A stretch of 58,817 bases of DNA from Fibrobacter succinogenes (GCA_902756345.1 CACVQR010000019.1:1-58817); one strand, 5' to 3'. Numbered from the stretch's first letter, positions 1 to 58,817 are shown. Numbers and translations are program-made. Notes: a model not told the origin generated them from the sequence alone.

Positions 1-49
1 ACTGGTCGTATTCCGCGACTCTCTTTATTACCTGTTTTGTCTTCATTGG

Positions 50-75
50 CACTACTCCTGCTTTTTTGAGTAGTG
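50..75. terminator. 8-bp hairpin downstream of the DUF1016 gene
   Basis: CACTACTC at 50-57 pairs with GAGTAGTG at 68-75 around a 10-nt loop. It lies about 55 nt past the stop codon of the minus-strand gene that ends at 129. There is no clear T run after it on the minus strand, so its role as a terminator is uncertain. Nothing else is recognisable in bases 1-128. Confidence 0.35.
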
Positions 76-128
76 TCAACTTTTTTCAGTATAAGACACT
101 CCTTTTTCGCCGCCCCTCCATGAACGCG

Positions 129-1307
129 CTATTCGCCTTTTTTCCGAATGAGCCGTTTTGTAGTATGCATTTCTTTTTGCAGAAGGCGCATGCGCTCTTC
201 CAACAGTTCCTTCGAAGGCAACGCATCTTTGATGCGGATGTTGTTGTATGTTGCGACCCCCATCGGCGTGCCCAGCCCACGGAAAGACCACTGTACATCG
301 GTTGAATCCATGTTGGAACAAATCAACAGCCCGATTGTCGGATTGTCTTCGGGTGCCTTCAGCAACTCATCTACCGCGTTCACGTAAAAGTTCAGTTTGC
401 CAACAAACTCCGGCTCGAACGGCTTTGCCTTCAGTTCGCAGGCGACGAAACAGCGCAAGCGGATATGGTAAAACAGCAGGTCGATTTTGCGGCTTCGTCC
501 ACCTACAAGAACCTCCTTTTGCCGTCCAATGAAGGCAAAACCCGTACCCATCTCGAGCAAAAGGTCGGTGACATTCTTCGTAAGAGCCTCTTCCAATTCG
601 GCTTCGTCGTAAATTTCGTGACCAACAGTAGCAAAGCCGAAATCGTAGTTCTCTTTCAGCACATCTTGAACCAGTTTGCTCTGCAAATCGGGCAGTTTTT
701 CGGTAAAATTGTTGACTATCTTGCCTTGGTGGCTGTAAAGATCTGCCTTGATGCAGTTCTGAAGTGCAGGGCGACTTAATCCCTTATCAACAACCTGGCG
801 AATATAGAAAAGAGCCTCCTGAATACTGTGACATTTGGTTATAATATCTACATGTTGCCCCCAAGGGACGCAAGTAAATATGGAAGGTAAGGTTCCTTCA
901 TTCTGCATAAATTTAGCCCGTTCTAATTCTCCAACGGCCCGTTGGAGTTTTTCGCTTTCTAATTCTGCAACGGGCCGTTGCAGTTTTTGCACAGCCTCTT
1001 TCTGCGTGTAGAAACAGTACCATTTCTTCATATACCACAGATTCGACACAGAAAATCCGTCTGCATCGGGAAATTCCCGCCGCAAATCCAGACTGAGTTG
1101 CTTCACGACTCCCGAACCCCAGCGCTCTTCGGCCTTTTTGCGCACCAAGTCCCGCCCCAGCAGCCAGTTGAACTGCAGTTTTTCGGCATTTACCTTGATG
1201 ACCGCCTTTACCTGTGCCGAGCGGTAACGCTGCCTTAGTTCCGTAATCCACTCGATGTAATCAGAATCAATATGGATATTGTGAGATTCAATCTTTCGAT
1301 TTCTCAT
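129..1307 (-). CDS. DUF1016 (YhcG-type) PD-(D/E)XK nuclease-like protein
   Basis: 392 aa, cytoplasmic. The N-terminal half (about 15-180) has the DUF1016 layout: a helical region with WLLGRDLV, then GFSVSNLWYMKKWYCFY. The C-terminal half (about 200-350) carries a PD-(D/E)XK-like core, with KIDLLFYH followed by FVACELKAK, where D and the E-x-K triad would form the metal site. Family members are putative nucleases often found in defence islands or next to restriction genes; the target is unknown. The start at 1307 is backed by GAGAGG a few bases upstream. Residues ~110-130 contain a 36-bp tandem duplication (LQR-V-ELE repeated). The 191-bp structured element lies 83 nt upstream in the same orientation. 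Confidence 0.85.
   Translation of the reverse strand: MRNRKIESHNIHIDSDYIEWITELRQRYRSAQVKAVIKVNAEKLQFNWLLGRDLVRKKAEERWGSGVVKQLSLDLRREFPDADGFSVSNLWYMKKWYCFYTQKEAVQKLQRPVAELESEKLQRAVGELERAKFMQNEGTLPSIFTCVPWGQHVDIITKCHSIQEALFYIRQVVDKGLSRPALQNCIKADLYSHQGKIVNNFTEKLPDLQSKLVQDVLKENYDFGFATVGHEIYDEAELEEALTKNVTDLLLEMGTGFAFIGRQKEVLVGGRSRKIDLLFYHIRLRCFVACELKAKPFEPEFVGKLNFYVNAVDELLKAPEDNPTIGLLICSNMDSTDVQWSFRGLGTPMGVATYNNIRIKDALPSKELLEERMRLLQKEMHTTKRLIRKKGE
921..985. repeat. 36-bp tandem duplication of near-perfect palindromes inside the DUF1016 gene
   Basis: Two units starting TTCTAATTCT at 921 and 957. Each contains a 19-bp near-palindrome: CTCCAACGGCCCGTTGGAG in the first and CTGCAACGGGCCGTTGCAG in the second. 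The paired change (TCC/GGA to TGC/GCA) keeps both arms complementary. The repeat is in frame (36 nt), so the protein reads through it. Confidence 0.75.
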
Positions 1308-1390
1308 AAAAGACCTCTCTTTAATAACAATACAAAGGCAAAAATACGCAGATACACAACGTATGTTGAGCCTTATATTTCTAGTTTTTA

Positions 1391-1581
1391 TGGGATGCTC
1401 TTGCGGTGCTGTTGGCGGGGGCCTTCCCCGGCGTTACCTGGCGCGGCTTTCGCCACACACTCGAGCAGGCTGTTTCTCCTGCCAGCTATCCAACAACATC
1501 AACAAGAAGGTTGATGAACCCCACCGCGGATGCACGTACGGGCGCATGGCCTATGCCGACTGTCGCAGGGATTGTCGTAAT
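1391..1581 (-). repeat. 191-bp structured element, copy 1 (inverted relative to copy 2)
   Basis: About 94% identical by eye to the reverse complement of 19255-19445. Read on the minus strand, it can fold into nested helices: outer GCGGTG/CACCGC, an ATCAAC/GTTGAT hairpin, TTGTTGG paired with CCAACAG (one wobble), a GGC-GAAA-GCC tetraloop hairpin and CGGGG/CCCCG. The two copies differ by a compensatory pair in the last helix. Reading frames are not conserved between copies, which argues against a protein. Its 3' end lies 83 nt before the DUF1016 start codon. Nature unknown: candidate cis-acting leader, small RNA or mobile repeat. Confidence 0.8.
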
Positions 1582-1747
1582 CTCAAGTCGAGCGCGCAAG
1601 AATGAATCTGCACACCCGTTCACTAAATATACATCCTCGCGCGGCCCCTGTCAAGAGATTTCTCGAAAATTAATTGCGGCGAATTCGCCATAACGAATAA
1701 GTCATTTTCTGTCACTAGCATTATCTATCTTTCGGGGCGGAGGCACT

Positions 1748-2065
1748 ATGGAAAACGACACGTTCGGCGGCGCGATACTCGCATGGGTCAAGAGCGCAAA
1801 GGCGTTCCTGAAAGTCCAGGCGGGCACGGGCGACAACCTGCTCGAAGAAGACATTCGGGAAGGGTTCACCGACTATTGCCTATGGTCCACGTTCCGGCCG
1901 GAATGCATCGACACCGACGGCGAGCTTGACATGGAATGCCTGGACAGCGGCATGGTCCTGTTCAGGGAAAACTGCACCCCCGGAGAGGCGCTGGAATCGA
2001 GCTGCCGGCAAGCCTTCGGCACCGTCTTCGACAAGGACGACATCGCGGTACTGATGGAAGAATGA
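1748..2065 (+). CDS. hypothetical acidic protein, 105 aa
   Basis: Not recognised as a named family. The start at 1748 is well supported by a GGCGGAGG ribosome-binding site 6-7 nt upstream. The protein is acidic and probably soluble, with no signal peptide or membrane segment; it contains four cysteines but no CxxC pair. Its GC-rich codon use matches the housekeeping genes and differs from the AT-rich genes downstream, so it is probably native chromosome or an older resident of the island. A GGGGGA/TCCCCC hairpin at 2085-2100 follows the stop codon and could be a weak terminator. Confidence 0.6.
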   Translation: MENDTFGGAILAWVKSAKAFLKVQAGTGDNLLEEDIREGFTDYCLWSTFRPECIDTDGELDMECLDSGMVLFRENCTPGEALESSCRQAFGTVFDKDDIAVLMEE

Positions 2066-2244
2066 CGCCGCCTTTTCACTTGGTGGGGGAAGCATCCCCC
2101 TGCCTGCAGCCCCGGCCAAGGTCCCTGAGCCTGCCGAAGGGCCGGGTCTTCCGGACACCCCCTCTCCTAAGGGCTCCGCCCCTAAAACCCCGGATGCTGG
2201 AGCCGAGCCGCGGAAATTTCTGCATTACAACTATATTTCAGAAT

Positions 2245-2988
2245 ATGAGAAGAAATACAAAAGCAAATCACTCCTTTCCACAATGCTTAATTAAACAGTG
2301 GATAAATAACTCCGTTGATAAATATCCGAATGCATTGCAAATATGTGACAAAGAGCTCAATTTAAGAAGAAAAGAAGCGCATAATATCTTCTTTGAAAAA
2401 AATCAGTATACGCAAAATACAGAAACACAAACAAGCAAGGATGACGACCAGCTTTTCAAATATATAAGGGATATCGAAGCTGCAGACAACATCAACGAGA
2501 AAGCAAAAATCTTTCAGGATACTAGTTTTTTGCAATTGGCTTACAAGCTCCTCTGCAGGACAAAAACTATAAATAATCTTTTTGTTAAAGGAACTTACGA
2601 GAACTTAACTTTTGCAAAGGAACTGTATACACCTGGGAGAATTCTACCAAATGGTCTTACGACGGACAAACTTTTGAGGCAGACCGTAAATTTCCATTTG
2701 CTGGTAGAGGGCAATGACGATTGGGCGAAAATAGATTACCATTTTATGGTTAATCGCACAAACAAAAGGTTTGTTCTTGCTGACAATATTAAGGATAAAT
2801 TAATTATAAGTTTTTCTCCAAATCTCTGTGTGGGCTATTCCTCAAATGGGCAAAATGGGGGTAGAATCTCTGTTTTTATCCATGAAATTGAAGACGACGG
2901 CTTTGTTATGAAACTGAACAAGAAAATGCTAGAAGGCTGCGACAAATTCGTTGTTTTTTATAAAAAAAGCGATTTAGGGATAGTTTAA
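2245..2988 (+). CDS. hypothetical protein, 247 aa (weak DUF4238-like look)
   Basis: AT-rich gene with the composition of the defence operon that follows. The N-terminus (KANHSFPQCLIKQWINN) loosely resembles DUF4238-type proteins, which begin with a His/Pro motif followed by an aromatic stretch; this is only a suggestion. There is no signal peptide or membrane segment. I chose ATG 2245 because the open frame upstream (from 1936) is GC-rich and looks like read-through of the neighbouring ORF's antisense. There is no good Shine-Dalgarno at 2245, so the start is uncertain. About 100 nt separate it from the methyltransferase gene, so it may be an accessory gene of that locus. Confidence 0.55.
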   Translation: MRRNTKANHSFPQCLIKQWINNSVDKYPNALQICDKELNLRRKEAHNIFFEKNQYTQNTETQTSKDDDQLFKYIRDIEAADNINEKAKIFQDTSFLQLAYKLLCRTKTINNLFVKGTYENLTFAKELYTPGRILPNGLTTDKLLRQTVNFHLLVEGNDDWAKIDYHFMVNRTNKRFVLADNIKDKLIISFSPNLCVGYSSNGQNGGRISVFIHEIEDDGFVMKLNKKMLEGCDKFVVFYKKSDLGIV

Positions 2989-3091
2989 GGGCCAAAATGC
3001 GATGAACCGCGACCTGAAGCTGGGTCTCATTGAACCCTAAAAGATATTCACTGCATAAATTATATATTTGTATTAGCTAGAAAAGATCTTA

Positions 3092-4327
3092 ATGCGAAAA
3101 CAGATACTTCCAATGAGAAACAAAAAACAAAATAAAATACAACACAAGAAGCAATTCAAGAAGCCTTTTAAAAAAAAAGGGAAAAAAATTATTGTACCTA
3201 AACTAAGAGTTTTTGAAGCATTTGCAGGAATCGGAGCTCAACATTCAGCTTTAAAGAGATTAGGTATTAATTTTGAGATTTCCGGAATTAGTGATTGGTT
3301 TATTGATGCCATAGAATGTTATGCGGCAATTCATCACGAAAATGATGTGGTAACTGTTCCGCAACAGAAAGAAAAAGTTCTAAAATATTTAGAACGAATG
3401 ACATTTAGCAAAGATTCTGTGCATTCATGTAAACTAGGAAGCCTATCCGAAGACGATTTGCGTGATCTATATCGTTCTAATAAGAAATGCAAAAATATTG
3501 GTTCTATTTTAGATATAAAACCTGAAGAAATGCCCCCGACAGATTTACTCGTATATAGTTTCCCATGCCAAGATTTGTCCACTGGCGGACTTGGCAAGGG
3601 GATGAAAAAAGGGTCTGGCACAAGGTCTGGTTTATTATGGGAAGTAGAACGAATATTAAAAGGCCTTAAGGATTTAAATAGGTTGCCCGAATATTTACTA
3701 CTTGAGAATGTGCGAACAATAAAAGCCGATTCGAATATAAATGATTTGAATCAGTGGTTGTCGTTCCTAGAAACATTAGGTTACCAGAATGATGATTGCA
3801 TGTTTTTAAATGCGCTAGATTTTGGTGTTCCTCAAGACAGGGAGCGAGCTTTTATAGTTAGTCATCTTGGAGAAAAACTAAACATTCCAGAGAAAATAAA
3901 ATCAAGAATGCAGCCGCGGGAATATCGATTTGAGGATTTCTTTAGAAATGATTACAATAATCCAACGCTTAAGTCTGAAGCTGATAAAGCACAGCTGAAC
4001 AAAACCCCTTCACGTGAAAAAATGTGGGAAATAAATGGACGTGAACTAAATGCTGATACTATCGTTAGGACAATTACATGCAATATGGATCGGACACACT
4101 GTGCGGCATTATTCCGGTATAATGGCGCGAAAGGAGATTCTTATCGTCGTCCCACAATAAGAGAAGCATTTTTACTGATGGGTTTTACCGAAGAGGAGTA
4201 TGAAAGGACACTAAGTCTTGACTACAGCTATCGGAAAATGAATAAATTGATAGGTAATTCTATTGTTGTGAACGTTCTTGTTGCAATATTTGATTCGATG
4301 TTTGGAGATAAATACAAATGTAGGTAA
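3092..4327 (+). CDS. C5-cytosine DNA methyltransferase (Dcm/HhaI family)
   Basis: 411 aa. It transfers a methyl group from SAM to C5 of cytosine in a recognition site that cannot be read from sequence. Conserved motifs are in order: motif I FEAFAGIGAQHSAL (~42), motif IV with the catalytic Cys in SFPCQDLSTGG (~155), motif VI LLENV (~205), motif VIII QDRERAF (~250) and motif X IGNSIVVNVL (~390). A long insertion sits between motifs I and IV. The N-terminal 35 residues are very lysine-rich; a start at ATG 3113 is also possible. It is the first gene of the co-directional defence run and presumably marks self DNA for the nucleases encoded downstream. Confidence 0.93.
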   Translation: MRKQILPMRNKKQNKIQHKKQFKKPFKKKGKKIIVPKLRVFEAFAGIGAQHSALKRLGINFEISGISDWFIDAIECYAAIHHENDVVTVPQQKEKVLKYLERMTFSKDSVHSCKLGSLSEDDLRDLYRSNKKCKNIGSILDIKPEEMPPTDLLVYSFPCQDLSTGGLGKGMKKGSGTRSGLLWEVERILKGLKDLNRLPEYLLLENVRTIKADSNINDLNQWLSFLETLGYQNDDCMFLNALDFGVPQDRERAFIVSHLGEKLNIPEKIKSRMQPREYRFEDFFRNDYNNPTLKSEADKAQLNKTPSREKMWEINGRELNADTIVRTITCNMDRTHCAALFRYNGAKGDSYRRPTIREAFLLMGFTEEEYERTLSLDYSYRKMNKLIGNSIVVNVLVAIFDSMFGDKYKCR

Positions 4328-4328
4328 T

Positions 4329-5366
4329 ATGGTTTATCGTCTTCCTATAGATACAAAGTCTTTATATCTGAATATAAAAAATGATAACGAAGCTGGCCAT
4401 ACAGCTACGGTTGCGACTCCGTTAAAGCAAGGATCCTCTTATAAAAAGGAGTTAGGGCAAATAATGAATATTCCTGAGAATATTGACGTATATTCAAGGG
4501 AAAATTTAGTGAGTTGCATTATTTCAAAATCTCGTGCTGAAGTTACAATTCCTAAAATATGTCTTTTTAATCGTGTTTCCGTCAATGGAGAAATTGTTGA
4601 TACGGATTGCAGCTACTGTATTTATGTACGTGAAGAGATTTCGACGAATAATATTCATTATGGACGTCAGAAAGTTCACTATCCGATATCTTTTTCATTC
4701 ATAGATGAAAACATATGTGTAAACAATAAAAAGGTTATTAAGGCATTATCGGAAAAATTGTCTAATTATGCTTTTTTGGTAAATGCTTTTGAATACGATG
4801 TTGAAACGGAAATTTTGAATTTTGATGTTACTATTGTTGGGCCTGGAAATATTCCTTATTCTAGGGTTTTTGTAAACCAAAAAGGGACCGGCTCAAAATA
4901 CATAAAATCCTATTTTGAATCTCTTGATAATTATGATACTGAAATAATTGCATTAAGAGAAAAGATGGGATATAATAATGTTGGGGTAGAAAATTACATC
5001 GACACGATAAATCAGAATAAATTTACGGCATCAAACGAAGTAAAAAGATATTTAGAAAAAAAAGAGTGTAGTGATATTAGGCTTATTTCGCACTCTTTTC
5101 CATATGCTTTGTATGATGTAGAGTATTTGGCCAATAGCACTAAACATTATGCTATTATTAAATGTACAGCAACAAAAGCAAAGCGTTTTATATTATCGGC
5201 TGAAGAAATTGCTTTTTGTAATAGGTTTCAAGAAAAAGTAGAATTGTTTCTATTGACTGATATTCTTGAAGATAAGAAAGTATTTCATTTCAATGCTGGT
5301 GATTTGTCTATCATGAAAAAAAGAATCCGTAATGTCATGTACGATGCTGGAGATTTGACAAAATGA
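4329..5366 (+). CDS. unrecognised component of the MORC/Z1 operon (possible degenerate nuclease fold)
   Basis: 345 aa. Family not recognised. I chose ATG 4329, one base after the methyltransferase stop; an in-frame start 51 nt earlier would overlap that gene. The C-terminal ~110 residues (YDVEYLANS, YAIIKCTATKAKRFILSAEEI) resemble the DUF3883 ('NO VEIN' C-terminal) pattern, in which a PD-(D/E)XK-like strand reads I-E-V-K. Here the Glu position is Ile (A-I-I-K), so any nuclease activity would probably be lost. The stop overlaps the next start as ATGA, which suggests translational coupling to the MORC ATPase. It may be a specificity or scaffold subunit (inference). Confidence 0.7.
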   Translation: MVYRLPIDTKSLYLNIKNDNEAGHTATVATPLKQGSSYKKELGQIMNIPENIDVYSRENLVSCIISKSRAEVTIPKICLFNRVSVNGEIVDTDCSYCIYVREEISTNNIHYGRQKVHYPISFSFIDENICVNNKKVIKALSEKLSNYAFLVNAFEYDVETEILNFDVTIVGPGNIPYSRVFVNQKGTGSKYIKSYFESLDNYDTEIIALREKMGYNNVGVENYIDTINQNKFTASNEVKRYLEKKECSDIRLISHSFPYALYDVEYLANSTKHYAIIKCTATKAKRFILSAEEIAFCNRFQEKVELFLLTDILEDKKVFHFNAGDLSIMKKRIRNVMYDAGDLTK

Positions 5367-6823
5367 GCGCTTTAGTTGAGAAACCAATCCCTGTCAAAGC
5401 GTTACTGCTTGGACTGCGAGCAATGGGGTATAGCTTTTCTACTGCTGTTGCGGATATTATAGATAACAGCATTACTGCAGAAGCTACGGAAGTGAATGTA
5501 TATTCTAATTCAGTAATTGAAAATCCGTACTTTTGTATTATCGACAATGGTTATGGAATGACATGTCTAGAGTTAGATAATGCTATGTTATTAGGATCTG
5601 ACCGGACAAATAGAAAAGAAGGACGCTTAGAGTTAGGCCGTTTTGGACTAGGGCTAAAGTCGGCATCTTTGTCCCAATGTAGAGAATTTACGGTTGCCAG
5701 TAAGAAAAATGGCGTGATTAATGCGATGTCCTTCGATTGTGATATTATTGAAAAAGAAAATAAGATGCTTCTTAAACAGCTATCGGAGGAGGAAGTAAAT
5801 TGTCTTCCCGAGATAGATCATTTAAAAGCATATGCTTCAGGAACTATTGTTATATGGCGAAAATTTGATAAAATTGAAAATTTAGCCAAGAGCTTTGAAG
5901 AAAGTTTTCGAAGCGCTGTCGCTGCATCAAAAAAACATGTAGAATTGGTTTTTCATCGTTTTTATGATCGCATAAATATTTTCTACAATAATCGACGAAT
6001 TGAACGAAGGGACCCCTTTTTGCTGAAATCTTTGGGACGAACACTCGTTGGTCGAACATCTACTATAAATGTGAAAGAGGCGAACGTTGTTGTTACCCCT
6101 TATACGCTACCTTTTTCTAACACATTGACAAAAGAGGAAAAGGATTTGTTAGGAAATCCAAGCAGCTTGTCCGAGGAACAGGGTTTTTATCTTTATCGAA
6201 ATGAAAGATTGATATCGTGGGGTAGTTGGATGCACATGGGCGTTCGGAGTGAATTCAACAAGCTTGCGCGTATACAGGTTGATATTCCGTCGTCACTCGA
6301 TGGCGTATGGATGCTAGATGTGAAAAAATCTACTGCCAAAATACCGGATAAGATAAAAGACAGAATTCGAATTGCTGTTGAAGATTCTATGGGACGTAGT
6401 AAACGTGTTACAAAATTTCCTGGAGTTAAGGAACAATCTCTCGAATGTAAAATATGGAATAGGATAGACATGCATGAAGGAAATATTCGGTATGAGATCA
6501 ATCGGGGATCTCCCGTTATATCGACATTGTTATCAACCTTGGGGGAACATGAGTTGTCTTTGCTGGAAATTGCGATTTCTCAAATAGAGAGCTATTTGCC
6601 AAAATATTCTATACTAAACGACAACTTAGATTCGTTGACTATTATTAATAAACACAATGATCGAGAAGAAGAAGCTCTTATAAAAGAAATAATTGATATT
6701 ATTGCAACGTGTCGTGAAGACAGAAAGAGAAAAACGTTTGAAGACATCTTTTTGGTCGAAGGATATCAAGTTTTATTTAAAAGAAAAGAAGAAATCAGAA
6801 GGAGAATTTTTGACCATGAATGA
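5363..6823 (+). CDS. MORC-like GHKL (HATPase_c_3) ATPase
   Basis: 486 aa. The GHKL ATP-binding signature is complete: N-box VADIIDNSITAEA (~30), IIDNGYGMT (~60) and GRFGLGLKSASLSQ (~90). MutL/Hsp90/MORC proteins dimerise as ATP-driven clamps on DNA. Prokaryotic MORC homologues are known in restriction-modification-like operons with Z1, AIPR and nuclease genes, as here. The C-terminal third is helical and charged, ending in an R/K/E-rich stretch that may mediate dimerisation or contact the partner protein. The start overlaps the previous gene by four bases; the end overlaps the Z1 gene by eight, so the three are probably translated as a coupled unit. Confidence 0.9.
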   Translation: MSALVEKPIPVKALLLGLRAMGYSFSTAVADIIDNSITAEATEVNVYSNSVIENPYFCIIDNGYGMTCLELDNAMLLGSDRTNRKEGRLELGRFGLGLKSASLSQCREFTVASKKNGVINAMSFDCDIIEKENKMLLKQLSEEEVNCLPEIDHLKAYASGTIVIWRKFDKIENLAKSFEESFRSAVAASKKHVELVFHRFYDRINIFYNNRRIERRDPFLLKSLGRTLVGRTSTINVKEANVVVTPYTLPFSNTLTKEEKDLLGNPSSLSEEQGFYLYRNERLISWGSWMHMGVRSEFNKLARIQVDIPSSLDGVWMLDVKKSTAKIPDKIKDRIRIAVEDSMGRSKRVTKFPGVKEQSLECKIWNRIDMHEGNIRYEINRGSPVISTLLSTLGEHELSLLEIAISQIESYLPKYSILNDNLDSLTIINKHNDREEEALIKEIIDIIATCREDRKRKTFEDIFLVEGYQVLFKRKEEIRRRIFDHE

Positions 6824-9695
6824 GATCACGGCTAAGTATTTTGATGTGATACAAAGAGCTTCTAATTCTATTTATGTAATGTATGATGGAGAGAAGCTAT
6901 CGCTTTCTAAGTTAAAGGAAGAAGCTGACTCAGTTCTTCCTAAAACTCTTCGGAATCCGAATGCCAAAACACTGCCTGACTATCCGGCTATTTTACAGGC
7001 TGTGATAGATGCATATGCGGAAGCATTTGGTATCGAAACCTATGCTCCGACAACGATTGCCAAAGATAAAACATCTCGTTTTTGGCTGCATAAAATTAAA
7101 TCTAAAATTTTCCATCCTTTTTTTGATCGTTATAAGCTTTATTTGAGCAAAGATGGTTTTTCGCAAAAGGCAATAAAGAATATTGAATTGTCGTGTGAAG
7201 AGGTCCTATCCTATTGTGCAAATCCCAAGAACCCTTCTGGTTTAGAAAAGAAGAGAGGACTCGTTATAGGAGATGTCCAGTCTGGAAAGACGGCAAATTA
7301 TCTTGGGCTAGTAAACATGGCTTATGATTATGGTTATCGCATTGTTGTGTTATTAGCGGGATCAACCGATTACTTAAGACTTCAAACGCAAAAAAGAACA
7401 GATAGCGGTGTAATTGGAGCGAAAAGCCAAACTATAGGCAATACTATCGAATATATCGGAGTTGGAGATGGTTTAAACGACCATTTTGTAGTCCCTTATA
7501 CAAATCAGAAAAGTGATTTTTCGGCATTTATCCAAAAGAATAAAAACCTTACTATTGGCGATTTGAAGAAGCCCGTTGTACTTGTGGTCAAAAAAAATAG
7601 TTCGGTATTAAAAAGCGTGGGTGAAAGATTGCAATCAGAATTGATGGCAAAAGGTCTTGATTCTAAAAGTATTCTTATAATTGATGACGAGGCAGACTAT
7701 GCTTCTGTCGATACATCGCCTACCGAAACCCCATCAACAATAAATGGCCTCGTTCGTGAAATTTTTAATAAGTTTCCTATAGCCAGCTATGTTGGTTACA
7801 CAGCAACTCCTTTTGCAAATGTTTTTATAGATCCTTTTGACGATGATATAGAAAATTTAGATTTATTTCCGTCAGATTTCATAACACAATTGCACGCTCC
7901 GAGCAACTATTTTGGCGGAAGAAAAGTATTTCCCAAAGGAGAAATTCCTAGAAGTCTTCGATTAATTTGTGAGGAAGAACCTTTATTTTTGCCTGTTATT
8001 CACGACAAAAATATTAGCTATCCGGGGTTGCCGCAATCACTGAAGGAAGCAATACATTGTTTCCTTATAGATAATGTTGTTCGGTCATTGCGTGGACAGC
8101 TGACGAAGCACAGATCCATGATGATTAATATTACGCGTTTTAATTCTGTTCAAAAGCAAATATGGAATCACGTAAAAGAATATATAAAAGCTCTGACAGA
8201 CATAATAGAGGAAGCCGGATGTAAAACTAAAGATGAATTTGTTGCATATGAAGCAACGAAAAACATTTACGACCTGTTTATGAAATCGAAATTTTATGAG
8301 ATAGTACGAAATGGAAACAGCGAAGACAGCATGGGTCCTGTTTCATGGGAGCAGGTGCAAAGAGGATTGTATGATGAAATAAAACAAATAAATGTTGTTG
8401 TTATTAACTCAACAAATGGGAAAATGACAAGCCCAGACAAAGGTAAACGTTTTGATTATGATGACTATGAGACTGTTGGGGCTCGCGTTATTGCTATAGG
8501 TGGAATGGTGTTGTCGAGAGGATTGACATTAGAAGGGCTTATGGTGAGTTATTATAGTCGCAATGCTGGGGCATACGATACGTTATTACAAATGTGTCGG
8601 TGGTTCGGTTATCGACCAAAATATGAAGATTTATGTCGTGTATATCTTACGCAGGATAACGTTGACCGCTTTGATGTTGCACTAGATGCTATTGAAGATT
8701 TCAAAATGCAATTGGAGGACATGAAGCTTAACGACAAGACTCCAAAAGACTATGGACTTATGATAAAACAAAGCCCGGAAACTCTTGAAACAACATTATT
8801 GATAACCAGCAGAAACAAGCTTCGTGGAACGGAAGAAATACAACTTCGTCTAAATTATGGCGGAGTATATGCGGATACTTCAAAACTTCCAAGGCGAGCA
8901 GACGTTAATAAATATAATTTAAAAAAATTTCAGCAATTTAGTAAAAAGTTGAAAAATCGTTTTGGATGGAATGATAATTTTTATATGGCGAGCGGAATAG
9001 AAAAGTTCGCGATTGCGGATTTAATTAAAGAACTAAAAATCTCATATGTTAATAAAAAATTCGACACTAAAACATTATCTGAATACATAGAAAAAAGTGA
9101 AATGTTTGAACTTTGGGATGTTGTTATTGAAACAGGGGATAAAAAAACTAAAGATTCGATGAAATATGATTTTGAAGGGGAAAAATTAGTTTGCGTGCAT
9201 CGAAGTTTCAGCATTAACAATAAAGAAGATGAATTTATCCGTCTTGGAGGAACAAATAACCGCGTTATTGATCCCGGGGTATTTAATGCAGGTTTGTGGT
9301 TGTCAGAAGCAGCTTCGCAGGCAATATTAGAAGAAAAAAAACGTAATGATCCTAAACACGGAGAGTACAAAACTCTTTCGGCCACTGATTATTTAAAGAA
9401 AAGAGAAAGACCCGTTTTAGTAATTTATCCAATAGAACTAAAAACAGAATGTAATGATAAGGAAAAGGAAGAATGGGGTGATCTTATTGATGATTTACGT
9501 ATCATAAAAGACAATATAAAAAAGCAACTGTCCAATGGAGAAAATGAGCCTTTGTTAGCATTTGGCATAGGTTTTCCGAAAAAAGAGAATCCGGTTGCTG
9601 TTAGTTATCGTGCTAATCAGATTAAACTGGCTCAATTACGTGCAGGTATAGAACCTGATTATGATGACGTTGATGGAGATATTAACGATGATTGA
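6816..9695 (+). CDS. Z1-domain helicase-like ATPase
   Basis: 959 aa. Superfamily-2-like motor: Walker A GDVQSGKTANYLGL (~153), Walker B/DEAD-like IIDDEADYAS (~285), a TATPFAN motif (~330), and the Z1 hallmark LSRGLTLEGL...LQMCRWFGYR (~570-610) with the arginine motif. Z1 proteins are thought to translocate on or remodel DNA for a partner nuclease. ATG 6816 is preferred because GGAG lies about 12 nt upstream and it overlaps the MORC gene by 8 nt; an in-frame start at 6693 would overlap it by 131 nt. The C-terminal ~300 residues form the second part of the Z1 family and carry no recognisable extra domain. Confidence 0.93.
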   Translation: MNEITAKYFDVIQRASNSIYVMYDGEKLSLSKLKEEADSVLPKTLRNPNAKTLPDYPAILQAVIDAYAEAFGIETYAPTTIAKDKTSRFWLHKIKSKIFHPFFDRYKLYLSKDGFSQKAIKNIELSCEEVLSYCANPKNPSGLEKKRGLVIGDVQSGKTANYLGLVNMAYDYGYRIVVLLAGSTDYLRLQTQKRTDSGVIGAKSQTIGNTIEYIGVGDGLNDHFVVPYTNQKSDFSAFIQKNKNLTIGDLKKPVVLVVKKNSSVLKSVGERLQSELMAKGLDSKSILIIDDEADYASVDTSPTETPSTINGLVREIFNKFPIASYVGYTATPFANVFIDPFDDDIENLDLFPSDFITQLHAPSNYFGGRKVFPKGEIPRSLRLICEEEPLFLPVIHDKNISYPGLPQSLKEAIHCFLIDNVVRSLRGQLTKHRSMMINITRFNSVQKQIWNHVKEYIKALTDIIEEAGCKTKDEFVAYEATKNIYDLFMKSKFYEIVRNGNSEDSMGPVSWEQVQRGLYDEIKQINVVVINSTNGKMTSPDKGKRFDYDDYETVGARVIAIGGMVLSRGLTLEGLMVSYYSRNAGAYDTLLQMCRWFGYRPKYEDLCRVYLTQDNVDRFDVALDAIEDFKMQLEDMKLNDKTPKDYGLMIKQSPETLETTLLITSRNKLRGTEEIQLRLNYGGVYADTSKLPRRADVNKYNLKKFQQFSKKLKNRFGWNDNFYMASGIEKFAIADLIKELKISYVNKKFDTKTLSEYIEKSEMFELWDVVIETGDKKTKDSMKYDFEGEKLVCVHRSFSINNKEDEFIRLGGTNNRVIDPGVFNAGLWLSEAASQAILEEKKRNDPKHGEYKTLSATDYLKKRERPVLVIYPIELKTECNDKEKEEWGDLIDDLRIIKDNIKKQLSNGENEPLLAFGIGFPKKENPVAVSYRANQIKLAQLRAGIEPDYDDVDGDINDD

Positions 9696-10620
9696 TTTTG
9701 AAACAAAATTCGATGGTCTTGTTAACGAAATTGTTGGAACGCAAAAGAAAATAGACGTGTGCTCCATATTGGGCGTTTTTTATGGATTAAGTAAAGAAGG
9801 CTTGCCGAGGTTAGCGTTTTCCTCTTCATCAGCTTCTCCTAAACTTAAATCCACAAAAGTATTGCGAGTGGAACAAGGTTGGGAATCTCCTTTAGTTTAC
9901 TGGACCTGTTTTGACTTGTTGCAACCAGATGCGAAAAAAGCTTTTTGTGCGTTTTGTTCAAATTTGACAGAGGCAATAGAAGGCTTTATAGATGAATATA
10001 GCGCGTTCCTTGCTTTGAGGCGACGGTATGCCATTTGGAAAATGATGTTCAAGAATAATTCTGAAAGTGCTATTTCGCCGGAAAAGATGCAGGGCCTTTT
10101 TGGAGAGCTGTATTTTTTGAAAAATCATTTACTTCGTAATTGTACGCCTAGCGAGGCTGTTCGTGCATGGGGCGGTGGTGATGGAAATAGTAAGGACTTC
10201 GCAATTCAAAACACCTGGTATGAAATAAAAACAGTTGGAGCGAATTCGACTGAAGTAAAGATATCATCTTTGACTCAGCTGGAGTCAGAAAACGAAGGCC
10301 ATTTGATTATCATTAAAGTAGAAGGAATGCCTGAACCATTTGAAAAGGATGATTCGTGTGTTGGAGATTTGATATCCACAATTATTTCAAAAATTGAGGA
10401 TGAAAAAGTTGAGGAGGCATTTCTTGCAAAGCTTAGTAATTATGGGTTAAACTCTTCATGCGACTGTTTTTCAGATAAATTTGATGTAAAAAGCGTGAAG
10501 CAATATAAAGTTGATAGCGAATTTCCCCGTTTGATAAATGCGAATGTTCCGTATAAGGAAATCTGCAGGGCAGAATATTCATTGTCAATTGGCATGTTAA
10601 ACCCTTATTTAGAAGAATAG
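9688..10620 (+). CDS. PD-(D/E)XK motif protein (DUF4420 type), likely the nuclease of the MORC/Z1 system
   Basis: 310 aa. It contains GLFGELYFL (~145), then SKDFAI and WYEIKTV (~170-185), giving the E...D...E-x-K arrangement of a PD-(D/E)XK active site as in the DUF4420 family. It probably cuts DNA delivered by the Z1 motor (inference). ATG 9688 has a GGAG site about 10 nt upstream and overlaps the Z1 stop by 8 nt, which again indicates coupling. No signal peptide or membrane segment. Codon use is as AT-rich as its neighbours, so it was probably acquired with them. Confidence 0.87.
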   Translation: MIDFETKFDGLVNEIVGTQKKIDVCSILGVFYGLSKEGLPRLAFSSSSASPKLKSTKVLRVEQGWESPLVYWTCFDLLQPDAKKAFCAFCSNLTEAIEGFIDEYSAFLALRRRYAIWKMMFKNNSESAISPEKMQGLFGELYFLKNHLLRNCTPSEAVRAWGGGDGNSKDFAIQNTWYEIKTVGANSTEVKISSLTQLESENEGHLIIIKVEGMPEPFEKDDSCVGDLISTIISKIEDEKVEEAFLAKLSNYGLNSSCDCFSDKFDVKSVKQYKVDSEFPRLINANVPYKEICRAEYSLSIGMLNPYLEE

Positions 10621-10623
10621 AAA

Positions 10624-12726
10624 ATGGAACTAGAAGAATTTCGACAAGAGTTCATAAATGAAGATATCCGTATACCCGCGGTGACAACCCATCGTTATCC
10701 TGAAGAGGTTTTTATTGATTATTGTACTGATGTTTTTCAGGATGTATTCTCTTTTGCAAACGAGATGGTTCATTCTTATTTCTGCTTTAAAGATGGCAAT
10801 CGAGCGTACAAGAGCATGCGTTTGGACGCATCATGCTTTGATCGGACTACATCGACTATTTATTTGTTGATTGCCGATTACAACGACGGAGAACTAAAAA
10901 ATATTACAAATTCGACAATAGAATATCTATGCAAGCAATTGTTGTCTTTCTTTGAAAACGCTCTAAAAGGCTTTTTTGACAAAGGAGAGATGTCAGATCC
11001 CGCGGTACAATTGGCAAGAGAAATAAAGCGCAGTGCTAATGAAATTCAAATAGTTCATTTGTTTGTGATTAGTACAGATAAATTGAGTAAATCTGTAAAA
11101 ACGCTTAAGTTAGATAATTTTAAATATGGTAACTTTGAATATAGAGTGATTTTGGATGTTTTGGATATTGAAAAAATATTTCGATCAAGAATGCCTAGTT
11201 TTAAAAAGGAACCCTTGGTTATTAATTGTAATGATTTTGGAATAGAGGGAATTCCTTGTATAAAGGCGGATATCCAAACGGACCAATATAAGTCGTATCT
11301 TGCTATTGTTCCAGGACAATTTCTTGCGGAAATATACCATAAATATGGGATGGCTCTACTTGAATCTAATGTTCGGTCCTTTCTGAAATTCAATGGAAAA
11401 ATTAATAAAGGAATTCGCGAAACAATTCTCCACGAAAAATCAAGATTTTTTACATATAATAACGGGGTTTCAATTACAGCAAAAGATGTGAATGTAGAAA
11501 TGACATCGAAGGGAACTCTGATTACAGGATTTACAGATTTACAGATTATTAATGGTGGTCAAACGACCGCTGCTCTGGCTTTTACGCAAAGAAAAAACAA
11601 CCGGGATGAAAATGAAAACCTGTCGGGAATCTTTGTCCAAATGAAGCTTACGGTTTTAAATGGTGATGATCCAGAATTAATATGCAATATTGCAAAGTAT
11701 GCTAATAGCCAAAATAAGGTGAATAATGCAGATCTTAACTCAAGTCATCCGTTCTATGTTCGAATGGAAAATATTTCTCGTAAGATGTATACCCCTGTTG
11801 TTAGTGGTGAGGTAAATCAAACGCTGTGGTTTTTTGAACGGATACGAGGTCAGTACGAACAACCTCTTATGCAGATGGCTACTAAGAAGCAAAGAGATGA
11901 ATATAAATTACTGCGGCCTAAGAAAAATAAATTTACATTGACAGAGCTGTCGAAATATATGAATGCTGCTGATATGTACCCTCATTATGTTTCTTGGGGT
12001 GGTGAAGTAAGTTCAACATTCTTTCATGAAAGAATGAAGGAATTATGGAATAAAGACAGTCGATGCTTCGATGAGTTGTTTTACAAAGAACTTATAGGAA
12101 AAAAAATATTCTTTTCTTTTATTGAAGGAAATATATCTAATCAATCTTGGTATCAGGAAAAAAGGGCGTATCGCCCTCAACTCATTGCATATACTTTTTC
12201 AAAAATAGTCTATGAAGCAAAGAAAATAAAGAAAGTAATTGATTATAAAGCAATGTGGGATTCACAAAGCGTACCAGAATGTTATAGTAAAGATGTTGCT
12301 ACCGTTGCGAAAAAAGTTTTCGACGCAATATATGATGACAAAAGATCAACTGCTAACATTGAAACGTATTGTAAGAAAGAAGAATGCTGGTCTGTGATTC
12401 AAAAGATAGAATACACTTTGTCGAAGGACGTTCAAGATGTTATGGTGGCACAAGTGGATGCTGATATAGAACGTGCGAATATACAACAAGATCATCAATT
12501 AGATGGATTACTGAATGACGAACTCGCTGTATTCGAAAAAGGGCACGATTACTGGAAATCCCTGTTAGATCGAGGGCTTTTGCAAAAAGCTATTGACGAA
12601 GAAGATGAAATTGCTTTAAAAATTGCGATAGACTATTGTGATCAAATTAGTTTAGAGCTTTCTAAAGAACAGTTTGTAAAGATTTGTGAAGTCGTTACAA
12701 AATTAAAAGAAAGTGGGATTGAATAA
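10624..12726 (+). CDS. AIPR family protein (abortive infection phage resistance)
   Basis: 700 aa. The AIPR core is clear: RFFTYNNGVSITA (~278) and LQIINGGQTTAALAF (~305), followed by NIAKYANSQNKVNNADL (~360), matching the family's conserved Asn/Gly-rich region. AIPR proteins were first linked to abortive phage infection and recur beside MORC and Z1 genes; their biochemical role is not settled. The gene starts three bases after the DUF4420 stop, with only a weak purine-rich site. The C-terminal 150 residues are acidic and helical. It is the last of the five genes that fit the known MORC/Z1/AIPR layout. Confidence 0.9.
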   Translation: MELEEFRQEFINEDIRIPAVTTHRYPEEVFIDYCTDVFQDVFSFANEMVHSYFCFKDGNRAYKSMRLDASCFDRTTSTIYLLIADYNDGELKNITNSTIEYLCKQLLSFFENALKGFFDKGEMSDPAVQLAREIKRSANEIQIVHLFVISTDKLSKSVKTLKLDNFKYGNFEYRVILDVLDIEKIFRSRMPSFKKEPLVINCNDFGIEGIPCIKADIQTDQYKSYLAIVPGQFLAEIYHKYGMALLESNVRSFLKFNGKINKGIRETILHEKSRFFTYNNGVSITAKDVNVEMTSKGTLITGFTDLQIINGGQTTAALAFTQRKNNRDENENLSGIFVQMKLTVLNGDDPELICNIAKYANSQNKVNNADLNSSHPFYVRMENISRKMYTPVVSGEVNQTLWFFERIRGQYEQPLMQMATKKQRDEYKLLRPKKNKFTLTELSKYMNAADMYPHYVSWGGEVSSTFFHERMKELWNKDSRCFDELFYKELIGKKIFFSFIEGNISNQSWYQEKRAYRPQLIAYTFSKIVYEAKKIKKVIDYKAMWDSQSVPECYSKDVATVAKKVFDAIYDDKRSTANIETYCKKEECWSVIQKIEYTLSKDVQDVMVAQVDADIERANIQQDHQLDGLLNDELAVFEKGHDYWKSLLDRGLLQKAIDEEDEIALKIAIDYCDQISLELSKEQFVKICEVVTKLKESGIE

Positions 12727-12746
12727 CTTTTTAAGAGGGTTAAGAT

Positions 12747-14336
12747 ATGAGGGAATTTTTTAAACAAATTTTTGAATTAGGCTACACTCAATACAAGGGT
12801 TTGGGTATATCGCAAGAGGGCGTAGAAACTGCAGAACAGTTCAGAAATCTTGCAGAACAAATGAAGCCATTGGCGGAAATGCAAGACCTTTATGTGCAAC
12901 CCTCCGTTGGCAGAGGCCGATGGGCAACAGTTCCTTGGATTCGTCTTTATGATAAAGATGTTGCGCCAAGGCCCACAAAAGGTCTTTACATTGTTTATTT
13001 GTTTGCAGAATCAGGAAAATCCGTTTTTTTGACTTTAAATCAGGGTGTTGAAAACGCTTCGGAGACGGATATTGCGCGTCTAAAACTCGATATCCAGAAA
13101 GCTATTGAAACGAATATATTCCATCACAATAAAGGCGTCCTTTCGGATATTGGGAATTACGGCGGCTCAACTATTTTCTATAAGGAATATAATTCAGATG
13201 CACTTCCTTCAGATGATGAATTGAAAACTGACTTGAATGAAATGATGCAGGTCTATAAAGAGTGTATAAACAAGAACTTAACTAGTCCAATTAGACTTGG
13301 TAAAAATAATCCTCCTACTCCGATCAATCCACCACAACCATCTTCGCCTAACAAGCTTTCGGTAAAAAAATTGGAGGAGCATATTCAGAAAATTTTCTTC
13401 GGGGCGCCAGGAACAGGCAAATCCCATACAATTGATTATAGCCTATTTGAAGAGGATAATAAAAAACGCACTGGATTAAAAGACTATGATAATGCTGTAA
13501 TTCGCGCCACATTCCATCCTGATTATGATTACGCGCAATTTGTAGGTGCGTACAAACCGAAGAAGGTTGATGGCACCATCACCTATTCCTTTATTCCGCA
13601 GGTTTTTGCAAAAGCATACGCGACGGCTTGGAAAAGCTATTTGAGCGGAAATAAAGAAGATGTATTCCTCGTTATCGAAGAAATCAATCGTGGGAACTGC
13701 GCCCAGATTTTCGGCGATATTTTCCAGTTGCTTGACCGCGACAGTGAAGGATTCTCGCAATATTCCATCGATGCGGATTGCGATTTTGCGGATTGGCTCA
13801 AGACAAATGATAACGGGTTGAAATCTGTTTGGCCGGCATACGAAGAAAAGGTCGGCGATGGCAAGCTCAAACTCCCGCCGAACCTGAACATTCTCGCCAC
13901 GATGAACACCAGCGACCAGTCGCTGTTCCCCATGGACAGTGCGTTCAAGCGTCGCTTTGACTGGGAGTATGTGCCAATCAGTTTTGAAGGCAAGGATGCC
14001 GCCAATTATCAAATCGACATCGACGGTTCTCAGTATTCTTGGCAAAATTTTGTCGAAACCGTCAATGATAAGATTCTGGATCTTACCGAATCCGAAGACA
14101 AGCAACTCGGCGAATTCTTCATCAAGCCTGACAACGGCAACATCATTTCTAAAGAACGGTTCCTTGGCAAGGTGATGTTCTACCTTTGGAACGAGGTCTG
14201 CAAAGACGAACATAAAAACGGCTCATTCTTCCGTGCAAAAATCAATGACAAGGAAGATTTCTTTACTTTCCAGGACCTTTACAAGAAAAAGGACCTTTTA
14301 AAGCTGTTTATGGACGAGTTGTTAAAGAAGGAGTAG
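12747..14336 (+). CDS. McrB-like AAA+ NTPase with DUF3578 N-terminal domain
   Basis: 529 aa. Residues ~1-175 match the MrcB_N/DUF3578 module, thought to recognise modified DNA (PSVGRGRWATVPWIRLYD). The AAA+ domain has Walker A FFGAPGTGKSHT (~213), FHPDYDYAQFVGAYKP, Walker B FLVIEEINRGN (~310) and the McrB-type NILATMNTSDQS...AFKRRFDW (sensor and arginine finger). In McrBC, a hexamer of this subunit translocates DNA using GTP and activates McrC. A GAGGG site lies upstream of the start. It begins 20 nt after the AIPR gene, so it is probably co-transcribed with it, but from about 13.4 kb codon use becomes more GC-rich, hinting at a separate origin. Confidence 0.92.
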   Translation: MREFFKQIFELGYTQYKGLGISQEGVETAEQFRNLAEQMKPLAEMQDLYVQPSVGRGRWATVPWIRLYDKDVAPRPTKGLYIVYLFAESGKSVFLTLNQGVENASETDIARLKLDIQKAIETNIFHHNKGVLSDIGNYGGSTIFYKEYNSDALPSDDELKTDLNEMMQVYKECINKNLTSPIRLGKNNPPTPINPPQPSSPNKLSVKKLEEHIQKIFFGAPGTGKSHTIDYSLFEEDNKKRTGLKDYDNAVIRATFHPDYDYAQFVGAYKPKKVDGTITYSFIPQVFAKAYATAWKSYLSGNKEDVFLVIEEINRGNCAQIFGDIFQLLDRDSEGFSQYSIDADCDFADWLKTNDNGLKSVWPAYEEKVGDGKLKLPPNLNILATMNTSDQSLFPMDSAFKRRFDWEYVPISFEGKDAANYQIDIDGSQYSWQNFVETVNDKILDLTESEDKQLGEFFIKPDNGNIISKERFLGKVMFYLWNEVCKDEHKNGSFFRAKINDKEDFFTFQDLYKKKDLLKLFMDELLKKE

Positions 14337-14339
14337 GCG

Positions 14340-15446
14340 ATGTCAGATTATAAGATTCCATCCTTGCCTTTACCTTTTAAGTTTGAATCCGTTGCGATAT
14401 ACAAGCAACTTTCTGCAGCGTCAAGAGCGTTGGCCGAATTAAAGGGAGTCGCGCAAACAATTCCTAACGAGAACATTCTGCTGAACACATTGGTTTTGCA
14501 AGAGGCTAAAGATAGTTCCGAAGTAGAGAATATCGTAACGACGCAGGATGAAGTCTATCAGGCTGATTTAGACATTCAGGAAACGCTTTCCAAGCCTGCG
14601 CAGAAAGAAGTCTTGCGCTATCGAGAGGCTATGCATAAAGGGTTTGGCCTTGTCAGGTCTAACCATTTGCTTACGAATGCAGTAATCAAGCAAATTCAAC
14701 AGGTGCTGGAACAGAACAAGGCCGGCTTTCGAGCCGTTCCTGGCACGGCATTGAAGAATGGACATGGCGAAACAATCTATACTCCGCCTCAGTCAAAAGA
14801 TGAAATTGAACGATTGATGTCCAATTTGGAAAAGTTCATTAACGACCCTGAAGTTTCTGATCTTGACCCGTTGATCAAATTGCCAATTATTCACCACCAG
14901 TTTGAAAGCGTCCACCCATTCTATGATGGCAATGGTAGAACAGGCAGAATAATAAATATCCTGTACTTAGTAACGAACGGCCTTTTGGACCTTCCCATTC
15001 TTTATTTGAGTCGTTATATCAACCATAATAAGGCGCGTTATTATTCCCTGATACAAGAAATTAGGGAAAAGGCTCCCGATAATGAAAAAGAATGGGAGTC
15101 GTGGATTATTTTCCTTTTGAAGGGCGTGGAGGCAACCGCAAACGAAAACGTAATCCTGGTTGGGAAGATTAGAGAACTGATGCAGGAGTACAAGCAAAAG
15201 ATTCGGTCGGCCTTTGGTGCAAAGTATAACCATGAACTGCTGAACAACTTGTTCAAACACCCGTATACGAAGATTGAGTATATTGTCCGTGATCTCGAGG
15301 TCTATCGCCTTACTGCGGCAAAATACCTTGATGAGTTGGTAAAAATGGGGTTGTTGAATAAAGAAAAAGTTGGAAATAGCAATTATTATATCAATCAACG
15401 TTTAATAGACTTGTTTATAAATCAGCCAAATGTAGAGGATAAATAA
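14340..15446 (+). CDS. Fic-domain AMPylase-like protein with C-terminal winged helix
   Basis: 368 aa. The Fic active-site motif HPFYDGNGRTGR (~198) is intact, so the protein should transfer AMP (or a related group) to a hydroxyl of a target protein. An inhibitory-helix motif SSEVEN (~60), fitting the S/T-x-x-x-E-G/N rule, sits in the N-terminal domain and would autoinhibit the enzyme in cis. The last ~70 residues look like a winged helix (LEVYRLTAAKYLDELVKMGLL), typical of Fic proteins that bind DNA. It starts three bases after McrB and separates it from its McrC partner; three 41-bp repeats follow its stop. It may regulate the McrBC pair or be an independent toxin-like module. Confidence 0.92.
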   Translation: MSDYKIPSLPLPFKFESVAIYKQLSAASRALAELKGVAQTIPNENILLNTLVLQEAKDSSEVENIVTTQDEVYQADLDIQETLSKPAQKEVLRYREAMHKGFGLVRSNHLLTNAVIKQIQQVLEQNKAGFRAVPGTALKNGHGETIYTPPQSKDEIERLMSNLEKFINDPEVSDLDPLIKLPIIHHQFESVHPFYDGNGRTGRIINILYLVTNGLLDLPILYLSRYINHNKARYYSLIQEIREKAPDNEKEWESWIIFLLKGVEATANENVILVGKIRELMQEYKQKIRSAFGAKYNHELLNNLFKHPYTKIEYIVRDLEVYRLTAAKYLDELVKMGLLNKEKVGNSNYYINQRLIDLFINQPNVEDK

Positions 15447-15474
15447 CCCGAAAAGGAAAAAGTATGCTAGATAG

Positions 15475-15597
15475 TCTATGTCTAAAAAATCGCAAAAATT
15501 AGACATACTTGGCAATCTATGTCTAAAAAATCGCAAAAAATAGACACGTTAGGCGATTTATGTCTAAAAAATCGCAAAAAATAGCCATTTCTGCTGA
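15475..15597. repeat. three tandem 41-bp repeats with TGTCTA/TAGACA inverted arms
   Basis: ATG triplets at 15478, 15519 and 15560 mark a perfect 41-bp period. Each unit contains TGTCTA, 15 A-rich bases centred on TCGC, then TAGACA; the third copy has TAGCCA. The arms lie at 15479-15484/15500-15505 and 15520-15525/15541-15546. The block lies between Fic and the McrC-like gene and ends 5 nt before the McrC start. Regular spacing and dyad symmetry suggest an operator array, perhaps bound by the Fic winged helix (inference). One frame encodes short ORFs ending in LCLKNRKK, the first with its own ribosome-binding site (ATG 15464). Confidence 0.85.
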
Positions 15598-15602
15598 AAA
15601 AG

Positions 15603-17579
15603 ATGATTTTCCTGTTCGAACAGTTTGCCTATAGCGAAAAATTCCTGCAAAGCGTCCTTCCGCAAGAAAAGAAGGGCGGTAATTGGGACTTGCCGAAGGG
15701 TTTTGTTACAAAAAGCAAGTCCGGCGATTTTGTGTTGGACGGCGTAGGGTATCTTTACAACAAGTCCGCAAAGGGCTCCGCGAAGGACTCCGACGATAAA
15801 ATCGTTTTCGTGTTGCCCAAGGTGTTCTTGGAAGAGGGCGGCAAGGCATTTGGCAAAGATGTAAAAGGTGACGCCAATTTCGCTCTTGAAAATGCACCCA
15901 AGGACTTTTTAGCGAACCTTTCGATGTGGGTCTGCTCCTCGATTGCGCAATACCAGAAACTGCATCCGAATGACAGAGCTATAGAATCTCCGAACGTCCA
16001 CCGTTTCGGTAGCGATGCCGCAGCCCCGACTCTTATTGACGTGATGAATTCGATGAAGCTGTTCTATGCCGAAAACAAGAACCTGTTTGTGTTCACGGCC
16101 AAGAACAAGCACAGCGGCAACAACCGCATCGACTGGCGTCGCACGGTGGCGCATACGCAGCCCTTTATGCAAGGTGATGCGCCCATCTACATGGAGCTGG
16201 AAAACAAGAAGAAAGTTTTCGACCTGGACGACCGCCTGCTGGTGCTGTACTTTTCGGCGATGCACTACATCGAAGAGACTTTCGGCTTCAAGATGCCGCA
16301 TTCCGAATTTTACGTGCCGATGCGGGTGAACGAATTCCGCCGCCTGTTGGGCCACCGCGGCCTCGTGGAACTGCGCCGCATAAAGCACAAGTATTTTGCC
16401 GACAAGTTCTTGAAACTCTACAACATCGTGAAGGCGTTCTTCGAGTGGGGCGGCAACTTCAGCGCAAGCGATTACAGCAGCGAATATCTGCTCACGAGCA
16501 AGTACAACAACGTGTTCGAGGCGATGATTGACAAGCTGGTGAGTGACGATTTGCCCCACGAGATGCAGTACTTAAAATCGCAGAGAGACAACAAGGAAGT
16601 CGACCACCTCTATAAGGACCGTCAACTCATTTTCGCTGACGAAGAACAGAAAATCTGGTTCATAGGCGATAGCAAATACTATAGCGATGGCAAAAAGATT
16701 GAGGGTTCTTCCATATACAAGCAGTTCACCTATGCGAAGAACATCATTCAGTATAACATTGATGAGCTGTTGGACAAGGGGAATGGCTTCAAAGGCTTGC
16801 GTTATCGCGATGAGCTGACAGAAGGCTACAGCGTTACGCCGAACTTCTTTATCCGTGGGTATCTGCCGAATAGCGATGGCGATAAGGATTCGCCGCAGTT
16901 CCGCGAACCCTATTTCAGAAACGACTCATCGGAAGAGTTGATAAAGAACGAGGAAGATTCTAATAGCTATCAGCTCATAGACGACGAGGGCAATCCAATC
17001 GGTTCCAATAAAGGACAGTCTCTTTGGGACCTGCGCAATCGTCATTTCGAGAACCGCCTCTTTGACCGTGACACGCTTTTATTGCAAGTGTACAATGTGA
17101 ACTTCTTGTATGTGTTGAAGGCTTACACATCTAAGCGTTCGTCCTTGCGCGATGAATTCAAGCGCGATGCCCGAGAGAAGTTCCGAAAGAATTTTTTGAA
17201 TTTACTTAGAGATAAGTATTATTTCTGGGCTATATATTTGCCGGACTGGCAAAAGCCCGATTATGCAGAACGGCTCCAGGATTTTGTTGACCGCCATTTC
17301 CGTGCACTAATGGGCCGCGTGTTCCAGCCCGCAGGAACGCCTCATTGCCTGATACTCGCGCTGGAGCAAAGTGCCGTGAACGCTTCGCTGGAAGGCGCCT
17401 TGGATAAAGATTACGAAAAAATTCGTCAAATTGTTAAAGACGAAAAGTGCGAAATATTCCAAGTGTGGCCCCATGAAATTTGGGATAACGGTAATTCCCA
17501 GAAATGGGACGATGAAAGCCTGCAGCAAAACAAAGTCACTGAATTGGGTGTGGTTGACGCACTTGTAAAATTTCCTTAA
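15603..17579 (+). CDS. McrC-like restriction nuclease subunit (DUF2357/LlaJI type)
   Basis: 658 aa. A McrC/LlaJI-like protein with a PD-(D/E)XK core: LIFADEEQKIWFIGDSKYY (~340-358), where D-x-K-Y matches the D-A-K-Y seen in McrC nucleases. The preceding region (FEQFAYSEKFLQSVLP..., FVLPKVFLEEG) is the family's N-terminal part. It should cut DNA when driven by the McrB ring encoded upstream. ATG 15603 is the first start in a frame open from 15585. There is no clear Shine-Dalgarno; the preceding 41-bp repeats may control expression. Its extreme C-terminus (FQVWPHEIW) recurs as a remnant at 19131. A strong terminator follows. Confidence 0.82.
   Translation: MIFLFEQFAYSEKFLQSVLPQEKKGGNWDLPKGFVTKSKSGDFVLDGVGYLYNKSAKGSAKDSDDKIVFVLPKVFLEEGGKAFGKDVKGDANFALENAPKDFLANLSMWVCSSIAQYQKLHPNDRAIESPNVHRFGSDAAAPTLIDVMNSMKLFYAENKNLFVFTAKNKHSGNNRIDWRRTVAHTQPFMQGDAPIYMELENKKKVFDLDDRLLVLYFSAMHYIEETFGFKMPHSEFYVPMRVNEFRRLLGHRGLVELRRIKHKYFADKFLKLYNIVKAFFEWGGNFSASDYSSEYLLTSKYNNVFEAMIDKLVSDDLPHEMQYLKSQRDNKEVDHLYKDRQLIFADEEQKIWFIGDSKYYSDGKKIEGSSIYKQFTYAKNIIQYNIDELLDKGNGFKGLRYRDELTEGYSVTPNFFIRGYLPNSDGDKDSPQFREPYFRNDSSEELIKNEEDSNSYQLIDDEGNPIGSNKGQSLWDLRNRHFENRLFDRDTLLLQVYNVNFLYVLKAYTSKRSSLRDEFKRDAREKFRKNFLNLLRDKYYFWAIYLPDWQKPDYAERLQDFVDRHFRALMGRVFQPAGTPHCLILALEQSAVNASLEGALDKDYEKIRQIVKDEKCEIFQVWPHEIWDNGNSQKWDDESLQQNKVTELGVVDALVKFP
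17458..17485 (+). repeat. 28-bp direct repeat, left copy (inside the McrC-like gene)
   Basis: Identical at 27 of 28 positions to 19132-19159. It encodes FQVWPHEIW in the McrC-like C-terminus. The two copies bracket the terminator and the first AlbA_2 gene. Confidence 0.85.
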
Positions 17580-17620
17580 GCCCCTTGCCAATTTTGGGGA
17601 TATTAGGTACATTAATGCCC

Positions 17621-17659
17621 GACGCGATTCTCTGTCAAATGGAGAACCGCGTCTTTTTT
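17621..17659 (+). terminator. Rho-independent terminator after the McrC-like gene
   Basis: GACGCGATTCTC at 17621-17632 pairs with GGAGAACCGCGTC at 17641-17653 (one bulge), followed directly by a run of T. It closes the defence operon. Confidence 0.85.
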
Positions 17660-17702
17660 ATTCCGGGATTTCGGAGTAAAGGGGACGCCTCTAACATCAA
17701 CC

Positions 17703-17718
17703 AGCCGCGAACGCGGCT
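17703..17718 (+). promoter_or_regulatory. 7-bp hairpin just before the AlbA_2 ribosome-binding site
   Basis: AGCCGCG and CGCGGCT separated by two A's, ending 4-5 bases before the GGAGG site at 17723. It may affect access of ribosomes to the start at 17732; that is inference. Confidence 0.35.
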
Positions 17719-17731
17719 ACATGGAGGCTGC

Positions 17732-19129
17732 ATGGCTACGAAAGTTTTGGTTAAAGAATGTCAATACGCTGAATTCAAACAGTCTTGGCAAGATGAATAC
17801 CTGAAATGGATTTGTGCATTCGCAAATACCGAAGGCGGGTCGCTTTTTGTCGGCGTTGACGATAAAGGCTATGTTTGTGGTGTTAAGAATGCTCATAAGT
17901 TGAGTGAAGATATTCCGAATAAGATTCGCAACACGATGGGCGTCATTTGCGAGATGCGACTGCTCAATGCTGGTGGGTTGGATTACTTTGAAATCAAGGT
18001 GGACAAGTATCCTGTCCCGATTAGCTACAGGGGCCGCTATTACAAGCGTTCGGGCTCCACGGTGCAAGAATTGAGCGGTGTCGAGATAAACAGGTTGACT
18101 TTGTTCATGCAGGGGCGCACTTGGGATTCCGTTCCTGTCCCTGGAATTTCGACGAAGGAGTTGGATCACGGAGCGCTAAAGTTGTTCAGGGAAAAGGCGG
18201 TCGAATCGCAGCGTCTCGATAAAAAGGCTGCCGGAGTCTCGGTGCAGAATCTTCTCCAGAATCTCCGCTGCACCGAAGGTAGCCATTTGACACGTGCGGC
18301 CATGATGTGTTTCCACCCTGACCCGGAACGCTGGGTTACGGGAGCGTACATAAAGATTGGATTTTTCGCGACTGAAGCGGATATTTTGTATCAAGACGAA
18401 ATCCATGGACCGCTTTTGATTCAGGTCGAGCGGGCGATGGACTTGATTTTCACGAAATACATGAAGGCGTTGGTGAGTTACGAGGGAATCAATCGCCAGG
18501 AGCGGTTCTTTTTCCCGCCCGACGCTTTCAGGGAATTGTTGTTGAACGCCGTCGTCCATAAGGATTACACTGAAACGACTCCTATCCAAATCAAGATTTA
18601 TTCTGACCGTATCTGGATGTGGAACCCGGGCAACATGCCTGAAGAAGTGAAGGTGAAGGACCTTTTCAAAAAGCATGTTTCTAAACCGCGTAACCCCAAT
18701 ATCGCCAATGTGTTTTTTAAGAGCGGCTATGTGGAAAGCTGGGGACGCGGCTATTACAATATCGAATTGGCTTGCGAAGAAACTGATTCCAAGCTCCCTA
18801 AGCCAAAGGCCGAATTTGGCGGGCTTACGGTTGAATGCCGAGCAAGCGACCAGTATAAGGAACTTGCAAGTAAATGGAATATAAGTAGGGCGAACCGAAC
18901 TATAAACCTGCCTATAAACCTGCCTATAAATCTGCCTATAAATAGCACCCAAAAAGCATTGTTGAATTTGTTGCAAGAGAATAATTCTTACACTTATGAT
19001 GAATTGGCCGGTAAGATGCAAAAAACTCGAGAAACCATACGTGAGAACTTAAAAAAACTTCAGGAACTCGGCCTCATCCGTAGAGTCGGCGCGCGCAAGA
19101 ACGGCCATTGGGAAATTGTTGAGAAATAA
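17732..19129 (+). CDS. Schlafen/AlbA_2-domain protein with GHKL-like and winged-helix parts (first copy)
   Basis: 465 aa. N-terminal AlbA_2 domain (ECQYAEFKQSW ... FANTEGGSLFVGVDD, ~1-120), a middle region with DAFRELLLNAVVHKDY (~270), typical of the HATPase_c_4 fold in RecG-like AlbA_2 proteins, and a C-terminal winged helix (SYTYDELAGKMQKTRETIRENLKKLQELGLI, ~425-455). Such proteins are often annotated as transcriptional regulators; many are in defence islands. The start at 17732 has GGAGG at 17723. A linker at ~390-404 is four repeats of I-N-L-P from 12-bp DNA repeats. The gene sits between two copies of the McrC 3' end, as if inserted there. Confidence 0.85.
   Translation: MATKVLVKECQYAEFKQSWQDEYLKWICAFANTEGGSLFVGVDDKGYVCGVKNAHKLSEDIPNKIRNTMGVICEMRLLNAGGLDYFEIKVDKYPVPISYRGRYYKRSGSTVQELSGVEINRLTLFMQGRTWDSVPVPGISTKELDHGALKLFREKAVESQRLDKKAAGVSVQNLLQNLRCTEGSHLTRAAMMCFHPDPERWVTGAYIKIGFFATEADILYQDEIHGPLLIQVERAMDLIFTKYMKALVSYEGINRQERFFFPPDAFRELLLNAVVHKDYTETTPIQIKIYSDRIWMWNPGNMPEEVKVKDLFKKHVSKPRNPNIANVFFKSGYVESWGRGYYNIELACEETDSKLPKPKAEFGGLTVECRASDQYKELASKWNISRANRTINLPINLPINLPINSTQKALLNLLQENNSYTYDELAGKMQKTRETIRENLKKLQELGLIRRVGARKNGHWEIVEK
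18901..18943 (+). repeat. 12-bp tandem repeat in the AlbA_2 linker
   Basis: TATAAACCTGCC at 18901, 18913 and (with one change) 18925, plus a partial copy. The period is a multiple of three, so copy number changes would only lengthen or shorten the INLP linker. Confidence 0.8.
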
Positions 19130-19130
19130 A

Positions 19131-19208
19131 ATCCAAGTGTGGCCCCATGAAATATGGGAAGGCGAAGACCTTCGCAAAAATCGCGGATGGAAAGCCGTCG
19201 AAGAATAG
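19131..19208 (+). pseudogene. C-terminal remnant of a McrC-like gene
   Basis: Immediately after the AlbA_2 stop, the frame starting ATC at 19131 reads IQVWPHEIWEGEDLRK and ends at TAG 19208. The first 28 bases match the 3' part of the McrC-like gene at 17458 with a single mismatch; the rest diverges, so this is the tail of a related but different gene. It marks a recombination junction: the AlbA_2 gene now lies between two McrC-family 3' ends. Confidence 0.7.
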
Positions 19209-19254
19209 CGCGGGTGTTGACTTCCCACTGACCTCTTTGTATATTTATCCCTGT

Positions 19255-19445
19255 ATTACGACAATCCCTGCGACAGTCGGCATAGGCCTTGCGGCCCGTA
19301 CGTGCATCCGCGGTGGGGTTCATCAACCTTCTTGTTGATGTTGTTGGATAGCTGGCAGGAACACGACCTGCTCGAGTGTGTGGCGAAAGCCGCGCCAGGT
19401 AACGCCGAGGAAGACCCTCGCCAACAACACCGCAAGAGCATCCCA
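19255..19445 (+). repeat. 191-bp structured element, copy 2
   Basis: Inverted partner of 1391-1581. Helices on the plus strand: GCGGTG 19310-19315 with CACCGC 19428-19433; ATCAAC 19322-19327 with GTTGAT 19334-19339; TTGTTGG 19341-19347 with CCAACAA 19421-19427; CTGGC 19352-19356 with GCCAG 19394-19398; GGCGAAAGCC 19382-19391 (GAAA tetraloop); CGAGG 19406-19410 with CCTCG 19416-19420. Copy 1 has CGGGG/CCCCG for the last helix, a compensatory change. It ends 105 nt before the start of the second AlbA_2 gene. Family unknown. Confidence 0.8.
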
Positions 19446-19550
19446 AAACATAAAGAAACCCAAATTGCGTCCGCAGTGCAGACGCTATTAAAACCGTTTT
19501 TAACGTTCGCTCATGCCGAGCGGGCCAGAGGATTATTAAGGGAGACCTTC

Positions 19551-21008
19551 ATGACCAAGGAAGAAATTTTAGCTGGCGAATCAGAGGTGCTTGAGTTCAA
19601 GAGAGATGTTCCTGAACAGAGTATCAAGTTTATCAAGACTGTTGTAGCTTTTGCCAATGGCAAGGGTGGCACGATTGTCTTTGGCGTGGACGACAAGACC
19701 CATAAAATTGTAGGCATAAAAAAGAGCGAGGTCTTTCAGAAAGCCGACACTATCGCCGATACGATTTTCAACAGTTGCGAGCCCAAAATCAGGCCGAGCA
19801 TCAATCTTCAGGAAATCGACAAGCGCTACATTATTGTGGTGACGGTGCCTTCTGGAATGCAGCAGCCCTATTACATAAAGAGCTTGGGCATTACCGAAGG
19901 CACTTTTGTTCGCGTGGCGGCAACGACCCGCGAAGCCGAACGATATGTGCTTAAGGAATTGGTTCTTGAAGGTGAAAACGAATCGTTCGATCAGCAACCG
20001 GCTGGCGAAACCGTTTCGAAGGAAGAAGTCGAAAATCTTTGTGATAAGATTTATGAATTTACAGCCGGAACATTAAGCAAAAAGGAACGTACAGCATTGC
20101 GAAGGCCGACCGTCAACCAGTTGCTTTCGTGGAAACTGTTAAAAAAGGAAGGCCGTTCTTTTATAGCTTCGAATGGGTTTAAACTTTTGCAGGGGACAAA
20201 CGGGGATTTCCCTGACGCAAAGATTCAATGCGCCGTATTCAAAGGACAGGTCCGGGGCGAGTTCTTGAAGCGTCAAAATATGGAAGGCCCTCTTTTTGAG
20301 CAAATTGAATCGGCATATCAGTTTGTAATGCAGAATTTGCCTGTTCAATCCAAGGTAAAGGGGCTTTTTAGGCACGACAGTTCCCTCTTGCCCGAATCTG
20401 CTGTGCGCGAAGCCATTGCAAATGCGGTGTGCCATCGCAGTTACCTAATCCCTCGCAAGGTGCAGGTAGCATTGTATGATGACCGCCTGGAGGTGACGTC
20501 CCCAGGGACACTTTGCAGGGATATCACCTTGGAAAAGATGCGCGAAGGCATGTCTAGCGTACGCAACAAGGGGATTGCAGAAACGTTTATCTATATGCGC
20601 ATTGTCGAAACATGGGGAAGCGGTATTCCGAACATCTTCAAGGCAATGCAAGAAAGCGGCTTGCCGGAACCCGTCATGCAGGATTTTCATGGGGATTTCA
20701 GGATAACCTTATATTGGAAGAAATCCGTCCAATCCCACCCAATCCCACCCAATCCTACCCAATCCCACCCAATCCTACCCAATCCCACCCAATACAGTGA
20801 GGTGGAATGGAATCTTCTTAAAATCTTAAAGGACAATCCTAAATTAAGTCAAAGCGAAATGGCCGGAAGAATGGGAATGAAGATAAATCGTCTCAAGTAT
20901 TACTTAAACGAACTTCGAAAGGCTCCGAATCCAGCAATTCGCCATATTGGCACAACTCGTGATGGCTATTGGGAAATCCTAGTTGATATTAAAGGAGAAA
21001 TACGATGA
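19551..21008 (+). CDS. Schlafen/AlbA_2-domain protein with GHKL-like and winged-helix parts (second copy)
   Basis: 485 aa. AlbA_2 domain at ~1-130 (ESEVLEFKRDVP, FANGKGGTIVFGVDD), RecG-like/HATPase_c_4 region with ESAVREAIANAVCHRSY (~285) and ETWGSGIPNIFKAM (~355), then a proline-rich linker made of 10-bp DNA repeats, and a winged helix (LSQSEMAGRMGMKINRLKYYLNEL, ~440-463). The start at 19551 is preceded by GGGAG; an upstream in-frame start at 19302 would run through the 191-bp element and is rejected. Only distantly related to the first copy, so probably not a recent duplication. The stop overlaps the start of the next small gene (ATGA). Confidence 0.85.
   Translation: MTKEEILAGESEVLEFKRDVPEQSIKFIKTVVAFANGKGGTIVFGVDDKTHKIVGIKKSEVFQKADTIADTIFNSCEPKIRPSINLQEIDKRYIIVVTVPSGMQQPYYIKSLGITEGTFVRVAATTREAERYVLKELVLEGENESFDQQPAGETVSKEEVENLCDKIYEFTAGTLSKKERTALRRPTVNQLLSWKLLKKEGRSFIASNGFKLLQGTNGDFPDAKIQCAVFKGQVRGEFLKRQNMEGPLFEQIESAYQFVMQNLPVQSKVKGLFRHDSSLLPESAVREAIANAVCHRSYLIPRKVQVALYDDRLEVTSPGTLCRDITLEKMREGMSSVRNKGIAETFIYMRIVETWGSGIPNIFKAMQESGLPEPVMQDFHGDFRITLYWKKSVQSHPIPPNPTQSHPILPNPTQYSEVEWNLLKILKDNPKLSQSEMAGRMGMKINRLKYYLNELRKAPNPAIRHIGTTRDGYWEILVDIKGEIR
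20731..20790 (+). repeat. six tandem 10-bp repeats inside the second AlbA_2 gene
   Basis: AATCCCACCC repeated six times without gaps (two copies read AATCCTACCC). They encode the PIPPNPTQSHP-type linker. As 10 is not a multiple of three, gain or loss of one unit shifts the frame before the winged helix, making this a candidate phase-variable tract. Confidence 0.9.
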
Positions 21009-21202
21009 AGAAAAAATCAGAAGAAGAGAACAAGAAAGATAATACTGGATGGAATGCCTTTTTGGAATTGCGTAGGCAGGCTCAGCGCGGTATGCTCCGG
21101 ACCATGCAGCAGCTTTCCGCCGATGCCGAAAAGGTTGGTTCCGCCGAAATGACACTCGACGAAATCAACGCCGAAATCGCCGCAGCCCGGAACGGAAAAT
21201 AA
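21005..21202 (+). CDS. small hypothetical protein, 65 aa
   Basis: Begins in a four-base overlap with the AlbA_2 stop and has an AAAGGAG site 7 nt upstream, so translation is probably coupled. The protein is charged and helical, ending in LDEINAEIAAARNGK, a tail that resembles small antitoxin-like ORFs of bacterial type II systems. There is no toxin beside it. No family is recognised with confidence. Confidence 0.65.
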   Translation: MKKKSEEENKKDNTGWNAFLELRRQAQRGMLRTMQQLSADAEKVGSAEMTLDEINAEIAAARNGK

Positions 21203-21227
21203 ACTTAACCATAAAAGTGAGGAAAAA

Positions 21228-21404
21228 ATGGACTATACATTTACAGAAAAAGAAGTTGAAATGATGTATAACTGGGGGATGTACGCTGATGGGGAAAGCG
21301 GCTTCAATGAAGAAGAACAAAAATTGTACGATAAATTGGAACGAATATTTACGCCATTACAAAAAGAAAAAGACAATGCGCAAAAGGTTTTAGAATTGAA
21401 GTGA
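21228..21404 (+). CDS. small hypothetical protein, 58 aa
   Basis: Begins MDYTFTEKEVEMMYNW and ends VLELK; acidic N-terminal half and lysine-rich helical C-terminal half. The start has a GTGAGG site 5-6 nt upstream and lies 25 nt after the previous small gene, so it probably belongs to the same transcript. No homologue is recognised; with its neighbour it could form an accessory pair (inference). Confidence 0.5.
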   Translation: MDYTFTEKEVEMMYNWGMYADGESGFNEEEQKLYDKLERIFTPLQKEKDNAQKVLELK

Positions 21405-21511
21405 TTATTTGATCGAATTAAAAAAGCCAACGGGCCATTGGCCAATTTAAAGCCCTCGCCTCATTGACAAAAAATCAACAAAAAGTGTCTTTTGGGGCGG
21501 TTTTTAGCCTG

Positions 21512-21529
21512 TTTTTGGGGCTAATTTTA
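21512..21529 (+). promoter_or_regulatory. promoter-like motif shared by the GH95 and GH43 genes
   Basis: TTTTTGGGGCTAATTTTA, present identically at 24581-24598 upstream of GH43. The TAATTT part resembles the TAAATTT boxes near other starts here (40890, 42845 region), so it may contain the -10 element. It ends 28 nt before the GH95 start. Confidence 0.4.
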
Positions 21530-21557
21530 TTGTGGTTGGAAATTTTTAGGAGTTCTT

Positions 21558-24536
21558 ATGAGAACGCTGGGCTTAGTGTTTGGTACTTTGGCGTGTGCGG
21601 CGACGGTGTTTGCACCTGTGGCTTTCGCTGCCGAAAATCCCCTGAAATTGTGGTACAATAGCGATGCGGGTACCTCGTTTACCGACGCTTTGCCCATTGG
21701 CAACGGCTACATGGGCGGCATTGTCTACGGTGGCGTTGCAAAAGACATTATCGGCCTGAACGAAAGTACCGTCTGGTCGGGCGGCCCCGGCGACAACAAC
21801 AAGCAGGGGGCGGCAAGCCACCTGAAAGACGCGCGCGATGCCATGTTCCGTGGCGACTATCGCACGGCGGAATCTATCGTGTCTAATTATATGATTGGCC
21901 CGGGTCCGGCAAGTTTTCAGCCGGTGGGCGACCTGGTGATTACCACGTCGCATTCGGGCGCTACCAATTACCGCCGCGAACTCGACCTCAAAACGGCTAT
22001 CGCAAAAACGACGTACACGGCCGGCGGCGTCAACTACACCCGCGAATATTTTGCAAGCTACCCGGACCATGTGATTGTGGTGCGCCTCACGGCCGACAAG
22101 AGCGGCTCGGTGAGTTTTGGCGCCACCATGACGACTCCGCACCGCAGTAACAGCATGTCCAGCAGCGGTAACACGCTCGTTTACGACGTGACGGTGAATT
22201 CCATCAAGTTCCAAAATCGCCTGAACGTGGTAGCTGACGGCGGCACAGTTTCGGTCGCGAACGGCAAAATCAACGTGCAGGGCGCAAATTCTGCAATGCT
22301 TGTGCTCACCACGGCTACGAACTTCAAGTCTTATAACGATGTCTCGGGCAACCCGGGTGCAATCGCCTCCGAGATTATGTCGAAGGTCGCAAAAAAATCT
22401 TACGATGACTTGCTAGCCGCGCACCTCAAGGATTACCAGACGATTTTCAATCGCGTCTCTTTGAACTTGGGCGAACCCGACAAGAGCGCAGGCGACATTA
22501 CCAGCACTCGCGTCAAGAATTTCAATTCCACGAATGACCCCTCCTTGGTGGAATTGCATTACCAGTTCGGCCGTTACTTGCTGATTTCGAGCTCGCGCAA
22601 GGGTGGCCAGCCGGCTAACTTGCAGGGCATTTGGAACAAGGATACGAACCCAGTTTGGGGCAGCAAGTACACCACGAACATTAACCTCGAAATGAACTAC
22701 TGGCCGGTAGAGACGGCGAACCTCGGCGAATGCGTGTGGCCGCTCATCGACAAAATCAAGAGCATGGTGCCGCAGGGCGAAAAGACGGCCAAGGTGCACT
22801 GGGGCGTAGACGAAGGCTGGGTGGAACACCACAATACCGACCTCTGGAACCGTACCGCTCCGATCGATGGCGCGTGGGGCTTGTGGCCGACGGGTGCCGG
22901 CTGGCTCAGCACGCACTTGTGGGAACATTTCTTGTTCAACCCGACTGACAAGGCTTACTTGCAAGACGTTTATTCTACCATGAAGGGGGCGGCGCTCTTC
23001 TTCGTGAATAGCCTGGTTGAAGAGCCCGAAACCGGCCATAAGTACTTGGTGACTGCTCCGAGCGATTCTCCGGAAAATGACCACGGCGGTTACAATGTCT
23101 GCTTTGGCCCGACCATGGACAACCAGATTATCCGCGACGTGCTGAATTACACCATTGAGGCGTCCAAGATTCTGGGCGTCGACGAAGAGGCCCGCGCCAA
23201 GATGGAAGCGGTGGTAAAGCGCCTGCCGCCTACAAAGACGGGTAAGTACGGCCAGATTACGGAATGGCTGCAGGATTGGGATGACCCGAACAACAAGAAC
23301 CGCCATATTTCGCACCTGTACGGCCTTTTCCCGAGCGCTCAGATTACGCCGGAAGAAACTCCCGACTTGATCAAGGGCGCAGGCGTTACGCTCAAGCAGC
23401 GCGGCGACGATGCGACCGGCTGGTCGCTTGCCTGGAAAATCAATTTCTGGGCCCGCATGCACGATGGCGATCACGCTTACACCATGATTCGTATGCTGCT
23501 GACGCCGAACAAGACTTACAATAATTTATTCGATTCCCACCCGCCGTTCCAGATTGACGGTAACTTCGGTGCGGTCTCGGGCGTGAACGAAATGCTCATG
23601 CAGAGCCACAACGGCAGAATCAACCTGTTGCCGGCATTGCCTTCGCAGTGGAAAGACGGTAGCATCAAGGGCATTCGCGCCCGCGGTGGTTTTGAAATCG
23701 ATTCCATGGCCTGGAAGGGAGGCAAGCTCACTTATGTGGCCATCAAGTCCGATGTGGGCCAGACGCTGAACATTGTGAATGGTTCCAACAAGTTCACCAC
23801 GACGACGGTGCCGGGCAAAGTTTATGAATTTGATGGTAACCTCAAGCTCACGAACCAGCCGTTCGAAGCGGTGACGATTCCGGGCAAGATTCAGGCCGAA
23901 AGCTACATCGCTATGGACGGCGTGCAGATTGAGCCCGATACCGATGGCGAACCGAATCTCGGCTGGATTAACGATGGCGACTACAGCGAATACCTGGTGA
24001 AGGTTCCGGCTGCAGGCGCTTACAGGCTTACCGCCCGCGTAGCCTCTGGTGCCGAAGAAAAGTCGACCATTACGGTGTCCGATTCTACGGGAAAGGCGCT
24101 TGCGACGCTTACGGTGGACCCCGCAAAGACTGAAGGTTGGAATGACTGGTACGAAACTTCGACCGCGATTGATTTGCCCAAGGGCGAACAGAAGCTCAAG
24201 TTCACTTATAACGGAAGCGACACGTACCTGATGAATGTCGACTGGTTCAGTTTCGATAGCGATCCGACGGCGATTCCGACGGCGGTTCGTGTAGCAAATT
24301 CGCTCAGTGTTCATGCGGTGTCGATGGCCCGCGCCTCGGTGGCCTTGATGGTGAATACCGACGGCGATTTTGAAGCCCGCCTGTATACGGCAAACGGCAA
24401 TATGGTGGCTAAACGGCAGGGTAGCGGGAATTCTCTGGTGGAATTCGGCAAAAATGGCCGCCTGCTGCAAGGGACCTACATTGCGGTTGTCAAGAGCGGT
24501 AACCTGCAAAAAACGCTCAAAATCAAGGCATATTGA
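21558..24536 (+). CDS. GH95-type alpha-L-fucosidase/galactosidase with CBM6 and C-terminal module
   Basis: 992 aa, secreted (signal peptide ending near VAFAAEN). It should remove alpha-linked L-fucose or L-galactose from plant side chains. GH95 features: LWYNSDAGTSFTDALPIGNGYMGG near the start (~26-50), LQGIWN and TTNINLEMNYWP (~352-380), and GDDATGWSLAWKINFWARMHDG (~615-636), with the catalytic region in this (alpha/alpha) barrel. A CBM6-like module (IPGKIQAESY, ~775-895) and a ~75-residue C-terminal module (ARLYTANGNMVAKRQG...) follow; the latter resembles type IX-like sorting domains. Start 21558 has an AGGAG site. First gene of the hemicellulase cluster. Confidence 0.88.
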   Translation: MRTLGLVFGTLACAATVFAPVAFAAENPLKLWYNSDAGTSFTDALPIGNGYMGGIVYGGVAKDIIGLNESTVWSGGPGDNNKQGAASHLKDARDAMFRGDYRTAESIVSNYMIGPGPASFQPVGDLVITTSHSGATNYRRELDLKTAIAKTTYTAGGVNYTREYFASYPDHVIVVRLTADKSGSVSFGATMTTPHRSNSMSSSGNTLVYDVTVNSIKFQNRLNVVADGGTVSVANGKINVQGANSAMLVLTTATNFKSYNDVSGNPGAIASEIMSKVAKKSYDDLLAAHLKDYQTIFNRVSLNLGEPDKSAGDITSTRVKNFNSTNDPSLVELHYQFGRYLLISSSRKGGQPANLQGIWNKDTNPVWGSKYTTNINLEMNYWPVETANLGECVWPLIDKIKSMVPQGEKTAKVHWGVDEGWVEHHNTDLWNRTAPIDGAWGLWPTGAGWLSTHLWEHFLFNPTDKAYLQDVYSTMKGAALFFVNSLVEEPETGHKYLVTAPSDSPENDHGGYNVCFGPTMDNQIIRDVLNYTIEASKILGVDEEARAKMEAVVKRLPPTKTGKYGQITEWLQDWDDPNNKNRHISHLYGLFPSAQITPEETPDLIKGAGVTLKQRGDDATGWSLAWKINFWARMHDGDHAYTMIRMLLTPNKTYNNLFDSHPPFQIDGNFGAVSGVNEMLMQSHNGRINLLPALPSQWKDGSIKGIRARGGFEIDSMAWKGGKLTYVAIKSDVGQTLNIVNGSNKFTTTTVPGKVYEFDGNLKLTNQPFEAVTIPGKIQAESYIAMDGVQIEPDTDGEPNLGWINDGDYSEYLVKVPAAGAYRLTARVASGAEEKSTITVSDSTGKALATLTVDPAKTEGWNDWYETSTAIDLPKGEQKLKFTYNGSDTYLMNVDWFSFDSDPTAIPTAVRVANSLSVHAVSMARASVALMVNTDGDFEARLYTANGNMVAKRQGSGNSLVEFGKNGRLLQGTYIAVVKSGNLQKTLKIKAY

Positions 24537-24544
24537 TAAGTTGT

Positions 24545-24585
24545 CCACGCGAAATGCCCTTTCGCGTGGAATTTTGGCCTTTTTT
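24545..24585 (+). terminator. terminator after GH95
   Basis: CCACGCGAAA at 24545-24554 pairs with TTTCGCGTGG at 24560-24569, followed by AATTTTGG and a six-T run. The T-rich end merges into the promoter-like motif for GH43. Confidence 0.7.
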
Positions 24586-24598
24586 GGGGCTAATTTTA
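24581..24598 (+). promoter_or_regulatory. promoter-like motif upstream of GH43
   Basis: TTTTTGGGGCTAATTTTA, identical to 21512-21529; it ends 50 nt before the GH43 start. Confidence 0.4.
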
Positions 24599-24648
24599 GA
24601 AGGGTGAGTTATAAAAATCGCTCCGATGGGGGCGTAAAGGGATGAATT

Positions 24649-26712
24649 ATGATGTTTGCGAAGAGTGTTAAGGCGGCTGTCGCCTTGGTTGGTTTCGGGC
24701 TTTGCACGCAGGCTATGGCCGAAAACCCGCTTATCCAGACCTATTATTCTCCGGACCCGGCGCCTGTCGTGTTCGGCGATACGCTTTGCACCTATTCCGG
24801 CAACGACGAGGGCGGTAGCTTTTTTACGATGCATGGCTGGCGCGTATCGTGCACCACGGATATGGTGAACTGGACCGACATGAACACCCTCATTTTGGAA
24901 GCGGGTGACTTCAACGGTTCTGCCAAGAAAAACGGCGACTGGGCATCTCAATGCATTCGCCGCAATGACAAGTACTATTATTACGTGACCGTGGAATCTA
25001 CCCGCGGCGGCCGCGCCGTCAACGTGGCCGTGTCCGACAAGAAGGAAGGCCCCTTCAAGGATGCCCTGAACGGCAAGCACTTGGCGGGCCCCAACTGGGA
25101 CTACATCGACCCCACCGTGTTTATTGACGACGATGGCCAGGCATGGCTCTACTGGGGTAACCCGAAGCTCTATTATTGCCCCCTCAAGGAGAACATGATT
25201 GAATGCGCAAGCGAAATCAAGGTCTCCGACATGAGCACCTTTAACGGCAAGTATACCGAAGGCCCATGGATTCACAAGCGCGGCAAAAAATATTACATGA
25301 TTTACGCCGCCGGCGGCATTCCAGAATCCATTGACTATTCCTGGAGCGATTCCCCGACGGGCCCCTGGACCTATAAGGGCGTCATTATGCCGAAAAACGA
25401 ACCGGGTGCCGCGTTCACCGTCCACTCCGGCATTGTCGACTTTAAGGGCCGCAGCTTCTTCTTCTATCACAACCAGAAGAACGTGAAGGGCGGCGGCTAC
25501 AGCCGTTCTACCGCAATTGAAGAATTCACCTGGAATGCCGACGGTACCATTCCCACGATCCGCGCCACCAACAATGGCGTCGTAAAGCCCATCAAGAACC
25601 TTGACCCGTTCGTGCGCGTGGAAGCCGAAACCAAGGCTTGGGTTGGCGGCATGACTGTCAATACGTCGGGCGGCTACACCATCATCGAACATGTGAAGGC
25701 TCAAAACGGTGCGGTTTACCTGACCAATATGGGTAACAGCTTCTATACCAAGGTACGCTCTGTGGACATGGGCGACGGTGCCGACCGCATTATCGTTTGC
25801 ACTAGGGGCAACGGCGGTAAGCTTGAACTCCATGCCGGTTCCGAAAACGGTGCGCTCCTTGCTACAATGAATATTCCGTCTAGTTCTGCCTGGCAAGAAA
25901 ATTCGTTCGACTTGACTGATGCCGCAGGCGTCGATGACTTGTTCTTCGTGGTAAAGCAGGGCGGGTTCGATTTTGACTACTGGTACATGGAAAGCGAAAA
26001 GACCGCTGTGCCGCAGACGCCTTACAAGGAAGTGGCTGCAAAGATTCCGGGCAAGATCGAAGCCGAAAACTACGACGTGGGCGGCCACAATAAGGCCTTC
26101 TACGACAACGACCGCGAAAACCAGGGCAAGGCCTACCGCGAAGACGAAGTCGACGTCGTAGACATTAGTGATTCCAAGTGCGGCGACGCCGCATGCTCGG
26201 GCTACGCTATCGGTTACACGAACGATGGCGAATGGGTGGAGTACACCATCAATGTCACGGCCGATGCCAAGTACGACATTACGGCGAATGTGGCGACCGC
26301 CTTCGAAACTTCTGCAATGCAGCTGTTCATTGACGACAAGGAAATTACCGAATCGGTAGTGGTCCCGAAGGTTGACAGTGTATGGACTACGTACAAGGAA
26401 GTGGAAATCGGTTCCGCAGAGCTCAAGAAGGGCGAACACGTGCTCAAACTCCTGATTACAGGTGCCTACCTGAATGTGGACTGGCTCCAGTTTACCGACC
26501 CGAACGACACCACGACTTCTATTGCGAAGAACGTAAAGCTTGCCCCGCAGACAGCGTCTTACAACGTGTTCGGCGCCACCGGCAAGTTCCTTGGTCGCGT
26601 AGAATCCGGTGCGAATATGGCTGCAACCCTTAAGAATGCTGGGTTCGCAAGCGGTATGTACATCTTGCGTGCCGCGGGCCTGAACAAGACCCTCCGCGTA
26701 CAAGTGAAGTAA
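24649..26712 (+). CDS. GH43 arabinofuranosidase/xylosidase-type enzyme with two CBM6-like modules
   Basis: 687 aa, secreted (signal peptide to ~25, TQAMAEN). Five-bladed beta-propeller with the GH43 acid triad: Asp in SPDPAPVVFGD (~35), Asp in DYIDPTVFIDDDGQ (~155) and Glu in YTEGPWIHKRGKKYYMIY (~205). It resembles arabinoxylan-active GH43 enzymes, so arabinose side chains of xylan are the likely substrate. Two carbohydrate-binding modules follow: ~325-450 (FVRVEAETKAWVGG) and ~465-620 (IPGKIEAENYDVGG, CBM6), then the short C-terminal module ending in LNKTLRVQVK. ATG 24649 or 24652 has an AAAGGG site upstream. It has its own promoter-like motif. Confidence 0.9.
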   Translation: MMFAKSVKAAVALVGFGLCTQAMAENPLIQTYYSPDPAPVVFGDTLCTYSGNDEGGSFFTMHGWRVSCTTDMVNWTDMNTLILEAGDFNGSAKKNGDWASQCIRRNDKYYYYVTVESTRGGRAVNVAVSDKKEGPFKDALNGKHLAGPNWDYIDPTVFIDDDGQAWLYWGNPKLYYCPLKENMIECASEIKVSDMSTFNGKYTEGPWIHKRGKKYYMIYAAGGIPESIDYSWSDSPTGPWTYKGVIMPKNEPGAAFTVHSGIVDFKGRSFFFYHNQKNVKGGGYSRSTAIEEFTWNADGTIPTIRATNNGVVKPIKNLDPFVRVEAETKAWVGGMTVNTSGGYTIIEHVKAQNGAVYLTNMGNSFYTKVRSVDMGDGADRIIVCTRGNGGKLELHAGSENGALLATMNIPSSSAWQENSFDLTDAAGVDDLFFVVKQGGFDFDYWYMESEKTAVPQTPYKEVAAKIPGKIEAENYDVGGHNKAFYDNDRENQGKAYREDEVDVVDISDSKCGDAACSGYAIGYTNDGEWVEYTINVTADAKYDITANVATAFETSAMQLFIDDKEITESVVVPKVDSVWTTYKEVEIGSAELKKGEHVLKLLITGAYLNVDWLQFTDPNDTTTSIAKNVKLAPQTASYNVFGATGKFLGRVESGANMAATLKNAGFASGMYILRAAGLNKTLRVQVK

Positions 26713-26771
26713 CTTATTGCAACCACTGAGCGCAAGTACGTAAGCATGTCATCCCGGCCTTAGACCGGTTA

Positions 26772-26827
26772 GTGGGCACTTGCAATTTATTGCTTATGTG
26801 CCCACAATCCTCGGAACGGGGAGATCT
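26772..26827 (+). repeat. hairpin repeat, family D copy 1
   Basis: GTGGGCAC 26772-26779 pairs with GTGCCCAC 26798-26805; inside is GCAAT/ATTGC with flanking CTT and CTTA. It is followed by ATCCTCGGAACGGGGA and a GGAGATCTCC palindrome, then T's. A second copy with different arms lies at 41888-41946. Function unknown; the end may terminate transcription. Confidence 0.6.
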
Positions 26828-26869
26828 CCTTTTTTTATCACGCTTCAAAGCGTTGACAACTTGTCAATG

Positions 26870-26897
26870 AGAACTCTCTAAAAGGGAGTTCTTTTTT
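26870..26897 (+). terminator. terminator between GH43 and GH2
   Basis: AGAACTCTC at 26870-26878 pairs with GGGAGTTCT (one mismatch) ending at 26892, followed by T's. Confidence 0.75.
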
Positions 26898-26937
26898 GTT
26901 GTATAAAAGATATTTTTTGATTGGTGTGGATTTTTAA

Positions 26938-30438
<3,501 letters not shown>

Positions 30439-30490
30439 TTGTCATCCTGGACTTGATCCGGGACCCCGAACCTCCACACCCCATGCAATG

Positions 30491-30521
30491 AACGTCCCGG
30501 AAGAAATTCCGGGACGTTTCT
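30491..30521 (+). terminator. terminator after GH2
   Basis: AACGTCCCGGAA 30491-30502 pairs perfectly with TTCCGGGACGTT 30507-30518 around GAAA. The T run is short. Confidence 0.7.
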
Positions 30522-30528
30522 CATGAAC

Positions 30529-30623
30529 ACGAACAATGACTTATGAGAGCTCCAAAAGGATTAGTTAGTCATTGTTCGTCCTTCGTTCCGACAACTGGCT
30601 AATGCCAGTTGCCTCCACTCGGC
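30529..30623 (+). repeat. variable-arm two-stem element, copy A
   Basis: Stem 1: ACGAACAATGACT 30529-30541 with AGTCATTGTTCGT 30567-30579. The loop carries the conserved TATGAG and CTCCAAAAGGATTAG. A conserved linker CCTTCGTTCCGA follows, then stem 2 CAACTGGC 30592-30599/GCCAGTTG 30604-30611, then CCTCCACTCGG, whose TCGG can pair with CCGA before stem 2. Related copies at 32829-32922, 32765-32817 and 44768-44863 have different but complementary arms. It lies between the GH2 terminator and the next gene. Confidence 0.8.
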
Positions 30624-30755
30624 AAGAAATCTGACTTTTTCGGGCCTTTTTGTGAAATTTTGGTGATTGAAATTTTTGCAAAAGTGTTTTTTGAAGGAGT
30701 CCGCAATTTGAGCTTTTTTTGGATATCTTTAAATTGGTTGAAAAGGATGGTCATT

Positions 30756-32687
30756 ATGAAGTTTCGTGTACTTCTTCCCTTTATTTTGCCGTCGTGCATT
30801 TGTGCCGCGGTTAACTTGAATGTAAGCTTGGGCGACAGCATCAAGCCGGTGACCCATGTGGCGACCGGTTCGCTTTATGGCTTGACCGAGACGCTTCCGA
30901 GCAATATCGAGAAGGACGTTGCGCCCCTGAAGCCGAACGTTTTCCTTTCGCCGGCGCGCAGCGGTAGCGGTCGCCAGCAGCCTATCGGTGGTGCGTTCCT
31001 CGTGGCACCTCGTGTCGAAAGTATTGGTGCCAAAATCCAGATCCGCCTGGCCGACGTATTGCCCGGCTGGCCGTACAAGTTCCAGAACATGGATCACTGG
31101 AAAAACGAAGTCAAGTCGGTCATCAACGACAAACTCAAATCGAACAACAAGAACTTTGACGGTTACGAAATTTGGAACGAACCGAACGATACCTGGAAAT
31201 CGAATATCGATTTCAATTCGGGTCTCTGGAAACAGACTTACGATTTGATCCGCCAGATGGACCCCGGTGCCAAAATCATTGGCCCGTCGTACTCCTTCTA
31301 TCATGGTTCCAAGATGGAAGAATTCGTGAAGTATTGTTCGCAGAACAACTGCATGCCCGACGTGGTCAGCTGGCACCAGTGGGGTAGCGGTGGCTTCGTG
31401 GGTTCTGTCGAAACTTACCGTAACCTCGAAAAGAAATACAACGTCAAGCCGCGCCCGCTGAGCATCAACGAATATTCTTCGACCGAACACAGCGAAGAAG
31501 GTTGCCCGGGCCTGTCTATTCCCTTTATCGCTAAATTCGAACGTCACGGTGTCGAAAGCGCCATGATTTCTTGGTGGTTCGTACCGCTTCCGGGTCGCTT
31601 GGGTAGCCTGCTCACCAAGGATAACGAACGCGGTGGCGGCTGGTGGCTGTACAAGTGGTATGGCGACATGAGCGGCTATATGGCAAAGGTTGTGCCTCCT
31701 AACGACAAGAGCGATGGAGTCGACGGCTTTGCTGCTCTTGACAAGAAGAAAGGCTTTGCAAGCATCGTGCTCGGCGGTAACACCAAGGGCGATGTGAATG
31801 TGAATATTTCGGGCATTCCTTCGGCATTCGGCAACAAGGTGAATGTGACGGTGGAATACGTGGTTTGGGAAAACAAGGACAAGGCCGTACCTTCGACGAA
31901 CCTGGTGTCCGACAAGGAATACGACGTAAGCGACGGCAAGATTACGGTGCCGGTGAATATCACGAATACCAAGTACGGCTATCGCGTGTACATTACACCG
32001 ATCATTCCTCAGGCGCCTTATAAGGATGTCGCCGCCGCAATCCCGGGCAAGATCGAAGTCGAAAATTACGATGTGGGCGGTTCGGGCAAGGCCTACCTCG
32101 ACAAAGATGACGACAACAAGGGTGGCGAATACCGCGACGACGCTGTCGATATCGTGAAGGGCGGCTCTGGCTACGCCATCGGTTACACGCAAGAAGGCGA
32201 ATGGCTCGAATACACGGTGAAGGTCGCCAAGTCGGGCGAATACAACGTGAACGCAAGCTACGCGACCTCTTCTGAAAATGTGGGCTTCAAGCTCTACGTC
32301 GACGGTAATGCGGTTACAGATAACATCATCGTGCCGCAAGGTGCCGACTGGGAAACCTATTCGACATACGAAGCAGGCAAAGTGAACCTTACCGAAGGCG
32401 AACACGTGCTCAAGCTCGAAATTGTGGGTAACTACGTGAACCTCGACTGGCTCGAATTCGTGGACCCGTCGCAAACCACGACGCGCTTTGCGACCGCTCC
32501 CGCCCTCCAGCGAGCAAGCGCAACCTTTGACGTCTTCAGCGCGACAGGTAAGTTCCTCGGCCGTGCCGACATCGGCGCCACCGCAACAGAATCGCTCGCC
32601 GCTTCGCTCAAGCAAGCCGGCTACGCCAGCGGTGTCTACCTCGTCCGCACCGCCGCCGGCCGCACCCAGCGCATCCAAGTGCGCTAG
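30756..32687 (+). CDS. clan GH-A glycoside hydrolase (GH39-like) with CBM6 and C-terminal module
   Basis: 643 aa, secreted (signal peptide MKFRVLLPFILPSCICA). The catalytic domain (~20-330) has GYEIWNEPND (~136; acid/base Glu in the N-E-P motif) and PLSINEYSSTE (~230; nucleophile Glu), as expected of a retaining (beta/alpha)8 clan GH-A enzyme. The closest look is GH39 (beta-xylosidase/arabinosidase-like), but the family is not certain. A beta-sandwich follows (~345-420), then CBM6 (IPGKIEVENYDVGGSG, ~430-565) and a C-terminal module ending in TQRIQVR. ATG 30756 follows AAAAGGATGG, the same leader pattern as the xylanase genes. Its place in the cluster points to a xylan-related substrate. Confidence 0.75.
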   Translation: MKFRVLLPFILPSCICAAVNLNVSLGDSIKPVTHVATGSLYGLTETLPSNIEKDVAPLKPNVFLSPARSGSGRQQPIGGAFLVAPRVESIGAKIQIRLADVLPGWPYKFQNMDHWKNEVKSVINDKLKSNNKNFDGYEIWNEPNDTWKSNIDFNSGLWKQTYDLIRQMDPGAKIIGPSYSFYHGSKMEEFVKYCSQNNCMPDVVSWHQWGSGGFVGSVETYRNLEKKYNVKPRPLSINEYSSTEHSEEGCPGLSIPFIAKFERHGVESAMISWWFVPLPGRLGSLLTKDNERGGGWWLYKWYGDMSGYMAKVVPPNDKSDGVDGFAALDKKKGFASIVLGGNTKGDVNVNISGIPSAFGNKVNVTVEYVVWENKDKAVPSTNLVSDKEYDVSDGKITVPVNITNTKYGYRVYITPIIPQAPYKDVAAAIPGKIEVENYDVGGSGKAYLDKDDDNKGGEYRDDAVDIVKGGSGYAIGYTQEGEWLEYTVKVAKSGEYNVNASYATSSENVGFKLYVDGNAVTDNIIVPQGADWETYSTYEAGKVNLTEGEHVLKLEIVGNYVNLDWLEFVDPSQTTTRFATAPALQRASATFDVFSATGKFLGRADIGATATESLAASLKQAGYASGVYLVRTAAGRTQRIQVR

Positions 32688-32725
32688 GCGCCGCCTTCAA
32701 AACTTCATGACTCCATGCAACCAAA

Positions 32726-32759
32726 GCGCCCCGGCCGCCTCTCGGCCGAGGCGTCTTTT
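32726..32759 (+). terminator. terminator after the GH39-like gene
   Basis: GCGCCCCGGCC pairs with GGCCGAGGCG(T) around GCCTCTC, followed by CTTTTA. Confidence 0.7.
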
Positions 32760-32764
32760 ATGTG

Positions 32765-32817
32765 TACGAACAAAGAGTGACTAATCCTTTTGGAGTACTC
32801 ATAGGTCTTTGTTCGTA
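32765..32817 (-). repeat. variable-arm element, copy B1 (stem 1 only)
   Basis: TACGAACAAAGA 32765-32776 and TCTTTGTTCGTA 32806-32817 form a perfect 12-bp stem. On the minus strand the loop reads CTATGAGTACTCCAAAAGGA then TTAG, as in copy A. The second stem is absent; the next unit (B2) lies directly upstream on the minus strand. Confidence 0.8.
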
Positions 32818-32828
32818 TCTATAATATC

Positions 32829-32922
32829 GCCGAGTTGAGGCGGCAAGCAAAAGCTTGCCGTCGAGACGAAGGACAGCCGATGGCTGATTAACCTTTTGGA
32901 GTGCTCATACCCCATCGGCTGT
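32829..32922 (-). repeat. variable-arm two-stem element, copy B2
   Basis: On the minus strand, stem 1 is ACAGCCGATGG/CCATCGGCTGT (32912-32922 with 32873-32883) around TATGAGCACTCCAAAAGG. Then come CCTTCGTCTCGA, stem 2 GGCAAGC/GCTTGCC (32842-32859, loop of four), and CCTCAACTCGGC. The arms differ from copies A and C but remain perfectly complementary. Confidence 0.8.
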
Positions 32923-32930
32923 TTATATAA

Positions 32931-32962
32931 AAAGAATCTCCCGCTTGCGCGAGAGATTCTTT
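32931..32962 (-). terminator. terminator after the CE1-type esterase gene
   Basis: AAAGAATCTC 32931-32940 pairs with GAGATTCTTT 32953-32962. It lies between the ends of convergent genes and could serve both strands. Confidence 0.65.
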
Positions 32963-33018
32963 GGTTGGTTTTTAGGAGGTATTCTTAGGAGTACTAAGAT
33001 TCGTTTGTGAGAGAGAAC

Positions 33019-34545
33019 TTACTTCACGAAGCTTGCCGGGAGCGTGAACTGCTTCAGGAACGGCCAGCCGATGCTTGCGTCACCGTAGTCGTGGCCACCG
33101 CCCTGCTTGGTGCAGAGAACAACCTTCGTGCCATCCTGGCAGTTGGAGTATTCGTCGCAACCATTGGCGTTCTTGGTCGGAGCGCCGGTACAGCCGTTCT
33201 TTTCAGCCCAGAACTTGAAGGTGCCTTCGGCGCCCAAGAAGTTCAGACCGTCATTGAATCCGCTATCGCCGCCCTGATATTTGCAGACCGGGTCATTCGT
33301 ACCGCGGAAGTTGATGACAGAAATCGGACGAGACATCTTGCACTGTGCACTGTTGGTCTTGTTCAAGTCCATAGCTGCCGGAGCGACTGCTGCAAAGACA
33401 TCGGACATCATGCAAGCCACGTGGTTGCTCATGCCGCCACCCATCGAGAAACCGGTTGCGTAGATACGCTGCGGGTCGATACAGGCGATTTCTTTGAGTT
33501 TGTCGATCATTGCGTAAGAGAACTTGACGTCGTCGTCGTTGGAGCAGCAGGGGCCGACGTTCCAGCCGTTACCCATTCCACCCGGTTTGCTGGTGCCGTC
33601 CGGGTAAAGCGTGATTACGCCTTCGGGGTCAGTCTTGGCCTTGTACGGAGAACTTCCGAATTCGCCATTGCCGGAACCGCCAATCGGGTGGTAGTCAATA
33701 ACGAGCGGTACGGGCTTGTCGCCCTTGTAGGCACTCGGAATGTGCATAATAAAGGTGCGCTGCTTGCCATCGACGGTCACGGACATGTTTTGCTTATCTC
33801 CGACCTTTGCAGTCTTGCCGGAGCAATCGACTACGATAGGTTCGTCGCTGCCGGCGCTGCTGGAAGATTTCGGCGGTTCAACCTGTTGAGAGCTAGAAGA
33901 TTTCGGCGGTTCAACAGCTTCAGAGCTGGAAGAAGCGTCGGCAGAGGGCCTTACCATTTCGATGGTCACGCCGGTCTCGGTTTCGCTCTGCATTTGGTAG
34001 ACAAAGTTGGCATAACCATCCAGCGCGAACTGGAGCATCGGCAACAGGTCGCCTTCTTTCTTGAGAGCCTTGACTGCACCCTTGTCGGTCAACATAAAGG
34101 TGCTGTTGCGGTTGTCTGCACTGACGCGGATGAACTTCGCGCCTTTTGCAAGCTTGCCCAAGTTGAGGGAGACGATTCCCTGGACGTTTTCGATGTTGCT
34201 TTTCTTGAGAACCTTGCCAAGGGAGTTGATCACGGACACGCTGAGAGAACGTGCGTCCGCGTTATAAATGGTGAGCATGTTGCCTTCCATGTGGAGGGCG
34301 ACATTTGCGGTGTAGGCGTTGGCGACAATGCCCGTGTTGCCATCGCTGCTGAGGCGGAATGTGCCATCTTCTCCGGAGGTTGTTTCGTACCCTCCGAAGT
34401 TGAATGTGTTGATTTTTACACCGCCGAGCAAACGGCCGGAAACCTTGGATTTGACCACGCCGTCAATGCTCCAGGCGAAAGCTTGGCTGCTGAACAAGCC
34501 GAACAGTGCCAGGCTAGCGATACTTGCGAATTTGGGGTTACGCAT
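33019..34545 (-). CDS. CE1-type (feruloyl/acetyl xylan) esterase, PHB-depolymerase-like
   Basis: 508 aa, secreted (signal peptide ending near SQAFAW). Residues ~15-110 form a carboxypeptidase-regulatory-like beta-sandwich (IDGVVKSKVSGRLLGGVKI), then a stretch resembling the C-terminal modules of the cluster, a Ser-rich linker with PPKSSSS repeats (~205-235) and the alpha/beta-hydrolase (~240-508). Catalytic residues: Ser in YATGFSMGGG (~383), Asp in GTNDPVCKY (~435) and His in QGGGHDYG (~488). CE1 enzymes split ferulic or acetyl esters from xylan, helping the neighbouring xylanases. ATG 34545 has an AAAAGGAG site. It is transcribed divergently from the xylanase genes. Confidence 0.85.
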   Translation of the reverse strand: MRNPKFASIASLALFGLFSSQAFAWSIDGVVKSKVSGRLLGGVKINTFNFGGYETTSGEDGTFRLSSDGNTGIVANAYTANVALHMEGNMLTIYNADARSLSVSVINSLGKVLKKSNIENVQGIVSLNLGKLAKGAKFIRVSADNRNSTFMLTDKGAVKALKKEGDLLPMLQFALDGYANFVYQMQSETETGVTIEMVRPSADASSSSEAVEPPKSSSSQQVEPPKSSSSAGSDEPIVVDCSGKTAKVGDKQNMSVTVDGKQRTFIMHIPSAYKGDKPVPLVIDYHPIGGSGNGEFGSSPYKAKTDPEGVITLYPDGTSKPGGMGNGWNVGPCCSNDDDVKFSYAMIDKLKEIACIDPQRIYATGFSMGGGMSNHVACMMSDVFAAVAPAAMDLNKTNSAQCKMSRPISVINFRGTNDPVCKYQGGDSGFNDGLNFLGAEGTFKFWAEKNGCTGAPTKNANGCDEYSNCQDGTKVVLCTKQGGGHDYGDASIGWPFLKQFTLPASFVK

Positions 34546-34710
34546 AAATACTCCTTTTTTATGATACCCTTTTGTTTTCACTCAATAATAAATTTACACA
34601 TTTATTGCTGAAATGCAATATATTTTGCGTAAAGTTTGCTAAACCACGAATAAATCTTACACATTTCCGTGTAAAAAGTGTTTTGTGCGCATTTCTTTAT
34701 TTGAAAAGCA

Positions 34711-34725
34711 TGGATTCGTTGTCCA
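34711..34725. promoter_or_regulatory. shared xylanase-gene motif, copy 1
   Basis: TGGATTCGTTGTCCA, an imperfect palindrome (TGGA...TCCA) ending 85 nt before the first GH10 start. The same motif is at 36731 and 38779 at nearly the same distance from the start. Confidence 0.55.
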
Positions 34726-34810
34726 AGGAATCTTGCTTTTGACGAGGTAATTTCCCCTTTTTGTAAGGTACTTTTACCTATGGTGTTCATGTTTTTAAAG
34801 GATGTTGGTT

Positions 34811-36657
34811 ATGAAAAAGCTATCCCTTTCTCTTGCTATTGCAGCCATTGCAGGCTTTGCGACCATGGCAAATGCCGCTTTCGCCGATGGCGGTGCAAAA
34901 TTCTTGGGCAATATTACTACGGGTGGCCAGATTCGTAGCGACTTTGCCCAATACTGGAACCAGATTACTCCCGAAAACGGCTGTAAGTGGGGTTCCATCC
35001 ATTCCCTTTCTAACGGCAACAGCGGTACAAGCAAGTTCGCCTGGGACAACTTCAAAAACCGGGTGAACGCCATTTCAAGTTCCACGCTCTCGTTTGGGGC
35101 TCGCAGTACCCGAACTTCCTCTGCAAAAAGAAAAATCCGGGCATTACCGTAGAACTCACCAAAAAGTACATTACCGAATGGTTCGATGCCGTTGCGGCTA
35201 AGTTCCCGGACCTCGAATACATCGACGTGGTGAACGAAGCCATTTGGGCGGGTAACAACTACCACTCTGGTTACGGCAAGCCTGCTGCAGGTGCCGAAGG
35301 CCACAGCACCGACGATACCGAATGCGGCGGCTCCTACATTATCGAAGCCCTCGGCGGTGACCGCGTTGTAAATGGCAAGCACCAGTACGACTTTATCACC
35401 ACCGCTTTCAAGATGGCCCGCGAACGCTGGCCAAAAGCTGTGCTTATCTATAACGACTACAATACGCTTTCCTGGCAGATCAACGAAGGTATCGAACTCA
35501 TCCAGACTATTGTCAAGAACGGTGCTCCGGTCGATGCCTACGGCCAGCAGGCTCACGACTGTAAGGGCATGAGCAAGAACGATTTCGAAAGTAAGATGAC
35601 CCGAATCCATAATGAAACGGGCCTCCCGCTCCTCGTTTCGGAATACGATATCGGCGAAGCGGACGATACCAAACAGAAAAACGATTACGCAAACCAGATT
35701 CCGTTCATGTGGGAAACTCCGTGGGTTGCAGGCATTACCATTTGGGGCTATATCAACGGCTCTACTTGGGTTGCAAACACCGGCCTCATCGAAAAAGATG
35801 GCCGCAAGCGCGCTTCCATGAACTGGCTCGAAGAATACTTTGCGAACAACTTAAGCAAGGGTAAAAACGATGTGACCTTCACGCCCATCGAGCCTGAACC
35901 GCAGCTCCCGTTCAAGGGAGAACCGATTGCCATTCCGGGTAAAGTCGAAGCCGAAGATTTCGATATCCCGGGCAAGGGCGTCAACGAAGACGGCACGAGC
36001 AACCAGTCCTATAGCGACGATTCCGAAAACCACGGCGATAGCGACTACCGCAAGGACACCGGTGTCGACCTTTACAAGAAGGCGACCGGCGTTATCGTGG
36101 GCTACAACAGCGAAGGCGACTGGCTCGAATGGACCGTGAACGTTAAAGAAGCTGGCGACTACACGATGTTTGCTGCCGTGGCTGCCGCAGGTTCTACTTC
36201 CAGTTTCCAGCTCTCCCTCGATGGCAAGGCGCTCACCGACGTGATTACGGTTCCTGCCGCCAAGGAAGGCGAAGAAAATTACGACGACTACAACAAGGTC
36301 AAGGCCAACGTGACTCTCCCGGCAGGCAAGCACATCCTCCGCATGGACGTAACGGGCGCCTGGTTCGACGTAGACTACTTCACCTTCGTGAAGGGCAAGG
36401 ACGCGACTGACCCCGAACCGATCGAAAATCCGGGCCAGGAAACCTTTATCGGCCAGAACCTCGAACTCACGAACGACAAGCTTCAAGATTACTACGTGTT
36501 CGACATGCAAGGTAACCGCTTGGGACTGATTTCGGCCTATGGATTCAATGCCGCGGCCGACCTGCTCAAGTCTTCTAGCTCCATCAGGTCTTCGGGAATT
36601 TACTACCTGCGCAGCCGCACTACAGGCAAGATGCATACCGTGAGAGTTTCTAGATAA
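34811..36657 (+). pseudogene. GH10 endo-xylanase with CBM6, broken by a one-base frameshift
   Basis: Signal peptide MKKLSLSLAIAAIAGFATMANA, then GH10 sequence (ADGGAKFLGNIT) up to 35053. The frame is lost at a run of five A's (35054-35058): a sixth A would restore DNFKKPGERHFKFHALVWGS, which aligns with the two next xylanases. After that the +1 frame is open to 36657 and holds the acid/base Glu (IDVVNEAIW), the nucleophile Glu (LLVSEYDIG), CBM6 (IPGKVEAEDFDIPG) and the C-terminal module ending TVRVSR. The rest is well preserved, so this is either a recent mutation, a homopolymer sequencing error, or slippage-prone expression. ATG 34811 follows AAAGGATG. Confidence 0.85.
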
Positions 36658-36684
36658 TTTAAGACTCAATACACCAAACAACGG

Positions 36685-36717
36685 GTTCCGGGGCGAACGC
36701 TCCGGAGCTTGTTTTTT
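36685..36717 (+). terminator. terminator after the first GH10 gene
   Basis: TCCGGGGCG/CGCTCCGGA hairpin followed by TTGTTTTTTG. It is preceded by ACTCAATACACCAAACAACG, which is identical after all three GH10 genes. Confidence 0.75.
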
Positions 36718-36730
36718 GTTTACGTCATTG

Positions 36731-36745
36731 TGGATATATTGTCCA
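36731..36745. promoter_or_regulatory. shared xylanase-gene motif, copy 2
   Basis: TGGATATATTGTCCA, ending 89 nt before the second GH10 start. Confidence 0.55.
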
Positions 36746-36834
36746 TGGAATCACTGTTTCGACTAGGATTATTTCGTGCGTTTCAGGATAATTTTATAGG
36801 AGCATGGTGTAACTTTAAAAAAGGATGTGGTTTC

Positions 36835-38700
36835 ATGAAACAGAAACTTTCTTTCTCTGCTTTGGCGGTCGCACTTTCTTGTGCCGTTCCGTCGTTCGCT
36901 GGCCCCGGCCTTGCCGATGGCGCGGCCAAGTTCATCGGTAACATCACTCAGTCTGGCACGGCTCCTGGTCCTAATGACCAGTTTACCAAACTGTGGAACC
37001 AGGCGACAGCTGAAAACGGCTGTAAGTGGGGCTCCGTCGAAGGTCAGCGCGGCAAGTACAACTGGGGCGCCTGCGATGCTGCCTATAACTGGGCAAAGCA
37101 GAACGGTGGTCACTTCAAGTTCCACGCTTTGGTGTGGGGCTCCCAGTATCCGAGCTGGCTCAATGGCCTTAGCACAGAAGAAACCAAGAAGGCGATTACC
37201 GCCTGGTTCGATGCGGTCAAGCAGCATTACCCGGATCTCGAAATGATCGACGTGGTGAACGAAGCTATCCGCACGGGCAACAACAGCTATCATTCTCCTT
37301 ACGGCAAGAACAACAACATCATTCCGGCACTCGGTGGCGATAACGGTGGCAATTACCAGTTCGTAACGACCGCCTTCAAGATGGCCCGTGAACGTTGGCC
37401 GAAGGCTATCCTCATTTATAACGACTACAACACCGTCCAGTGGAACAAGGACCAGGGTATTCAGCTTATCCAGACCATCAAGAAAAACGGTGCTCCGGTC
37501 GACGCATACGGCTTGCAGGCCCACGACATGATGAGCCAGGGCGGTGGCCAGGGCGGTACCGGTGGCGGCGGCGTCTGCTTGAACATCAATACGCTCAAGA
37601 GCATTACCAAGGAAATCTGGGACAAGACCCAGACCCCGATGTTCATCAGCGAATACGACATTGCGACTACCGATGATAATATCCAGAAGCAGTGCTATCA
37701 GGAACAGATTACGCACTTCATGGAAAACGAGCATGTCGCGGGCATTACCTTGTGGGGCTATGTCTATGGCCACACCTGGCTCGACTGTAACGGAAAGGCT
37801 CCCGGATGCTCCGGCATCATCAAGGACGGCAAGGACCGCGCCGCCATGGCCTGGCTCAGAGATTACCTCTCCAAGAACAAGGGCGTGAACTCGACTGGCC
37901 TCAAGACGGGTGTGCTCACTCCGGTCGATCCTGTGCCGCGCAAGCTGTTCAAGGGCTCTGCATTCGACATCCCGGGCAAAATCGAAGCCGAAGACTTTGA
38001 TATTTCCGGTATCGGCGAAACCAATGGCGTGAGCAACATCTCTTACAGCGAAAGCGATATCGAAAATCACGGCGACGTGACGGATTACCGCAAGGACACG
38101 ACTGGTGTCGACCTCTACAAGAAGGCTACCGGCATCATCGTGGGCTACAACAGCGAAGGCGATTGGCTCGAATACACCGTGAACGTAAAAGAAGCGGGCG
38201 ACTACACCATGTTCGCAGCCGTGGCTGCCGCAGGTTCGACATCCAGCTTCCAGCTTTCTATCGACGGCAAGGAACTCACCAACGTGATTACTGTTCCTGC
38301 TGCAAAGTCCGGCGAAGAAAACTACGACGACTACAACAAGGTCAAGGCTAACGTGTCCCTCACGGCCGGCACGCATATCCTCCGCATGACGGTGACTGGC
38401 TCCTGGTTCGACATCGACTACTTCACCTTCGTGAAGGGTAAAGATGCTACCGACCCCGAACCGATTGAAATCGAAGATGATCCGATGTTTGTCCAGCCGA
38501 GCATCCAGATCGATGAAAACGGCCTGCAGGACTACTTCGTGTTCGACGTGCATGGCGTGAACTTGGGCGTGCTTTCGGCCTACGGTTTCGATGGCGCTGC
38601 CGAAATTCTCCAGAACACGGGCGACATCAAGGCTTCCGGTATCTACTACCTGCGTAACCGCTGGACCGGAAAAATGCAGTCTGTGAGAATTTCTAGGTAA
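36835..38700 (+). CDS. GH10 endo-1,4-beta-xylanase with CBM6 (second copy)
   Basis: 621 aa, secreted (signal peptide to PSFAG, ~22). GH10 barrel ~25-360: FHALVWGSQYP, acid/base Glu in IDVVNEAIRTG (~143), nucleophile Glu in PMFISEYDIA (~273). It cuts the xylan backbone internally. A glycine-rich loop (GGGQGGTGGGG, ~240) is unusual and shared with the third copy. CBM6 at ~380-540 (IPGKIEAEDFDISG, EGDWLEYTVNVKEAG) and a basic C-terminal module (~555-621, ending MQSVRISR) follow. ATG 36835 lies after AAAAAGGATGTGG. Its layout matches the CBM6-bearing xylanases known from F. succinogenes. Confidence 0.94.
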   Translation: MKQKLSFSALAVALSCAVPSFAGPGLADGAAKFIGNITQSGTAPGPNDQFTKLWNQATAENGCKWGSVEGQRGKYNWGACDAAYNWAKQNGGHFKFHALVWGSQYPSWLNGLSTEETKKAITAWFDAVKQHYPDLEMIDVVNEAIRTGNNSYHSPYGKNNNIIPALGGDNGGNYQFVTTAFKMARERWPKAILIYNDYNTVQWNKDQGIQLIQTIKKNGAPVDAYGLQAHDMMSQGGGQGGTGGGGVCLNINTLKSITKEIWDKTQTPMFISEYDIATTDDNIQKQCYQEQITHFMENEHVAGITLWGYVYGHTWLDCNGKAPGCSGIIKDGKDRAAMAWLRDYLSKNKGVNSTGLKTGVLTPVDPVPRKLFKGSAFDIPGKIEAEDFDISGIGETNGVSNISYSESDIENHGDVTDYRKDTTGVDLYKKATGIIVGYNSEGDWLEYTVNVKEAGDYTMFAAVAAAGSTSSFQLSIDGKELTNVITVPAAKSGEENYDDYNKVKANVSLTAGTHILRMTVTGSWFDIDYFTFVKGKDATDPEPIEIEDDPMFVQPSIQIDENGLQDYFVFDVHGVNLGVLSAYGFDGAAEILQNTGDIKASGIYYLRNRWTGKMQSVRISR

Positions 38701-38730
38701 ATTTCAAAACTCAATACACCAAACAACGGG

Positions 38731-38758
38731 TCCCGGGGCGAATGCTCCGGGGCTTGTT
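38731..38758 (+). terminator. terminator after the second GH10 gene
   Basis: TCCCGGGGC pairs with GCTCCGGGG, followed by a T-rich tail; the ACTCAATACACCAAACAACG block precedes it. Confidence 0.75.
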
Positions 38759-38778
38759 TTCTTTTGTTTACGCTTCTA

Positions 38779-38793
38779 TGGATATATTGTCCA
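38779..38793. promoter_or_regulatory. shared xylanase-gene motif, copy 3
   Basis: TGGATATATTGTCCA, ending 93 nt before the third GH10 start; identical to copy 2. Confidence 0.55.
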
Positions 38794-38886
38794 TGACAAT
38801 CCCCTTTTTTCGTGAAAAAACGTCCTTTTTAGGGAATATATTAATAATGGTTTTTGGGATGAAAACCATCAAAAGGATGTGTGGAT

Positions 38887-40698
38887 ATGAAAAAGATAAT
38901 CTCTACAGCAACGAAAGTTGCTGCGTTTGCTCTTGCAGCAACAACTTTCTCCTTCGCGGGACCCGGCTTGGCCGATGGTGCAGCGAAGTTCGTCGGTAAC
39001 ATTACAACGCGTGGCCAGGTTCGTAGCGACTTTACGAAGTTGTGGAACCAGATTACGGCTGAAAACGAATGTAAGTGGGCCTCTATCGAAGGTACCCGCG
39101 GTCGTTACAACTGGTCTGGTTGCGATGCAGCCTATAACTGGGCAAAGAATAACGGTGGCCATTTCAAGTTCCACGCTCTGGTGTGGGGCTCCCAGTATCC
39201 TAACTGGTTGAACGGCCTTAGCGTTGACGAAACCAAGAAGGCGATTACCGCTTGGTTCGATGCCGTCAAGCAGCATTACCCCGATCTCGAAATGATCGAC
39301 GTGGTGAACGAAGCTATCCGTACGGGTAACAACAACTATCACTCCGGCTACGGCAAGAACAACAACATCATCGGTGCTCTCGGTGGCGATAACGGCGGTA
39401 ACTACCAGTTCGTGACCACGGCCTTCAAGATGGCCCGTGAACGCTGGCCGAAGGCAATCTTGATTTATAACGACTATAATACCGTTCAGTGGAACAAGGA
39501 TGAAGGTATTAACCTCATCAACACCATCAAGAAAAACGGTGCTCCGGTGGACGCTTACGGCTTGCAGGCTCACGACATGATGAGCCAGGGCGGTGGCGCT
39601 GGCGGTACCGGTGGTGGCGGCTCCTGCTTGAACATCAACACCTTGAAGAGTGTTGTTAGCGAAATTTGGAACAAGACTCAGACTCCGATGTTCATCTCTG
39701 AATACGATATCGGTACCGATAACGACAATATCCAGAAGCAGTGCTACTCCGAACAGATTTCCTACTTCATGGAAAACGAACATGTTGCAGGCATTACCTT
39801 GTGGGGCTATGTCTATGGTGCAACCTGGATCAATAACGGTAACTCCGGTATCATCAAGGATAACGGCGGCGACCGTCCTGCCATGACTTGGCTCAAGGAT
39901 TACCTCTCCAAGAACAAGGGTGTGAACACCACCGGCCTCAACACTGGCGTTGTCACTCCGGTTGAACCTGTTCCGCAGGAACCGTTCAAGGGCTCTGCAC
40001 TTGCCATTCCGGGTAAGATTGAAGTTGAAGACTTCGACAAGCCGGGCCAGGGCAAGAACGAAGATGGTACAAGCAACGAATCCTATGGCGACGATTCCGA
40101 AAACCATGGCGATAGCGACTACCGTAAGGATACCGGTGCAGACCTTTACAAGAAGGCTACTGGCGTTGCTCTCGGTTACAACAATACCGGCGACTGGTAC
40201 GAATACACCATCAACGTTGCCGAAGCGGGCGAATACACTGCAGTCGCTTCTGTCGCTACCGAAGGCACGGGCGCATTCACGCTCTCCCTCGACGGCAAGT
40301 CCCTTGCCGAATTCACGGTCACGGGTTCTAGCTACGACGACTTCTCCGACGTGAAGAAGAAGGTAACTCTCCCGGCCGGCAAGCATGTGCTCCGCCTCGA
40401 CGTGACCCAGGAATACTTTGATATCGACTACATCAACTTCGTGAAGGGCGATGTCGTTGACGAACCGGGTGAAGATGACCCGATGCTTGTGCAGCAGGAA
40501 CTCAAGCTCGACAACAATGCCCGCCAGGATTACCACGTGTTCGACCAGAACGGTGTCCACATGGGTGTGCTCACAGCCTACGGATTCGATGCCGCCAAGG
40601 AAATTCTCAAGACTTCTAACGAAGTCAAGAACTCCGGCGTGTACTACCTCCGCAGCCGCACCACTGGCCAGATGCAGTCTGTAAGAGTGACGAGATAA
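38887..40698 (+). CDS. GH10 endo-1,4-beta-xylanase with CBM6 (third copy)
   Basis: 603 aa, secreted (signal peptide to ~22, TTFSFAG). GH10 domain ~25-350 with acid/base Glu in IDVVNEAIRTG (~143) and nucleophile Glu in PMFISEYDIG (~273). The CBM6 (~370-520; IPGKIEVEDFDKPGQG, GDWYEYTINVAEAG) is the most divergent part relative to the second copy, while the catalytic domains are very similar, so the modules evolve at different rates. The C-terminal module ends MQSVRVTR. ATG 38887 follows AAAAGGATGTGTGG. With the two upstream copies it forms a tandem array, each with its own upstream motif and terminator. Confidence 0.94.
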   Translation: MKKIISTATKVAAFALAATTFSFAGPGLADGAAKFVGNITTRGQVRSDFTKLWNQITAENECKWASIEGTRGRYNWSGCDAAYNWAKNNGGHFKFHALVWGSQYPNWLNGLSVDETKKAITAWFDAVKQHYPDLEMIDVVNEAIRTGNNNYHSGYGKNNNIIGALGGDNGGNYQFVTTAFKMARERWPKAILIYNDYNTVQWNKDEGINLINTIKKNGAPVDAYGLQAHDMMSQGGGAGGTGGGGSCLNINTLKSVVSEIWNKTQTPMFISEYDIGTDNDNIQKQCYSEQISYFMENEHVAGITLWGYVYGATWINNGNSGIIKDNGGDRPAMTWLKDYLSKNKGVNTTGLNTGVVTPVEPVPQEPFKGSALAIPGKIEVEDFDKPGQGKNEDGTSNESYGDDSENHGDSDYRKDTGADLYKKATGVALGYNNTGDWYEYTINVAEAGEYTAVASVATEGTGAFTLSLDGKSLAEFTVTGSSYDDFSDVKKKVTLPAGKHVLRLDVTQEYFDIDYINFVKGDVVDEPGEDDPMLVQQELKLDNNARQDYHVFDQNGVHMGVLTAYGFDAAKEILKTSNEVKNSGVYYLRSRTTGQMQSVRVTR

Positions 40699-40726
40699 TT
40701 AGAGTACTCAATACACCAAACAACGG

Positions 40727-40758
40727 ACTCCGAAGCGGACGCTTCGGAGTTTGTTTTT
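40727..40758 (+). terminator. terminator after the third GH10 gene
   Basis: ACTCCGAAGC 40727-40736 pairs with GCTTCGGAGT 40741-40750, followed by TTGTTTTTT. Confidence 0.85.
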
Positions 40759-40783
40759 TCCGAAAAAAGAGAAATTTATTCTG

Positions 40784-40809
40784 TCAATTAATACAACTCT
40801 ATTAATTGA
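40784..40809. other. 9-bp AT-rich inverted repeat upstream of rplM
   Basis: TCAATTAAT and ATTAATTGA around an 8-nt spacer. It could be an operator or a weak hairpin. Confidence 0.45.
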
Positions 40810-40866
40810 TAGAGTAAAAATGCCTGAAGTGGCGCAGATTTTTCGAAAAATCGTACTTTTTTACCC

Positions 40867-40895
40867 TTGCAAAGCCGCGTTTTTTCTTCTAAATT
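40867..40895 (+). promoter_or_regulatory. candidate sigma-70 promoter of rplM-rpsI
   Basis: TTGCAA at 40867-40872, 17-bp spacer, TAAATT at 40890-40895, about 55 nt before the rplM start. Confidence 0.45.
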
Positions 40896-40950
40896 TAGCG
40901 CAGCATTTCACGGGGCGACTTTGCTCCGGAATAACTCAAAAAGGATTTAC

Positions 40951-41379
40951 ATGAAGACCATTACGGTAAACCCGAAGAACGTCGAACGCAAGTGGAAGCT
41001 TGTGGACGCCGCCGATAAGCCTATGGGTCGCGTTGCTTCTGAAGTTGCAAAGCTCCTGATGGGCAAGCACAAGGCCATCTTCTCCCCGAACGTCGACACT
41101 GGCGACTTCGTGGTTGTGATCAACGCTGAAAAAGTTGCTGTTACCGGCAACAAGGCTCTGCAGAAGCAGTACTTCCACCACACCGGTCACATCGCCGGTG
41201 AACGCTGGATCAACTTTGCCGACCTCTTGGCAAAGCACCCGACTGCACCGCTCGAAGCTGCCATCTGGGGCATGCTCCCGCACAGCGCTCTCGGTCACAA
41301 GATGATCAAGAAGCTCAAAATCTATGCCGGTGCCGAACATCCGCACGCCGCGCAGAAACCTGAAGTTGTAGAACTTTAA
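40951..41379 (+). CDS. rplM: 50S ribosomal protein L13
   Basis: 142 aa, the usual length for L13. Typical features are WKLVDAADKPMGRVASEVAKLLMGKHK near the N-terminus and WGMLPHSALGHKMIKKLKIYAGAEHPH near the C-terminus. It binds 23S rRNA early in assembly of the large subunit. ATG 40951 has AAAAGGA 5 nt upstream; a longer in-frame start at 40867 would lie inside the promoter and is rejected. As in many bacteria it is followed directly by rpsI, with about 17 nt between stop and the presumed rpsI start. Confidence 0.97.
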   Translation: MKTITVNPKNVERKWKLVDAADKPMGRVASEVAKLLMGKHKAIFSPNVDTGDFVVVINAEKVAVTGNKALQKQYFHHTGHIAGERWINFADLLAKHPTAPLEAAIWGMLPHSALGHKMIKKLKIYAGAEHPHAAQKPEVVEL

Positions 41380-41396
41380 GAACGGAGGATACCTCT

Positions 41397-41801
41397 ATCG
41401 CTACCGCAAAAACTAAGAAGATCTACCGCGGCACTGGCCGTCGCAAGAACGCCATCGCTGCTGTGATCCTGAAGCCGGGTTCCGGCAAGCGCACTATCAA
41501 TGGTCGTGATTTCAAGGATTACTTCCATTCTGAAGTGCAGAACATGATCGCTAACCTTCCGTTCGCCATCCTCGGCAACGCGGAAGAATGGGACGTCGAA
41601 GTTACCGCTCGTGGCGGTGGCATCGCTGGCCAGATGGGCGCTGTCCGTCTCGGCATTGCCCGTGCCCTGGTTGCTAACGACGCCGAAGTCAAGCCCGCCC
41701 TCAAGAAGGAAGGCCTCATGACTCGTGACTCTCGTGCCGTTGAACGTAAGAAGTTCGGCCGCAAGAAGGCTCGTAAGCACTTCCAGTTCAGCAAGCGCTA
41801 A
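41397..41801 (+). CDS. rpsI: 30S ribosomal protein S9, apparently starting at ATC
   Basis: 134 aa: (M)ATAKTKKIYRGTGRRKNAIAAV at the N-terminus, ARGGGIAGQMGAVRLGIARAL in the middle and the basic tail KKARKHFQFSKR that reaches the P site. No ATG, GTG or TTG occurs in frame between the rplM stop and GTG 41463, which would remove the conserved GRRKNAIA segment. A perfect GGAGG (41384-41388) stands 8 nt before ATC 41397, exactly where the start should be. So either the start codon is ATC (rare) or this base is a mutation or sequencing error for ATG. Confidence 0.93.
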   Translation: MATAKTKKIYRGTGRRKNAIAAVILKPGSGKRTINGRDFKDYFHSEVQNMIANLPFAILGNAEEWDVEVTARGGGIAGQMGAVRLGIARALVANDAEVKPALKKEGLMTRDSRAVERKKFGRKKARKHFQFSKR

Positions 41802-41825
41802 TCTGCGAAATTGCTATTACGAAAG

Positions 41826-41849
41826 ACCCTGGCTCTCGCCAGGGTTTTT
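41826..41849 (+). terminator. terminator after rpsI
   Basis: ACCCTGGC and GCCAGGGT form an 8-bp stem followed by TTTT. Confidence 0.9.
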
Positions 41850-41887
41850 CTTTGTTGGATTGTCTTCCCGCACGGAGATGACAATAG

Positions 41888-41946
41888 CCACTTGCAGCTT
41901 TGCTGCTTAGTGGATATGATCCTCGGAACGGGGACGGGATCCCCTT
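41888..41946 (+). repeat. hairpin repeat, family D copy 2
   Basis: CCACT/AGTGG outside and GCAGC/GCTGC inside, with the same CTT and CTTA spacers as 26772-26827. It is followed by GATCCTCGGAACGGGGA and a GGGATCCCC hairpin with four T's. The rest of 41850-42099 holds a further short palindrome (ATGCTGATGAAAATCAGCAT near 42052) and no gene. Confidence 0.6.
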
Positions 41947-42099
41947 TTACGGCTTTCCAAAAGCATGCTCTGCCCTATTGCGTTTTCACGCCTTGTATGC
42001 GGACCACGTCATGCTGAGGATATTCTGCATCAGCTCATGAAGCCTGCATTGTCATGCTGATGAAAATCAGCATCGGCACTTGGCAGTCTAATTAATTTG

Positions 42100-42855
42100 T
42101 CAGAAATTATCGTCGCGGTCGAACATGTGCGTCACGAATTCCACGACGAGCGTCTCGTAAGCTTCGTCGCTAAAGATCGGCTTTTGCATCAGGTCGATTG
42201 CTTCTTGAGAAAGTTTACCGGTGGTGGCGAGTTCTGCGCCGCCTTTCTTGTATTTTTCGCGCAGCATGTTCAGTCGGCGGGGGCCGCCGCGATGGTCGAG
42301 TGCGCGCATCTGCGGACAGGCAATGAGCGTGTAGCCCTCATGCCCCAAGATAATGTCGAACTGCTTGCGGATAGGTTCGTAGACGACGTCCAGGTCCATC
42401 CAGGCGCAGCTCGAAAGCAGAATGATCTTTTGGCCTTCTTTCTGGAATTGCAGCCCATGCAGGTGCGAGTTCATGGCGGTGGCGCCTTCCTTGAGCTTCT
42501 GGCCCATGTAGGGGTGGACCATGCCCACGATGCGGTCCATGAGGACTTTCATTTGTCCCGGAATGCTGAAAAGGAATAGCGGGAAACTCCAAATCACAAT
42601 GTCGGCGTTCGTGAGCTTTTCGCGCACCCAGGGCACGTCGTCGTCCTTTATAAAACAGCTGCCGTCTTCACGACCCCAGCAGCTCAAGCAGCCGCGGCAT
42701 GGCTTGATATTCAATTTGTCAATAAAAAGGTATTCGGATTCGTATTCGCCGCTTTCTTCCAGGCCTTCTACGAACGCCTTGGTCGGAATCAGGGTTCCGC
42801 TACGCTCCTTTTTGGGGCTTGCGACCATAATCAACACTTTCTTCTTTTCGGGCAT
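42100..42855 (-). CDS. flavodoxin-like NAD(P)H-dependent FMN reductase
   Basis: 251 aa, cytoplasmic. Flavodoxin fold of the NADPH-dependent FMN reductase/iron-sulfur flavoprotein type: KVLIMVASPKKERSGT (phosphate loop, ~5-20), a C-x-x-C-x-x-C motif in PCRGCLSCW (~53), IVIWSFPLFLFSIPGQMKVLMDRI (flavin-binding region, ~85-110). The close Cys motif suggests an Fe-S or redox role beyond simple FMN binding. Substrate unknown. ATG 42855 is chosen; GTG 42861 is possible. A TAAATTTG box lies only ~8 nt before the start, so the mRNA may have a very short leader. It is divergent from rpsB. Confidence 0.82.
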   Translation of the reverse strand: MPEKKKVLIMVASPKKERSGTLIPTKAFVEGLEESGEYESEYLFIDKLNIKPCRGCLSCWGREDGSCFIKDDDVPWVREKLTNADIVIWSFPLFLFSIPGQMKVLMDRIVGMVHPYMGQKLKEGATAMNSHLHGLQFQKEGQKIILLSSCAWMDLDVVYEPIRKQFDIILGHEGYTLIACPQMRALDHRGGPRRLNMLREKYKKGGAELATTGKLSQEAIDLMQKPIFSDEAYETLVVEFVTHMFDRDDNF

Positions 42856-43031
42856 GGACACAAATTTAGAATTTTTCTACATTTACGCGCGCTCGGGCAA
42901 TTACGCCCGGGTAAAACCAATCACCGGTTTGCGAGAGTCGCTTCGGTGGCACCGTCCTGACCCCTGGGTCCGCTCAGTGCTTCGCGGCTTAATTGCAGTC
43001 CGGGTAGTAACAACCGAAAAGGAAATACATT

Positions 43032-43772
43032 ATGGCAAATCTGCCTTCTGTCGAAGATCTGCTTGCTGCAGGCTCCCACTTTGGTCACCAGACTCAGCGC
43101 TGGAACCCGAAAATGAAACCCTACATCTTGGCTGAAAAGAACGGCATCTACGTTCTCAACCTCTCCAAGACTCGCGAACTCCTTGAAGAAGCCGCCAAGG
43201 CCGCTGCCAAGATCTCTGAATCTGGCAAGACCGTGCTCTTCGTTGGCACCAAGCCGACCGCTCGTCAGTGCGTGCTCGACGCTGCCGCTTCCTGCAATCA
43301 GTTCTCCGTGACCAACCGCTGGCTCGGTGGTATGCTCACGAACTTCCAGACCGTCCGCAAGTCCATCAAGAAGATTGACAAGATCGACGCCATGGAAGCC
43401 GATGGCACTTTCCAGGCCCTCTCCAAGAAGGAAGTCCTCGACAAGAACCGCGAACGCGAAAAGCTCCTTTCCGTGTTCGGTGGCATCCGTGAAATGGTGA
43501 ACCTCCCGGGCCTCCTCGTCGTGACCGACCTCGCTCACGAAAAGATCGCCGTGGCTGAAGCTCGCCGCCTCCACATTCCTATCATCGGCATTTGCGACAC
43601 GAACGTCGACCCGACTCTCGTGGACTATCCGATTCCGGCCAACGATGACGCCGTGAAGTCCCTCACGCTCATCATCGACTACATTGCCGCCAACGTTGCA
43701 AAGCGTTCCGCCGACAAGAAGGCCGACAAGGAAGAAGCTAAGAAGTTCGACAACGGCGAGGAAGAAAAGTAA
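43032..43772 (+). CDS. rpsB: 30S ribosomal protein S2
   Basis: 246 aa. S2 signatures: LLAAGSHFGHQTQRWNPKM (~9-28), VLFVGTKPTARQCV (~68), RWLGGMLTNFQTV (~97) and PIIGICDTNVDPTLVDYPIPANDDA (~180-205). It joins the 30S head and back late in assembly. ATG 43032 has an AAAAGGA site 9 nt upstream. The acidic-basic tail after ~225 (ADKKADKEEAKKFDNGEEEK) is typical. It is the first gene of the rpsB-tsf pair; the ~175-nt leader may hold autoregulatory structure, which I could not define. Confidence 0.97.
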   Translation: MANLPSVEDLLAAGSHFGHQTQRWNPKMKPYILAEKNGIYVLNLSKTRELLEEAAKAAAKISESGKTVLFVGTKPTARQCVLDAAASCNQFSVTNRWLGGMLTNFQTVRKSIKKIDKIDAMEADGTFQALSKKEVLDKNREREKLLSVFGGIREMVNLPGLLVVTDLAHEKIAVAEARRLHIPIIGICDTNVDPTLVDYPIPANDDAVKSLTLIIDYIAANVAKRSADKKADKEEAKKFDNGEEEK

Positions 43773-43773
43773 T

Positions 43774-44658
43774 ATGCAGATTACCGCTTCCCTCGTTAAC
43801 GAACTCCGCCAGAAGACTGGCGTGGGCATGATGCAGTGCAAGAAGGCCCTCACCGAAACTGACGGTGACATGGACAAGGCCGTTGAACTCCTCCGCAAGC
43901 AGGGTGCTGCCGTTGCCGCCAAGCGTGCCGACAAGGCCGCCAAGGAAGGCCGCATCTACTTGATCGAAACCGCCGACAAGGCTGCTGCTTTCGAACTGTC
44001 TTGCGAAACTGAACCGGTTTCCAACAACGACGACTTCGTCGCTCTCGCCAATATGGCCGTGAAGGCTGTCGAAACTCAGGCTATCGCCTCTGTCGACGAC
44101 CTCAAGAACGCCGTGGTCGATGGCAAGAAGATCAACGATGTGCTCCAGGACGTGCTCGTCAAGATCCAGGAAAACATCGACTTCCGCAAGTTCGCCGAAA
44201 TCAAGAAGGTCGCTAACTCCGTGTTTGGCGTTTACAGCCACATGAAGGGCAAGATCGGTGTGATTACCGAACTCGCTTTCGAAGGTACCGCTTCTGACGA
44301 AGCTGCTCTCAAGCAGGCTGCTAAGGACATCGCTATGCAGGCCGCCGCATTTGCTCCGGTCGCCCTGAACGATGCTGCCGTCCCGGCCGAAACCATCGAA
44401 AAGGAAAAGGAAATCGCCAAGGCCCAGATCGAAGCTTCCGGCAAGGCTCCGAAGCCCGAATTCCTGCAGCGCCAGATCGACGGTCGCGTGGCCAAGGTGC
44501 TCAAGGAAATCGTTCTCGAAGACCAGGAATTCTTCATGTCCGAAAAGAACCCGAAGAAACTCAGCGTCAAGGACTACCTCCAGGAAGTCGTTGCTAAGGC
44601 TCTCGGTCTTTCCAGCCTGAAGGTCGTGAACTTCATCCGCTTCGAACGCGGTAACTAA
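43774..44658 (+). CDS. tsf: translation elongation factor Ts
   Basis: 294 aa. N-terminal UBA-like domain with LVNELRQKTGVGMMQCKKALTETDGDMDKAVELLRKQG, followed by the two-domain dimerisation core (ETEPVSNNDDF ~80; YLQEVVAKALGLSSLKVVNFIRFERG at the end). EF-Ts releases GDP from EF-Tu. ATG 43774 starts one base after the rpsB stop, so it is translationally coupled; a start in the same frame at 43684 would overlap rpsB by 89 nt and is rejected. Confidence 0.97.
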   Translation: MQITASLVNELRQKTGVGMMQCKKALTETDGDMDKAVELLRKQGAAVAAKRADKAAKEGRIYLIETADKAAAFELSCETEPVSNNDDFVALANMAVKAVETQAIASVDDLKNAVVDGKKINDVLQDVLVKIQENIDFRKFAEIKKVANSVFGVYSHMKGKIGVITELAFEGTASDEAALKQAAKDIAMQAAAFAPVALNDAAVPAETIEKEKEIAKAQIEASGKAPKPEFLQRQIDGRVAKVLKEIVLEDQEFFMSEKNPKKLSVKDYLQEVVAKALGLSSLKVVNFIRFERGN

Positions 44659-44734
44659 TTAGTAGACAGTAGGAAGTAGGCAGTAGACAGTGGTGCCTCT
44701 GCTGAAAACGCTGTGTGCTAGAGAAACTAAATTG

Positions 44735-44761
44735 GTCGCTCCCTCGTGGGAGCGACTTTTT
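44735..44761 (+). terminator. terminator after tsf
   Basis: GTCGCTCCC 44735-44743 pairs with GGGAGCGAC 44748-44756 around TCGT, followed by TTTTT. Confidence 0.9.
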
Positions 44762-44767
44762 ATATAT

Positions 44768-44863
44768 GCAAACAACGAAAAGTGCGAACTCCAAAAGGAT
44801 CAGCCAGTCGTTGTTTGCCCTTCGCTCCGACAATAGGCTGAATGCCTATTGCCTCCGCTCGGC
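44768..44863 (+). repeat. variable-arm two-stem element, copy C
   Basis: Stem 1 GCAAACAACGA 44768-44778/TCGTTGTTTGC 44808-44818 around a loop with ACTCCAAAAGGATCAG; linker CCTTCGCTCCGA; stem 2 CAATAGGC 44831-44838/GCCTATTG 44844-44851; then CCTCCGCTCGGC. The left arm with its flank (CTTTTTATATATGCAAACAA) is repeated right after the element at 44863-44882, as if a second unit began there. Confidence 0.8.
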
Positions 44864-44942
44864 TTTTTATATATGCAAACAACGAAAAAACATGTCAAAA
44901 CGTGAAAAAAGGTTTGCATTTCTGCAAATATTCAATTAATTT

Positions 44943-44962
44943 AAAGGAGAAAGAAAATGTGA
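44943..44962 (+). promoter_or_regulatory. strong ribosome-binding site followed by ATG-TGA start-stop
   Basis: AAAGGAG at 44943-44949, 7-nt gap, ATG at 44957 and TGA at 44960. The pair is in frame with the signalling protein that starts at 44969/44978. Either codon 2 of an older start became a stop, or this is a minimal regulatory ORF. Confidence 0.55.
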
Positions 44963-44977
44963 ATTAAGGTGGGAGCA

Positions 44978-47900
44978 ATGACTTTGCGTGAGAAATCCGA
45001 CATTCCCGCGTCGGTAGTCGTGGAACTTTTGAATACGGCCAAGGTGGACCCGTTTGTGATTTTCGATGCGAAATCGCACGAAATCTATATGGTGAATCCT
45101 TCTATGTCGCTTTTTTGGAAACCGAAAAGACCCTATGAACAGGGAATCAAGTTCGAAGAATATTTCTTTCCTGCCAACGGACAGAATACATTGTTTGTCG
45201 AAGAACTCCTTGAAAAAGGGGTGACGATTATTCGCTGCCCGTATTCGGGAAAAGACCTGGTTGTAGAGGCGTCACAGATTTCCTGGAATGGCAAGCGTTC
45301 CGTTTTCATGCGAGTGAACGACCATTCCGACCGTTTCTTCGACCCATTGACTGGGCTCCCGAATCCGGGGTATTGCCGCATCCGTGGCGAAAACTATGTA
45401 GAGGATCTTGCGAATGCGGGTAAAACCCCTGCAGTGGTTTTCTTCGACATTATCGGGATGAAACTTTACAACAATGCCAACGGCTTTAGCTCCGGAAACG
45501 AGTTCCTGATTCACTTTGCGGCCATGCTGAAAAAGCAGTTCGCGAAGGACTTGGTATGCCGTGGCATGAACGACCATTTTATAGTTGTTACAGACAATGT
45601 CGGACTTGAAGAAAAGTTGTGCGAAATTCGAAAATACGTCAAGGGTACGATCTCGAAAATTTCGATGGACCTTTACGTGGGCATTTGCCAAACGGATACA
45701 GACAGCGATATTATCGACGCGATTGAAAAGGCGAAACTCGCCTGCAACATTCAAAAGAAAAAGGGTGATAAATTTATTCGGCAATATGACGAAGACCTGC
45801 ACAGGACACTCATGTTGCATAATTACGTGGTAAACCACATTGACGATGCCATTACGAATGGCTACATCAAGGTTTACTATCAGCCGGTGGTGCGAACGAT
45901 TACAGGAACGTTTTGCGGTATGGAAGCGCTCGCCCGTTGGATTGATCCGGAACAGGGCTTTTTGAACCCGGGCGAATTTATCGGCGCATTAGAGGAATCC
46001 AAGCAAATCCATAAACTCGACAGCCACGTGATAGAACTTGTCTGCAGAGAAATGCGCGATCAATTGGACCAGGGCAACCCTGTGGTTCCGGTGTCGTTCA
46101 ACCTTTCGCGATTGGACTTTACCGGCTGCGATATTTTTGAGGTAGTCGAAGGTATTCTTGAAAGATACAAGATTGAGCGCGAATACATCCGTGTAGAAAT
46201 TACCGAAAGCATCATGGCGTCGGATTCGTATATCCAGCATGAAATTGAGCGATTCCGTCTGGTTGGCTACGAAGTCTGGATGGACGATTTCGGGAGCGGT
46301 TATTCTTCGCTGAATACGCTCAAGGACTACAAGTTCGACGAACTTAAAATCGACATGGCCTTCCTTTCGAACTTTAACGATGTGTCTCGCACCATTATCA
46401 GCTCGATGGTCCGCATGGCGAAAAGCCTTGGGTTAAAGACCTTGGCCGAAGGTGTAGAAACCAAGGAACAGATGGAATTCCTGAAGAGCATCGGTTGCGA
46501 AAAAGTCCAGGGCTATTACTATGGAAAGCCGCAACCGTTGAAGGCTTCCATGGAGCATATGGAGACTTCGGGAATAGTCATCGAAGATAGCAATATGCGC
46601 GCCGTGTATTCTAAAATCGGACGCCTTGACTACCAGGAAGATTCTCCTAGGGCGATCATGTCTTACGAGAACGAAAAGTTCAAGTTCCTGTTTGTGAATC
46701 GGCAGTACGAAGAACAGCTTAAAAGTCTCGGTTTCAAGGATGCCGCCGAGGTCGAAGCTGCGTCGAACAATCCCGAAAATCCGGTGTACTACACGCTCCA
46801 TGAGGCGGAAAAAGTAGCCTATGAGGCTCCTTGTGAAGTGACCTATGTGACGCACGGAGTGTACGTCATTTTGAAAGGTCGCCTGATTGCCGATTATAAT
46901 GGCTGCCACATTTACGACTTGTCTTTCCGCAATACGCATGTGAGCGCTTACGATAGTTCATCTCGCGGCAAGGAGGCTACGCTTCCGGCGAATACGAAGA
47001 CTGTCTTGATTGCCGAAGCCAATCCGCAAGAGAGGGCGTTCCTTGAAAGTATCCTGAGACCGGATTACCATGTGCTGCTAGCCGAAAATGGCGAACAGGC
47101 GCTCAAACTTCTGCTTGAATATGGGAATAGGATTTCTCTTGCGCTGGTGAATGCCGTCCTTCCGAAAATGGATGGCTTCAAGATAATCCGGAAACTCCAC
47201 GAGGCGAGAAGCAATCTTCAGATTCCCTTTGTCGTGATGACGGACAATTTGGATATTGCAAAGGAAAGTATTCGTCTTGGTGCATACCAGTTTATCCGCT
47301 TGCCCATTATGGACAAGAGCATGCTCAAGGCAAAAATAGATGGCGCCATCAAGAACGCCGAAATGTTGCAACAGCTTGCTTTGAACTATATGGAATATGT
47401 GCCAGGAGGTGTGGTTCTTTTAAATGCCCGCAGCGGAAAGATCTTATACGTAAACGGCTGCGTGCTTGACATTTTCGAATGCAAGAGTGTTGAGGAATTG
47501 TCTGAATTTGTGGGGGATCGCTTTAAGAATGCAATTCTTCCGGAAGATTACAAGGTTGTTAATCAGGACCTGCTGGAACAGCTCTCGAACAAGAACGATG
47601 TGACAAAGCAGATAACCTATCGCACCAAAACGGGTAAGGGTAGAATCAAGCGTGTCTATCATGTGGGTAAGTTCTACAAGAAAACTCCGTACGGGGATAT
47701 TTTCTCTGCGTTCATTTCGGAAGATGACATGGCGATGAAAAAGTACTTTACCCGTAAAGAGGCTTTCGCGAAATTCATGGCGTCTGGAATCGCGACAAAC
47801 ACGAAGTCTTACGACCCGGGCTATCGAGGATTCCTTTTCTGGAACCTGACCAAGAATTCACCGGTGCTTCGCATGGGCGGAATCTCGTACATCCCCAAGG

Positions 47901-48178
47901 ATCTCGAAGACAAGTACACCTACGAAATCCATTACAAGTACCTGAGTTCTGTGATGCTGCAATGTGAAACCAATGTCATGAACGCGTTGGATTACACCCG
48001 TGAAAAGCTGATTCTCGATTACATGAACAAGTGCGTGGTGCATTCGCTGGACATAAGCTATGACGTCGCGGGCTACAAGTTTACCATTCGTTCTAGCTTC
48101 GACATGATGATGGACCCGGAAACCGGCGACATCATCCTGAAATTGCAAAACGACAGCATCAAGACGACAAAGAAGTAG
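44978..48178 (+). CDS. GGDEF-EAL signalling protein with receiver-like and PAS-like domains
   Basis: 1066 aa, no membrane segment. N-terminal PAS-like part (~15-110), GGDEF domain (~115-265) with the active motif degenerated to RGMNDHF, EAL domain (~275-515) with intact motifs MEALARW, NLS, EITES, DDFGSGYSSL, LKIDMAFL, AEGVET and QGYYYGKP, so c-di-GMP hydrolysis is likely; the GGDEF may only bind GTP. A receiver-like domain (~670-800) has Asn where the phosphorylated Asp should be (LALVNAVLPKMDG). A PAS-like region (~805-920) and a unique C-terminal part follow. ATG 44978 has GGTGGGAG upstream; GTG 44969 is an alternative. Confidence 0.88.
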   Translation: MTLREKSDIPASVVVELLNTAKVDPFVIFDAKSHEIYMVNPSMSLFWKPKRPYEQGIKFEEYFFPANGQNTLFVEELLEKGVTIIRCPYSGKDLVVEASQISWNGKRSVFMRVNDHSDRFFDPLTGLPNPGYCRIRGENYVEDLANAGKTPAVVFFDIIGMKLYNNANGFSSGNEFLIHFAAMLKKQFAKDLVCRGMNDHFIVVTDNVGLEEKLCEIRKYVKGTISKISMDLYVGICQTDTDSDIIDAIEKAKLACNIQKKKGDKFIRQYDEDLHRTLMLHNYVVNHIDDAITNGYIKVYYQPVVRTITGTFCGMEALARWIDPEQGFLNPGEFIGALEESKQIHKLDSHVIELVCREMRDQLDQGNPVVPVSFNLSRLDFTGCDIFEVVEGILERYKIEREYIRVEITESIMASDSYIQHEIERFRLVGYEVWMDDFGSGYSSLNTLKDYKFDELKIDMAFLSNFNDVSRTIISSMVRMAKSLGLKTLAEGVETKEQMEFLKSIGCEKVQGYYYGKPQPLKASMEHMETSGIVIEDSNMRAVYSKIGRLDYQEDSPRAIMSYENEKFKFLFVNRQYEEQLKSLGFKDAAEVEAASNNPENPVYYTLHEAEKVAYEAPCEVTYVTHGVYVILKGRLIADYNGCHIYDLSFRNTHVSAYDSSSRGKEATLPANTKTVLIAEANPQERAFLESILRPDYHVLLAENGEQALKLLLEYGNRISLALVNAVLPKMDGFKIIRKLHEARSNLQIPFVVMTDNLDIAKESIRLGAYQFIRLPIMDKSMLKAKIDGAIKNAEMLQQLALNYMEYVPGGVVLLNARSGKILYVNGCVLDIFECKSVEELSEFVGDRFKNAILPEDYKVVNQDLLEQLSNKNDVTKQITYRTKTGKGRIKRVYHVGKFYKKTPYGDIFSAFISEDDMAMKKYFTRKEAFAKFMASGIATNTKSYDPGYRGFLFWNLTKNSPVLRMGGISYIPKDLEDKYTYEIHYKYLSSVMLQCETNVMNALDYTREKLILDYMNKCVVHSLDISYDVAGYKFTIRSSFDMMMDPETGDIILKLQNDSIKTTKK

Positions 48179-48246
48179 AACCGATATGACATGTCACCCT
48201 GGACCCTGGAGTGCGCACAGCACGATAGGGGATAGGGTCCAATTAC

Positions 48247-48440
48247 GCCTTCCTGTAGCTCTCCATGCTATCCACGTTCACGCTCTTCACGAAGTTGTAG
48301 TGCTTGGCGACTTTGCTTCGATAAACTCAGCACAGGCTCTTTCGGCGAGGTTCAGGTACACCTTCATGCTCTTTTCGAACAGTTCCGGTGCCTTGGTGGC
48401 GTCGCGGAGGAGCAGCTGGGGCATCACGCAGTTGGCTGCC
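48247..48440 (-). pseudogene. C-terminal fragment of acyl-CoA dehydrogenase
   Basis: Closely matches 54585-54754, the C-terminal ~57 codons of the intact acyl-CoA dehydrogenase gene 6 kb away, in the same orientation. A ~24-nt insertion near 48311-48335 (containing TTCGATAAACTCAGCACAGG) and scattered changes break the frame, and nothing upstream of the fragment matches the rest of the gene. It is a partial duplication. The remaining DNA of 48179-48597 holds no gene I can support. Confidence 0.8.
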
Positions 48441-48597
48441 TTATGAGACCGTTCGGCTTATATGCAGAAATCAGCTGAAGCTTCCTCCCATTGCATCCGA
48501 GAACAAGAGAATGTATATTTGCATCAACAGGACCCCTCGCACCTCTCGTAGAAGTGTCCCAGAGGGGACATTGTGTTTTTAACCAGAGTTTGCACTA

Positions 48598-48813
48598 ATG
48601 CTTGAAAATTCTCCACTAATCGAATCAGACGAGAAATTTGAACAAAAGATGGAGCGAGGTTATGCGGATGCCCTTGCGGATAGAGGTAAACCGTTGGATG
48701 AAGTTTTTGATAAGTTGCGAGAACGCTGCTCGAATTTTGGCTCTTTGAAAAATAGGATTGATGACTTAAAACAAGGCAGGAATTGTGCTGAACATGAATT
48801 GAATGAAATCTAG
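48598..48813 (+). CDS. small RelB-like antitoxin candidate, 71 aa
   Basis: Contains GYADALADRGKPLDEVFDKLRERC, a pattern seen in short Fibrobacter and other bacterial antitoxin-like proteins; the rest is charged and helical. No ribosome-binding site is obvious, and no toxin follows in the same direction, since the next genes are on the minus strand. It is therefore a solitary or remnant antitoxin. The reading frame ends cleanly at 48813; a short gap with a hairpin-like TTGTCGG/TTGTCAGACAA stretch separates it from the PIN gene. Confidence 0.5.
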   Translation: MLENSPLIESDEKFEQKMERGYADALADRGKPLDEVFDKLRERCSNFGSLKNRIDDLKQGRNCAEHELNEI

Positions 48814-48931
48814 GCGCAATTAGCGATTTTAGAGTCCTTGGTAGGTGAAGGTCGGCTCCATGCCGTGCGTATCTTTGGAAACCTAGCCGCTGTTGGGACT
48901 CTTTTTTATTTGTCGGTTGTTTGATGAATTG

Positions 48932-49336
48932 TCAGACAAGAGTTACGCAAGGTTCTTCGTAATCGGCGAGCAATGAATCATGCGTTAAGAAAACCATATC
49001 TTCTGATTTTGCTTGCGTGATAAGAATCCTGTCGAAAGGGTCTTTGTGTGAAGGGCTTCCTTCCTTTCTATTCAGGGTATGCAGTTGCTGTATATGGCTG
49101 CTTCGTAGTGGCAGTTCGACAAATTCGGCTCGTCTGCATTTTGCTGCAACTTCGGAACCGGAGCTAATCATTTCATTGGGATGAATGATGTGCTTAATCT
49201 CGATTTCCCAAATGGAAACACTGCTGAAATAGATTACGTTTCGCCAATCGCTGATAATGGCTCTTGCTTTTTCGGATAACTTTTCGTCGTCGTTCAAAGC
49301 CCAAAGAGCGATATGGGTGTCTAGCAGCACCTTCAT
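48932..49336 (-). CDS. PIN-domain toxin (VapC-like)
   Basis: 134 aa. PIN fold with acidic residues: Asp in LLDTHIALWAL (~6), Glu in SSVSIWEIEIKH (~45), Asp in DPFDRILITQAK (~100), and Asp near the end in FLTHDSLL (~117). Such toxins cut RNA when free of antitoxin. ATG 49336 overlaps the antitoxin stop (TGATG), as is typical of these pairs. Confidence 0.9.
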   Translation of the reverse strand: MKVLLDTHIALWALNDDEKLSEKARAIISDWRNVIYFSSVSIWEIEIKHIIHPNEMISSGSEVAAKCRRAEFVELPLRSSHIQQLHTLNRKEGSPSHKDPFDRILITQAKSEDMVFLTHDSLLADYEEPCVTLV

Positions 49337-49548
49337 CAATTCACTCCAAACAGTTCTGCGATTTCGTCGTTGCAGAAGTCAATATCGTCAGGATACTTCA
49401 ATTCACCCTTGGCAATGCCAATCCTGCGACTGCTAGATGCCCTGTGGTCTTGAGCAGCTTTCAATAGGATAGACTCCAAGAAATCGACGATTTCTTGTTC
49501 GTATCCCTCGGGAAGGGTCTTGATTCTTTCCAGTAGTTCGATAGGCAT
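49336..49548 (-). CDS. antitoxin of the PIN toxin (DUF2281-like)
   Basis: 70 aa: MPIELLERIKTLPEGYEQEIVDFLESILL resembles the DUF2281 antitoxin N-terminus; the C-terminal part (KGELKYPDDIDFCNDEIAELFG) would bind and block the toxin. ATG 49548 is chosen because a perfect GGAGG lies 8 nt upstream; a longer in-frame reading from 49590 lacks such a site. First gene of the pair, and probably autoregulated like related systems (known for the family, not seen here). Confidence 0.85.
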   Translation of the reverse strand: MPIELLERIKTLPEGYEQEIVDFLESILLKAAQDHRASSSRRIGIAKGELKYPDDIDFCNDEIAELFGVN

Positions 49549-49590
49549 AAGAGTATCCTCCACTCTAAATATACCTTTTTGCTCGCTCAA

Positions 49591-50048
49591 AAGGCAACCC
49601 CTTCCACCTTGGAATACCCATCTTCCTTTACAATTTAGCTCAAAAACGCCGTTTTCGTCACAAAACTGGGCTTTTCTGTAAATTTTCCGTGCGTCTGGGC
49701 TGTATTTAAGTTATTTTTAAATTGGACATATTAGAGAGTTTAGCTCTTGTTCTCAAAGCGAAATCTCGAAAATTTCTAAGTACGGGAACAAGGCGAACGC
49801 TCACGCAGGCATGCCGCTTTTGCGGTATGCTTCAGTTTGTCATACCGACTTTTTGGTCGGTCTTTGGTCGTAGGCCAAGGGCAACAGCCCGTTTGGGGCG
49901 TGGGTCGTTTGCGTTTATCGTACTAGGCATTCGAGAGCCTCGCTTTGGTAAATGCAACGATCTGCGCCTTTCTTGTATTCATACAAAATTGGCATGACAT
50001 CCTTGCAGAATGAGAGCAAACCTCTTGTAATGAAAGAGGCTTGGTTCT
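49591..50048. other. 458-bp gene-free region with hairpins
   Basis: It contains GCATGCCGC 49809-49817/GCGGTATGC 49822-49830, ACCGAC/GGTCGGT at about 49844-49861, and CCTCTT/AAAGAGG close to 50030. An open frame of 91 codons exists at 49722, but it lacks an ATG and a ribosome-binding site and its peptide looks like random translation. It may be a long leader for the following gene or a structured RNA. Confidence 0.4.
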
Positions 50049-50651
50049 ATGGGAATAGCTAGGTATGTGTTTCAAAATTGCATAAAGCAACCTTTGCTTT
50101 TTATGCTAGTTGTTTCGTGTGCTTGCGTTTATGCAGGTTCATTCACTGATTCCAGAGATGGGGAACGGTATCCGACTATTAAAATTGGCAAATCTGAATG
50201 GATGGCCGAAAATCTGCGATATAATGTAAGAGGAAGTATTTGCTTCCGAAATGAACCTAGAGCATGCTTTGTAGGACGCTACTATAATTTCGATATGGCT
50301 GAACACGCTTGCCCAAGTGGTTGGCATTTGCCATCAAGGCAGGAATGGACTGAAATATTTGATGTGGCAGATAGCAAATTTGTCACGGATCTTACCGGGT
50401 ATTGTTACGATGATGGTACATGCTTTGACTCGGAATTCAACAAATATGGAGAGGAAAGCTCCTATTTTTGGTCGTCGAGTGATGATAATGGCACTTGGAC
50501 ATCTAGGCGTAGTGATAGTTTTATCAAGAGTATGGTTCCAAGACGACATAATGCCTATGCAGTGAAATACTCTAAGTCTCAAAGACTATTTCGTGATTTT
50601 AGTAAACCAAAGGATGCTAATTATTTTAGCGTCCGTTGTGTGAAAGATTAA
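50049..50651 (+). CDS. Fibrobacter major paralogous domain protein (TIGR02145 type), secreted
   Basis: 200 aa. Signal peptide-like N-terminus with LLFMLVVSCACVYAG (~15-30). The rest is one TIGR02145-type domain: DSRDGERYPTIKIGKSEWMAENLRY, then Cys-x-n-GRYYNFDMAEHACPSGWHLPSRQEW and a YFWSSSDDNG block, ending YFSVRCVKD. The domain is abundant in Fibrobacter; its function is unknown but it is extracellular. ATG 50049 is the first start; the ribosome-binding site is weak. First of three such genes here. Confidence 0.85.
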   Translation: MGIARYVFQNCIKQPLLFMLVVSCACVYAGSFTDSRDGERYPTIKIGKSEWMAENLRYNVRGSICFRNEPRACFVGRYYNFDMAEHACPSGWHLPSRQEWTEIFDVADSKFVTDLTGYCYDDGTCFDSEFNKYGEESSYFWSSSDDNGTWTSRRSDSFIKSMVPRRHNAYAVKYSKSQRLFRDFSKPKDANYFSVRCVKD

Positions 50652-50683
50652 AAGTTTAATAAGCTAACAACAAGGAGGCAAAT

Positions 50684-51955
50684 ATGCCAAAATTAAAAAC
50701 AATCAGTTTTGCTAGCGAAGAGGCCTCTTCCTTCAAAATTAATACTATCCTACTTAAGTCTATATTTGTATTTACAATAGCCTTTATTGGTTGTGCCGAT
50801 AAAGATGGTGATAAAAGTAAGTCGGGTCGAGTCATCACTAGTCAAGAAGCTTCGCCTGCCAAAGAGATTTCTATAGAAGAAATGTCTTTTGAACAATTGT
50901 ATGGATGTAAAAAAATTGAATGTTATGATGAATATAAAAAACGATTAAAAGAAGCTGTTGCCTATGTGGATTCTGTTTATGCAGAAGGAAATGTTGATGA
51001 TGCGTCACAATTGTCTGCTTGGTTCTATGCTATTTTGAAAAGTGATGGTTCAACAATTAATATGAGAAATGAAGCCCCGTCTGCGGAAAGTGTTGCTAGA
51101 AGGATAGAAAAGTTGTATCCCCAAAAAGGATGTATTGAAGATTCGGTACAGTATGTTAATTATTTTTCGACAATATATGAAGTTGAAAAGAATTTAGAAC
51201 CAGACGATGAAAAAATAAAGAAAATTTTCAAAAGGTATTTTGGTTATCTAAATAAAAATTGCAAGTTGCGTCACTATGATGAAGATGTTTTGGCGATGGA
51301 AGAACATTTTGTCACGGGCGCTTTGAAACGAAAAGATATCACAGTTTCAAAAGCCCAAAATTTGCGAAATGATATGAGGAAAGGAGAAATTCTTGTAGAC
51401 GAACGAGATGGTCGAAAATACAAAACGGTTAAAATCGGTCAACAAATTTGGATGGCTGAAAATCTAAACCACCCTGTTAGTGGAAGTCATTGTTATAAAA
51501 ATAATGCGGCGAATTGTAAAAAATATGGACGACTTTACAGTTGGTCGTATGCAATAGAAGCTTGCCCAGATGGATGGCATTTGCCAAGTGTAGATGAGTT
51601 TAAAGAATTAATCAAAAATGTGGGAGGTGAAAGTGCTGGAAAATCTCTGAAGTCGACAACTGGTTGGGCAAGGCAAGATGGAAAAGATTGTAATGGAACA
51701 GATGAATATGGCTTTTCGGTGCGTGCTGGTGGAGGAGATTTTTTCTTTTGTGAAGACTGCCATATGACTAAACATGCATCTTTTTGGTCTTCAACAGTAA
51801 CCAAAAGAGAGCCTGCTGGCCCGGGGCTTCGAGATAATGAGTGGGCTGCCCGAATGTTTATCGGTTCAGATGAGGATTGCGATGCGATTGTGGTGCAATC
51901 GGTTGCTTCAAACTACGGTGTCAATGAGTTTTCTGTTCGATGCGTAAAGGATTAA
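50684..51955 (+). CDS. lipoprotein with C-terminal TIGR02145-type domain
   Basis: 423 aa. A hydrophobic stretch ending in a lipobox (AFIGC, ~35-42) marks it as a membrane-anchored lipoprotein; the N-terminal extension before it is unusually long. Residues ~60-230 are a helical, Cys-poor region unlike known domains. The C-terminal ~190 residues are a TIGR02145-type domain (DERDGRKYKTVKIGQQIWMAENL, ACPDGWHLPSVDEFKELI, ASFWSST, FSVRCVKD). A perfect AAGGAGG site precedes ATG 50684. AT-rich, like the neighbours up to 54.4 kb, which suggests acquisition or weak codon selection. Confidence 0.85.
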   Translation: MPKLKTISFASEEASSFKINTILLKSIFVFTIAFIGCADKDGDKSKSGRVITSQEASPAKEISIEEMSFEQLYGCKKIECYDEYKKRLKEAVAYVDSVYAEGNVDDASQLSAWFYAILKSDGSTINMRNEAPSAESVARRIEKLYPQKGCIEDSVQYVNYFSTIYEVEKNLEPDDEKIKKIFKRYFGYLNKNCKLRHYDEDVLAMEEHFVTGALKRKDITVSKAQNLRNDMRKGEILVDERDGRKYKTVKIGQQIWMAENLNHPVSGSHCYKNNAANCKKYGRLYSWSYAIEACPDGWHLPSVDEFKELIKNVGGESAGKSLKSTTGWARQDGKDCNGTDEYGFSVRAGGGDFFFCEDCHMTKHASFWSSTVTKREPAGPGLRDNEWAARMFIGSDEDCDAIVVQSVASNYGVNEFSVRCVKD

Positions 51956-51995
51956 TTCATGTGAATTATGGTATATGTTTTTTAGGTGTTTGAAA

Positions 51996-52658
51996 ATGAG
52001 TGAGAATAAATCTATTTATCGTTTTATGCATTTTGAATATCTTCTTGATTTGATAAAGAATCGCCGGCTACCGTTAATAAATCCTTCAGAATGGGAAGAT
52101 AAGAATGATATCTTTGCATCTAAATTAAGTTGCAGAGATAATGAGGTTGTTGGAATTTGTTGCTTTACTTTGTCTAAATCTAATAGCATCTATAGATGGA
52201 GTAAAATGGCTCCCAATAATTTATGCGTACGTGTTGAATTTGACATGGATAAAATTAAGGCTAGACTTTCTCAAAAAATGGTGATGAAAGAAGTTCAATA
52301 TAAATCGGCCGAAGAATTAGAATCGTATGTCGTAGAAACAAAGAAAGATTGTGCGTTTATAAAATCAAAACCATTTAAACCAGAAAAAGAAATCCGTATT
52401 GTCACGTACCAATCAGAGACTGGCGAAAATGAAAAGATTGTTGATTATTTGAGTGGACTGATGTCGGGTACTATAAAAAGTATTCGATTTTCACCTTTTT
52501 TGGACCAGGAAATGTATTGTCTAATTAAAGAATTGCTGCGTAAATATCTTAAAGCAAATAATTGGGCGAAAACCAAAATTTCACAGTCAGAAATATTAAA
52601 TAAGGAAAAATGGCAAAATGCGTTATGTAAATGTGTCGGCTCTATTGCTCAAAAATAA
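51996..52658 (+). CDS. DUF2971-domain protein
   Basis: 220 aa, no signal peptide. DUF2971-like: IYRFMHFEYLLDLIKNRRLPLINPSEWEDKNDIFAS at the N-terminus, CFTLSKSNSIYRWSKMA, and PFKPEKEIRIVTY in the second half. The family's role is unknown; members are often seen in defence islands and mobile DNA. ATG 51996 has AGGTG 9-10 nt upstream; an in-frame start at 51975 is possible. It sits between TIGR02145-type lipoprotein genes, which makes a functional link doubtful. Confidence 0.75.
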   Translation: MSENKSIYRFMHFEYLLDLIKNRRLPLINPSEWEDKNDIFASKLSCRDNEVVGICCFTLSKSNSIYRWSKMAPNNLCVRVEFDMDKIKARLSQKMVMKEVQYKSAEELESYVVETKKDCAFIKSKPFKPEKEIRIVTYQSETGENEKIVDYLSGLMSGTIKSIRFSPFLDQEMYCLIKELLRKYLKANNWAKTKISQSEILNKEKWQNALCKCVGSIAQK

Positions 52659-52705
52659 TTTTGAGTGAGGAAGTTATTTCTTAACAATTTAAGTTGGAGA
52701 AAAAA

Positions 52706-54049
52706 ATGATTACTTATAAGCTATATAATTCTGATAAATCGATGGATAAAATGAGTTCTTATTTGATTGTAATGATGCTTTCGTTTGCTGTTGCTTTTGT
52801 TGGTTGCTCTAGTAATGATGAAAAAAGCCCAAACGAAACGGAAAACAATAAAAAGCAGTTTGTAGGAAATGAAGAGTCGGTTTTAAATAACTCCAACATT
52901 CAAGTTGTTAATGATGCTAGCGAAGATATGTCTTTTGTTGACCCTCGTGACGGACAATCTTATAAATATGCAAAAATCGGCTTTCAATTATGGATGGCTG
53001 AAAATTTAAAAACAAAGAAAGGCCAGTGGAACTGTTATAACGGTAATCCTGGAAATTGTGAAAAATATGGAATGCTTTATGATTGGAATACAGCAAACAA
53101 TGTTTGTCCAGAAGGTTGGCATTTGCCAAAGTCTCAAGAATGGGATGAATTGTTTACTTATGTAGGTGGTCGAAATAAGGCAGGAGCCGCACTAAAATCA
53201 AAAGAAGATTGGATAAATGGGGCTGGTTCCAATATGGCAGATTTTTCTGTTTTACCAGCAGGAGCGATGAATGATAAAAAGATTTTTGTTAACAGAGGCT
53301 ATAGCGCTTTTTTTTGGAGTTCAACAGAGTCTAAGCGTGAAATGGTAGAAATTATTGGCTTTAATCATGAAAATCAATTTGTTTCAGTAGGCCAAAGTGC
53401 GAAATATTTTAGGTTCTCAGTAAGATGTGTGAAAGATAGAGATGGCGTTGAAAATAAAAAAATGAAGGAGGAGCGGAATAATGATGTCATTGAAAATAAG
53501 GAAGAGAGTAGTAATGATTTAAAAACATACGAGAAGAACTTTGTGAAAATAGGTTCACAAAAATATAAAACTGTAAAAATCAATAATCAAATATGGATGG
53601 CGGAAAATCTAAATTGGAAATCTAAAAATTCTAAATGCTACAAAGGGTTAAGTGTAAATTGTAAAAAATATGGCCAGTTTTATAATTGGACAGAGGCGCA
53701 AACAGTGTGCCCAGAAGGATGGCATTTGCCTAGTCAATGGGAGTGGGAATCCTTGATTGACTTTGCTGGTGGACTGGATGAGGCGGGGAATGTGCTGAAG
53801 TCTAAGCATGGTTGGAATAACAGTGGTAATGGAACTGATTTATTTGGCTTTACTGCACTTCCTGCAGGGAATTATGATATCGATTCTGATTATCAATATA
53901 TAGGTTATAGGGCTCTGTTCTGGTCTTCTACCGATGTTGATGCGGATAAAGCCATTATGTTGCAATTAAATCATGATCGTAATAGTGTTGCTTATAAAAC
54001 TACTAGAAAATGGAACTATTTCTCAATAAGATGCGTTATGGATGATTAG
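52706..54049 (+). CDS. lipoprotein with two TIGR02145-type domains
   Basis: 447 aa. Hydrophobic N-terminal stretch with lipobox VAFVGC (~30-35). Two tandem TIGR02145-type domains: ~75-250 (DPRDGQSYKYAKIGFQLWMAENL...FSVRCVKD) and ~280-447 (KYKTVKINNQIWMAENL...FSIRCVMD), joined by a lysine/glutamate-rich linker. Both keep the paired-Cys CPEGWHLP motif. Surface-exposed; function unknown. ATG 52706 has GGAG 7 nt upstream; TTG 52694 in frame is less likely. Confidence 0.85.
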   Translation: MITYKLYNSDKSMDKMSSYLIVMMLSFAVAFVGCSSNDEKSPNETENNKKQFVGNEESVLNNSNIQVVNDASEDMSFVDPRDGQSYKYAKIGFQLWMAENLKTKKGQWNCYNGNPGNCEKYGMLYDWNTANNVCPEGWHLPKSQEWDELFTYVGGRNKAGAALKSKEDWINGAGSNMADFSVLPAGAMNDKKIFVNRGYSAFFWSSTESKREMVEIIGFNHENQFVSVGQSAKYFRFSVRCVKDRDGVENKKMKEERNNDVIENKEESSNDLKTYEKNFVKIGSQKYKTVKINNQIWMAENLNWKSKNSKCYKGLSVNCKKYGQFYNWTEAQTVCPEGWHLPSQWEWESLIDFAGGLDEAGNVLKSKHGWNNSGNGTDLFGFTALPAGNYDIDSDYQYIGYRALFWSSTDVDADKAIMLQLNHDRNSVAYKTTRKWNYFSIRCVMDD

Positions 54050-54096
54050 AGAGTGAAATTAGTGCATGATTAAACGAATTTAAAAAGGAGGTTGAA

Positions 54097-54435
54097 ATGC
54101 TGCCAAACAAGAAACAAATGTATGTTGTAATAGAGAAATTTGCTCAATGCAATGAGATTGAATTTTCTGGTGAGTATGAGGATCAATCGATTTTAATTGG
54201 CTCTGACAATACTCATTCTGTTCAATTTCAGCTTCAATGGTCAAACGATCATTATGTCGTTTATCTTGTTTTAAAAACAGAAAAGCGAAAAAAGAAAAAA
54301 ATTACAGGAAAACAAAAGTCACAAGCAATTGCGTCATTGTGGAATGTGTCAGATGTAGTTCAATTTCTCGGAGCGTTTTATAATCTTTATTGGCTATATG
54401 CGAAAAGAGATAATCCAAACGAGAATGAATTGTAG
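54097..54435 (+). CDS. hypothetical protein, 112 aa
   Basis: No family recognised. Strong AAGGAGG site before ATG 54097 supports it as real. Mixed alpha/beta composition with a K/R-rich patch (KTEKRKKKKITGKQK, ~68-82) and an aromatic C-terminal end; no signal peptide. It is the last of the AT-rich genes, 47 nt after the preceding lipoprotein gene. Confidence 0.65.
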   Translation: MLPNKKQMYVVIEKFAQCNEIEFSGEYEDQSILIGSDNTHSVQFQLQWSNDHYVVYLVLKTEKRKKKKITGKQKSQAIASLWNVSDVVQFLGAFYNLYWLYAKRDNPNENEL

Positions 54436-54494
54436 ATGTGTTGGATAAAGTAGGGACTCATGTTCTTTTGATTGGTATTGAAAAATTACTATGA

Positions 54495-54526
54495 AAAAAG
54501 ACCCCGGCATTCCTGCCGAGGTCTTT
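54495..54526. terminator. bidirectional terminator between convergent genes
   Basis: AAAAGACC...CGGCA pairs with TGCCG...GGTCTTT around TTCC, with A's before and T's after. It suits both the 54097 gene and the minus-strand operon ending at 54581. Confidence 0.8.
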
Positions 54527-54580
54527 AAGTTTTATGGATTGCTTCGGGACTGGCGCCCCTCGCAATGACGAAGAAGCAGC

Positions 54581-56293
54581 TTAAGCCTTCCTATAGCTCT
54601 CCATCGCCTCCACGCTCAAGCTCTTCACGAAGTTGTAGTGCTTGGCGACTTCGGCTTCGGCGAGGTTCAGGTACACCTTCACGCTCTTGTCGAACAGTTC
54701 AGGTGCCTTGGTGGCGTCGCGGAGCATGAGCTGGCTCATCACGCAGTTGGCGGCGAGTTCGTACAAATGACGGCTGCAAAGGTCGGTGAACTCGTTGTTG
54801 TTCGCGGCCTTCACAGTTTCGATAGCTTCGTTGAACTTCGCGTCCATGGCCTTCGCGCGGGCCTTGAGGCTCTCGTATTCGGCGGCCACTTCGCCCGCTT
54901 CCAGTTCCTCGAGCATCTGGCTGTAGGTTCCGGTGTTGATGTGCGGGAGGGCGGCAACCGTCTGCAACTGCGTCGTACCTTCGTAAATCGAAGTGATACG
55001 GGCGTCGCGGTACAGGCGCTGGCAGGCGTATTCGAGCATGTAGCCGGAACCGCCGTGCACCTGGATGCTGTCGTAGGCGTTCAGGTTGGCGTATTCGGAG
55101 TTCATGCCCTTCGCAAGCGGAGTGCATGCGCTGGCGAGCTTCTGGTAGAGCTTGAGTTCTGCCTTCTCCTCGTCGGTGAGCTTGCGGGTGCGCTCGATGT
55201 CCTCGAGGCCCTTGTAGATGTCCACGTAGCGGGCTGTCTGGTACAGGAGTGCGCGGCCAGCGTCGAGGCGAGCCTTGATGTTGGAAATCATTTCATAGAC
55301 GGCCGGGAAGTTCACGATGGCCTGGCCGAATTGCTTGCGGTCCTTGGCGTAGGCGAGAGCTTCGTTGTAGGCCATCTGGCTGATGCCCACGGACTGTGCG
55401 GCAATGCCGAGACGAGCGCCGTTCATGAGTGCCATCACGTACTTGATGAGGCCGAACTTGCGGCGGCCACAGAGTTCAGCCTTTGCGTTCTTATAGACAA
55501 GTTCGCAGGTCGGGCTTCCGTGGATGCCGAGCTTGTTCTCGATGCGGCGCACGTTCACGCCGCCGTCGCGCTTGTCGTAAATGAACATGGAGAGGCCACG
55601 ACCGTCGTGGGTGCCTTCTTCGGAGCGGGCGAGCACCAGGTGGATGTCGCTGTCGCCGTTCGTGATGAAGCGCTTCACGCCGTTCAGGTACCAGCACTTG
55701 TCGGCTTCGCTGTAGGTGGCCTTGAGCATCACGCGCTGCAGGTCGGAACCGGCATCGGGTTCGGTCAAGTCCATCGACATCGTCTCGCCGGCGCACACGC
55801 GCGGGATAAAGCGGGAACGCTGGTCTTCGTCGCCGAACTCGTACAAGGTCTCGATGCAGTCCTGCAGGGACCAGATGTTCTCGAAACCGGCGTCCGCAGA
55901 GGCGATCATTTCGTTGATGGCCGTGTAGGCGGTAATCGGGAAGTTCAGGCCGCCAAAGCGGCGCGGCATGGTCACGCCATTGAGGCCAGCCTTGCGGGTG
56001 GCTTCCAGGTTTTCGTAGGTCTTGCTTGCGTAGCGCACGCGGCCGTCTTCGCAGTGGGGGCCTTCGGCGTCCACGTCTTCGGAGTTCGGGAAGATGGTGT
56101 TCGCGGTGATGTCGCCCGCGACTTCGAGCACGCGGTTGTAGCTGTCTATCGCATCGGCGTAGTCTTCCGGCGCATAGTCAAAGCTGTCCTTGTCGGCGTA
56201 GCCGTTTTCCTTGAGCTCCACGATGCGCTGCATCAAAGGAGAACTTTCAAGGTTGAACTTAATCTCTGGATGGTCTGTGTAAAAATTCGCCAT
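54581..56293 (-). CDS. acyl-CoA dehydrogenase family protein
   Basis: 570 aa, FAD enzyme that oxidises an acyl-CoA and passes electrons to ETF, whose genes lie just upstream in the operon. N-terminal helical region, the acyl-CoA dehydrogenase middle domain (MSMDLTEPDAGSDLQ, ~165; YLNGVKRFITNGD, ~193) and C-terminal helical domain (SIQVHGGSGYMLEYACQRLYRDARITSIYEGTTQLQ, ~425-460). Longer than the usual ~380 aa, with a C-terminal extension (~465-570) seen in long-form members. Starts 5 nt after etfA. Substrate unknown. A fragment of its 3' end is duplicated at 48247. Confidence 0.93.
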   Translation of the reverse strand: MANFYTDHPEIKFNLESSPLMQRIVELKENGYADKDSFDYAPEDYADAIDSYNRVLEVAGDITANTIFPNSEDVDAEGPHCEDGRVRYASKTYENLEATRKAGLNGVTMPRRFGGLNFPITAYTAINEMIASADAGFENIWSLQDCIETLYEFGDEDQRSRFIPRVCAGETMSMDLTEPDAGSDLQRVMLKATYSEADKCWYLNGVKRFITNGDSDIHLVLARSEEGTHDGRGLSMFIYDKRDGGVNVRRIENKLGIHGSPTCELVYKNAKAELCGRRKFGLIKYVMALMNGARLGIAAQSVGISQMAYNEALAYAKDRKQFGQAIVNFPAVYEMISNIKARLDAGRALLYQTARYVDIYKGLEDIERTRKLTDEEKAELKLYQKLASACTPLAKGMNSEYANLNAYDSIQVHGGSGYMLEYACQRLYRDARITSIYEGTTQLQTVAALPHINTGTYSQMLEELEAGEVAAEYESLKARAKAMDAKFNEAIETVKAANNNEFTDLCSRHLYELAANCVMSQLMLRDATKAPELFDKSVKVYLNLAEAEVAKHYNFVKSLSVEAMESYRKA

Positions 56294-56298
56294 AACGC

Positions 56299-57324
56299 CT
56301 ACTTGTTGTTTGCCTTGTAATACTTGATCATCTTCGGGATGACCTCTTCGACGGTGCCGTTGATCACGTAGTCAGCGATAGCGTTGATCGGGGCGTCGGG
56401 GTCGGAGTTCACGGAGATGATGATTCCTGAATCCTGCATGCCGGCGAGGTGCTGAATCTGGCCGGAGATACCGCAGGCGATATACACCTTCGGGCGAACC
56501 GTCACGCCGGTCTGGCCAATCTGGCGGTCATGATCGGCAAAGCCCGCGTCGATAGCGGCACGGCTTGCGCCCACTTCGGCGTGGAGTTCCTTCGCCAGTT
56601 CGAACAGCATGTCGAAGTTTTCCTTGGAGCCCATGCCGTAACCACCGGCGACCACAATCGGAGCGCCCTTGAGGTTGTGCTTGGCCTTTTCCACATGGCG
56701 TTCGAGCACCTTGACCACGTATTCCGTTTCCGGCACGTACTTGGCCACGTCGTGCTTGATGACTTCGCCCTTGTAGTTCGGATCCACGATTTCCTTCTTC
56801 ATCACGCCTTCGCGCACCGTCGCCATCTGCGGGCGGTGTTCCGGGTTCACGATGGTAGCGACGATGTTGCCGCCGAACGCCGGGCGAATCTGGCAGAGCT
56901 GGTTTTCGTAGAACTTCTTCACGCCGCCGATGCTCATTTCGAAGCTGTCGATTTCGAGTTCGGTACAGTCGGCGGTAAGGCCGCTGTGCATGGCGCTGGA
57001 AATGCGCGGGCCTAAGTCACGGCCAATCACCGTTGCACCCAGCAGGCAAATCTGCGGCTGCTCTTCCTTGAAGAGGTTCACCACGAGAGAAGCGTGCGGG
57101 TTGGTGGTGTAGGGGAAGAGCCCTTCGGCGTCAAACACATGGACCTTGTCCACACCGTAGGGGAACACCTGCTTTTCAATTCCGTCGAGGCCCTTGCCTG
57201 CGCAGATGCATTCGAGCTGAACGCCGAGCGTGTTGGCGAGCTTGCGGCCCTTGGACAAAAGTTCGAGGGAAACATCGACAACGGTCGTGCCCTCAATTTC
57301 GCAATATACAAATACGTTATTCAT
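56299..57324 (-). CDS. etfA: electron transfer flavoprotein subunit alpha
   Basis: 341 aa. N-terminal nucleotide-binding-like domain with LLGATVIGRDLGPRISSAMHSGLTADCTEL (~95-125) and the C-terminal FAD-binding domain with VVAGGYGMGSKENFDMLFELA (~225), VGASRAAIDAGF, GQTGVTVRPKVYIACGISGQIQH (~270-290) and VNSDPDAPIN. It holds FAD and carries electrons between the dehydrogenase and other partners. It starts 3 nt after etfB, consistent with one operon. Confidence 0.95.
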   Translation of the reverse strand: MNNVFVYCEIEGTTVVDVSLELLSKGRKLANTLGVQLECICAGKGLDGIEKQVFPYGVDKVHVFDAEGLFPYTTNPHASLVVNLFKEEQPQICLLGATVIGRDLGPRISSAMHSGLTADCTELEIDSFEMSIGGVKKFYENQLCQIRPAFGGNIVATIVNPEHRPQMATVREGVMKKEIVDPNYKGEVIKHDVAKYVPETEYVVKVLERHVEKAKHNLKGAPIVVAGGYGMGSKENFDMLFELAKELHAEVGASRAAIDAGFADHDRQIGQTGVTVRPKVYIACGISGQIQHLAGMQDSGIIISVNSDPDAPINAIADYVINGTVEEVIPKMIKYYKANNK

Positions 57325-57327
57325 AGG

Positions 57328-58209
57328 CTAGCCAATAATCTTCCCGTCTAAAAGTTCCTTGATAAGTCCTTCGACGTCGGCGTCGCTTGCGGTGAGCGTG
57401 CGGCTTTCCTTCGCCTTGAACACGATGTTCTTGACAGCCTTCACGTTCGTCGGAGAACCGGCCTTACCGATCTGGGCAGGGTCTGCGTCGATGTCGGCGG
57501 CACCCCACTGCGGAATGTTCAGGTAGGGCTTCTTCGCGATGAGGGCTTCGTACTTTTCGGCATCTTCCGGCTTGCGTTCGGCAACCACCGTCGCGTTCTT
57601 GAACTTCATGAGGCGCTTTGCGTTGCGCGGACGGCACGGGGCCGCACTTCCGTTCACGGTCACGACCAGCGGGAGCGGTGCTTCCACCGTTTCCACGCCA
57701 CCGTCGATGTGGCGGCGGATAACGACCTTGCGGGCCTTCTCGTCGAGGGAGAGGATTTCTTCGGCGTAGGTCACCTGGGTGAGGCCCAGCTTTTCTGCAA
57801 TCTGCGGACCGACCTGTGCGGTATCGCCGTCGATAGCCTGGCGGCCACCGAGAATAATATCGTAGTCGCCAATCTTCTTGACGGCCTGGGCGAGCGTGTA
57901 GCTCGTAGCGAGCGTGTCAGCACCACCGAGCGGGCGGTCCGTCACGACGTAACCGCAGTCAGCACCGCGGTACAGAGCTTCGCGGACGACTTCGGCAGAC
58001 TTCGGGAGACCCATCGTCAGCACAGAGATGGTGGAACCCGGGAACTGGTCCTTCAAACGAAGGGCTTGCTCCAGGGCGTTCAGGTCTTCGGGGTTGAAGA
58101 CCGCGGGCAATGCGGCACGATTGATGGTTCCCTGCTCCGTCATGGCATCGGGGCCCACGTTTCGTGTATCAGGTACTTGCTTAGCAAGCACAACGATTTT
58201 AAGACTCAT
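57328..58209 (-). CDS. etfB: electron transfer flavoprotein subunit beta
   Basis: 293 aa. Typical ETF-beta opening LKIVVLAKQVPDT, INRAALPAVFNPEDLNALEQALRLKD (~28-55), LGGRQAIDGDTAQVGPQIAEKLG (~120-142), and VTVNGSAAPCRPRNAKRLMKF (~185-205). It pairs with EtfA. First gene of a three-gene minus-strand operon with etfA and the acyl-CoA dehydrogenase. A start ATG at 58209 is followed upstream by a gene-free, repeat-rich region; a TATTTCCTAACTATTG stretch is the only promoter-like feature noted. Confidence 0.95.
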   Translation of the reverse strand: MSLKIVVLAKQVPDTRNVGPDAMTEQGTINRAALPAVFNPEDLNALEQALRLKDQFPGSTISVLTMGLPKSAEVVREALYRGADCGYVVTDRPLGGADTLATSYTLAQAVKKIGDYDIILGGRQAIDGDTAQVGPQIAEKLGLTQVTYAEEILSLDEKARKVVIRRHIDGGVETVEAPLPLVVTVNGSAAPCRPRNAKRLMKFKNATVVAERKPEDAEKYEALIAKKPYLNIPQWGAADIDADPAQIGKAGSPTNVKAVKNIVFKAKESRTLTASDADVEGLIKELLDGKIIG

Positions 58210-58359
58210 ATTTCCTAACTATTGAATTTACGGTTAATGTTTAGTTGGGGTATAAGATAGAAATAATCGCTTGTTCAAAGCGCCCCCAATCAGATCTTTT
58301 TGCTTGTTAGTGTCTTGTAACAATTCTGTAATATTTTAGTAATAAACGGATTCCGCAGA

Positions 58360-58817
58360 ATGCATGCCGAAATTCCCCGCCCTCTGTCTTCCCGGCGAAG
58401 GCCGGGACCTCCTTTTCCCGCCCTCTGTCATGCCGGATCCAATCCGGCACCTCCTTTGATGCCTGAAAGGGAGAAGTCTCTCCCTGGCTCGCACTTCGTT
58501 GCTCACCACCCCCTCGAACGGGCGCTCAATCGCCGCGCCCGTAACGCCCCGGCTTCAAAATGCCCACGGCTCCAGAAATGTGCCGTGTGGAATGAATTGC
58601 TCACTGTCTTGCCGCACTTGATGCGGCACCTCCTTTCCCCGCCCACGTCATGCCGATGAAAATCGGCATCAGCTTTTCATGTCCGAAAAAAAACGCTCCG
58701 GCTCAGCCTGCTCCGCACGCTCACATGGCCTCGGCCTTCGGCCTCTAATGTTCGCTCAACGACACATTTTCTTCCGCCTTAGGGCATTCATCTCCGGTTG
58801 TCTTGCCGCACTTGATG
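58360..58817. repeat. cluster of short palindromic repeats with variable arms
   Basis: At least four hairpins of one style: CCCGGCGAAGGCCGGG (~58390), GCCGGATCCAATCCGGC (~58433), GCCGCACTTGATGCGGC (~58612) and GCCGATGAAAATCGGC (~58652), several preceded by GTCATGCC or CTTGCC and followed by ACCTCCTTT or ATCAGC; the last bases (TGCCGCACTTGATG) begin a fifth. No gene is supported in 58210-58817; short open frames here lack ribosome-binding sites. Confidence 0.65.

Follow-up and report, generated by a model that had tools for sequence, protein, structure and literature searches.

A MORC-Z1-DUF4420-AIPR operon of Fibrobacter succinogenes with an adjacent C5 methyltransferase and a rare subunit of predicted inactive nuclease fold

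Prokaryotic MORC–Z1–AIPR systems are widespread, are related to the eukaryotic MORC silencers and remain mechanistically unsolved. Iyer et al. 2008 (PMC2292703) describe prokaryotic MORC operons that contain an SFII helicase of the third type, an RE-fold gene with an E-D-ExK signature, a Dcm cytosine methylase, Vsr and AIPR. The MZA system (mzaABCDE) was subsequently reported by Gao et al. 2020, and Miller et al. 2022 (PMC9523054) define a putative type II, in which Z1 and DUF4420 (printed there as DUF4220) are accompanied by a C5 methyltransferase (MTase), with AIPR added and a strong MORC association, and which shares about 20% identity with mzaBCDE of the validated mzaABCDE. According to the same paper, MzaA occurs in only a few relatives. 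In the restriction systems CglI and NgoAVII, a DEAD ATPase with a Z1 domain (the N-protein) hydrolyses ATP heavily and drives a separate nuclease, and site methylation removes most of the ATPase response in CglI and less of it in NgoAVII (PMC4267653).

The locus analysed here lies in a window of 58,817 nucleotides, a contig of Fibrobacter succinogenes (GCA_902756345.1, CACVQR010000019.1:1-58817) from a source genome of 3.36 Mb in 27 contigs; Fib_succ_major proteins encoded in the window likewise suggest Fibrobacter. Six uninterrupted co-directional open reading frames on the plus strand were called between positions 3092 and 12726. The first encodes a C5-cytosine DNA methyltransferase (3092-4327; PF00145, 7.5e-48), which heads the operon, and the second a protein of 345 residues, hereafter U (4329-5366, within an ORF at 4278-5366), characterised by a sub-threshold NOV_C match, an AF2 model and alignments. 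These are followed by a MORC-family GHKL ATPase (5363-6823; HATPase_c_3 PF13589, 1.7e-33; PADLOC MzaB, 1.7e-61), an SF2-type ATPase with a Z1 domain (6816-9695, ORF 6693-9695; Z1, 1e-68; PADLOC MzaC, 2e-106), a DUF4420 PD-(D/E)XK nuclease that is MzaD-like (9691-10620, ORF 9661-10620; PF14390, 1.4e-43) and an MzaE-like AIPR protein (10624-12726; AIPR, 4e-79; AIPR_N, 3e-18). The start codons of three genes, U, Z1 and DUF4420, were shifted downstream to 4329, 6816 and 9691, respectively, on the basis of homology. The operon genes have a GC content of 33-38%, lower than the roughly 50-55% found further along in the window. The initial annotation, which had proposed six overlapping or tightly spaced, co-directional and AT-rich genes, is thus borne out: all the reading frames are intact, the named Pfam domains are found and the six-gene operon is real.

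Comparison with the described systems places the operon within the known MORC-Z1-DUF4420-AIPR class (Iyer 2008; Miller 2022 type II), on the basis of its gene order, its adjacent C5 MTase and the intact residues of its ATPases and nuclease, while the U-bearing form appears to be a rare variant of that class. MORC, the SFII helicase, the RE-fold gene, the Dcm methylase and AIPR are shared with the operons of the available portion of Iyer et al. (PMC2292703), which includes neither U nor the two nuclease folds lacking an active site that are described below. The type II of Miller et al. (PMC9523054) differs in that a 'putative transcriptional regulator', possibly the counterpart of U, is named and no subunit of inactive nuclease fold. 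With MZA, it shares homologues of MzaB, C, D and E in the same order, and PADLOC and NCBIfam match its last four genes to these proteins; it differs in carrying a C5 MTase and U, and a PADLOC scan of the operon and of flanking genes gave no match to MzaA, which is sigma-factor-like. All four NCBIfam scores fall far below the equivalog cut-offs (MzaB 245 against 850, MzaC 411 against 1500, MzaD 76 against 420, MzaE 272 against 1050), and by these models the operon does not count as MZA in the strict sense. CglI and NgoAVII (PMC4267653) resemble it in the Z1-containing DEAD ATPase, the separate nuclease and the 5mC MTase, but their nuclease is of the PLD type with a B3 recognition domain and they lack MORC, DUF4420 and AIPR.

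Neighbourhoods of Z1 genes were gathered from the source phylum (168 genomes) and from one genome per species for 84,980 species (80 loci), and HMMs derived from the genes of the window served to score their gene content. Contiguous MORC-Z1-DUF4420-AIPR order is complete in 78 loci from many phyla, which is far beyond chance; the loci were chosen by similarity of Z1 to MORC-type relatives, so the constancy applies to this Z1 lineage, and more distant Z1 genes of the source phylum (L029-L035) have other partners. The median gaps between successive core genes in the 78 complete systems are -7.5, -35 and -4 bp; such overlapping or abutting genes fit the expectation for the subunits of one complex. 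In 73 of the 78, a C5 MTase is found no more than 1.5 kb from the core, and since the background of C5 MTases in related genomes is roughly estimated at 0.4 per Mb, a chance neighbour would be expected at well under 1% per locus. Two (L052, L113) of the five systems without an MTase at this distance start at a contig edge. The placement of the MTase varies: it is upstream on the same strand in 27 systems, downstream on the same strand in 23, downstream on the opposite strand in 17 and upstream on the opposite strand in six. Vsr, a repair enzyme accompanying 5mC, is present beside 40 of the 78 complete systems (two members confirmed by Pfam), which argues that these loci truly make 5mC. The conserved defence-type operon of the initial annotation thus proves to belong to a class already described, and the comparison of Z1 neighbourhoods that it had suggested as a check on its six-gene set upholds the four-gene core and the steady presence of an MTase, but not the place or strand of that MTase nor U, which is confined to one clade. 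The constant unit is the four-gene core and not the six-gene order.

The motifs reported earlier for the GHKL, Z1, PD-(D/E)XK and AIPR families are complete, and the family residues that are (nearly) invariant across 73 systems are all present. MORC carries N35, D61xGxG65 and G92..G95LG97..K99 at the GHKL family positions, and its best PDB matches are human MORC2 and MORC3. Z1, for which sequence search matched no solved structure, keeps its Walker A (GDVQSGKT) and Walker B (DDEAD) motifs, conserved in the 73 systems. In DUF4420, the residues E149, D179, E188xK190 and Q206 are invariant in 73 of 73 systems (the numbers of E149, D179 and E188xK190 being counted from the ORF start at 9661 and not from 9691), and catalysis is therefore likely to be under selection. 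As had been claimed, DUF4420 is the predicted nuclease, and judged by its residues, the only nuclease-fold subunit of the operon with an invariant active site.

These features suggest, with moderate confidence, an ATP-dependent and self-sparing defence system of restriction type. The C5 MTase would methylate host cytosines and so mark self, and the complex would engage incoming DNA that is unmethylated; Z1 would hydrolyse ATP and move along the DNA or remodel it, MORC may form a clamp whose ATP-gated closure loops or holds the DNA, and DUF4420, of which the active-site residues alone are shown, would cut. AIPR and U may be accessory or target-sensing subunits, their inactive nuclease folds serving DNA binding or assembly. 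The steady C5 MTase (73/78), Vsr (40/78), the invariant DUF4420 site, the (nearly) invariant ATPase motifs, the lack of a conserved site in the other nuclease folds of the operon and the close spacing of the core genes argue for this reading, as do the precedent of CglI and NgoAVII (PMC4267653) and the likeness of type II to the validated mzaABCDE (Miller 2022, PMC9523054).

The evolution of the MTase fits this proposal less well. The motifs of the window MTase, PCQ (158-160) and ENV (205-207), are intact and conserved in 73 of 73 systems, whereas its first ~36 residues are not conserved among relatives. Four other U-type operons are headed by MTases with 54-71% identity to it, and it is 33% identical to the relocated MTase of L028, which stands at the tail of its operon, overlapping AIPR, and has 31-36% identity to the other five MTases of the U clade. 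In the MTase tree these five group together (0.886) and L028 leaves them. The remaining L028 genes (U, MORC, Z1, DUF4420 and AIPR) are 39-53% identical to those of the window, and no exchange block was detected in any of the five beyond the divergence seen in other members. The correlation between MTase and core identity over the 73 systems is r 0.43-0.50, against 0.81-0.89 among the core subunits, and L071 and L076 have MTases 79% identical beside cores that are ~36% identical. The position of the MTase requires ~21 changes on the core tree, where shuffled positions require a mean of 37 and a minimum of 31. A second candidate replacement, L061 against L071/L083 (26% versus 71%), was set aside because the L061 contig begins at MORC and an upstream MTase may be missing. 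Mirror-tree analysis for a subunit co-varying with the MTase (Z1 p 0.009, MORC 0.10, AIPR 0.29, DUF4420 0.84) gave no clear winner, the subunits being strongly collinear, and r reached at most 0.42 in a local-window scan. These patterns are natural evidence that methylases are exchanged among the systems.

Such exchange without visible change of the core is compatible with two views: the core may tolerate any methylase, as it would if, for instance, the methylase itself targeted the complex, or the site may be recognised through a few residues invisible to identity scans. It poses the question of whether the core or the methylase chooses the target. The L028 replacement would be odd if a core subunit read the same site; this counts against the self-sparing reading, as do the partial tracking of the core by MTase identity and the five systems without a near MTase. 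The mechanism offered initially, in which the MTase would mark self and MORC and Z1 would load or drive DUF4420 on unmodified DNA, is plausible and supported in part, by the steady MTase, the intact ATPase motifs and the single nuclease site. The strongest competitor, though unlikely, is that the MTase is the targeting subunit, as in type I and type III systems: a core without a target-recognition domain of its own would dock on the neighbouring C5 MTase and attack the unmodified sites of that enzyme. The exchanged and relocated MTases (~21 changes, shuffled mean 37), the 33%-identical enzyme serving L028 beside an ordinary U-type core, and the L071/L076 pair would all be in accord with it; however, the MTase is on the opposite strand in 23 of 73 systems, which is unusual for a stoichiometric subunit, and the interaction is purely putative.

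Copies of U were found in the window, in five further systems (L028, L036, L037, L038, L039) and on a 15.7-kb viral contig. The six non-viral systems constitute a single clade of the core tree (6/6, support 1.0), with L028 nested inside. Vsr is absent from this clade (0/6) and present in 40 of the other 72 systems; the hypergeometric probability, calculated by hand, is ~1%, and as the clade is one lineage the absence represents at most one event. A single-sequence search of plasmids and viral contigs with U found none, and an alignment search found the one viral contig (L155, from IMG/VR), on which MTase, U, MORC and Z1 follow in order until cut by the contig end, suggesting carriage of the U-type operon by a mobile element. 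Other genes of this contig appear, by eye only, recombinase-like and capsid-like. A search of 391 genomes from the class to which L038 belongs recovered U in L038 alone; of two further, chance matches, one falls in a prophage-like region.

Pfam gives for U a NOV_C match alone, below threshold (2.5e-4). An AF2 model built from five sequences (pLDDT 70.7) resolves the N-terminal part poorly, and residues 216-345 adopt in it a PD-(D/E)XK fold, with VIA-align Z scores of 11.5 to the SPARDA nuclease and 10.7 to Hjc, and I-Ssp6803I within Z 10-11.5; Foldseek alone gives E 0.018 and probability 1.00 for this C-terminal domain. The structural match is in keeping with the sub-threshold NOV_C match. The aspartate of the YD motif (D263) is invariant, and I276-I-K278 stands at the ExK position in the window copy; in the alignments, the (D/E)xK signature is gone from all six copies (IIK, IIR, IVR, MVF, IVR, LVF). 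U is thus modelled as a nuclease fold without the normal active site, and we infer a DNA-binding or scaffold role. The 'unknown subunit' of the initial annotation can be assigned a dead nuclease fold in its C-terminal domain. An identity of U with MzaA or another known defence protein was considered and rejected, no PADLOC model matching the copies of the window, L036 and L037. The L028 copy (L028:9972-11048) has a weak local PADLOC match to DrmMII, a DISARM 5mC MTase (5.5e-6, residues 173-293).

The AIPR model (59 sequences, pLDDT 89.1) similarly indicates that residues 1-195 resemble PD-(D/E)XK enzymes, with VIA-align Z scores of 9.1 to AF1548, 8.8 to AspBHI and 7.8 to MspJI, and further matches to FokI, Hachiman HamA and Shedu SduA; Z scores of 8-9 are modest, and the rows mostly represent one fold. 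Foldseek returned no significant match to the model and sequence search matched AIPR to no solved structure. No ExK is conserved in this domain among the 59 sequences, the best positions being D68 (51/59), D73 (45/59) and D85 (43/59), and it is accordingly predicted to have a nuclease fold but no conserved active site. The invariant residues, namely NNG, QI.NGG.TT (NGGQTT), N.Q and ER..G, are located in the central domain, and the C-terminus is helical. A ParB/Srx-like assignment of the central domain (GmrS, DndB) is at most tentative: NGGQTT looks like DGQQRxTT and the AIPR model gives weak structure rows to SspE (Z 4.4) and PadC (4.1), but hhalign did not confirm the likeness (GmrSD_N probability 0.1; DndB probability 21, out of register).

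The analysis thus adds to the class the assignment of DUF4420 as its predicted nuclease and of the AIPR N-terminus and U as putative nuclease folds that lack an active site, and names concrete residues by which the class can be tested. What is new here is the mobility of the MTase across the 78 systems, the U clade with its ExK-less fold, the fold of the AIPR N-terminus and the MTase replacement in L028. A tentative and rather doubtful extension would be a machine of three nuclease folds, one of them cutting, in which the core has no target-recognition domain, specificity comes from the adjacent and swappable C5 MTase, and the dead fold of U senses or scaffolds in the U clade.

The AIPR model also bears on abortive infection, according to which AIPR, or DUF4420, would be a toxin freed on sensing phage DNA and kept quiet on self DNA by the MTase. 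AIPR is classified among the abortive-infection families, and a toxic N-terminal HEPN domain has been predicted for AIPR proteins (PMC3506569); the N-terminus is, however, modelled here as PD-(D/E)XK-like and not HEPN, without a conserved ExK, and the operon contains no antitoxin-like gene, making this reading improbable. Still less probable is a complex that acts by silencing or compacting foreign DNA without cutting it, in the manner of eukaryotic MORCs. Relatives of human MORC2 and MORC3 compact DNA, these two are the best matches of the MORC subunit, and one subunit alone keeps a nuclease site; the invariance of that site (73/73) nevertheless implies that catalysis is selected.

Self-sparing restriction remains the preferred reading of the operon, which is followed by a separate module on the plus strand comprising a McrB-like AAA protein (12747-14336), a SoFic Fic protein (14340-15446) and a LlaJI/McrC-like nuclease (15603-17579). 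Of the 168 phylum genomes, 34 have a module of this McrB-SoFic-LlaJI type, in most cases with no MORC-Z1 in the vicinity. That the head MTase belongs to this module, with the MORC-Z1 genes inserted between, is highly improbable: in this phylum, LlaJI modules are often equipped with their own C5 MTases and a single MTase is present here, but the MTase-U-MORC order recurs in L036-L039 and on the viral contig with no LlaJI homologue in the stretches examined, the MTases of the four genomic loci are 54-71% identical to that of the window, and many LlaJI modules have no nearby MTase. Upstream of the operon, a gene for a protein of 105 residues without Pfam or PADLOC match (1748-2065, plus strand) has relatives in 53 of 168 phylum genomes, up to 98% identical and often within about 20 kb of LlaJI or MORC-Z1 modules, suggesting that it may mark a defence hotspot in the genus; such a hotspot would explain why the MORC-Z1 and McrB-LlaJI systems adjoin and are yet separate.

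Several observations concern the wider surroundings. A YhcG/DUF1016 PD-(D/E)XK protein (PADLOC PDC-S02) is encoded on the minus strand at 129-1307, near the window's left end. A Fic gene between two restriction subunits recurs in L137, L139, L142 and L146. Proteins of ~700 residues resembling BbrUII/HgiDII, together with C5 MTases, are found beside LlaJI modules at L025:15070-17169 and L027:14863-16950, and that of L025 has two HATPase domains, HATPase_c_3 at the N-terminus and HATPase_c at the C-terminus. Two AlbA_2/HATPase_c_4/HTH (Schlafen-type) proteins are encoded next to each other at 17585-21008 of the window, on the right side of the defence cluster, and homologues of these lie downstream of LlaJI in L145, L147, L149 and L140.
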